The position numbers were made by a program, and so were the translations under genes. 35,876 nucleotides of DNA. Origin: Defluviitaleaceae bacterium. GTDB lineage: Bacteria; Bacillota; Clostridia; Lachnospirales; WQUN01. The stretch lies in NCBI GenBank assembly GCA_009785615.1, contig WQVX01000012.1, positions 1-35,876 of the forward strand, written 5' to 3'. Positions 1 through 35,876 of the stretch are shown here, in pieces; the stretch's first letter is position 1; each line of letters starts with the position of its first letter. The notes below the pieces were generated by a model. The model made no database searches. It saw only the letters and a program-made list of their open reading frames with translations, and was not told where the DNA came from.

Positions 1-1
1 A

Positions 2-982
2 GGGTCAAACAATCATCATGTTAATGACTTTATGCGCAACCTTCAAACCCTTATTGTCAGCTTTGATGAATTCATAATTGATGGTGACTATAATGTTAGC
101 CCGGAAGAAAGAATAACCCTAATTAACAACCTACTTGATAAGGTAGTGGGAGGATTGCCGCAGGGTAATAATGATAACCAACAGGCACCGGTTGATGCTG
201 TTAAAGTTGTTATAAATAACATGCGACCACAACTTGATGAAGGTATTGCATCAGAGTTAAGCGCACCTAGCTCAAAAGAAGCACCAAGTATAAGCGAATC
301 AAGAATTGGTGATTTTGATGCCTATAGTGTTGAAACTGATTATGACCACCTTAATCAAGACAACGACTCTACTCAAATCGATGAGTATGATCAAGACAAC
401 ACGACTGTTACGGATGATGGATACGATGGCAAAGACACGGATTCTAAAGATCAAGATGGTATAGCTGTAGACATTGACATTCATCAAAATGATACTCCAG
501 ACGATTTAGATGATTCAGACGATTCCGACAGTGAAAGCCAAGAAAGTGATGCAGATGATTCCGACAACGAAAGCCAGGATAACGATGCAGATGATTCCGA
601 CAGTGAAAACCAAGAAAGTGATGCAGATGATTCCGACAGCGAAAGCCAGGATAACGATGCAGATGATTCCGACAACGAAAGCCAGGATAACGATGCAGAT
701 GATTCCGACAGCGAAAGCCAGGATAACGATGTAGATGATTCCGACAACGAAAGCCAGGATAACGATGCAGATGATTCCGACAGCGAAAGCCAGGATAACG
801 ATGTAGATGATTCCGACAACGAAAGCCAAGATAACGATGCAGATGATTCCGACAGCGAAAGCCGGGAGAGCGATTCAGACGATTCCGACAGCGAAAGCCG
901 GGAGAGCGATTCAGACGATTCCGGTAATGAAAGCTGGGATAACGATTCCTCAGATTCTACTGAACCCGTTGAAGAAGTGTAA
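2..982 (+). CDS. Acidic Asp/Ser-repeat protein, 5'-partial
   Basis: The reading frame is open to the left edge, so the true start probably lies outside the window; the first in-frame ATG is at 32 and has no convincing ribosome binding site. From that ATG, about 160 residues of acidic non-repetitive sequence are followed by twelve 12-residue units of the type DDSDSESQDNDA (residues 163-306), then a short tail ending EPVEEV. No LPXTG motif, membrane segment or catalytic motif is visible in the part seen. Asp/Ser repeats in other proteins act as extended, sometimes calcium-binding stalks; that is only an analogy. It ends just before a terminator, so it is transcribed separately from the ribosomal operon. 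The family is not recognised. Confidence 0.75.
   Translation, partial: GSNNHHVNDFMRNLQTLIVSFDEFIIDGDYNVSPEERITLINNLLDKVVGGLPQGNNDNQQAPVDAVKVVINNMRPQLDEGIASELSAPSSKEAPSISESRIGDFDAYSVETDYDHLNQDNDSTQIDEYDQDNTTVTDDGYDGKDTDSKDQDGIAVDIDIHQNDTPDDLDDSDDSDSESQESDADDSDNESQDNDADDSDSENQESDADDSDSESQDNDADDSDNESQDNDADDSDSESQDNDVDDSDNESQDNDADDSDSESQDNDVDDSDNESQDNDADDSDSESRESDSDDSDSESRESDSDDSGNESWDNDSSDSTEPVEEV
518..949 (+). repeat. 36-bp coding tandem repeat, 12 units
   Basis: Twelve in-frame 36-nt units encode 12-residue Asp/Ser/Glu repeats. Units 6-9 alternate in pairs, suggesting a 72-nt higher-order duplication (DSES..DNDV then DNES..DNDA). The last three units diverge (Gln to Arg or Trp). Near-identity at the DNA level indicates expansion by slippage or unequal recombination. 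Confidence 0.9.
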
Positions 983-1002
983 TAAAGCAAACATGTAACT
1001 AA

Positions 1003-1045
1003 AACAAAGAGCATCTCTCATAATTGAGGTGCTCTTTGTTTTACA
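1003..1045 (+). terminator. Rho-independent terminator
   Basis: A 15-bp stem (1003-1017 with 1026-1040, one G-U pair) encloses an 8-nt loop. The stem's 3' arm ends in TTTGTTTT. It lies 20 nt after the stop of the Asp/Ser-repeat gene. The A-rich 5' flank could let it work on the other strand too. Confidence 0.85.
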
Positions 1046-1190
1046 AAAATAAAATAACCGAATACCCGTTTATGGGCGTAACCGGCACCCTTATTGCAAG
1101 CAGGAAGAGAGGGCAACCGATAACAAAATGAGACCGGTTGGGGGGAGTAGTGATGACGAAAAATTAACATTACAAAAAAATTTCCACGTA
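1046..1190. other. Non-coding gap upstream of the S10 promoter
   Basis: No supportable gene. It contains an inverted repeat AACCGG/CCGGTT (about 1080 and 1134) and a short CCCG/GGGC pairing near 1067-1077, which could form a small RNA-like fold, but no promoter or terminator clearly belongs to it. Confidence 0.4.
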
Positions 1191-1194
1191 ACCC

Positions 1195-1223
1195 TTGCCA
1201 AGGAACGAATTACGGTATATAAT
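1195..1223 (+). promoter_or_regulatory. Sigma-A promoter of the ribosomal operon
   Basis: TTGCCA (1195-1200) and a perfect TATAAT (1218-1223) are separated by exactly 17 nt. Transcription would start near 1230, giving a leader of about 290 nt before rpsJ. It is the best promoter match upstream of the 15-kb operon. Confidence 0.8.
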
Positions 1224-1229
1224 GCCGTA

Positions 1230-1500
1230 GCGTACGACAGTGTGTGACATCTGGAGCCATGAAGCGGGAGGTTGCTAATATCAGTTGATATTAGGTTTTT
1301 CCGTTAGCGATGTACGGCCAAGAGCCGGACGGGAAGTCACTGTATAATATTCTGCGTGTTGCAGCACCTCAGCCTATAATTGAGGGTTGCATTTGCGTGT
1401 GTGTGTGATCACTTGTGACACGCCCGGGGAAGTGTACAGTTTCGACTTATCGCAATTACACTCTGTAACTATGGTACAGCAGTTTGCTAATTGATGCGAA
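1230..1500 (+). promoter_or_regulatory. Structured 5' leader of the S10 operon
   Basis: Several local hairpins are visible: an 8-bp stem 1275-1282/1287-1294 followed by five T (1296-1300); CCTCA/TGAGG 1367-1371/1381-1385; GCGTGT/ACACGC 1395-1400/1418-1423; and a two-part stem 1450-1458/1488-1499 enclosing CTGTA/TACAG (1463-1467/1475-1479), which ends at the rpsJ Shine-Dalgarno sequence. Length and density of pairing suggest a regulatory leader, perhaps autogenous control by an r-protein. It does not match a riboswitch or r-protein leader class I recognise. Confidence 0.5.
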
Positions 1501-1518
1501 AAGGAGGAACATTTTTTT

Positions 1519-1830
1519 ATGAATAGCCAAAAAATCAGAATCAACTTAAAAGCTTATGATCATAAGTTGATTGATCAGTCTGTGGCCCAAATTATAGAAA
1601 CAGCAAAGCGTACAGGGGCAAAAATATCCGGCCCAATACCTTTGCCTACTAAAAAAGAAATTGTAACTATATTGCGGGCGGTGCATAAATACAAAGATTC
1701 CAGAGAACAGTTTGAAATGCGCACCCACAAACGGTTGATTGATATTTTGATGCCAACACCAAAAACCGTTGATGCACTAACCAGATTGGATTTACCTGAT
1801 GGTGTAGACATCACATTGAAGATTATGTAA
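1519..1830 (+). CDS. rpsJ: 30S ribosomal protein S10
   Basis: A 103-residue protein of the usual S10 length with the family core ([18 protein letters not shown] near the N-terminus, [10 protein letters not shown] around residues 38-48, and [10 protein letters not shown]). S10 sits in the 30S head and also serves as NusE in antitermination complexes. ATG start with AAGGAGG at 1501-1507. It is the first gene of the operon and follows the long leader. Confidence 0.97.
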
Positions 1831-1853
1831 GGGACCGGAGGTATAGTAAGAAC

Positions 1854-2498
1854 ATGGAAAAAGCGATTCTTGCAAGAAAGATAGGCATGACACAAATCTT
1901 TGCCGAAGATGGCACCCTTATTCCTGTAACGGTGTTGGAAGCCGGACCATGCCCGGTAGTGCAAAAGAAAACTGTTGAAAATGACGGCTATAGTGCGTTG
2001 CAAGTAGGTTTTGGTTCTCTTAGGGCAAAACTTGCTAACAAACCATTAAAAGGTCATTATGAAGCTCGCTTGGGAAGCACAAACGCTACTCCAAACAAAG
2101 TACTTAGAGAGTTTAGGCTTAATAATCCTGATCAGTTTGAAGTTGGGTCTGAGATAAAAGCAGATGTCTTTAATGTTGGTGAGTTTGTAGATATCAGCGG
2201 TGTTTCTAAAGGAAAAGGGTACCAAGGTGCCATTAAGCGTCATGGTCAGCATAGAGGGCCTATGACTCACGGCTCCAAGTATCATCGTGGTTTAGGTTCT
2301 ATGGGCCCCGGTACTACGCCCGGTAGTGTTAAAAAAGGCAAAAAAATGCCAGGGCACATGGGTGCTAAAAAGGTGACAGTGCAAAATCTTGAAATAATAC
2401 AAGCGGATGGAGAAAAAAATCTTCTGCTGGTTAGAGGTGCGGTTCCCGGTGTGCGCGGCGGCCTGTTGACAATAAAGAGTACCGTTAAAAAGAACTAA
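1854..2498 (+). CDS. rplC: 50S ribosomal protein L3
   Basis: A 214-residue L3 of normal length, starting [16 protein letters not shown] and carrying the central [13 protein letters not shown] and [13 protein letters not shown] segments that reach the peptidyl-transferase region. L3 is an early 50S assembly protein. ATG start with GGAGGT at 1837-1842; 23 nt after rpsJ. Confidence 0.97.
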
Positions 2499-2524
2499 TT
2501 TGGCGTCAAAAGGAGTGAAACAAT

Positions 2525-3145
2525 ATGGCCACAGTGGCTGTATACAACATGAAAGGCGAACAGACCGGCAGTATGGACGTATCAGATGATATCTTTGGCA
2601 TACCGGTTAATGAACATGCAGTGCATATGGCAGTGGTTCAGTATTTGGCTAACCAGCGTCAGGGCACAAAAGGGACTAAAACTCGTGCAGAAGTACGGGG
2701 CGGCGGTCGTAAACCATGGCGTCAAAAGGGTACCGGACGCGCCAGGCAGGGTTCCACAAGATCCCCTCAATGGACAGGCGGCGGCGTAGTATTTGCACCA
2801 AAAGCACGGGATTATTCCATTAAGCTTAACAAAAAGCAAAAAAGACTTGCTTTAAAATCTGCACTTTCTGCAAAACTTAAAGACAACAAACTCATTGTAG
2901 TTGACTCTCTTACATTTCCGGAAGTTAAAACAAAGGAAATGGTGAAAGTTTGTCAAAACCTTAAAACAGACAATGCATTGGTGGTACTTGATAGTGTGGA
3001 TCGTAATGTGATCCTTTCAGCTCGTAATATTCCGGGGCTTAAAACTGCCGGGGTTAACACCATCAATGTATATGACATTTTAAAACATGACACCTTTGTG
3101 GTGACGAAAGAAGCCGTTGCTCAAATGCAGGAGGTGTATGCATAA
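2525..3145 (+). CDS. rplD: 50S ribosomal protein L4
   Basis: A 206-residue L4. The exit-tunnel loop is visible as the basic stretch around residues 45-80 (RGGGRKPWRQKGTGRARQGS). In Escherichia coli L4 represses its own S10 operon through the leader, so it is one candidate ligand for the long leader here (inference). AAAGGAGTG precedes the ATG. Its last base is shared with rplW, and the rplW ribosome binding site lies in its final codons. Confidence 0.97.
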   Translation: MATVAVYNMKGEQTGSMDVSDDIFGIPVNEHAVHMAVVQYLANQRQGTKGTKTRAEVRGGGRKPWRQKGTGRARQGSTRSPQWTGGGVVFAPKARDYSIKLNKKQKRLALKSALSAKLKDNKLIVVDSLTFPEVKTKEMVKVCQNLKTDNALVVLDSVDRNVILSARNIPGLKTAGVNTINVYDILKHDTFVVTKEAVAQMQEVYA

Positions 3146-3447
3146 TGGCTAATTTACAATATTACGACATAATCAACAAGCCGTTGATGACGGAAAAAAG
3201 CATGTCACTGGTTGAAAGCGGTAAATATTCTTTTTACGTTCATCCTCAAGCTACTAAAACACAAATAAAAGAAGCAGTAGAAAAAATGTTTGACGGCGTA
3301 AAGGTTAAGTCGGTTCATACAATGCTGACAACTCCAAAAAAACGTCAACGCCGTGGATTTGCTCCCGGTAAGACTGTAAGGAAAAAGAAAGCTATTGTAG
3401 CTTTAACTCCTGAAAGTCGCGAAATTGAATTGTTCCCGGGTTTATAA
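3145..3447 (+). CDS. rplW: 50S ribosomal protein L23
   Basis: A 100-residue L23 (MTEKSMSLVESGKYSFYV; PGKTVRKKKAIV). It lines the tunnel exit and docks SRP and trigger factor. TAATG overlap with rplD indicates translational coupling; GGAGGTG lies inside rplD. Confidence 0.96.
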   Translation: MANLQYYDIINKPLMTEKSMSLVESGKYSFYVHPQATKTQIKEAVEKMFDGVKVKSVHTMLTTPKKRQRRGFAPGKTVRKKKAIVALTPESREIELFPGL

Positions 3448-3488
3448 TCTAAAGTTATAATAAGGTAGTTCTAAAGAGGTGAAATGTT

Positions 3489-4322
3489 ATGGGCATAAAA
3501 AGATACAAACCGTATACGCCTTCAAGAAGGCAAATGACTGTTTCGGATTTTGCAGAGGTTACAAAAAAGACACCTGAGAAGAGCCTTGTGGTTCATCTTA
3601 AAAAGCATTCCGGGCGCAACGGACAAGGTAAAATTACTGTTCGTCACAGGGGTGGCGGCGCGAAAATCAAATACCGCTTAGTAGATTTTAAACGTCTCAA
3701 AGATGGCGTACCGGCGAAGGTTGCGGCCATTGAGTATGATCCTAACCGCACAGCATATATTGCCCTTCTTCATTATGTTGATGGAGAAAAAAGCTACATT
3801 TTGGCTCCGCATGGCCTTAAAGTAGGCGATAAAGTGATGAGTGGCATAGAAGCGGAAATTAGAGTAGGTAACTCTTTACCTATGAAAAATATCCCTGTGG
3901 GCACAGAAATTCACAATATCGAAATGAAATTGGGCAAAGGTGGCCAAATGGTAAGATCTGCCGGAAACGTAGCTCAGCTTATGGCTAAAGACGAGAAATA
4001 TGCTACTGTACGTCTGCCTTCCGGAGAAATGCGCCTTGTGCCTGTCAACTGTCGTGCTACTATAGGCCAAGTAAGCAATTTAGATAAAGAGCTTGTTAAT
4101 GTAGGTAAAGCTGGCACAAAGCGTCACATGGGTATCAGACCAACAGTTCGTGGTTCTGTTATGAATCCTAACGATCACCCACATGGCGGCGGTGAAGGAC
4201 GTACTCCAATTGGACGTACTGCCCCCAGTACTCCTTGGGGCAAGCCTGCATTAGGGTATAAGACTCGTAAAAAGAATAAGGCTTCTAATAAGTACGTAGT
4301 CCGCAAGCGCGGTAGCAAGTAG
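3489..4322 (+). CDS. rplB: 50S ribosomal protein L2
   Basis: A 277-residue L2 of usual length, with the RNA-binding N-terminal half ([16 protein letters not shown]) and the conserved C-terminal [18 protein letters not shown] motif containing the peptidyl-transferase-centre histidine. Required for subunit joining. ATG start with AGAGGTGA upstream; 41-nt gap after rplW. Confidence 0.98.
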
Positions 4323-4336
4323 TAAAGGGGTCGCAC

Positions 4337-4621
4337 ATGAGTAGATCATTAAAAAAAGGACCGTTTATAGATGACCATTTAATGAAAAAAGTGGTTGAAA
4401 TGAATAATAACAGCAATAAATCAGTTATCAAAACCTGGTCAAGAAGATCCACTATTTTCCCGGATATGATTGGGTTGACTATTGCTGTGCATGATGGCCG
4501 CAAACATATCCCTGTTTATATCACAGAAGATATGGTTGGTCATAAACTTGGTGAATTTGCCTCAACCCGTACTTATAGGGGTCATGGCAAAGATGCCGAA
4601 AAGAGGTCAAAGGTAAGGTAG
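4337..4621 (+). CDS. rpsS: 30S ribosomal protein S19
   Basis: A 94-residue S19 opening [15 protein letters not shown] and ending in the [12 protein letters not shown] segment. It pairs with S13 in the 30S head near the A-site tRNA. AAGGGG precedes the ATG, 14 nt after rplB. Confidence 0.97.
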
Positions 4622-4660
4622 TAAAAATCCTCGAAAGAATAGCAATATAGGAGGAACATT

Positions 4661-5059
4661 ATGGCTAGAGGCCACAGAAGTCAAATTAAAAAGGAGCGTA
4701 ATGAGGAAAAGAGAGAAAAGCGTCCTCATGCAATCCATAAATATGCTCGCATTTCGGACCGTAAGGCTCGTATAGTATTGGAGCAAATAAAAGGCAAAAA
4801 TGTAGGTCAAGCACTAGGTATCTTGAAATATTCTCCAAGATATGGCGCATTGTTAATTGAAAAAGTACTAAAAAGTGCCATAGCTAACGCAGAGCATAAT
4901 CAAGATATGGATGTTTCCAAATTATTTGTGGAAGAAGCTATTGCTAACCAAGGCCCAACATTTAAGCGGATGCAGCCAAGGGCTAGAGGTATGGCTTACC
5001 GCATCAATAAAAAGACCAGTCATATCACAGTAATACTTAATGAGCGGAAGGTGAAATAA
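4661..5059 (+). CDS. rplV: 50S ribosomal protein L22
   Basis: A 132-residue L22 with a basic N-terminal extension of about 20 residues ([15 protein letters not shown]) before the usual [16 protein letters not shown] start, and the beta-hairpin tip [12 protein letters not shown] that lines the exit tunnel and macrolide site. AGGAGG precedes the ATG. The last base overlaps rpsC. Confidence 0.96.
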
Positions 5060-5745
5060 TGGGCCAAAAGGTAAATCCACATGGATTGCGTTTGGGTATT
5101 GTTAAAGAATGGGATTCTGTTTGGTATGCGGAGAAAGACTTCAGCAAATTCTTGCTTGAAGATCATAACATTCGCCAGTTTTTATATAAAAAACTGCAAA
5201 AGGCCCGTGTATCCCGTATCGTTATAAAACGGACAACAGACAAGGTCAAAATTACCCTTCATACGGCTACGCCGGGTATTGTTATAGGGCGTAATGGGCA
5301 GGCCATTCAAGAGCTTACTCAAGACTTGCAAAAATTTCTGGGTACTAAAGTGGATGTAAATATCCAAGAAATTAAGCGTCCGGAGCTGGATTCAAAATTG
5401 GTGGCAGAAGATATTGCCCGCCAGTTGGAAGATCGCGTTACCTTCCGTCGTGCTATGAGACAGGCAATGAACCGTGCTATGAAGATGGGCGCTAAAGGTA
5501 TTAAAACCGCAGTATCCGGGCGTTTAGGCGGTGCAGATATTGCCCGTACAGAGCATTATCATGAAGGTACAATCCCTCTGCAAACTTTACGTGCAGATAT
5601 TGATTATGGATTTGCAGAAGCAGATACTACCTATGGCAAGCTTGGTGTAAAGGTTTGGATTTACAAAGGTGAAGTGCTTCCGCACAAAGCCAGAAAGGAA
5701 GGTGCGAATAACGATGTTGATGCCAAAAAGAGTAAAAAGGCGTAA
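5059..5745 (+). CDS. rpsC: 30S ribosomal protein S3
   Basis: A 228-residue S3. The KH-type RNA-binding loop [11 protein letters not shown] is near residues 73-83, and the C-terminal domain contains [14 protein letters not shown]3 helps form the mRNA entry site. TAATG overlap with rplV; its 3' end overlaps rplP by 32 nt, so S3, L22 and L16 are tightly coupled. Confidence 0.97.
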
Positions 5746-6223
5746 ACAGTTTCGTGGTCGCATGAAAGGCAGAGCATTGCGGGGCAGTACTATTACCTAT
5801 GGTGATTATGGCCTTGTAGCAATGGAACCAAGCTGGATAACTGCCAATCAAATTGAAGCTGCTCGTATTGTTATCAATCGTACAATGCGCCGCGGTGGTA
5901 AAGTATGGGTTAAAATTTTCCCGGACAAACCGATTACAGAAAAACCTGCGGAAACACGCATGGGTAGCGGTAAAGGATCTCCAGAGTACTGGGTAGCAGT
6001 AGTAAAGCCGGGCCGTGTTATGTTTGAGCTTGCCGGAGTTGATGAAGAAGTAGGCCGCAGAGCCTTGCAATTGGCTGCTTACAAATTGCCTATCAAGTGC
6101 AAAATAATCTCTAAAAAAGAGCAAAAAGCTCTTGCCGCTGCTCAAGCAGCCGGACAAAATGTAAGCGCACAAAATATAGTTGCGCCTCAAACAGAAATGG
6201 AAGGTGAGGGCAATGAAGTCTAA
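5714..6223 (+). CDS. rplP: 50S ribosomal protein L16, C-terminally extended
   Basis: The ATG at 5714 gives the family start [19 protein letters not shown], with GGAAGGTG about 10 nt upstream inside rpsC; longer frames reaching further upstream are not homologous. L16 helps position A-site tRNA and finish 50S assembly. The product is 169 residues against about 140-147 usually: the excess is an Ala/Gln-rich tail after [10 protein letters not shown]. The 3' end overlaps rpmC by 11 nt. Confidence 0.95.
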
Positions 6224-6428
6224 AAAATATCTGGATGGTCTGCGTGATAAAACCGCAGATGAGTTGACAGTGGAACTTACAACTGCAAAAAAAGAATTGT
6301 TTAATCTGCGTTTTCAAAATGCGACTAATCAATTGGATAACACAGCACGTATTAGGGAAGTTCGCAAGAATATTGCCCGTATCCAAACTGTTATGACACA
6401 ACGCAAAAAAAGTTCTTTGTCAATATAA
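6213..6428 (+). CDS. rpmC: 50S ribosomal protein L29
   Basis: The ATG at 6213 ([18 protein letters not shown]) follows GGTGAGGG closely and gives 71 residues, the normal L29 size, with the two-helix core [28 protein letters not shown]. It sits at the tunnel exit with L23. Overlaps rplP by 11 nt. Confidence 0.95.
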
Positions 6429-6459
6429 AAGAATATGTTCCTAAAAGGGAGGCATGTAG

Positions 6460-6720
6460 GTGGAAAACGCCAGAAACCTGCGTAAAACACGCGTAGGGCG
6501 GGTTGTAAGCGATAAAATGGACAAAACCATTGTTGTTGCTGTAGAAAACCGAGTAAAACATCCACTAATTGGTAAAATAGTAAAGCGCACCTATAAACTG
6601 AAAGCCCATGATGAAGCCAATGAATGTCGTATAGGCGATAGAGTTCGTGTTATGGAAACACGTCCTTTATCTAAAGAAAAACGTTGGCGTCTGGTAACGG
6701 TGCTTGAAAAAGCGAAATAA
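6460..6720 (+). CDS. rpsQ: 30S ribosomal protein S17
   Basis: An 86-residue S17 (OB fold) with [19 protein letters not shown] and [22 protein letters not shown] start at 6460 preceded by AAGGGAGG (6445-6452). An early 16S-binding assembly protein. Confidence 0.96.
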
Positions 6721-6735
6721 AAGGAGCATGAAATA

Positions 6736-7104
6736 ATGATCCAACAAGAATCCAGACTGGCAGTTGCAGATAACTCTGGTGCAAAAGAACTTTTATGCAT
6801 TCGTGTTCTAGGCGGCTCCGTTAGAAGATATGGCAATGTAGGCGATATCATAGTCGCTTCTGTCAAAGAAGCAACGCCGGGCGGCGTGGTAAAAAAGGGT
6901 GAGGTAGTACGGGCTGTTATTGTTCGCACTGTCAAAGGACTTGGAAGGCCGGATGGTTCCCATATCCGTTTTGATCAAAATGCGGCGGTTATCATTAAAG
7001 ATGATAAAACTCCTAGAGGTACCCGTATATTTGGTCCCGTTGCCAGAGAATTGCGTGAAAAACAGTTTACCCGTATTATTTCGTTGGCGCCGGAGGTGTT
7101 GTAG
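6736..7104 (+). CDS. rplN: 50S ribosomal protein L14
   Basis: A 122-residue L14, exactly family length, starting [19 protein letters not shown] and ending in [15 protein letters not shown]. It forms intersubunit contacts with 16S RNA and binds the silencing factor RsfS. SD AAAGGAG; its stop directly abuts the rplX start. Confidence 0.98.
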
Positions 7105-7437
7105 ATGAAAAGTAAACTTAAACGGGGCGACATGGTATCAATCATCGCTGGCAAAGATTTAGGCAAAGAAGGTAAGATATTGTCTGTAGATCGAGCCAAA
7201 AATCGGGTGATTGTGGAAGGCATAAACATTATGACCAAACATCAAAAGCCCAATCGCACAAATCAAACCGGTGGTATCGTACGTGTGGAAGCTCCTATTC
7301 ATGCATCCAACGTAATGTATTTGCATAAAGATAAGCCTACACGTCTTGGCTATAAAGTCGAAGTGTCGGAGGTTAACGGTAAGCGAGTGGTAACCAAAAA
7401 AAGGTATGCAAAATCCACAGGCGAGGTAATTGATTAA
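7105..7437 (+). CDS. rplX: 50S ribosomal protein L24
   Basis: A 110-residue L24 with the N-terminal KOW motif ([22 protein letters not shown]) and [17 protein letters not shown]. It initiates 50S assembly. It starts on the base after the rplN stop, with GGAGGTG inside rplN, so translation is coupled. Confidence 0.97.
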
Positions 7438-7450
7438 TTGGAGGTTAACC

Positions 7451-8002
7451 ATGACCCGACTCAGAGAGATATATGAGTCCGAAGTAGTTGACGGAATGAT
7501 GAAAAAATTCGGATATAAAAATAAAATGGCGGTTCCTAAAATTGATAAAGTAGTTGTTAATATCGGTTTAGGTGAAGCTAAAGAAAACGCCAAAGTTTTA
7601 GAACATGCTACGGGAGATATGGCTGTTATCACAGGCCAAAAACCAGTTGTAACTAAAGCTAAAAAATCTGTATCTGCTTTTAAATTGCGGGCAGGTATGC
7701 CAATCGGCTGTAAAGTGACTCTTAGAGCTGACAAAATGTACAATTTTGTTGATAGATTGATAAATGTGGCTATTCCACGTGTGCGTGACTTTCGTGGTGT
7801 AAGCCCGGATTCTTTTGACGGTCGTGGAAACTATACCTTGGGATTGCGGGAGCAATTGATTTTCCCGGAAATCAGCTTTGATAAAATTGACAAAGTTAGA
7901 GGTATGGAAGTTGTATTTGTTACCACTGCCAAAACAGATGAAGAAGCAAAAGAACTTCTAGCGTTGTTTGGTATGCCCTTCATTAGAACCGAAAATAGTT
8001 AA
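7451..8002 (+). CDS. rplE: 50S ribosomal protein L5
   Basis: The ATG at 7451 ([13 protein letters not shown]), with TTGGAGGT just upstream, gives 183 residues, close to the standard 179-180. Conserved segments include [30 protein letters not shown] and the [15 protein letters not shown] end. L5 binds 5S rRNA and touches P-site tRNA. Upstream in-frame starts lack a ribosome binding site. Confidence 0.96.
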
Positions 8003-8018
8003 AGGCAGGTTTAAAGTA

Positions 8019-8062
8019 GGTTTTAGTTTTTCATTATTAAAATTCAAATGAAAAATTAAACC
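8019..8062 (+). promoter_or_regulatory. AT-rich hairpin between rplE and rpsN
   Basis: A long imperfect stem pairs 8019-8035 with 8047-8062, including nine uninterrupted A-T/C-G pairs next to an 11-nt loop. It ends 6 nt before the rpsN Shine-Dalgarno sequence. There is no T-run, so it is more likely an RNA processing or translational control element than a terminator. Confidence 0.5.
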
Positions 8063-8083
8063 AATTAGGAGGAACCTAATTAT

Positions 8084-8269
8084 ATGGCCAAAAAGTCAAT
8101 GATTATAAAACAACAGCGTAAGCCCAAGTTTTCAAGCAGGGCATATAATCGCTGCAATATCTGCGGCCGCCCTCACGGCACTTTGCGGAAATATGGCGTA
8201 TGTCGTATCTGCTTTAGGGAATTGGCGTACAAAGGCCAAATTCCGGGTGTAAGGAAGGCCAGCTGGTAG
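8084..8269 (+). CDS. rpsN: 30S ribosomal protein S14, zinc type
   Basis: The 61-residue short S14 with a complete zinc ribbon C24-X2-C27...C40-X2-C43 ([24 protein letters not shown]). The short zinc form (also named rpsZ or S14p/S29e) is typical of Firmicutes. SD AGGAGG lies between the upstream hairpin and the ATG. Confidence 0.97.
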
Positions 8270-8297
8270 GCCCCTATTAGAGAAAGGAGGCGCTTTA

Positions 8298-8699
8298 ATG
8301 GCAATGTCAGATCCTATTGCGGATATGCTTACACGTATTCGTAATGCAAATTCAGCTAAACACGTAACTGTAGATGTCCCTTCCTCTAAGGTAAAAGTGG
8401 ATATTGCTTCTATCTTGGTTAAAGAAGGTTATCTAAAAGGTTATGAAATAATAGAAGACGGCGTTAAAAAGACTATGCGCATCACCATCAAATATGGCCG
8501 TGATCGTAATGAAAAAGTTATTACTGGTATCAAACGCATTTCCAAACCAGGACTTAGGGTGTATGCAAGTTGTGAGGATATGCCAAGAGTTTTAGGTGGT
8601 TTGGGTTGCGCAATCGTATCCACAAACAAAGGTATTATTACTGATAAAGAAGCCCGTAAGTTAGGCGTGGGTGGAGAAGTATTAGCTTTTGTTTGGTAG
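8298..8699 (+). CDS. rpsH: 30S ribosomal protein S8
   Basis: A 133-residue S8 starting [18 protein letters not shown], with the C-terminal [26 protein letters not shown] block. S8 binds 16S helix 21 and in E. coli represses the spc operon. SD AAAGGAGG. The ATG two codons in is an alternative start, but 8298 fits the ribosome binding site. Confidence 0.97.
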
Positions 8700-8741
8700 A
8701 TATAACTAATGTAATAACAGTATCATAGAGAGGAGCAGACC

Positions 8742-9284
8742 ATGTCACGTATAGGAAAGATGCCAATTTCCGTTCCTAATGGAGTGGAAATTAAAATCGG
8801 TGAAGGCAACCTTGTGACCGTAAAAGGCCCAAAGGGAACGCTGGAACGGAGACTTTCAAGCGACATGAACATCGCTTTGGAAAATGGTCAACTAGAAATT
8901 AAAAGACCAAATGATTTAAAAAAATATAGAGCACTCCACGGATTGACCCGCACTCTTATCAATAATATGGTAGTTGGAGTCACTGAAGGATATAAAAAAA
9001 CTTTAGAAATAAATGGTGTAGGATACAGGGCTGCAAAAAATGGTAATAAATTAGCATTAAGCCTGGGTTATTCTCATCCTGTTGAAATGACAGATCCTGA
9101 AGGTGTAACATCTGAGGTAGAAGGTACTAACAAAATTATTGTTAGTGGCATTGATAAAGAAAAAGTTGGTCAATACGCTGCCAATATCCGCGAAAAACGT
9201 CCACCGGAACCATATAAAGGTAAAGGTATTAAATATGATACTGAACGGATTAGACGTAAAGCAGGTAAAGCAGGTAAAAAGTAA
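8742..9284 (+). CDS. rplF: 50S ribosomal protein L6
   Basis: A 180-residue L6 ([37 protein letters not shown]-like centre; [25 protein letters not shown] end), standard length. It binds 23S near the sarcin-ricin loop and the L7/L12 stalk base. SD GAGGAG. Confidence 0.97.
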
Positions 9285-9300
9285 AAGGTAACAACTAAAA

Positions 9301-9320
9301 ACCACGCATGGTACCGTGGT
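9301..9320 (+). promoter_or_regulatory. Small hairpin ahead of rplR
   Basis: ACCACG/CGTGGT (9301-9306/9315-9320) forms a 6-bp stem with an 8-nt loop, six bases before the rplR Shine-Dalgarno sequence. There is no T-run. Role unknown. Confidence 0.35.
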
Positions 9321-9339
9321 AAAAAAGGAGTGACAATTT

Positions 9340-9708
9340 ATGATACGGAAATATTGCCGCAAAACAGCACGTAAAAAAAGGCATTATCGGTTGCGCAACA
9401 CTTTATCCGGAACGCAAGAAAGGCCACGTTTGGCAGTATTTAGGTCTAACAAGCATATATATGCTCAAGTGATTGATGACGTAGAAAAGTGTACATTGGC
9501 AACATCTTCTACAATGGAAAAATCATTGAGTGCAAATTTGAAATCTACCTCTAATATAGAGGCTGCTAAAGCAGTAGGTGCTGATCTGGCAAAAAAAGCT
9601 ATGGACAAAGGCATTGATACAGTAGTGTTTGATCGAGGCGGTTTCTTGTTTCATGGCAGAGTAAAGGCACTAGCTGATGCGGCTCGGGAAGCAGGACTTA
9701 AATTCTAA
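9340..9708 (+). CDS. rplR: 50S ribosomal protein L18
   Basis: A 122-residue L18 with [18 protein letters not shown] and the C-terminal [26 protein letters not shown] signature. It binds 5S rRNA together with L5. SD AAAAAGGAGTG before ATG. Confidence 0.97.
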
Positions 9709-9738
9709 GCCGGATGAAGCTTGAAAGGAGAATGGTTT

Positions 9739-10242
9739 TTGAAAAAAATAGACGCAAGCAGTATGGACCTTAAAGACCGTGTCGTAACCATCAAACGGGT
9801 AACTAAAGTGGTTAAAGGCGGACGTACCTTTCGTTTTGCTGCACTGGTAGTGGTAGGTGACGAACAAGGTCATGTAGGTGTAGGCTTGGGTAAGGCAACA
9901 GAAATTCCTGAAGCAATCCGTAAAGGTAAAGAAGATGCTAAAAAGAATATGATCTATGTAGAAAAAACTGAACACGATAGCATTCATCATGATATAATAG
10001 GCCGTTTTGGTGCTGCAAAAGTGCTTTTAAAACCAGCACCGGACGGAACCGGAGTTATTGCAGGTGGTGCAATGCGTGCGGTATTAGAACTTGCTGGTGT
10101 ACGTAATATTGTGGCCAAGTCAATTGGTTCTAATAACAAGCATAATGTGGTAAGTGCCACTATAGAAGGTCTAAGTATGCTTAAAACTCCATCTCAAGTA
10201 GCTAGATTGAGAGGCAAGCCGATTGAGGAGATTGCTCAATAG
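9739..10242 (+). CDS. rpsE: 30S ribosomal protein S5
   Basis: The TTG at 9739 follows AAAGGAG (9724-9730) with 8-nt spacing and gives 167 residues, normal for S5; the TTG at 9721 would lie upstream of the ribosome binding site. Conserved blocks are [39 protein letters not shown] and the [20 protein letters not shown] helix region. S5 contributes to decoding accuracy and mRNA unwinding. Confidence 0.96.
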
Positions 10243-10302
10243 CAATAAAAATGATGGATAAAAATTTAGTTAATTGACTAGCTGGAAAGGAAAAAAATCC
10301 AC

Positions 10303-10482
10303 ATGGCACAACTAAAAGTCACATTGGTTAAATCAACAATCGGTGCGATTCCTAAACATAGAAAGACCGTGGAAGCCTTGGGTTTGAGGAAAATACATTC
10401 CTCTAATATCCAGCAAGATAATCCGGCAATCCGCGGCATGTTACATCAAGTACGACATTTAGTGAAGGTAGAATCAGTCTAG
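10303..10482 (+). CDS. rpmD: 50S ribosomal protein L30
   Basis: A 59-residue bacterial-type L30 read directly from the sequence: [14 protein letters not shown] near the start, then [17 protein letters not shown] and a [18 protein letters not shown] end. Position between S5 and L15 is canonical. AAAGG sits about 13 nt before the ATG, a slightly long spacing. Normal family length. Confidence 0.96.
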
Positions 10483-10504
10483 TTCTGATGATGGGGTAAT
10501 GGGG

Positions 10505-10529
10505 CAAAGTCCCACGGTTTTAGACTTTG
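10505..10529 (+). promoter_or_regulatory. Hairpin between rpmD and rplO
   Basis: CAAAGTC (10505-10511) pairs perfectly with GACTTTG (10523-10529) across an 11-nt loop. It lies in an 86-nt gap, unusually wide for this operon. No T-run follows, so it is not a terminator. Confidence 0.35.
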
Positions 10530-10568
10530 ACCTGATTTTGACCTTAGGTTTAAAAGGAGGTGCAAGCT

Positions 10569-11009
10569 ATGCACTTAGGAGAACTGAAGCCTGCAAAAGG
10601 TGCGACTACCAAGGAGTTCCGAAAAGGGCGTGGTACAGGGTCTGGCAATGGCAAGACATCTGGCAGAGGCCATAAAGGCCAAAAATCACGTAGCGGATCT
10701 GGTGGGAAAATCGGCTTTGAAGGTGGGCAGATGCCTTTATACAGACGGTTGCCAAAACGAGGTTTTACTAACCGTAACACTAAAGAAATTGTAGCCATTA
10801 ATGTGTCGCTACTCAATGTATTTGATGACGGCACCGAAGTTACCATTGAGGCACTGCAAGGCAAGGGCCTTGTATCTAATCCGCGGGACGGTGTAAAACT
10901 ACTGGGTCAGGGCGATTTAACTAAAAAATTGACCGTTCGTGTTAACCAGTACAGCAAAGCCGCCGCTGAAAAGATTGAGGCTGCCGGTGGCAAAGCAGAG
11001 GTGATTTAG
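10569..11009 (+). CDS. rplO: 50S ribosomal protein L15
   Basis: The ATG at 10569 ([22 protein letters not shown]) lies 8 nt after AAAAGGAGG and gives 146 residues, standard for L15. The glycine/arginine-rich N-terminal arm ([19 protein letters not shown]) and [18 protein letters not shown] are diagnostic. A late 50S assembly protein. Its stop abuts secY. Confidence 0.97.
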
Positions 11010-12284
11010 TTGTTTAAGGTACTGGCCAACGCATTTAAGGTCAAAGATATACGCGATAAACTTATTTTTGTCTTTTTAGTATTGTTAATCTATCGGATTG
11101 GTACTACAATACCACTGCCTGGTATTAATTTACACATGCTGGATTTAGCATTGTATCAAGGTATGGGTGGTCAGGGTACATTCTTCGAGCTTATGATGGG
11201 TGGTGGCTATGGCTCAGTTATGGCCATGGGTATCGCACCATACATTACTTCTTCCATTATAATGCAGCTTTTGACAGTTGCGATTCCTAAGTTAGAGCAA
11301 CTTAAAAAAGAAGGCGAAGAAGGTCGTAAGAAAATTAACCAAATTACGCGTAATCTTGCGGTGGTATTAGCTGTTTTGCAGGGTGGCGCAACTGTGTTTT
11401 CTTATGTTAATAACCCTATGGGTATACCGTTGTTTAATCATTCAGGAATTTTGACCTATATTATGGCAACAGTAGCTATGGTTACTGGTACTATATTTAT
11501 TATGTGGCTTGCAGAATTGCTAACAGAACGCGGTATTGGTAATGGTGCATCTTTTATCATTTTTGCTAATATTTTAGCAGGGATGCCTTTAACTATATAT
11601 AGTTTGGGGATATTGCTTCAAGGTGATAATATACTGTTAGGTGCAGGAACTCTCTTGCTGATTCTTTTGGTGTTTGCGGCGATTATTGCTTTTGTTGTTT
11701 TGGTATCTGAAGGCGAACGTCGTATACCTGTACAATATTCTAAAAAAATGGCAGGACGTATGTTTGGCAATAATTCCTATATTCCGATTAAGGTAAATAT
11801 TGCTGGTGTTATGTCTATCATTTTTGCCATATCATTATTGCAATTTCCGGTGCAACTTTCCATGTTCTTTCCCAATAACCAAGTTTTGCAAACAATTGCT
11901 GGATTTTTAGGCTTGGATCACTGGGTTGGAGTTACCGCTTATGTTGTGATGATTTTCCTCTTTACATTTTTTTATACATCATTTGCCGTCAATCCAGTGG
12001 AAATGGCAGAGAATATGAAGAAAAATGGTGGTTTTATTCCGGGTATAAGACCCGGTAAACCAACTAGTGATTATATTCAGCGTATTGTGGATCGCTTATC
12101 TTGGATAGGGGCAGTCTGTTACAGTTTAATTGCAATTGTACCTGTAGGATTCCAATGGGTTACCGGTGTAGACACCGGGTTTGGTGGAACTACTTTGTTG
12201 ATTGCTACAGGCGTGGCGTTAGAATTTATTAAACAATTAGAATCCCAGCTTTTGATGCGACATTATAAGGGCTTCTTGAGCTAG
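11010..12284 (+). CDS. secY: Preprotein translocase subunit SecY
   Basis: The 424-residue channel subunit of SecYEG, with about ten membrane segments. Visible features: IPLPGIN plug/TM1 region, YGSVMAMGIAPYITSSIIMQL (TM2), cytosolic loops SEGERRIPVQYSKKMAGR and NPVEMAENMKKNGGFIPGIRPGKPT, and the C-terminal MRHYKGFLS. The TTG start at 11010 immediately follows the rplO stop, with GAGGTGA about 8 nt upstream. adk, usually the next gene, is absent. Confidence 0.97.
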   Translation: MFKVLANAFKVKDIRDKLIFVFLVLLIYRIGTTIPLPGINLHMLDLALYQGMGGQGTFFELMMGGGYGSVMAMGIAPYITSSIIMQLLTVAIPKLEQLKKEGEEGRKKINQITRNLAVVLAVLQGGATVFSYVNNPMGIPLFNHSGILTYIMATVAMVTGTIFIMWLAELLTERGIGNGASFIIFANILAGMPLTIYSLGILLQGDNILLGAGTLLLILLVFAAIIAFVVLVSEGERRIPVQYSKKMAGRMFGNNSYIPIKVNIAGVMSIIFAISLLQFPVQLSMFFPNNQVLQTIAGFLGLDHWVGVTAYVVMIFLFTFFYTSFAVNPVEMAENMKKNGGFIPGIRPGKPTSDYIQRIVDRLSWIGAVCYSLIAIVPVGFQWVTGVDTGFGGTTLLIATGVALEFIKQLESQLLMRHYKGFLS

Positions 12285-12296
12285 TGGGGGAACATC

Positions 12297-13058
12297 TTGA
12301 GTATCTTTATCAAGAATGACGGACAGATTCAAAAGATGCGGGTTGCAAGTAAAATTGTAGCCGAAACCCACCAATTGATGGAAAAGAATATCCGTCCAGG
12401 TATAGCTACAAAAGAGTTAAATGCTATAGCTGAAGAATATATCCGCAGTCAAGGGGCAGTGCCTTCATTTTTAGGCTATAAAATGACAGGTGAAGGTTTT
12501 CCCGCCGCTATTTGCGTATCAATTAATGAAGAAGTGATACACGGTATTCCTAGTTTAAGGAGATTAAAAAACGGGGATATTGTAAGTATTGACATTGGCG
12601 CATACATTGATAAATTTCATGGCGATGCAGCCCGTACCTATCCGGTAGGAAATGTCTTGCCGGATAGGCAATTGCTGATAGATGTTACAAAGCAAAGTTT
12701 TTTTGAAGCTATGACCTATGTTCGGCATGGACGTCATCTTCATGAACTTTCTGCTGCTGTGGAAAATTATGTGCAACGATACGGATTTACTGTAGTTCGA
12801 GAGTTTTGTGGACATGGTATTGGGCGAAAAATGCATGAGGATCCTCAAATTCCTTTTTACAAACAGCAGAGCAGAGGCCCGCGGTTGCAAAAGGGTATGG
12901 TTCTTGCAATAGAACCTATGGTTACTGCTGGCAAGGCGGATATACGGATTCTGGATGATAACTGGACTGTAGTCACCAAAGACGGAAAATGTGCAGCACA
13001 TTACGAAAATACCATCCTGGTTACTGACGGTGAGCCTGATATTTTAACAATGGTTTAG
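12297..13058 (+). CDS. map: Methionine aminopeptidase, type I
   Basis: A 253-residue type Ia enzyme removing the initiator Met in the cytosol. All five metal ligands are present: D99 (SIDIGAY), D110 (FHGDAART), H173 (CGHGIGRKMHEDP), E206 (AIEPM) and E237 (HYENTILVT), plus the substrate-contact H82. TTG start with GGGGGAA just 4-5 nt upstream, a short spacing; the start matches family length. It follows secY directly where many Firmicutes have adk in between. Confidence 0.95.
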   Translation: MSIFIKNDGQIQKMRVASKIVAETHQLMEKNIRPGIATKELNAIAEEYIRSQGAVPSFLGYKMTGEGFPAAICVSINEEVIHGIPSLRRLKNGDIVSIDIGAYIDKFHGDAARTYPVGNVLPDRQLLIDVTKQSFFEAMTYVRHGRHLHELSAAVENYVQRYGFTVVREFCGHGIGRKMHEDPQIPFYKQQSRGPRLQKGMVLAIEPMVTAGKADIRILDDNWTVVTKDGKCAAHYENTILVTDGEPDILTMV

Positions 13059-13073
13059 ATTTTGGAGTGCGCT

Positions 13074-13376
13074 ATGCAGATAGGACAGGTAGTGTTTTCG
13101 AAATGCGGACGAGATAAAGACAGAGCTTTTGTAGTACTGTCGGTAGAAGGTGAATATGTTTTTTTGGCGGACGGACAACTACGCCCCCTCAATAAGCCTA
13201 AGAAGAAAAAGGTGAAGCATACGCAGCCAACTAATACTGTTTTAGTATTGGAAAAGCAAGGGTTAGCAACCATGGGGGGAATAACGGACGCTGATATTCG
13301 TAAATGGTTGTTACCGTTTAGAGTGAGTATGGATCGAGTAAATGAGGAGGTAAGTAATTGCCTAAAGACGACGTAA
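13074..13376 (+). CDS. KOW-domain RNA-binding protein (L14e-like)
   Basis: The ATG at 13074 with TTGGAG 6 nt upstream gives 100 residues. The N-terminal half is a KOW-type fold ([29 protein letters not shown]), then a lysine-rich segment ([15 protein letters not shown]). This matches the small KOW/L14e-like proteins found between map and infA in many Clostridia, probably ribosome- or RNA-binding, though the exact role is not known. Its 3' end overlaps infA by 19 nt. Confidence 0.85.
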
Positions 13377-13576
13377 TTGAGGTAGAAGGTAAGGTAGTAG
13401 AAAAACTTCCTAATGCCATGTTCCAGGTAGAGTTGGAAAACGGCCACCAGATACTGGCGCACATATCCGGTAAACTGCGGATGAACTTTATTCGTATCAT
13501 CCCCGGCGATAAGGTGCTGATAGAGATGTCGCCCTATGATTTGACTAAGGGTCGGATCATCTGGCGGGATAAGTGA
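13358..13576 (+). CDS. infA: Translation initiation factor IF-1
   Basis: The 72-residue OB-fold factor: [20 protein letters not shown], then [25 protein letters not shown] and [11 protein letters not shown]. Binds the 30S A site during initiation. TTG start with GAGGAGG (13344-13350) inside the upstream gene. Confidence 0.97.
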
Positions 13577-13617
13577 TACTGGCATGTCATCGTGTGCCAA
13601 AAAAAGGAGATAAAGAA

Positions 13618-13731
13618 ATGAAAGTGAGGCCGTCAGTAAAGCCCATATGTGAAAAATGCAAAATCATAAGGCGTAAGGGCGCAGTAAGGGTGATTTGCGA
13701 AAATCCCAAGCATAAACAAAGACAAGGATAA
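13618..13731 (+). CDS. rpmJ: 50S ribosomal protein L36
   Basis: A 37-residue L36 read directly: [19 protein letters not shown], ending NPKHKQRQG. The zinc site C11, C14, C27 and H32 is intact, so this is the zinc-bound form. SD AAAAGGAG precedes the ATG. Canonical place between infA and rpsM. Confidence 0.97.
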
Positions 13732-13749
13732 CAAAAAGGAGGTGTAAGA

Positions 13750-14118
13750 ATGGCACGTATAGCCGGCATCGACTTACCAAGAGAAAAACGTGTAGAAATT
13801 GGATTAACCTATATTTTTGGAATAGGACGCTCTAGTGCTACACGCATTGTAAAGGAAGCTAAAGTAAACCCGGACACAAGGGTACGAGACCTTACTGATG
13901 ACGAAGTAATTCGTATTCGTGAAGTAATTGACAGTTCCCAAATGGTTGAGGGTGATCTAAGGCGGGAAGTTGCTCTTAATATAAAACGCCTTGTAGAAAT
14001 AGGCTGTTATAGAGGTATAAGACATCGCAGAGGATTGCCAGTTAGGGGTCAGCGCACCAAAACCAATGCACGGACCAGGAAGGGCAAAGCCAGGACTGTC
14101 GCTAATAAGAAGAAGTAA
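13750..14118 (+). CDS. rpsM: 30S ribosomal protein S13
   Basis: A 122-residue S13 ([52 protein letters not shown]), standard length. It bridges the 30S head to L5 and P-site tRNA. SD AAAGGAGGTG. First gene of the classical alpha block. Confidence 0.98.
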
Positions 14119-14135
14119 TGTAAAGGAGTAACCAC

Positions 14136-14537
14136 ATGCCAAAAAAAGCGGCAAGAAAGACGACTTCCCGCAGAAGGCGCGATAGGAAGTTTGTGGATCG
14201 TGGCCAAGCTCATATACAGTCGTCATTTAATAATACTATTGTAACCATTACAGATGCAGCGGGTAACGCGCTATCTTGGGCATCAGCAGGGCAAATGGGT
14301 TTTAGAGGTTCTCGTAAATCTACCCCATATGCGGCTCAAATGGCAGCCGATACAGCGGCCAATGCAGCGCGAGAATATGGCTTGAAAATGGTAGAAGTTT
14401 TTGTAAAAGGGCCCGGTAGTGGACGTGAAGCGGCTATTCGCGCTTTGCAAGCTGCCGGACTTGAGGTAACTATGATAAAAGATGTAACGCCGGTGCCTCA
14501 TAATGGTTGCAGACCGCCTAAACGCAGAAGAGTATAA
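14136..14537 (+). CDS. rpsK: 30S ribosomal protein S11
   Basis: A 133-residue S11 with [18 protein letters not shown], the [13 protein letters not shown] block and the C-terminal [18 protein letters not shown]. Forms the platform with S6/S18 near the E site. SD AAAGGAG before ATG. Confidence 0.98.
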
Positions 14538-14574
14538 TGATAAATATAGGATTTACTAACTAGGAGGTTAGTGG

Positions 14575-15201
14575 ATGGCAAGATATACCGGCCCTGTGTG
14601 CAGGCTTTGCCGCAGAGAAGGCGAAAAATTGTTCATAAAAGGGGAAAAGTGTAACAAAAATTGTTGCCCAATTAATAAAAGGGCTTTTGCACCTGGTCAA
14701 CATGGCACATCCCGTAAAAAAATATCGGAATATGGTCAGCAATTGCGTGAAAAACAGAAAGCCAAGCGAATTTACGGTATTTTAGAGACACAGTTTCGTA
14801 ACTATTTTGAAATGGCAGAACGTATGAAAGGCATAACCGGTGAAAATTTGCTGCGTTTGCTGGAAATGCGTTTGGACAATGTTATGTATAGGCTTGGCTA
14901 TGGTCGTTCTCGTACAGAGGCAAGACAAATTGTACGTCATAACTTGATAACAGTAAATGGCAAAAAAGTAAATATACCATCATATCAGCTAAAAGTAGGA
15001 GATGTTGTAGAGGTTAAAGAAAAATCGCGCGCTCTTCAACGTTTTAAAGATGTGTTGGATGTAACTAATTCTCGTATTGTGCCGGATTGGTTAAGTGCTG
15101 AACATGAGCATTTGCGTGGTACAGTTGTATCTGTTCCTGTTCGTGAACAAATTACTGTACCTGTGCGCGAGACTTTAATAGTAGAGTTGTATTCCAAATA
15201 G
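14575..15201 (+). CDS. rpsD: 30S ribosomal protein S4, zinc-containing
   Basis: A 208-residue S4. The N-terminus keeps the zinc cysteines C9, C12, C26 and C30/C31 (the C+ form), and the S4 RNA-binding motif is [31 protein letters not shown] near residues 93-123. S4 nucleates 30S assembly; in E. coli it represses the alpha operon. SD AGGAGG, ATG start, 37 nt after rpsK. Confidence 0.97.
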
Positions 15202-15246
15202 TTGTTGACGCCGTAATGGTAGAAAACCAAGGAGGTTTGCTGTTAA

Positions 15247-16206
15247 GTGTTTGAATTTGAAAAACCTCGTATTGATATAGTGGAAAAATCCAATAATGGT
15301 ACCTACGGACGTTTTGTAGTAGAACCACTACAAAGGGGCTATGGTACAACTTTGGGCAATTCATTAAGGCGAATACTATTGTCCAGTCTGCCAGGTGCGG
15401 CAGTTAGCAATATCAAGGTAGACGGCGTACTACATGAGTTTAGCACAATACCGGGCGTAAAAGAGGATGTTACAGAAATCATTTTAAACCTCAAAAACCT
15501 GGCTATAAAAAACCATGCTGAAAGCCTTGAGCCTAAACTTGCTTATATCGACATGACAGGCGAAGGCGTAGTTTATGCACGAGATATAAAAGTAGATGCG
15601 GATATAGAAATCGCAAATCCTGATATGTTGGTAGCTACGTTAAGTGGCGGTAAAGATAGTAAGCTCTCTATAGAGATAACTATAACCAAGGGTCATGGAT
15701 ATGTAGGTGCTGATAAAAATAAAGGGGCAGATCAGCCTATTGGGCTTATTCCGGTGGATTCTCTATACACCCCGGTTCGTAAGGTTAACTATATTGTGGA
15801 TAACACTCGTGTAGGTAGCGTAACGGACTATGATCGGTTACTTTTAGACGTATGGACTAATGGTACTATTACGCCAGATGATGCTGTAAGCCTTGGTGCT
15901 AAAATTCTTACAGAACATCTTAACTTGTTTGTTAATCTGTCAGAAACTACTAAAAACGCTGAAGTAATGACCGAAAAAGCAGAGGGCAAGAAGGAAAAAG
16001 TTTTGGAAATGAGTATTGAAGAACTGGATCTTTCTGTCCGATCATACAATTGTTTAAAGCGTGCAGGTATCAACTCTGTTGAAGATTTAGCAAACAAAAC
16101 TGAGGAAGACATGATGAAAGTACGGAACCTGGGACGCAAATCTTTGGAAGAGGTTCTTAATAAAATGACGGATCTGGGGCTTGCCTTACAGTCGGTTGAG
16201 GAATAA
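15247..16206 (+). CDS. rpoA: RNA polymerase subunit alpha
   Basis: A 319-residue alpha subunit. The N-terminal dimerisation domain contains [21 protein letters not shown] and [19 protein letters not shown]; the C-terminal DNA-binding domain contains [20 protein letters not shown] and [18 protein letters not shown] start at 15247, GGAGG at 15231-15235 (11-nt spacing). Assembles the core polymerase and contacts UP elements and activators. Confidence 0.98.
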
Positions 16207-16233
16207 AAGTTTAGTTAAGGAAGGAGGCTGACT

Positions 16234-16824
16234 ATGTCTGGATATAGAAAGCTTGGATGCAGTACATCAAGCCAGAGAAAGGCTATGTTGCGAAGCTTAG
16301 CTACTAATCTTTTGTATCATGGTAAAATTACTACTACAGAAGCTAGAGCTAAAGAAGTGCGGCGTATTGCTGAAAAATTGATTACCTTAGCAGTAAAAGA
16401 ACATGAAAATTTTACAGAAGTTACGGTTAAGGCTAAAGTGCCCAAAAAAGAGACTGTTGTATCCCCTAAAAAAGACATACCTCGCGAGAGGATAAAGTCA
16501 GCTACACATGTTAAAAGGGTAAAATCAGTCGTTGATGGCAAACGTGTAACAGAATACGAAGAAGTAGAAAAGACTATCAGGAAGGATAATCCTTCCAGGT
16601 TGGTTGCCCGTCGTAAAATGTTAAGCGTTTTTTATCCTGTAACAGAAGTATCTGGTGATAACCGTAAAAAGCGAAGCCAGTCCAAAAAAATAGACATGCC
16701 AACAAAAATGTTTGATGAGATAGCACCTAAATATACTAACCGTCAAGGTGGATATACTCGTATGGTTAAGCTAGGCTCTCGTAAAGGTGACTCTGCGGAA
16801 ATGGTTTTGCTTGAGTTAGTTTAA
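16234..16824 (+). CDS. rplQ: 50S ribosomal protein L17 with large insertion
   Basis: The N-terminal 55 residues (MSGYRKLGCSTSSQRKAML; ITTTEARAKEVRRIAEKLI) and the C-terminal NRQGGYTRMVKLGSRKGDSAEMVLLELV are typical L17. The protein is 196 residues against about 112-130 usually. The excess is a charged block around residues 56-120 rich in Lys, Glu and Val, before SRLVARRKMLS, and a second basic insert near 138-155. The reading frame is intact and SD AAGGAGG is strong. Last gene of the operon. Confidence 0.93.
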   Translation: MSGYRKLGCSTSSQRKAMLRSLATNLLYHGKITTTEARAKEVRRIAEKLITLAVKEHENFTEVTVKAKVPKKETVVSPKKDIPRERIKSATHVKRVKSVVDGKRVTEYEEVEKTIRKDNPSRLVARRKMLSVFYPVTEVSGDNRKKRSQSKKIDMPTKMFDEIAPKYTNRQGGYTRMVKLGSRKGDSAEMVLLELV

Positions 16825-16858
16825 GGTGTTATTTTAATTTTAATACAGTCATTCTCAG

Positions 16859-16902
16859 CCCCTCTTTACAATATATTTAATATATTGTAAAGAGGGGTTT
16901 TT
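16859..16902 (+). terminator. Terminator of the ribosomal operon
   Basis: A perfect 17-bp stem (16859-16875 with 16881-16897), 5-nt loop, then five T. It ends the transcription unit 34 nt after rplQ; ecf-transporter genes, truA, rplM and rpsI, which often follow, are not here. Confidence 0.95.
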
Positions 16903-16970
16903 CGCGAAGCAGTGAGTCGTTGGGCAAGCTTACTTGTGCATTCGACAAACGCCGCGATGAGGATGCTATT
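16903..16970 (+). promoter_or_regulatory. mntP leader, possible structured element
   Basis: This 68-nt stretch can fold: GTCG (16917-16920) with CGAC (16943-16946), enclosing GCAAG/CTTG-GC arms around CTTA. Many mntP genes are controlled by the yybP-ykoY manganese riboswitch, but its conserved sequence blocks are not recognisable here. No clear promoter is seen between the terminator and mntP. Confidence 0.35.
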
Positions 16971-17573
16971 ATGAATATAATCGAACTTTTTTTGCTTGGG
17001 TTAGGGCTTTCAATGGATGCTTTTGCTGTATCTGTTTGTATTGGCCTGTCTTTAATAAAGATTAGCATGAAGAAGCTTGTAACAGTAGGGTTATATTTTG
17101 GAACATTTCAAGCAGCAATGCCCTTTATAGGATATATGGCTGCAATACAATTTGCCGGATATATAGCTACATATGATCAATGGCTTGTTTTTGCTATTCT
17201 TTTTTTTCTTGGTGGTAAAATGATAGTAGAAGGAATAAAAGAAAAGCAGTGTCAAAACAAAGACAATGCAGATTCTTTGTGCGTTGATAAAAAATGTTCT
17301 ATTGGAAGGCAAGAAATTTCATTAAGTTTAGCATATATGACGCCACTTGCTATTGCTACAAGTATTGATGCAATGGCAGCAGGCATATCAATTGCGTTTT
17401 TACAAACTAATATTTTTAATGCAATAATTTTAATTGGAATTGTCACATTTGTAATGTCAATGATTGGTATAAAAGTTGGTCATGTTTTTGGAACTAAATT
17501 TAAATCTAAGGCAAGCATAATAGGAGGCATTATTTTACTGTTAATAGCTTTTAGAGGCTGTATTCAACTTTAA
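16971..17573 (+). CDS. mntP: Manganese efflux pump MntP
   Basis: A 200-residue six-helix membrane protein exporting Mn2+. The duplicated family motif is present: LGLSMDAFAVS with D16 and ATSIDAMAAGIS with D133. The loop between the two halves (about 90-113) carries three cysteines (C94, C104, C109), slightly longer than in the roughly 185-residue family average. ATG at 16971 with GAGGA 9 nt upstream; an in-frame TTG at 16920 has no ribosome binding site. It follows the ribosomal terminator closely and probably has its own control region. Confidence 0.93.
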   Translation: MNIIELFLLGLGLSMDAFAVSVCIGLSLIKISMKKLVTVGLYFGTFQAAMPFIGYMAAIQFAGYIATYDQWLVFAILFFLGGKMIVEGIKEKQCQNKDNADSLCVDKKCSIGRQEISLSLAYMTPLAIATSIDAMAAGISIAFLQTNIFNAIILIGIVTFVMSMIGIKVGHVFGTKFKSKASIIGGIILLLIAFRGCIQL

Positions 17574-17602
17574 CAAAATATTTTACTACCAGCCATCCGG
17601 CG

Positions 17603-17630
17603 ATTGGTATTAGTACATGACCAATTTTGA
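17603..17630 (+). terminator. Possible weak mntP terminator
   Basis: ATTGGT (17603-17608) pairs with ACCAAT (17620-17625) and is followed by TTT. The stem is short; the stronger hairpin at 17637-17676 may serve instead. Confidence 0.35.
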
Positions 17631-17631
17631 G

Positions 17632-17676
17632 AAAAAAGGCTGTTGCCTCCACTTTTTTGTGGTTTTGCAACAGCCT
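17632..17676 (-). terminator. Terminator of the minus-strand helicase unit
   Basis: A 10-bp stem (AGGCTGTTGC/GCAACAGCCT, 17637-17646 with 17667-17676) with an inner CCAC/GTGG pairing. On the minus strand it is followed by six T (A-run at 17632-17637), so it fits the unit transcribed leftward from 19707. Confidence 0.8.
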
Positions 17677-17687
17677 GGTTTACCTTT

Positions 17688-17793
17688 GGGTAAATGTCGT
17701 TATCGCTTCCTTAGAAATGGCGAAAAAATCTCCTACGTAACTCTGCTAAAAAAGAATTTTAAACAGATTCTAAAGCGATTAAGATTTTTACCC
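17688..17793. repeat. Imperfect inverted repeat, copy 1 of a hairpin element
   Basis: Outer arms GGGTAAA/TTTACCC (17688-17694/17787-17793) and inner arms ATCGCTTCCTTAGAA/TTCTAAAGCGAT (17702-17716/17768-17779). The core at about 17725-17771 resembles the core at 27934-27980 (shared AACTC, TAAAAAAGA, TTTTAAACAG). It overlaps the 3' end of the 34-codon gene by six bases. Probably a small dispersed palindromic element. Confidence 0.5.
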
Positions 17794-17892
17794 TAAAAAC
17801 GGCAGTACTCCACCAATTACCATAATAAATGCTAAAATTCCGGCTATGATGGCAGCTATTAATCTTTTGTGCCTGCGTATTTTCTGTCCCAT
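17788..17892 (-). CDS. 34-residue single-pass membrane microprotein
   Basis: ATG at 17892 on the minus strand, three bases after the helicase stop, with an excellent AAAGGAG site in the helicase's last codons. The product has a basic head (MGQKIRRHKR) and one hydrophobic helix (about residues 11-32), ending PFLG. Sequence shape suggests an N-in membrane-anchored peptide or a short signal-like peptide. No family is recognised. Spacing and ribosome binding site make chance unlikely. Confidence 0.7.
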   Translation of the reverse strand: MGQKIRRHKRLIAAIIAGILAFIMVIGGVLPFLG

Positions 17893-17895
17893 TCT

Positions 17896-19707
17896 TTATC
17901 TCCTTTTTTGTAAATTTTTTATAAACCTAGACGGTTCCACAGTTTTTTCATGGCGTTTTTTTATCACGGAGATATAAAGATTATGCCTGGCTCTTGTGGC
18001 ACCCACATAAAACAGTCGGCGTTCTTCTTCAATCTCTGCTGCGGCTTTACTGCGTTCATGAGGAATCAAACCTTCAACCGCCCCGGCTATGTATACTGTG
18101 TCAAACTCTAAACCTTTGGCACTATGCATAGTGGTTAGTGTTACTCGCTCATCTTCTTGATTTTTAGGCTTTTTGTTTTGTATAGCCTCCTCTGCGTGAT
18201 CCATAAAGGCTTGTGGATCCGGAAAGGCTGCCGCCGCTTCCTGTATTTCGCTTACTATCTCGTATAGTCCTGATGGGCTAACTTTGCGATAATCGCAGTA
18301 ATCTTTAATGTGATTGTCGTACCCGGCCTTTTTTCGGATATATTGAACCGCTTCAACTGTAGTACGCTTTTTGATAGCCATTAAATCAAACATTAGCTCT
18401 TCTATACGCTGTTGCTGAGGGACGTTTAGCATACCACTTTGAGCATACCATTCAAAGATATTGCGTTTTTGCTGTTTTGCTTTTTGCAAAAAGGCTTTAC
18501 TTATAAAACGGAATGGTTTATTTATTATACGTTCAATATCCTCTGCATTCCCTCTTAGATAAGCAAAAATATCACGGGCTATCCAGTGTTCGTAAATTAC
18601 GGATATCTCATCTTTTACTATATAAGGGATATTTGCTTGCATAAAAGCATCTACAAAAGCACGAGCCTGCATATTGGTTCGATAAATGATAGCAATTTCA
18701 TTTAAACTTTCGTTGGAGTTTTTATTTTTAATTTTTTTAATATGATCTGCAATTAAAGATGCTTCCTGATTTTGGTCTTTACAATGGACAATTTTAGGCT
18801 TAGGCCCTTTTCTTTGTGTGCCTACAATTGTTTTATCGTAACGAACCTGATTTTGGGAAATCAAACTATTACTAAATGCAATTATTGGTTCTGTAGAGCG
18901 ATAGTTGGTTGCCAGCAGTATCTTTTGCACTTGAGGATAATCTTTAGGAAAGCGCAATAAGAATTCCGGTCTTGATCCTCTAAAGCGGTAAATGCTCTGG
19001 TCATCGTCTCCTACTATGCACAAATGATGAGGAGCTGCCGACAACATTTTCATACATTCATACTGCACATGATTAATGTCCTGAAACTCGTCTATCATGA
19101 TATAAGGAAACTTTTTTTGCCAATAATCAAGACAGCTTGGCTCATTTTGCCACAGATAATAACAAAGGGTTAGCATATCATCAAAATCTATTTTATTTTG
19201 GGCATGTTTTGCTTCTTCGTACTGCAAGTATAATTGCCTAAATTCTTCTGCACCCATTATAGTAGAATTATAATATTGCAGCTCATAAAGCTCATTTTTA
19301 ACTAAGGATATTTCATTGCGGACAGCCGACATCATATCTTCATCAGCTTCAAACCCTAATTTGTAAACAAGGCTCCTAATTAAATCGCGACGCTCATTTT
19401 CATGCAAAACTTGTTCTATTCCGTATCCATATCGTTGACGCAAAACCCTAAAAAAGATTCCATGAAATGTACCAAAGGTACAGCCAATATCTCCGGCAAG
19501 TGCCCTAAAACGCTGCTCCATCTCTGTTGCAGCTCCCTTTGAGAATGTAATAACCATTATTTGCCGCGGATGCACTCCCGCTTCTTTAACCAGTTGCAGT
19601 GCTCGATACGTAATAACAGTAGTTTTCCCACTTCCCGGGCCTGCTAACACCATAAGAGGCCCTTCACGATGATAGACAGCTTGCTGCTGGCTATCGTTTA
19701 AATTCAT
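17896..19707 (-). CDS. UvrD/PcrA-family ATP-dependent DNA helicase
   Basis: A 603-residue superfamily 1A helicase that would unwind DNA 3'-5'. Motifs: Walker A AGPGSGKT 22-29, Ia VITFSKGAATEM, Walker B DEFQD 206-210, motif III GDDDQSIYRFRG 233-244, motif IV NYRS 268-271, motif V TLTTMHSAKGLEFDTVYIAG, motif VI FYVGATRAR near residue 567. It is clearly shorter than PcrA or UvrD (about 720-740) and lacks the long C-terminal tail that contacts RNA polymerase, so it is probably a paralogue. ATG at 19707 with GGAGGTG. Confidence 0.92.
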   Translation of the reverse strand: MNLNDSQQQAVYHREGPLMVLAGPGSGKTTVITYRALQLVKEAGVHPRQIMVITFSKGAATEMEQRFRALAGDIGCTFGTFHGIFFRVLRQRYGYGIEQVLHENERRDLIRSLVYKLGFEADEDMMSAVRNEISLVKNELYELQYYNSTIMGAEEFRQLYLQYEEAKHAQNKIDFDDMLTLCYYLWQNEPSCLDYWQKKFPYIMIDEFQDINHVQYECMKMLSAAPHHLCIVGDDDQSIYRFRGSRPEFLLRFPKDYPQVQKILLATNYRSTEPIIAFSNSLISQNQVRYDKTIVGTQRKGPKPKIVHCKDQNQEASLIADHIKKIKNKNSNESLNEIAIIYRTNMQARAFVDAFMQANIPYIVKDEISVIYEHWIARDIFAYLRGNAEDIERIINKPFRFISKAFLQKAKQQKRNIFEWYAQSGMLNVPQQQRIEELMFDLMAIKKRTTVEAVQYIRKKAGYDNHIKDYCDYRKVSPSGLYEIVSEIQEAAAAFPDPQAFMDHAEEAIQNKKPKNQEDERVTLTTMHSAKGLEFDTVYIAGAVEGLIPHERSKAAAEIEEERRLFYVGATRARHNLYISVIKKRHEKTVEPSRFIKNLQKRR

Positions 19708-20053
19708 ATGTACACCTCCAATTTTATACCGTAATTATATTTGCAGCAACACTTCCCAGCTGTGCGTAAGGTTCATGTAATATTAAAACCTTTGAATTAA
19801 TAGATGTCAAATAAAAACGAATATGTTACATAATCTAAGGCGTATATCCCTGCTATCGGAAACAATCCCTAAAAGGTTATTTTGTGCTTTTATACAGCAT
19901 TATGTTCCGGAACAAGTCATTGTACCATATGACTAAATAAGGTATAATAATTAATGTGAAATAGAATGTACAATGCAATATAAAACTATGAGAATTCTTT
20001 GCCGGCTTAGAACCGTGGATTCTTACTATTAACGACTTAAAATGGGGTAAATA
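19708..20053. other. Divergent intergenic region, helicase and HD-GYP gene
   Basis: No gene supported. It contains the HD-GYP promoter at 19920-19948. On the minus strand, TTGCTG-N15-TATAAA (near 19728-19755) is a weak candidate promoter for the helicase. Confidence 0.5.
19920..19948 (+). promoter_or_regulatory. Sigma-A promoter of the HD-GYP gene
   Basis: TTGTAC (19920-19925), 17-nt spacer, TATAAT (19943-19948). It predicts an untranslated leader of about 100 nt. No riboswitch motif is recognised in that leader. Confidence 0.7.
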
Positions 20054-21202
20054 ATGTATAGATTTAATATCAACTTAGAAGAACTTGAAAAAGGTATGGT
20101 AATAGCAGAGCCGGTTTTTGCAATTACAAAGACCGGAACAAATATGCTGCTTATTAAAGAAGATACTCTTGTAACAGATAAAATTATATCACTTTTACAG
20201 CGTCAGCAAGTAAAACAAATTGTAGTAAATACCAGAAAAAAATTGAGAGAAAATTTGCCGCTTGTGCAATCTAAGATAGAAGAAAAGCCTAAAGTAAAAC
20301 CAATATTTAGTGATACTTTACGAAAAGAAGCTGTTGAAAATATACGAAGTTTATTTTCAATTGTAAATGATCCGGATCATGGCAATAATAACATGACAAC
20401 AGCCTACCAAGCTATTGAGGGTCTTGACCGTATACTTAACCAGTTAATAGCATCAATATCTGCGGAACCCGGAGGGATTGTACATATACATGATCTTAAA
20501 AGTTTTGATGAATATACCTATCACCATTCCTTGAGTGTTGCAGTGCTTGCTATCGCTACCGGCCAAGTTATGGGGATGGATCTTTTAGAAATTATACGAT
20601 TAAGCCGTTGTGCTGTTCTTCATGATGTTGGAAAATTGGCAATACCTATAGAAATTTTAAATAAACGCAGTTCTCTAACTGACGAAGAATTTAAAATTAT
20701 GAAGAGCCACTCTGTACAAAGCTCTTTAAATCTCAAAAATAAAGCGTTTGGAGATACAGAATTATGGACCGGGGTTATGTATCATCACGAAAAAGTTAAT
20801 GGAAAAGGCTATCCCAAAGGGCTAACAGGAAATGAAATACCTCTGTTTAGCCGAATTATTTCTGTCGCTGACGTGTATGATGCAATTACTTCTTATCGGC
20901 CATATCGCAAGCCCATGACCCCATCTGATGCCCGTGAGTTAATTATGGGTGAGGTTGGGAATTCTTTTGAATACGATATTGTTAAAGCATTTACTAAAAA
21001 ATTGGTTTTATATCCGCTTAACACGATTGTTGAACTTTCTAACCATACAATGGGCGTTGTAATCGAAAATGAAAACCAAATGCGCCCTGTAGTAAAGCTG
21101 GAAAACGCCAATGAAGTGATAGATTTATCCAACCATAAAAATTTGAACATAGTTATTACAAAAGTAATTAATCCTAATGAAAAATCCGGCAGACGAGGAT
21201 AA
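20054..21202 (+). CDS. HD-GYP cyclic-di-GMP phosphodiesterase
   Basis: A 382-residue protein. The N-terminal region (1-65) resembles the small domain often preceding HD-GYP (LEKGMVIAEPVFAITKTG). The catalytic domain has HH 157-158, HD 190-191 (HDVGKLAIP), HHE 244-246, GYP 252-254 and DVYDAITS 273-280, all metal and substrate residues expected for cleaving c-di-GMP. No membrane segment is visible, so it is probably cytosolic. Own promoter and terminator, so monocistronic. It neighbours a surface-glycan cluster, which c-di-GMP often controls (inference). Confidence 0.92.
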   Translation: MYRFNINLEELEKGMVIAEPVFAITKTGTNMLLIKEDTLVTDKIISLLQRQQVKQIVVNTRKKLRENLPLVQSKIEEKPKVKPIFSDTLRKEAVENIRSLFSIVNDPDHGNNNMTTAYQAIEGLDRILNQLIASISAEPGGIVHIHDLKSFDEYTYHHSLSVAVLAIATGQVMGMDLLEIIRLSRCAVLHDVGKLAIPIEILNKRSSLTDEEFKIMKSHSVQSSLNLKNKAFGDTELWTGVMYHHEKVNGKGYPKGLTGNEIPLFSRIISVADVYDAITSYRPYRKPMTPSDARELIMGEVGNSFEYDIVKAFTKKLVLYPLNTIVELSNHTMGVVIENENQMRPVVKLENANEVIDLSNHKNLNIVITKVINPNEKSGRRG

Positions 21203-21244
21203 TGGTAAAAATCAATGTTTATAGGTAATATTTTACTAAATTTT

Positions 21245-21272
21245 GCGCAAACTATATGTATGCGCTTTTTTT
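21245..21272 (+). terminator. Terminator after the HD-GYP gene
   Basis: GCGCA/TGCGC (21245-21249/21261-21265) extended by AC/GT, then seven T (21266-21272). Separates the HD-GYP gene from the glycan cluster. Confidence 0.8.
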
Positions 21273-21327
21273 AATGCCAAATTAAAGAAATGAGGTAAAG
21301 GATATTTATAACATAAAAATACCATTT

Positions 21328-22329
21328 TTGCTAAGCATAATAATACCGGTTTACAACATAGCAAAATTATTACCTAACCGTTTAGAACATCTATTACAAC
21401 ATAATCTTGAAAGTGTCCAAATTATTGTTGTGGACGACGGCAGTACAGATTGTTCTTATGAAATTTGTCAGCAATATTTATCTAACTATGCCGCGGCTGT
21501 TTTAATCACTCAAAAAAATCAAGGACTTTCTGCTGCTCGTAATCGCGGCATTGCAGAAGCTAAAGGAGAGTATGTCCTTTTTCTTGATAGTGATGATATT
21601 TTGATGCACAAAGGCTTTCGGGAGCTAATGGACTATATTTGTAACAATAAACCGGATATTTTAATGGGAAAATATGTTGTTATTCAAAAAAAAGGAAGAG
21701 ATATTTGGCCTCAATATTCTTTTCCGTCAGTATCTTCTGAAGCGGAAGCAAAAAAAATGATCTATACTCACATTACAGATAGCATCTGGAATGCTTGGCG
21801 GTATGTGTGCAGAAGAGAATTTTTAATAGAAAATAACCTGTTCTTTCAGCATGGAATTTTATGTGAAGATATGGAGTGGTCTCCCAGAGTTTTGGAAGTA
21901 GCCGCCAACATTGCATTTTTAGAAGAGCCATTTTACGGATACTATCACAATCGACCCGGAAGCATTACAAGTACAGCTCTTGCAAAGCGAATTGCAGATG
22001 TAAATACCATAGTCGCAAATAGTGTCATACGTTATTCATCTAAAGATTATGGCAAGGCTTTATCGTATCGGCTGGTACGAGAATCATTCTACTGCATAAG
22101 CAGATATTTTTTGTGCAAAAAAAGTGACCGCAAAGCTTTGCGTCCAATAATTGAAAAAGCTATAGACTGTTATCATCACTCAGCTTCTGGGGAAGTAGCA
22201 TTATTTCTTCAAACTCAGCCAATTATTCCTTTATATATTTGGTCTGTAATTTTGTGGATAGCAAGAAAAACAAGAAAGATATTTAATCCTATTTTAGGCC
22301 CAATTTCAATAAAAAATGTGGGTACATGA
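21328..22329 (+). CDS. GT2-family glycosyltransferase
   Basis: A GT-A fold transferase of 333 residues from TTG 21328: SIIIPVYN, VVDDGSTD 35-41 (nucleotide-sugar binding), GLSAARNRGI, DSDD 87-90 (metal site) and the CEDMEW acceptor motif. A hydrophobic stretch (IIPLYIWSVILWIARK) near the C-terminus may touch the membrane. The start is uncertain: TTG has no ribosome binding site at normal distance, while GAGG at 21292-21295 lies 8 nt before an in-frame ATT at 21304 (adding eight residues). The next gene overlaps by ATGA. Probably transfers a sugar in surface glycan synthesis; the sugar cannot be told. Confidence 0.88.
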   Translation: MLSIIIPVYNIAKLLPNRLEHLLQHNLESVQIIVVDDGSTDCSYEICQQYLSNYAAAVLITQKNQGLSAARNRGIAEAKGEYVLFLDSDDILMHKGFRELMDYICNNKPDILMGKYVVIQKKGRDIWPQYSFPSVSSEAEAKKMIYTHITDSIWNAWRYVCRREFLIENNLFFQHGILCEDMEWSPRVLEVAANIAFLEEPFYGYYHNRPGSITSTALAKRIADVNTIVANSVIRYSSKDYGKALSYRLVRESFYCISRYFLCKKSDRKALRPIIEKAIDCYHHSASGEVALFLQTQPIIPLYIWSVILWIARKTRKIFNPILGPISIKNVGT

Positions 22330-23423
22330 AAATGATAGATAAATATACAAATTTGCTAGAGTCGTACCCGCTTTATTTATCAGTAGCAGAAGAGCTAATA
22401 GCTGCCAATCCGAAATGTTTAGATCATAATCAATTGGAACCGAACCAAATAATTATTGCCACCACTGCTTATATGACCTCTCCGGTATTGCTAAATTATG
22501 TATTTTGGGTACTGGAACAGGCAGAAGCTCAAGGTATAGGCACATTATATTTTTTATCAAGAGATGGTTATGTATTAAAAATAATTGGGGAAAAATTGGC
22601 ATCCGTATGGTTTCCATCAATAGAATGCAAGTACTTTTACTGTAGCCGATATGCTTTACAAACAACTTCAAAAAGCCTATTAGCAGAATATATGTTACAA
22701 GAAGGTCTGCACAAACCTGATATTGCCATCGTGGATACCGGCTGGATGGGTTCTATGCAAAAAAATATCCAAGCAATTAGAAGTCAGTTTTTTGGAAATG
22801 ACCATATCATTGGGTACTATTTTGGTATGCTGTCTAAAGGATTTCGTGATAGTGGGACATATAAAACATATCTTTTTTCTCCCGGAGAAAAATGGATACA
22901 CAACTTTGGTTTTAATGCCAATGTGTTTGAATGCTTATGTAGTGCTGATCATGGCATGACCATTGACTATAAGAAAACAAAAACTAAAATAGAACCCCGG
23001 TTTAGCGAAAATATCCCAAATGGCCCTACCACGTTGCAATTACAAATTATTAAAGACTACATGGAGCATTTTATGGCTCGTAATCCGCAAAAAAGAGATG
23101 TACCCATTGAACGCTCTATAATCAGAAAATTGCTATGGCGGTTTATCCATAGCCCAACAAAAGCAGAAGCTGCCACATATGGTTCCATTCTCTTTGCTCA
23201 TGACTCAAAAGAAAATCAACTTTATCCTTTGGCAGAAAAAACAGATGTCTCATTAATAAAAAATAATCTTTTTTTCTTTCGACTTATAAACAAGATTTGG
23301 TTAAAACGCAAAGTACGGCCGCTTTACTGGATAGAAGGTACAGCAGTGTTATCAGGCTATTCTTTGGGGATGGATATGTATTTACTGTATGCAATCAGGC
23401 TTATTTTACAATATTATTTTTAG
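22326..23423 (+). CDS. Stand-alone COG5610-type C-terminal domain protein
   Basis: A 365-residue protein without a glycosyltransferase or HAD domain. Its motifs FLSRDGY 76-82, YCSR 105-108 and IVDTGWMGSMQ 135-145 match, in the same order, YLARDGF, HVSR and TFDLGYSGRIQ in the C-terminal third of the 1034-residue protein downstream. That domain occurs after HAD domains in predicted polysaccharide-related proteins (COG5610 type, by memory); its reaction is unknown. ATGA overlap with the upstream glycosyltransferase shows translational coupling. Conserved charged residues (R79, D80, R108, D137) suggest an enzyme. No signal peptide is visible. Confidence 0.7.
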   Translation: MKMIDKYTNLLESYPLYLSVAEELIAANPKCLDHNQLEPNQIIIATTAYMTSPVLLNYVFWVLEQAEAQGIGTLYFLSRDGYVLKIIGEKLASVWFPSIECKYFYCSRYALQTTSKSLLAEYMLQEGLHKPDIAIVDTGWMGSMQKNIQAIRSQFFGNDHIIGYYFGMLSKGFRDSGTYKTYLFSPGEKWIHNFGFNANVFECLCSADHGMTIDYKKTKTKIEPRFSENIPNGPTTLQLQIIKDYMEHFMARNPQKRDVPIERSIIRKLLWRFIHSPTKAEAATYGSILFAHDSKENQLYPLAEKTDVSLIKNNLFFFRLINKIWLKRKVRPLYWIEGTAVLSGYSLGMDMYLLYAIRLILQYYF

Positions 23424-23448
23424 AGTTGATAGAATTGAGTGTATAAAA

Positions 23449-24783
23449 ATGAATACTTGGACATATCACAATCCTGATTTTAAAAGTGATTTAGTAAATT
23501 TGGAAATGCTTAAATATTCTCCATGGGCCGGGCATCGTAACTTTGCCTATGATTATGTTGCCAATATGTGTCCCGCTACTATAGTTGAACTTGGCACTCA
23601 TTACGGCACATCATTTTTTGCATTTTTACAGGCAGTAGAGGATGGAAAGTCACCAAAAACACAAATATATGGTATAGATGCTTGGGGATATATTGACGGA
23701 AATGAATGGACAAAAAAAGAATATGAGATAGATATATATAATATTTTCCTCAAAACTTTGGATATATATAAACATAAAGCTAAGGCTCATACTATAAGAA
23801 AAATTTTTGATGATGCTTTGGCAGATGTTGAAGATAACAGTGTAGATTTGCTTCATATAGACGGAAACCATACCTACGATGCAGTAAAGCATGATTACGA
23901 AACTTGGATACCTAAAGTTAAAGAAAGTGGTGTAATCCTCTTTCATGATGTTAGCGAAACATCTTATTTACATGAAAATTCTTCTCCGGAATTTTGGAAA
24001 GAGATAAAAAGTAAGCATCAATATACTCTTGAATTTGATCATTGCTATGGTTTGGGAATTTTTTGCAAAAACTCTTCTGTATATCATCGGCTTAAACAAA
24101 TAAATTTAATGCACTATCAACATATTAATAATCTCTTGGATGTACAAAATCGTGATGATCTTCGCAAAAATTATTTTAAGCTTAAAGACAATGATATATA
24201 TATAAATTTCTTAAAGAGACAGCAACAAAATATAGAAGATGAAATAAAGAAATATGAAGATACTATATCAAAAAAAGATAGTTATATACATCAATTGCAA
24301 AACGAACATGACACCATAGAACATAGCTACGCAGAAGCCACAAGTACCATTGCAAACAAAGACGCCTACATTAATCAACTTTGTATACAACAGAACAACA
24401 TGCAAAAAGCCTATGAAAAAACTATCGTTGATAAAGATTCTTACATTGATCAACTTTGTATACAACAGAACAACATGCAAAAAGCCTATGAAAAAACTAT
24501 CGTCGATAAAGATGCTTACATTGATACACTCCATGTTTTACAAGATGACATTAAAACAGCATATGAAAAAACCATCGTTGATAAAGACACCTATATTGAA
24601 AACATAAAAAATGAGCACCAAGAAGCCATTGCTGAACTACAACAACAACTAAAAATAGCTAAACAGAATACTTTACGCAGCACTTGCCAAGATGAAGGCC
24701 AGCGTAATCATATTAAAAATTTGGAAGAAAAAATCCAATCTTTAGCAAACAGAAAAAGATCATTGGTTAGTTGGAGGAGTTAA
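23449..24783 (+). CDS. Class I methyltransferase with repeated coiled-coil tail
   Basis: 444 residues from ATG 23449 (weak ribosome binding site TTGAGTG). Residues about 25-215 form a Rossmann methyltransferase of the Methyltransf_24 kind: ELGTHYG 47-53 (SAM site), YGIDAWG with D77, LHIDGNHTYD 135-144, LFHDVSE. Residues about 255-435 are coiled coil containing 25-residue repeats (KDSYIDQLCIQQ..YEKTIVD). Such methyltransferase plus coiled-coil proteins occur in glycan clusters, where the coil can set polymer length or assembly; that role is inference here. The glycosyltransferase-HAD gene starts on the next base. Confidence 0.82.
   Translation: MNTWTYHNPDFKSDLVNLEMLKYSPWAGHRNFAYDYVANMCPATIVELGTHYGTSFFAFLQAVEDGKSPKTQIYGIDAWGYIDGNEWTKKEYEIDIYNIFLKTLDIYKHKAKAHTIRKIFDDALADVEDNSVDLLHIDGNHTYDAVKHDYETWIPKVKESGVILFHDVSETSYLHENSSPEFWKEIKSKHQYTLEFDHCYGLGIFCKNSSVYHRLKQINLMHYQHINNLLDVQNRDDLRKNYFKLKDNDIYINFLKRQQQNIEDEIKKYEDTISKKDSYIHQLQNEHDTIEHSYAEATSTIANKDAYINQLCIQQNNMQKAYEKTIVDKDSYIDQLCIQQNNMQKAYEKTIVDKDAYIDTLHVLQDDIKTAYEKTIVDKDTYIENIKNEHQEAIAELQQQLKIAKQNTLRSTCQDEGQRNHIKNLEEKIQSLANRKRSLVSWRS
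24349..24599 (+). repeat. 75-bp coding tandem repeat
   Basis: About three in-frame 75-nt units encode 25-residue coiled-coil repeats (residues about 303-382). The first two are almost identical over 24376-24503 (53 of the nucleotides identical in a row from CAACTTTG), indicating recent duplication; the third has diverged. Confidence 0.85.
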
Positions 24784-27700
24784 ATGCTCGCATTATCTGT
24801 AATAGTCCCGGTTTACAATACAGAAACATATATAAATCGCTGCATTAACAGCATCCTTAATCAAACCCTTACAAATTTAGAAATCATTGTAGTTAACGAT
24901 GGCTCCGCGGGCAATATAGAAGAAATAATTAAAGGCTATCAAGAAATGGATAGCAGAGTTAAGTATGTGGCTCATGAAAGTAACAGAGGACTGTTTCAAG
25001 CTCGTTTAACAGGGGCACAGTTAGCAGCCGGAAAATATATAGCTTTTGCAGATAGTGACGATTTTGTAACAATAGACTACTATCGTATGCTAACAACCAA
25101 AATGGAGCGGGAAAATGCTGATATCGTAGTGGGTAAAACTGTTCGTATAGACAACCATGGCCAAGCATTTATCCAACCATTTCACGATCAACAGTTTTAT
25201 TTTGATTTTAATAAAAACTTTATTGAAGCTCCTGAGATTAAAGATCTATTTTTTGGTCAACATGGAATGTGCTATGGCTGGCATACCATTTGGAATAAAG
25301 TTTATAGCAAAACTTTATGGGATCAGTGCGAGCCTTATTATCACTATATCCAACAGCATATAGTGATGACCGAAGATATAGCTTTTTCGTTACCTCTTTT
25401 GTACTTTGCCAATCGTTTATCCTCTGTTCAAAACGACGGCTATTTTTATTGTGATAATAATAATGCATCAACTAATACTGCTTGCGTTTCAATAGAACGT
25501 TATCAAAAAAATATAGAAGATATGAAAGCAGTATTCGACTTTGGGCAGTGGTTTTTGAAAAAAGTAAACGCAGATATCAAGTACCAATCTGATTTTTTAG
25601 AATTCCGAAAACATTATGCACGCCTTTGGAGAAACTTTGCAGAAGCAAAGTACTCAGGTATAAAAATGCAGCAAGCTAAAGAATCTTTAGAGAAATTTGT
25701 GCCGGATTATCACGACTTACCTACCCCGGACGATCATTTTTATGGGCAACTAACCATACCATGGAGTGGAGGTTTAGAACACTTAAAGGAGCAGATAAAA
25801 GGCTCTTCATGTAAATATATCAGCTTTGATATATTTGATACACTGGTTAAACGCCCGCTATATAATCCGGACGACATATTTTATTTGATGCAAAAATTTT
25901 TTCAACGTTTAAGCAACACAAATATGAACTTTCATAAAATGCGTCGTGCCTCAGAAGATGCTGCTCGGTTCAGATTATACGTAGAAGGTTCCAATTTTCA
26001 GGATGTCAGCTTGGAAGAAATATATGATGCTATGTCAAAGGAATTTGGCATAAGCTCGCAAGTGACAATAGCTCTTATGGAAGAAGAAATCCGTTTAGAG
26101 TTGGAGCTTTCAGCCCCAAGAGAAGCAGCTAAAGAGCTGTTTGAAGTAGCACAATCCTGCGGTAAAGAAATTATTGTCATCTCAGATATGTATTTGAAGC
26201 GAGATAGCATCGAAGCCATTTTACAAAAATGTGGATATAGCGACTATCGCCATTTGTTTTTATCATCAGAAGTAAAGTTGACAAAATATCATAATGGCGA
26301 ATTATTTAATCATGTATTGGTGGCATTAAACGTTAAAGGAAACGATATACTTCATATTGGTGATACTTGGATTTCAGATATAGCTAACGCAAAGAGCAGA
26401 GGTTTTGAGACATTATTTTTCCCAAAAGCTAAAGAAGTGTTTGAGGGAAAGATCGAATCGTGTTCTGATTACAATGGATTTTATGATATGCAGCTTGCTT
26501 GCGGAAACACTGTAGATTTTGAAAGAGCTATGGGAAATTTGGGCATACGCACCATGATTGGCATAATATGCAATGAATATTTTGATAATCCCTATAAGAC
26601 ATTTTGTAGCGGGTCAAAATATAATGTTGACCCATATTATATAGGCTTGTTCCCGGTTGGAATTCATATGGTGTCATTAGTCAAATGGATAACAGAGCAA
26701 AGCTTTAAACAAGGCTACGATACCATAGCTTATTTGGCTCGCGATGGCTTTTTGCCTATGAAAGTTCATCAAGCGGCAGCACAATATATGGATAACCTCC
26801 CTAAAACAGAGTATATTCATGTTTCGCGCAAATCAGTTATGCCTTTGATGCTTTCAGAGAATACAGACTTCTATGATATGCCCATAGAGATAGGTAATCA
26901 CAGTTGTAATTCTTTGATGTCGACCTTGACATTTTGCTCAAAGGATATACCTGAAAATGTGCCAATAAATGAATGGCAGAAGATGTTCATTGAAAAGAAG
27001 TTTTTGCCGGATAAACGCTTTACAAACTTTCAAGATTACAAGCGGTTTATAGATATATTTCATGAGCATTTCTATGATAAAGAAAAGCACAAAAATGCAA
27101 TAAAGCAGGCAAAAGTCTATTTGAAATCTATAGACCATAGCAACTTGGCAACCTTTGATTTGGGCTATAGTGGCCGAATACAAGCGGCTATAAATACGGC
27201 CTGCCAAAATCGAATTTCCGCGCTGTTTGTACATAGTGACGAACAGCGATCTTTCACTTTAAAGCACAAGCATAAATTTGCAATTCATTCTTTCTATGAT
27301 TACACTCCGCATATGTCCGGGTTGCCACGAGAGCATATTTTTTCAACGTCACAAGGGTCATGTATAGGATATGATCAATCAGGAGAACCAATTTTTGAGG
27401 ATAATAATAAAAATCATATTGATGCCCGGGTGATAAAGCAGATCCATCAAGGTGCTTTGGCCTTTTGTAATCAATTTTGGCTTCTGTATGCAAAATTTGA
27501 AGATGAAATGGACTTCAAACCTCAAGAGGCTTCTTTAGCTTTTGAAGGATTTATCAGTAACTTCAACGAGCTGGATTTAAAGATATTTTCTGCTTCTTAT
27601 TTTGAAGATACAGTTTATGGCGGCATGGAGAACATTAATATAGGTGAGCATATAAAACGTCAAATTATGGATATACCCATGTTAGGAAAAGTTGCATCCT

Positions 27701-27888
27701 CTACATTATCACATCGTGAAGTTTTGGAGGCTTATATGGATCACAAAGGAAGATATACAAAAGCTTTGGTATATTTATTGATAGACAGGGGTGTGTTTGT
27801 TGATAAATTGAAGGTTCATTTGGAAAAAAAACCTTGGATGTATCGTACTTGCAGACGAGTTTATTGGAGAGCCAGGGGGTGGCGATAA
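24784..27888 (+). CDS. GT2 glycosyltransferase-HAD-COG5610 fusion
   Basis: 1034 residues in three parts. (1) GT-A transferase 1-250: SVIVPVYN, VVNDGS 36-41, FADSDDF 88-94, MTEDIAF 195-201. (2) HAD-like domain about 340-570: SFDIFDTL 347-354 with nucleophile D349, VISDMYL 465-471, HIGDTWISD 524-532. The usual +2 acid/base Asp is Phe351. (3) C-terminal domain about 580-1034 shared with the protein at 22326: AYLARDGF 649-656, HVSR 679-682, TFDLGYSGRIQ 790-800. ATG follows the previous stop directly with AGGAG upstream. Likely makes or modifies a phosphorylated surface glycan; the chemistry is not established. Confidence 0.85.
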   Translation: MLALSVIVPVYNTETYINRCINSILNQTLTNLEIIVVNDGSAGNIEEIIKGYQEMDSRVKYVAHESNRGLFQARLTGAQLAAGKYIAFADSDDFVTIDYYRMLTTKMERENADIVVGKTVRIDNHGQAFIQPFHDQQFYFDFNKNFIEAPEIKDLFFGQHGMCYGWHTIWNKVYSKTLWDQCEPYYHYIQQHIVMTEDIAFSLPLLYFANRLSSVQNDGYFYCDNNNASTNTACVSIERYQKNIEDMKAVFDFGQWFLKKVNADIKYQSDFLEFRKHYARLWRNFAEAKYSGIKMQQAKESLEKFVPDYHDLPTPDDHFYGQLTIPWSGGLEHLKEQIKGSSCKYISFDIFDTLVKRPLYNPDDIFYLMQKFFQRLSNTNMNFHKMRRASEDAARFRLYVEGSNFQDVSLEEIYDAMSKEFGISSQVTIALMEEEIRLELELSAPREAAKELFEVAQSCGKEIIVISDMYLKRDSIEAILQKCGYSDYRHLFLSSEVKLTKYHNGELFNHVLVALNVKGNDILHIGDTWISDIANAKSRGFETLFFPKAKEVFEGKIESCSDYNGFYDMQLACGNTVDFERAMGNLGIRTMIGIICNEYFDNPYKTFCSGSKYNVDPYYIGLFPVGIHMVSLVKWITEQSFKQGYDTIAYLARDGFLPMKVHQAAAQYMDNLPKTEYIHVSRKSVMPLMLSENTDFYDMPIEIGNHSCNSLMSTLTFCSKDIPENVPINEWQKMFIEKKFLPDKRFTNFQDYKRFIDIFHEHFYDKEKHKNAIKQAKVYLKSIDHSNLATFDLGYSGRIQAAINTACQNRISALFVHSDEQRSFTLKHKHKFAIHSFYDYTPHMSGLPREHIFSTSQGSCIGYDQSGEPIFEDNNKNHIDARVIKQIHQGALAFCNQFWLLYAKFEDEMDFKPQEASLAFEGFISNFNELDLKIFSASYFEDTVYGGMENINIGEHIKRQIMDIPMLGKVASSTLSHREVLEAYMDHKGRYTKALVYLLIDRGVFVDKLKVHLEKKPWMYRTCRRVYWRARGWR

Positions 27889-27922
27889 ATCATAAAAAAA
27901 CAAAGATAGGCAAAGAATCGTT

Positions 27923-27979
27923 AGAGCCTGTTTAAAATCACTTGCGCAACTCCGGTAAAAAAGATTTTAAACAGGCTCT
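27923..27979. repeat. Palindromic element, copy 2
   Basis: A perfect 17-bp inverted repeat (27923-27939 with 27963-27979) around a 23-nt loop. No T-run follows on either strand, so it is not a classic terminator, though it could block transcription between the convergent genes. The loop and right arm match copy 1 near 17725-17771 in the same orientation. Confidence 0.65.
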
Positions 27980-27988
27980 TAGTGTTAT

Positions 27989-28393
27989 TTACTTAGGCAT
28001 AGAGCGAGTCAATATGTTCCAGTTTACGCCGTAGCGGTCTGTCAGCATCCCGGTCAAATCAGCCCAAAATTGTTGTGATAGTGGCTCAACAACTTTGCCA
28101 CCTTCAGCTAGTTTATTGAAAACATCAGCAACTTCATCTGTAGTATCAAAAATAACAGTAAAAGTGTGATTGTCCTCTGTCGGTGGTTTTTCGCATCCGT
28201 CTGTCAACGCAACAACTGTGCCAAAAATCTTAATTTCTGAATGCATAACAAAGTTTGGTGGAATTTCCGCTCCAAAGTCAGCAGGTGCATCTTTTGCATA
28301 AGCAACCATCTGAACCTCTGCACCAACAGTTTGCTTGTAAAATTCAATAACATCATTGCAATTGCCTGCAAAATGAATTGTTGGAATAAGCAT
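27989..28393 (-). CDS. VOC-family PhnB/YjdN-like protein
   Basis: A 134-residue vicinal-oxygen-chelate fold protein: PTIHFAGNCNDVIEFYKQTVGAEVQ, VMHSEIKIFG, ALTDG and the C-terminal WADLTGMLTDRYGVNWNI match the PhnB/3-demethylubiquinone-methyltransferase-like branch. Members are often uncharacterised or linked to small-molecule resistance; no substrate can be assigned. AAAGGAG lies before ATG 28393. Its upstream region (28425-28570) is nearly identical to that of the GNAT gene, implying shared regulation. Confidence 0.85.
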   Translation of the reverse strand: MLIPTIHFAGNCNDVIEFYKQTVGAEVQMVAYAKDAPADFGAEIPPNFVMHSEIKIFGTVVALTDGCEKPPTEDNHTFTVIFDTTDEVADVFNKLAEGGKVVEPLSQQFWADLTGMLTDRYGVNWNILTRSMPK

Positions 28394-28424
28394 GTTATTT
28401 TCTCCTTTAGTTCCATGAAATTTT

Positions 28425-28570
28425 AATAGACCTATCCTCTAACATCACTATACATTTAGAAATATACATGCTAAACATATTTTGTATCCGAAAGAGTATT
28501 GAAACAATTATACCATACACAAATGAAATAATATTATAAATGATTCGACAACGATTTCGTTTACTGAGAG
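28425..28570 (-). repeat. 146-bp direct repeat with promoter, copy A
   Basis: Matches 29422-29567 with three mismatches and no gap. Each copy lies about 30-50 nt upstream of a minus-strand start codon. On the minus strand it holds an extended -10 TGGTATAAT (TATAAT at 28507-28512), without a good -35. No terminal inverted repeats, so it looks like a duplicated regulatory region and not a MITE. Confidence 0.85.
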
Positions 28571-28631
28571 ACATCACCTGTATATAAGTTGCCATTTAGT
28601 GCAAAAAAGAAGAAAAACAAACATAAAAGAC
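28571..28631. other. Short gap after the small-protein gene
   Basis: No gene or clear terminator is seen. It is A-rich on the plus strand. Confidence 0.4.
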
Positions 28632-28847
28632 CTAATCGTAAACTAATGGCGGAATAAACTTGAACATATTACGTTCTTCCTCTGTCAGTTCAAAAGATGT
28701 TACACCCTTCTTTTTTGCATATTTACTCATGGCACGATAATCATAGTCCATAACCACAGGACGGTTTGGCGGTGAAAGGTATCCCCCTGCTTTTTCTGCG
28801 GCGGCTTCCAGTTCTGCCCAACCTTTGCGTTCAGTATCAGACAACAT
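28632..28847 (-). CDS. Uncharacterised 71-residue protein
   Basis: A small acidic/basic-balanced protein (ERKGWAELEAAAEKAGG; PNRPVVMDYDYRAMSKYAKKKG; FELTEEERNMFKF). It starts inside the end of the GNAT gene (11-nt overlap) with GGAAGGTG upstream, so the two are translationally coupled. No known domain is recognised. Size and coupling fit an antitoxin- or partner-like protein, but nothing in the sequence proves it. Confidence 0.7.
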   Translation of the reverse strand: MLSDTERKGWAELEAAAEKAGGYLSPPNRPVVMDYDYRAMSKYAKKKGVTSFELTEEERNMFKFIPPLVYD

Positions 28848-29370
28848 TCAAATCACCTTCCATCGTATACCTGCTAATGATTTTACTCGCATCTTCTTCT
28901 TGCACTTCCATTCTATACTCGTGAACAGGGGAATACAATCTGTTTGCACCAAGCATATCACTATAATGTTTTACAAGTTCCATGTTCTTTGCATCAAAAA
29001 AAATATATCCGCCAAATCCTAGTGCCATTGATAACCTCATAGCGATAGCGAATAAGTGACCGCCAACACCCTCATACTGCTTATTTTCACCACGGTTATG
29101 CGGCGCACTTTCCAATAAATGTATGTAGACTGCACCACGGAAAACTTCCGTTGCTATCAAAGCTTGAAGTGTAGTGTCTCCTTTAATGAGCAACTTATAA
29201 ACATTTGTTTTTCCAAGTTCGTCTGCGTCCCAATCAAAAGCCCAGCCTTTAGATTGTAGCCCTGTGATTTCCTCACTTGATGCAATTGAAAATATGGTTG
29301 GTAAAATTTTGCCTGTAGAAGTATCAATCAAACATGGGGTTAGTTTATCTATGAGTGTATCTACGCTCAT
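28837..29370 (-). CDS. GNAT-like acetyltransferase
   Basis: 177 residues. The segment YEGVGGHLFAIAMRLSMALGFGG (about 99-121) resembles the acetyl-CoA pyrophosphate-binding motif Q/R-X2-G-X-G, and FFDAKNMELVKHYSDMLGA fits the GNAT C-terminal strands. Preceding strands EVFRGAVYIHLLESAPHN support the fold. The acceptor is unknown. ATG 29370 with AAGGAG about 10 nt upstream. It heads a two-gene unit with the 71-residue protein and has the duplicated promoter copy B upstream. Confidence 0.7.
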   Translation of the reverse strand: MSVDTLIDKLTPCLIDTSTGKILPTIFSIASSEEITGLQSKGWAFDWDADELGKTNVYKLLIKGDTTLQALIATEVFRGAVYIHLLESAPHNRGENKQYEGVGGHLFAIAMRLSMALGFGGYIFFDAKNMELVKHYSDMLGANRLYSPVHEYRMEVQEEDASKIISRYTMEGDLNVV

Positions 29371-29421
29371 TGCAAATTCAACTCCTTGCTCATTTTATTT
29401 GACATCTAAAATATTGGTCTA

Positions 29422-29567
29422 AATAGACCTATCCTCTAACATCACTATACATTTAGAAATATACATGCTAAACATATTCTGTATTCGAAAGAGTATTGAA
29501 ACAATTATACCATACACAAATGAAATAATATTATAAATGATTCGACAACGATTTCGTTTACCGAGAG
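29422..29567 (-). repeat. 146-bp direct repeat with promoter, copy B
   Basis: Same segment as 28425-28570, offset by 997 nt. The TATAAT (29504-29509, minus) again has a TG extension. It lies 51 nt upstream of the GNAT start. Confidence 0.85.
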
Positions 29568-29632
29568 TATAGTTCTAACCACAATCCTCTATTCATATAC
29601 ATAATCTAACGATATATGAGGGAGGGTCATTC

Positions 29633-29902
29633 TTGAAGACGTATATCGAGGAAAGGGCCGTCGAAGTAGCTAATTTCATTATCAATTCAAATGCAACTGT
29701 AAGAGAAACCGCCAAAAAATTTGGCATTAGTAAGTCTACCGTACATAAAGATGTAACCGAACGATTGGTTAAAATAAATCCAAAGTTAGCTGGGGAAGCA
29801 CGCAGGGTTTTAGAAGTGAATAAATCTGAACGCCATATCCGTGGAGGTTTAGCCACTAAGGAAAAATACCTTCAAGGACACTCACCATTACAAAAATATT
29901 AA
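29633..29902 (+). CDS. spoIIID: Sporulation transcriptional regulator SpoIIID
   Basis: 89 residues, typical for this mother-cell regulator (about 83-93). Conserved: YIEERAVEVANFIINSNATVRETAKKFGISKSTVHKDVTERL (helix-turn-helix about 22-43), then NPKLAGEARRVLEVNKSERHIRGGLATKEKY. It binds DNA as a monomer and tunes the sigma-E/sigma-K regulons. TTG start with GGGAGGG 7 nt upstream. Its presence shows the organism belongs to a spore-forming lineage. A sigma-E-like CATATACAT is nearby at about 29593, but spacing to a -35 is poor. Confidence 0.95.
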   Translation: MKTYIEERAVEVANFIINSNATVRETAKKFGISKSTVHKDVTERLVKINPKLAGEARRVLEVNKSERHIRGGLATKEKYLQGHSPLQKY

Positions 29903-29907
29903 AGCCA

Positions 29908-29943
29908 CAAAAGGCGGTCTCCGTGGAGAGAGACCGCCTTTTG
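29908..29943. terminator. Bidirectional terminator after spoIIID
   Basis: A perfect 14-bp stem (29908-29921 with 29930-29943), 8-nt loop, with AAAA/TTTT arms on both sides. It serves spoIIID and probably the convergent minus-strand gene ending at 29956. Confidence 0.9.
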
Positions 29944-29955
29944 CTATGCATCTTT

Positions 29956-30471
29956 TCAAATTCGCTCTATATGACTTCCAAAAAATACACGATGAAATCT
30001 ATTATGTTGATTTTGAGAAATAAAATCATCAATCATAAGATATAACCCTATTGCTAAAATCAAAGCAATTACAGGCAAAAGAATACGTATAACCATAATA
30101 AACACATTTTTACGTTTGGCTTCTGTAACCTCTTTTGGGCTGAGAAGATGCGGGATTGGTTCATAATTCGGTTCTTTTACCGCATTAATGTCCTTTATAT
30201 AGAGTGCCTCTATTTGTTTAATGTTCCTAAGTGCTACAGGGCCGGGTTTACGAATTTCGGGCATAGGCCCTCTACGTGAGGTATCCCAATTTTGCAGGTG
30301 GGGTCTCCCGGATCCTGCTTTTTGGCTGCCATACTGAGGTTTTTTGGTAGTACTTTTATTGGCTGACGGTATAAACTTTCGTCTGGGCGCACTTAAATCA
30401 AAATCATCTTCTAAAAAATTAGCAACAAAAATAGTGTTTTGCTTTGAACTATCTGATTTATCTGTATTCAT
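29956..30471 (-). CDS. Uncharacterised C-terminally anchored membrane protein
   Basis: 171 residues: a Pro/Lys/Ser-rich, probably disordered cytosolic part (1-115), a single membrane helix about 123-147 (FIMVIRILLPVIALILAIGLYL) and a short basic tail. Not recognised. AGAGGT at the end of trmH provides the ribosome binding site and the gap is 5 nt, so it is co-expressed with the RNA methylase. Confidence 0.7.
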   Translation of the reverse strand: MNTDKSDSSKQNTIFVANFLEDDFDLSAPRRKFIPSANKSTTKKPQYGSQKAGSGRPHLQNWDTSRRGPMPEIRKPGPVALRNIKQIEALYIKDINAVKEPNYEPIPHLLSPKEVTEAKRKNVFIMVIRILLPVIALILAIGLYLMIDDFISQNQHNRFHRVFFGSHIERI

Positions 30472-30476
30472 AATGT

Positions 30477-31226
30477 TTACCTCTTTTTAGTAAATCTTTG
30501 ACGCACCACTTCATACAAGAGAATCCCACCTGCAACAGAGGCATTAAGGGATTCTATATTTGAATGCATAGGGAGCTTGACACATATATCAGCCAAGTTA
30601 CTTATAGAATCTGATAGCCCATGGGCTTCATTTCCTATTAAAATAGCGCAACTTTGGCACAAATCCAATTCATACGGCAAAACAGATCCACATAGATGAG
30701 TCGCTATAATTAAAATGTTTTGATGCTTTAAAAAAGAAATTACTTTTGGCAGATCCGCATCTTCTACTACCGGAATGTGCAGAACTGCACCGGCAGCGGC
30801 TCTAATAGTTTTTGGATTATAAATATCACCACTGCCTGCTGATAGTACAACTCCGCTTGCGCCCGCAGCGGCGGCTGTACGTATCAAGGTACCTATATTG
30901 CCCGGGTCAGACAAACATTCTCCTATTAGTAAGAACGAATTTTCTTTTAGCAAATGGTCAAAAGTGAAGGTGTGTTTTTCGCAAACGGCCATAATTCCTT
31001 GAGGAGTTGTGGTATCTGATAATGACAAAAAGCGGCTGTCGGATACTGTCAAAATCGGAGCACGAAAGTCGAACGATTTTTTACCCCAGCTTTCAGCGCA
31101 CACATAAGTACGTATATTCCATTTAGTTGGGATTTCTGCGACTAATTTTTCACCTTCTATAATAAATAAACCTTGTTCATCGCGGCCTTTTTTTGTTTTA
31201 AGCGATTTTATTTGTTTAAGGTTAAT
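30477..31226 (-). CDS. TrmH/SpoU-family RNA 2'-O-methyltransferase
   Basis: The 249-residue frame contains the N-terminal substrate-binding start LKQIKSLKTKKGRDEQGLFI then IEGEKLV, and all SPOUT motifs: NIGTLIRTA 110-118, LIGNEAHGL 196-204, IESLNASVAGGILLYE 224-239 (knot, SAM site). It methylates rRNA or tRNA ribose. The conserved N-terminus lies upstream of the first standard start (GTG 31103), and an in-frame TGA sits at 31236-31238. The best-placed codon is ATT at 31226-31224, 7 nt after GAGG. Start by ATT is an inference; without it the protein would lose 41 conserved residues. Confidence 0.85.
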   Translation of the reverse strand: MNLKQIKSLKTKKGRDEQGLFIIEGEKLVAEIPTKWNIRTYVCAESWGKKSFDFRAPILTVSDSRFLSLSDTTTPQGIMAVCEKHTFTFDHLLKENSFLLIGECLSDPGNIGTLIRTAAAAGASGVVLSAGSGDIYNPKTIRAAAGAVLHIPVVEDADLPKVISFLKHQNILIIATHLCGSVLPYELDLCQSCAILIGNEAHGLSDSISNLADICVKLPMHSNIESLNASVAGGILLYEVVRQRFTKKR

Positions 31227-31307
31227 TTTAACACCTCATCATATCCAAAATGCTCCCTTTCAATTATAATATCATTATAACTATATTTTTGCAAAGGAGT
31301 GGTTCCT

Positions 31308-32390
31308 TTGTCCGGTTCCATACTTGGGCAACGTTTTTGTTTGTCAACTTGGGGAGAAAGTCATGGGTCTGCTGTAGGTGCAGTGATAGATGGCTGCCCG
31401 GCAGGCGTAAATTTATCTGAAGATGACATTCAAAAGGCTTTGGATCAACGAAAACCGGGAGTATCACCATATGCAACTAAACGAAAGGAACCGGATAAAA
31501 TTGAAATATTATCGGGCACTTTTGAGGGACGTACAACCGGGGCACCTATTTCAATGATGATACAAAATTTTGACCGGCACTCTAAAGACTATGACAGGGA
31601 CTCGTATCGTCCGGGTCATGCAGATTATACCTACGATTTAAAATACGGATTTCGAGATTATCGCGGTGGTGGCCGTGCTTCTGCAAGAGAAACTGCCGCC
31701 AGAGTGGCCGGCGGGGCCGTTGCTCAAAAATTTTTATCAGAACTGGGAATTAAAATAAAAGCATACACATATTCTATTGGCGATATAGCAATATCTCAAC
31801 CGGATTTATCCATACAAAATTATTTAAATATGCCTGATGCCAATGCTTATAAACAAGCAGCAAAGAAAGTGGAAGATGCTATACAAGCAGGTAATTCTTT
31901 GGGTGGAGAAATTTTTTGCGAAATATCCAATTTGCCTACAGGCATTGGCGAGCCTGTATTTGATAAACTGGAAGCAATGTTAAGCCATGGAATACTATCA
32001 ATTGGTGGAGTAAAAGGTATAGCCTTTGGCAAAGGTTTTGAGTCTGCAAAAATGACCGGGACTACTCACAACGATTCATTATTTGTTGAAAATGGTGTTA
32101 TCACAAAAAAAACTAATCATGCCGGAGGAATGTATGGTGGAATCTCTGATGGATCTCCATGTACATTTAAAGTTATAGTAAAACCTACACCATCTATTTC
32201 TTTAACTCAACAGAGCGTTAACCGACAAAAAGAAAATATTTCACTAAATATAAAAGGTCGCCACGATCCATTAATTGTACCCAGAGCTGTAGCAGTAGTA
32301 AAGGCCATGGCCTCTTTAGTTGTAGCGGATTTAATACTTGTGGGTCTATCTTCCAATATTGACAATATACGAAAAATATTGTTAATGTAG
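31308..32390 (+). CDS. aroC: Chorismate synthase
   Basis: A 360-residue enzyme forming chorismate from EPSP, the last shikimate step, FMN-dependent. Signatures: CLSTWGESHGSAVGAVIDG, YRPGHADYTYDLKYGFRDYRGGGRASARETAARVAGGAVA, and the C-terminal GRHDPLIVPRAVAVVKAM. The TTG at 31308 lies 8 nt after AAAGGAG; the GTG at 31299 overlaps that site and is rejected. Divergent from trmH across an AT-rich gap of about 80 nt containing back-to-back TATAAT-like boxes (31264-31280). Confidence 0.96.
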   Translation: MSGSILGQRFCLSTWGESHGSAVGAVIDGCPAGVNLSEDDIQKALDQRKPGVSPYATKRKEPDKIEILSGTFEGRTTGAPISMMIQNFDRHSKDYDRDSYRPGHADYTYDLKYGFRDYRGGGRASARETAARVAGGAVAQKFLSELGIKIKAYTYSIGDIAISQPDLSIQNYLNMPDANAYKQAAKKVEDAIQAGNSLGGEIFCEISNLPTGIGEPVFDKLEAMLSHGILSIGGVKGIAFGKGFESAKMTGTTHNDSLFVENGVITKKTNHAGGMYGGISDGSPCTFKVIVKPTPSISLTQQSVNRQKENISLNIKGRHDPLIVPRAVAVVKAMASLVVADLILVGLSSNIDNIRKILLM

Positions 32391-32456
32391 TTCTTGTCAA
32401 CTTCAACAGACAAACTACATATTATGGAAAAAACATATAAGTAAGGAAGATTTCCC

Positions 32457-32990
32457 ATGAATAATAATCCTGTAAATAGGCATATGCCCCCCCATCCTCA
32501 GCAACCAAACTCTAGGTCACGTTTACCACATTTACATCATCGCCCACCATTACATCCATTAAATCAACCGCCCCGCCCTACAACTATAGACTATGGTACC
32601 CATCCTTTTGTAGTTGACATTAACAAAGCTACTTTAAATAACGAGAATTTCCGCACCACTTTGTGGACGGGAAATAATTTGCAGTTAACTTTAATGCGCA
32701 TTGGTGTAGGTGAAGATATTGGATTAGAGATGCATCCTCATGTAGATCAATTTCTTCGTATAGAAGATGGCCAAGCATTGGTTATGATGGGCAAAGATGC
32801 CAACCATCTAAATTTTAGACAACCGGTATTTGATGATTTTGCTATATTTATACCTGCGGGTACATGGCACAATATAATCAATACAGGTAAAAGCCCTCTT
32901 AAATTATATTCTATCTACGCACCACCTAATCATCCCAAAGGTGCAGTCCATGCCACCAAAGCTATTGCAGAGAAAATGGAATCTCATTGA
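32457..32990 (+). CDS. Cupin-domain protein with Pro/His-rich head
   Basis: 177 residues. Residues 1-43 are rich in Pro, His and Asn (disordered, possibly metal-binding). The cupin barrel about 50-165 keeps metal ligands H93, H95 and H138 (EMHPHVDQFLRIEDG; IPAGTWHNIINTG). The reaction is unknown. SD AAGGAAG. It sits between aroC and yigZ in the same direction; coat-like low-complexity heads occur in sporulation-associated proteins, which is only suggestive. Confidence 0.8.
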   Translation: MNNNPVNRHMPPHPQQPNSRSRLPHLHHRPPLHPLNQPPRPTTIDYGTHPFVVDINKATLNNENFRTTLWTGNNLQLTLMRIGVGEDIGLEMHPHVDQFLRIEDGQALVMMGKDANHLNFRQPVFDDFAIFIPAGTWHNIINTGKSPLKLYSIYAPPNHPKGAVHATKAIAEKMESH

Positions 32991-33071
32991 ATGCATTGAT
33001 GATTGTTCGATAAACAAAAGTCGTTGCAAAATACGATCATAAAGCAGGTTCTTAAACACGGAGGCAATTTT

Positions 33072-33668
33072 ATGCCATTAATTTTACCAAAGGCCGGAAT
33101 TTTTGAATTTGAAGAAAAAAAATCAAAATTTATAGGACACTGCATTTTGGTGCAGCAAGAAGAAGAGGCCAAAGAATTTATAAAAGAAGTGAGTAGTATT
33201 CATAGCAATGCAAATCACAATGTATACGCTTATTCAATACCGAGAAGCAACATTATTCGTTTTAATGATAACGGCGAACCCGGCGGTACGGCCGGGATGC
33301 CTGTGTTAAATGTATTTCAAAAAGCTGGTGTTATTGATTTTGTATGCGTTGTTACCAGATATTTTGGTGGAACTTTGCTTGGGGCCGGTGGCCTTGTACG
33401 AGCCTATACCAAAACGGCTAAAGGAGCCATGGAGGCTGCCGAACCTGAAGAACAGGTTTTCTACAAAACCTATCTTGTAACGTGCACTTACTCTAATTTG
33501 GACAAAGTTAAGTACAATCTTGAAAAAGCGGATATAGAAGTGCCGGATTGGGTTTATACAGAACAATGTCAAGCCATTGTCCGTATGCGGGAAGAACAAA
33601 ACAACTCCTTTTTAACATCCGCCTTTGAATATGGGATATCGAATGTTGAGGATTATGAATTTATGTAA
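33072..33668 (+). CDS. YigZ/IMPACT-family protein
   Basis: 198 residues from ATG 33072, 7 nt after GGAGG. Conserved: FEEKKSKFIGHC, HNVYAYS, DNGEPGGTAGMPVLN, VTRYFGGTLLGAGGLVRAYT. The family has an UPF0029/IMPACT N-terminal domain and a DUF1949-like C-terminal domain (YLVTCTYSNLDKVKYNLEK); possible role in translation control or proteolysis, not settled. Upstream in-frame starts to 33003 lack a ribosome binding site. Confidence 0.92.
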   Translation: MPLILPKAGIFEFEEKKSKFIGHCILVQQEEEAKEFIKEVSSIHSNANHNVYAYSIPRSNIIRFNDNGEPGGTAGMPVLNVFQKAGVIDFVCVVTRYFGGTLLGAGGLVRAYTKTAKGAMEAAEPEEQVFYKTYLVTCTYSNLDKVKYNLEKADIEVPDWVYTEQCQAIVRMREEQNNSFLTSAFEYGISNVEDYEFM

Positions 33669-33678
33669 AAATTCACAC

Positions 33679-34758
33679 CTATGCTATTGTTCCACCGCCA
33701 ACTACAATATCGCCATCGTATAAAACCACGGCTTGGCCTTTAGCTATAGCTCGCTGAGGCCGGTCAAATTCTATGTGAACAGTACCATTTTTGCTATCAG
33801 CAATTTGGGCAGTTGCCCATTGTTCTTGTTGACTATATCTTATTTTGGCTTTTACTCGCATAGCTTCTTTTGGCACGTCAAAAGGGATCCAGTTAAAATC
33901 CTTGGCATAAAGAGTATGAGTAAAAAGCTCGCTGTTTTCACATAGCATCACGGTGTTATTTTCCGGATTTTTAGCACAAACGTACATGGGTTTGCCAAAA
34001 GCTACGCCTAAGCCTTTTCGTTGACCAACAGTGTAGCGGATATGTCCTTTATGACGGCCTAAAATTTGCCCTTGTGTATCAATAAAATTTCCATCAGGAT
34101 AATCCTGTTGTGTGTATTGCGTGATAAATGAGGCATAGTCGCCATCTTTTACAAAGCATATATCCTGGCTGTCAGGTTTTTGAGCATTGGCAAATCCATG
34201 TTGTGAGGCTATCTCACGTACCTCTTGCTTTATTAACTTTCCTAATGGAAACATTGTTCGCCGCAGTTGGTCTTGGGTCATGGCATATAAAACATAGCTT
34301 TGATCTTTAGTCGCATCAGCGGCTTTTTTTAGTAAAAAACGATTTGTAATCGGATCTTCTTCTACTTGTGCGTAATGGCCTGTAACAACATAGTCCATTC
34401 CCAATTGAGAAGCGCGAGAAAATAGCCGTTCAAATTTGATATACCTATTACAGTCTATACATGGATTAGGAGTTGCACCATGTTGATATTCTGTAATAAA
34501 TCGCTCAATAACCTGTTTTTTAAAATCTTCAGCCAGGTTAAAAACATAAAAAGGGATATCCAAGCGGTTAGCCGCTTGCTCGGCCAATGCTGCATCTTCC
34601 AAAGAACAGCAGGATTTATGATTATCTACGCCTACATCATCATTACTAAACAACCGCATTGTAATTCCGATGCAATCAAATCCGTTCTTTTTCATTAATA
34701 AAGCAGCTACAGCACTGTCCACGCCGCCACTCATAGCTATTAAGGCTTTTTTATTCAT
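33679..34758 (-). CDS. mnmA: tRNA-specific 2-thiouridylase MnmA
   Basis: A 359-residue enzyme that thiolates U34 of Lys, Glu and Gln tRNAs using sulfur relayed from a cysteine desulfurase. PP-loop SGGVDS 10-15, GITMRLF, catalytic C103 in NPCIDCNRYIKFE and C201 in DSQDICFV, and KGLGVAFGKPMYV in the central domain. Length is standard. Convergent with yigZ across 10 nt. It follows two small membrane-protein genes on the same strand with a 26-nt gap. Confidence 0.96.
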   Translation of the reverse strand: MNKKALIAMSGGVDSAVAALLMKKNGFDCIGITMRLFSNDDVGVDNHKSCCSLEDAALAEQAANRLDIPFYVFNLAEDFKKQVIERFITEYQHGATPNPCIDCNRYIKFERLFSRASQLGMDYVVTGHYAQVEEDPITNRFLLKKAADATKDQSYVLYAMTQDQLRRTMFPLGKLIKQEVREIASQHGFANAQKPDSQDICFVKDGDYASFITQYTQQDYPDGNFIDTQGQILGRHKGHIRYTVGQRKGLGVAFGKPMYVCAKNPENNTVMLCENSELFTHTLYAKDFNWIPFDVPKEAMRVKAKIRYSQQEQWATAQIADSKNGTVHIEFDRPQRAIAKGQAVVLYDGDIVVGGGTIA

Positions 34759-34784
34759 AGGTTGTCAAATCTCTTTTCTATAGC

Positions 34785-35198
34785 TCACAAGAGTACATTG
34801 CGAATATATTCAAAAAGCGAATTTTCATTATATATCATAGGTTCATAGTAAGGAAAAAGTAAAATCATACGTATAACCCATATCCCTATGAGTAAAACAA
34901 TAAACAAAGCCGCAGCAATATTTCTAATTTTAACCGGAACCAACATTAGCAATGGAATAAATGGTACTGTAAAGAACATCGGATGATACGCTAATGCCCG
35001 GCGAATGTTCGGCAAACTACCAAAAGCTCGTGTCATTCCGCATGAGAAACATGGTATCCCTGTTACATTATAAATAAGGCATATGCTGACATCAGCAAAA
35101 AGGGATACTATAAAAGATATCCCTCCGATTGCAATAAATATAATATAGATAGCTAATGTCTTACGGCTTGCTTTAAAGCGGCCTGCGTTGTGGATCAT
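34785..35198 (-). CDS. DUF2752 membrane protein
   Basis: 137 residues with the DUF2752 signature GIPCFSCGMTRAF after the first helix, and about three membrane helices (IYIIFIAIGGISFIVSLFA; PMFFTVPFIPLLMLVPV; AALFIVLLIGIWVIRMILL). Function unknown; the cysteines may bind metal. Its 5' end overlaps the DUF4234 gene by 26 nt. Confidence 0.88.
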   Translation of the reverse strand: MIHNAGRFKASRKTLAIYIIFIAIGGISFIVSLFADVSICLIYNVTGIPCFSCGMTRAFGSLPNIRRALAYHPMFFTVPFIPLLMLVPVKIRNIAAALFIVLLIGIWVIRMILLFPYYEPMIYNENSLFEYIRNVLL

Positions 35199-35556
35199 GC
35201 AGAGAAGAGTTTACATGGTCTGCAAATGAATTAATGTTATTTTGCAAAATGGCAAAAGAAATAATTACTAATGCAAGAACTCCAAGTAACAAATACAGAA
35301 CGGAATCATCTTTTGGTGGCAAGCCATGTAATGTACGCGCACTAGATTCCAGTTTACCGGCTTTATACAGCGCGTATAGACCATAAATACCGCAAGTAAC
35401 TATGGATAAGATTATATCCATGCCGGCAGTGTTTTCCATTTTATTAGCATTATACAAAGACCTTAGTATTGTATACTCCCAATAAATTGCATAAAATCCA
35501 CATGTAATTATGGATAATAGTATTGCTACACCTACTCCTCTTTTTTCTACTATCAT
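35173..35556 (-). CDS. DUF4234 membrane protein
   Basis: 127 residues: repeated helix hairpins with the CGFYAIYW / CGIYGLYALYK motif typical of DUF4234, and a third helix (YLLLGVLALVIISFAIL). Function unknown. AAGGAGG precedes ATG 35556. Coupled by overlap to the DUF2752 gene. Confidence 0.85.
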   Translation of the reverse strand: MIVEKRGVGVAILLSIITCGFYAIYWEYTILRSLYNANKMENTAGMDIILSIVTCGIYGLYALYKAGKLESSARTLHGLPPKDDSVLYLLLGVLALVIISFAILQNNINSFADHVNSSLHDPQRRPL

Positions 35557-35593
35557 TTTTTTCCTCCTTATTAAAGGTAATTTTTATGTGATA

Positions 35594-35875
35594 CTACACA
35601 AACATTTTTTGTAAGTACGCCGCTTTTAGTTGTTTAAGCTGTTCTAACTTTTGGGTTTGGGTGGTTATTTGGTTATCAAGATTACGAAAGAAGTTACCGA
35701 TTGCAACTTGTTCTTTTTTGCAGGGAGCAGTAATTTGCATATCAAGGAAATCCTCTTGATTTATCCTCTTAGCTTTTCTTGAGCCATTAGCCAAATTCCC
35801 TTCAAATTCATAAAAGCTTCTTTGAAGAAATCGTTCAAGAAGAAAACTTGCATCAGCGGACGAGTTAATATCAAA
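35594..35875 (-). CDS. hsdS: Type I restriction specificity subunit HsdS, C-terminal part
   Basis: The frame is open to the right edge, so this is the C-terminal 93 residues only. RINQEDFLDMQITAP followed by KKEQVAIGNFFRNLDNQITTQTQKLEQLKQLKAAYLQKMFV is the end of the second target-recognition domain and the conserved helical spacer of HsdS. It would give DNA sequence specificity to an HsdM/HsdR complex encoded outside the window. An internal TTG at 35794 is not the start. Confidence 0.88.
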   Translation of the reverse strand, partial: FDINSSADASFLLERFLQRSFYEFEGNLANGSRKAKRINQEDFLDMQITAPCKKEQVAIGNFFRNLDNQITTQTQKLEQLKQLKAAYLQKMFV

Positions 35876-35876
35876 T

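Follow-up and report, generated by a model that had tools for sequence, protein, structure and literature searches.

A four-gene locus of a Defluviitaleaceae bacterium predicted to make a ribofuranose-containing surface polysaccharide

Known gPRT systems and the layout of the locus

The PRPP-dependent glycan phosphoribosyltransferase (gPRT) was described only recently; this enzyme module uses PRPP as the donor of the ribose that it attaches to sugar chains at the surface. In Bcs3 of Haemophilus influenzae type b (CroT-CrpP-CriT; PDB 8a0c/8a0m; PMC10299916), whose residue numbering is used below for comparison, the ribosyltransferase CriT has a ribose-binding acidic pair, D680/E818, and a proposed base, E874, whilst a helical insert, HB-2, touches both the phosphatase and the first transferase. 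The phosphatase CrpP (PRP) keeps only the first Asp of its DxD motif, and the PRP and gPRT of Bcs3 also function in trans as separate proteins. In Campylobacter jejuni, Cj1432 of the HS:2 capsule combines a transferase, a phosphatase, a gPRT and a helical tail, in that order, and has been proven to catalyse three consecutive steps (PMC12096443).

The locus described here belongs to a Defluviitaleaceae bacterium and occupies about 21.3–27.9 kb of a 35,876-nt stretch of contig WQVX01000012.1, the whole of which is referred to as the window. Four co-directional ORFs were found on the + strand, overlapping or abutting, which bears out the compact glycan gene set described in the first-pass annotation. 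The first encodes a GT2 glycosyltransferase of 333 aa (21328..22329; Pfam PF00535, E 8e-34), for which inspection of the sequence at 21181–21400 reveals an alternative ATT start at 21304, preceded by a GAGG ribosome-binding-like stretch. It overlaps by 4 bp the gene for a stand-alone gPRT of 365 aa (22326..23423), recognised by homology to Bcs3 and 7shg, a ‘mini’ form that has neither a phosphatase domain nor HB-2. The third ORF, for a methyltransferase with a C-terminal coiled coil, opens at 23389, with the ATG at 23449 preferred as the better fit to the start of its homologues (23449..24783; PF13578, E 1.5e-24). It is abutted by the gene for a 1034-aa GT2-PRP(HAD)-gPRT fusion (24784..27888), identified from domain matches, fold and a Cj1432-like architecture. 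At a probability of roughly 0.65, the four genes are proposed to make, and probably to cap, a ribofuranose-containing cell-surface polysaccharide that is exported by a transporter encoded elsewhere.

Identity of the repeated domain

The stand-alone protein and the C-terminal domain of the fusion had been said to repeat the motifs R-D-G, S-R and D-x-G-x-x-G, and these are indeed present in both and in the same order, as R79-D80-G81, S107-R108 and D137-x-G139-x-x-G142 in the former and R653-D654, S681-R682 and D792-x-G794 in the latter. The sharing is not due to chance, because plain BLASTP relates the two at E 9e-5, hhalign with small alignments of each copy gives a probability of 98.1% (E 8.4e-14, 279 columns) and the predicted structures of both proteins match the same two solved proteins, 8a0m (Bcs3) and 7shg. 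Homology of the two domains is thus supported by profile comparison as well as by structure, and the idea of one activity encoded twice gains support, both copies being of the gPRT type. The description of the domain as uncharacterised holds only for the model libraries, in that a search of Pfam and NCBIfam found no model that covers it; the activity itself is known, as the PRPP-dependent gPRT of Bcs3 CriT and 7shg.

From sequence and structural models together, the repeated domain is almost certainly a PRPP-dependent gPRT and the HAD domain of the fusion a PRP phosphatase. The stand-alone protein finds Bcs3 by phmmer at E 3e-7, and its profile (A1) reaches 6e-25 for Bcs3 and 9e-22 for 7shg, whilst the fusion matches Bcs3 at 4e-15 over the HAD domain and the start of CriT. 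A search of the PDB with a three-row alignment (A2) returned chance matches only; single sequences and a nine-row model matched clearly. The model of the stand-alone protein superposes on 8a0m with Z 26.0 (323 aligned, rmsd 4.2) and on 7shg with Z 22.5 (256 aligned, rmsd 3.1), the next-best match being a nucleotide PRTase at Z 7.4, and the model of the fusion gives Z 24.5 for Bcs3 (565 residues aligned) and 23.0. Both copies have the PRTase-like fold with helical bundles. The equivalents of the acidic pair and the base are D80, D137 (Asp for Glu) and E202 in the stand-alone protein and D654, D792 and E850 in the fusion.

The stand-alone gPRT

The catalytic residues are strongly conserved among stand-alone gPRTs. 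In loop 1, D80 of R79-D80-G81 (22560..22568) corresponds to Bcs3 D680; the R and D are shared by 74 of the 75 sequences, and the other has a gap there. Loop 2 contains S107-R108 (22644..22649), which the alignment of stand-alone gPRTs equates with S707-R708 of Bcs3 (PMC10299916). In loop 3, D137-T-G-W-M-G-S143 (22734..22754) places D137 at Bcs3 E818; its D, its W and both of its G residues are invariant (75/75), as is E202 (22929..22931), the counterpart of E874, the proposed general base.

Only 29 residues separate loops 2 and 3, where about 111 would be expected with HB-2. A one-off deletion or an assembly fault was rejected as the cause, given that HB-2 is also missing at four other loci and the phylogenetic tree forces at least three separate losses. 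Since these four proteins keep all the catalytic residues, HB-2 is regarded as a feature of Bcs3 and would not be defining for gPRT membership. Its repeated loss provides a natural experiment on the function of HB-2.

A search of the window's genome found no gPRT or PRP other than the two gPRTs and the PRP of the fusion. Contig C22 has, near a pyruvyl transferase, a fragment that may be the decayed remnant of a further gPRT.

The stand-alone protein could be a decaying or regulatory, non-catalytic copy that scaffolds the fusion, with ribose added by the fusion alone. It has lost HB-2, with the contacts that this insert makes in Bcs3, and the arginine equivalent to R712 (now Q112), and it sits on a long branch, so that weakened activity is possible; the fragment on C22 would be in keeping with such decay. 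Nevertheless, the protein retains R79, D80, S107, R108, D137, G139, W140, G142 and E202, the HB-2 losses elsewhere left the catalytic residues in place, and the gene, with an open frame, overlaps the preceding one, which together make a non-catalytic copy rather unlikely. The balance tips towards an active stand-alone gPRT whose product would be dephosphorylated in trans.

The GT2-PRP-gPRT fusion

The fusion begins with a GT2 domain (residues 5-159; 24796..25260; PF00535, E 3.5e-38), followed by a HAD phosphoribose phosphatase domain (25786..26478) assigned as PRP/CrpP-like from alignment and fold match (PMC10299916). This has the HAD fold and the conserved motifs S-F-D349-I-F-D, S-D-M-Y and H-I-G-D, where D349 corresponds to the CrpP nucleophile D386, and, as in CrpP, the second Asp of the DxD is missing. 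The gPRT domain (26479..27663; hhalign, fold) contains R653-D654-G, S681-R682, D792-x-G-Y-S-G and E850 and retains HB-2. The order of transferase, phosphatase, gPRT and helical tail matches that proven for Cj1432, and for this reason the fusion is quite probably a ribofuranosyl polymerase. The first-pass statement that flippase, polymerase and priming transferase are absent is correct for flippase and priming genes within the four-gene stretch, but is not supported for the polymerase, whose layout the fusion displays.

The methyltransferase with a coiled coil

The tail of the methyltransferase (24139..24783, about 207 aa) has a hydrophobic period of 3.54, a periodicity reached by one of 500 shuffles, and includes a tandem repeat with a 75-bp (25-codon) unit (24358..24587; with 93% matches in the first 2.2 copies and 84% when 3.1 copies are counted). 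The protein thereby joins a methyltransferase to an extended coiled coil, as a WbdD-type terminator does, the coiled coil being predicted from sequence periodicity. Immediately downstream of this gene, nine other genomes have a GT2-PRP-gPRT gene. Eight of them come from one search, one with the sequence broken off by the contig end behind the HAD domain, and the ninth is represented by L090 of Clostridium sp. KNHs205.

Wzt_C is a glycan-end-binding domain. In seven other genomes the methyltransferase gene is flanked by the GT2-PRP-gPRT gene on one side and, on the other, by the gene for a Wzt that carries Wzt_C (PF14524; 7/7 tested). A Wzt_C next to a terminator is the combination that characterises capped systems (PMC11231755), and these neighbours suggest WbdD-type capping and chain-length control. 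In the window's genome and in its nearest relative, G101, the search found no Wzt_C, the Wzt of both being short, so that in the window's organism capping and export would not be coupled through this domain. For this reason the protein is described as one that may work like a terminator and is not filed as a WbdD-type member. Matches to it at E up to 1 in a search of solved structures include no WbdD chain, and no kinase was seen with the methyltransferase, so that any cap would be methyl only.

The enzyme may instead modify sugars within the chain, with the coiled coil as a mere scaffold and no capping. The missing kinase, the short Wzt of the window's genome and G101, and the breadth of the PF13578 methyltransferase family are all consistent with this, but the hallmark flanking in seven genomes argues against it and leaves internal methylation improbable. 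The methyltransferase with its coiled coil is accordingly best regarded as a likely, though less than assured, chain terminator and ruler.

Exporter, relatives and proposed pathway

In G101 the same four genes form one run with the genes for a Wzm/Wzt ABC exporter. The window's genome encodes a Wzm 73% identical to that of G101, together with a Wzt, on contig C23, and elsewhere it has candidate priming transferases, with two PF00953 and two PF02397 matches. Both components of an ABC transporter-dependent pathway, Wzm/Wzt and an undecaprenyl-phosphate priming transferase, are therefore present, their functional link being a prediction, and it is by similarity to G101 that the C23 exporter is tentatively paired with the four genes. 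No match to a KpsC/KpsS-type capsule route (PF05159) was found in the window's genome or G101. Stand-alone gPRTs occur at at least 76 loci, with a GT2 gene directly before the gPRT gene in 59 of 76 and ABC exporter genes nearby in 51. Searches found no relative of the stand-alone protein in viral contigs and no DNA match in plasmids; among phage records, a relative (32% identity) is encoded by one ‘Bacteriophage sp.’ entry, 4.9 kb of unannotated sequence from human faeces, which is more likely a mislabelled bacterial contig.

In the proposed pathway, the gPRT domain of the fusion would transfer ribose-5-phosphate from PRPP to the growing chain, the PRP domain would strip the 5-phosphate and the GT2 domain would put the next sugar on the ribose. 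With all three steps in one chain, polymerisation of a ribose-containing repeat could be the work of a single protein. Further residues would come from the upstream GT2 and the stand-alone gPRT, the simplest candidates being a second ribofuranose or an adapter, and the phosphate on the product of the stand-alone gPRT would be removed in trans by the PRP of the fusion. The methyltransferase may then methylate the growing end and halt growth, with the coiled coil serving, like that of WbdD, to measure chain length, and the chain would leave through the Wzm/Wzt transporter of C23.

Alternatively, the ribose-5-phosphate added by the stand-alone gPRT stays on and gives a phosphorylated, charged branch or cap. 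The protein lacks its own phosphatase, and no PRP lies nearby in 15 of the 49 loci for which 9 kb or more of downstream sequence is available; yet a PRP-type match exists somewhere in each of the ten genomes searched (weakly in G053), nine of which had been selected for the lack of a called PRP in the locus, and with the PRP of Bcs3 acting in trans a retained phosphate is very unlikely. Similarly doubtful is decoration of an existing acceptor, protein or wall glycan, with no polymer made, which was first suggested as one of two options and fits the lack of initiation and export genes in the four-gene stretch, but is the weaker reading in view of the single run with Wzm/Wzt in G101, the exporter genes usual near stand-alone gPRTs and the polymerase layout of the fusion, whereas the other option, distant export, agrees with the exporter found on another contig.

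More speculatively, the locus might represent a clostridial ribofuranosylation system with two gPRTs, in which one gPRT, free of a phosphatase and repeatedly reduced in size, relies on the phosphatase of a separate polymerase and a methyl-capping coiled-coil ruler sets the length of an ABC-exported, ribofuranose-containing envelope polymer. If true, chain-length control by polymerase and terminator would operate in a lineage without lipopolysaccharide.

The kind of gPRT is already known, and the locus offers a variant in which the fusion, a ‘mini’ stand-alone gPRT and a coiled-coil methyltransferase come together, all in predicted roles. A domain unseen by the model libraries now has a predicted activity, donor (PRPP) and set of catalytic residues, so that many glycan genes left unannotated in Clostridia of the gut and the termite gut become readable, the scope being the stand-alone loci counted above, most of them beside GT2 and ABC-exporter genes. 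Two arrangements recur, a phosphatase-free gPRT paired with a phosphatase-linked one, and a coiled-coil methyltransferase with GT2-PRP-gPRT, and from them a ribofuranose-containing surface polymer is predicted, with a methylated end and a chain length set by that of the coiled coil.

Comparison with known systems

Cj1432 resembles the fusion as one chain of about 1030 aa, running from a glycosyltransferase through a HAD phosphatase and a PRPP-dependent ribosyltransferase to a C-terminal helical part. The comparison is one of layout, not of sequence, and the first domain is a GT4 in Cj1432 and a GT2 in the fusion; in the part of its description consulted, neither a stand-alone gPRT nor a coiled-coil methyltransferase is mentioned as a partner of Cj1432 (PMC12096443). 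Bcs3 has a homologous phosphatase and ribosyltransferase in the order of the fusion, with corresponding catalytic residues. Its first domain, however, is a ribitol-phosphate transferase, unlike the GT2 of the fusion, it has an SH3b domain, and its HB-2 is missing from the second, stand-alone gPRT of the window; moreover, the H. influenzae type b system has no chain-terminating residue (PMC11231755). The Thermobacillus composti ribofuranosyl transferase 7shg (PRP-gPRT) agrees with the gPRTs of the window in fold and profile, but is a two-domain protein without a GT2.

The O7 and O4 O antigens of Klebsiella pneumoniae (PMC11231755) are alike in ribofuranose, ABC exporter and coiled-coil terminator. 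They come from a Gram-negative, unlike the window's organism, and the O4 Wzt carries a CBM, whereas the Wzt of the latter has no Wzt_C. The O7 terminator is a methyltransferase-kinase fused to GT modules, whereas that proposed here is separate, kinase-less and adjoins the GT2-PRP-gPRT fusion. In E. coli O9a (WbdD/WbdA) the methyltransferase and coiled-coil ruler are likewise encoded apart from the polymerase. WbdD also has a kinase, and the methyltransferase of the window has no sequence match to its solved chain; the O9a exporter carries a CBM, a counterpart of which is seen in the window's relatives.

The four-gene set and its repeated domain

The four genes lie on the plus strand and abut or overlap at the places assigned to them by the first-pass annotation, as the reading frames and the sequence confirm. 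They encode a GT2 glycosyltransferase (21328–22329, with ATT at 21304 as a possible alternative start), a stand-alone domain protein (22326–23423), a methyltransferase with a coiled coil (23449–24783; the frame opens at 23389 and homologues start at the residue encoded by ATG 23449) and a three-domain fusion (24784–27888). Upstream of these glycan genes, positions 1–17600 resemble, judged by ORF sizes and order only, an operon for ribosomal proteins that includes a gene the size of SecY, together with further housekeeping genes.

The finding that one domain is encoded twice is sound as an observation. The fusion's C-terminal part repeats the three motifs of the stand-alone protein without change of order, plain BLASTP pairs the two proteins (E 9e-5), and profiles built from six stand-alone and three fused domains match each other at 98.1% probability (E 8.4e-14, 279 columns); the two domains are therefore homologous.

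The domain has no model in Pfam or NCBIfam. In a search of solved structures, Bcs3 of Haemophilus influenzae type b is matched by the stand-alone protein (3e-7) and by fusion residues 342–707 (4e-15), a stretch that takes in HAD and the beginning of CriT, the glycan phosphoribosyltransferase (gPRT) domain of Bcs3. A profile of the six stand-alone proteins finds Bcs3 at 6e-25 and 7shg, a polysaccharide ribofuranosyl transferase of Thermobacillus composti, at 9e-22. With the predicted stand-alone model (pLDDT 74.6), Foldseek likewise recovers these two and nothing else at an E cut-off of 0.001; their VIA-align Z-scores are 26.0 and 22.5, and the entry ranked after them is a nucleotide phosphoribosyltransferase at 7.4. 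The model of the fusion HAD and C-terminal domains (pLDDT 83.9) aligns with Bcs3 at Z 24.5 over 565 residues and with 7shg at Z 23.0.

The PRPP site of CriT is formed by S678-R679-D680 in loop 1, S707-R708 in loop 2 and E818 in loop 3 (PMC10299916). The shared motifs correspond to this site, R-D-G to loop 1, S-R to loop 2 and D-x-G to loop 3, where E818 is replaced by Asp. Moreover, the proposed base of Bcs3, E874, aligns with E202 of the stand-alone protein, a residue shared by all 75 of the stand-alone sequences compared. Together, the sequence and fold matches, the PRPP-site motifs and E202 mark the repeated domain as a predicted gPRT, so that an activity initially regarded as unknown is that of a known enzyme module. 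A gPRT relative with 32% identity lies at 963–2081 of MT838735.1, a 4.9-kb unannotated record from human faeces labelled Bacteriophage sp., which is probably a mislabelled bacterial contig.

A shortened stand-alone gPRT

Between loops 2 and 3 the stand-alone gPRT has 29 residues where ~111 are usual, a shortfall of about 80 that corresponds to the helical insert HB-2 of CriT, which in Bcs3 touches the phosphatase and first transferase of the other protomer (PMC10299916). HB-2 is also absent from four other proteins, three in one close group and one further off. At least three changes in its presence are forced on a maximum-likelihood tree, whose long branches make exact placements unsure, and a single change fits none of the 200 bootstrap trees. 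All of the mini forms keep the catalytic residues and have lost the R712 equivalent. We infer that the loss of HB-2 may relax docking of a phosphatase.

Proposed action of the fusion

The fusion HAD domain keeps the first Asp of DxD and not the second, like CrpP, the phosphoribose phosphatase (PRP) of Bcs3, and is predicted to be the phosphatase of the gPRT. The 1034-residue fusion shares its domain order with Campylobacter jejuni Cj1432, a 1031-residue protein with glycosyltransferase, HAD, ribosyltransferase and helical tail (PMC12096443). There, the gPRT moves ribose-5-phosphate from PRPP, the HAD takes off the phosphate and the N-terminal transferase puts the next sugar on the ribose. By analogy, the fusion gPRT would transfer ribose-5-phosphate from PRPP, its HAD would remove the phosphate and its GT2 would add the next sugar, a step performed in Cj1432 by a GT4 domain. 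Since the phosphatase and ribosyltransferase parts of Bcs3 function in trans as separate proteins, the fusion's phosphatase could also serve the stand-alone gPRT; a search of the window's genome found no gPRT beyond these two and no PRP beyond this one. PRP-gPRT proteins of ~1120–1150 residues occur in three collection loci from the bacterial family to which the window belongs (L018 4500–7937, L019 4768–8139, L062 8233–11682); those of L018 and L019 show weak similarity to Capsule_synth (PF05159) at the C-terminus.

Gene neighbourhood and export

The nearest relative, G101, of the same family (matched to Defluviitaleaceae MAG contig WQVD01000008.1), carries all four genes in unchanged order, and its fusion is 57% identical to that of the window. 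Its set is followed 3' by a pyruvyl-transferase gene, a 634-residue gene and the ABC exporter Wzm/Wzt. In the window's genome the sole Wzm match, 73% identical to that of G101, lies with a Wzt on contig C23, apart from other glycan genes. Priming-enzyme matches elsewhere in this genome comprise two to PF00953, one of them likely MraY, and two to PF02397. On contig C22, the region 10705–13100 (L025) may be what is left of an older version of the locus: it encodes a relative of pyruvyl transferases that shares 66% identity with the one beside the G101 set, a methyltransferase of TylF-like type and a gPRT-like fragment of 28 residues (50% identity).

Searching the genome collection yielded 80 loci, of which 76 have a stand-alone gPRT; 59 of the 76 have GT2 directly upstream and 51 have Wzm no more than two ORFs further on. 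PRP was present in 34 of the 49 loci having at least 9 kb downstream. These counts, from mechanical ORF calls and one query, are lower bounds and not unbiased. A PRP-type match, weak in one case, was obtained in all ten genomes searched that have a stand-alone gPRT, nine of them picked for the lack of a called PRP at the locus.

In L070 (8319–9872) and L110 (8466–9818) the exporter ATPase Wzt bears a PRP-type HAD at its N-terminus, a fusion that would couple ribose dephosphorylation to export. In five Lachnospiraceae stand-alone gPRT loci (L082 8786–10615, L085 12158–13993, L112 11301–12905, L119 12193–14121, L123 12145–14139) Wzt has a secreted-looking N-terminal part, by eye a signal peptide, a cohesin- or cadherin-like beta domain and one transmembrane helix, and thus seems to bear an outside domain; cadherin-like PF12733 was detected in that of L082.

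Comparison with known systems

Eight further genomes of the order, and locus L090, have homologues of the methyltransferase, and in 9/9 the gene is directly upstream of the GT2-PRP-gPRT gene, one of which is cut by the contig end after the HAD domain. The gene 5' of the methyltransferase encodes a Wzt with the glycan-end-binding domain Wzt_C (PF14524) in seven genomes (7/7 tested). In the tail of the window's protein hydrophobic residues recur with a period of 3.54, a periodicity reached by 1 of 500 shuffles, and the tail holds a 75-bp tandem repeat (93% matches over the first copies); tail length among homologues ranges from 73 to 207 residues. No Wzt_C was found in the window's genome or G101, no kinase is present with the window's methyltransferase and the latter has no match to WbdD. 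With moderate confidence, and because of these absences short of full membership, it is suggested to work like a WbdD-type terminator.

In capped, length-controlled polysaccharides a coiled-coil-ruler terminator modifies the chain end and the carbohydrate-binding domain of Wzt recognises it (PMC11231755; PMC11127046), the same arrangement as the Wzt, methyltransferase and fusion genes of the seven relatives. The four-gene set is best described as a new form of a known kind of system, in which polysaccharides containing ribofuranose are exported by ABC transporters, as in Klebsiella, Haemophilus and Campylobacter.
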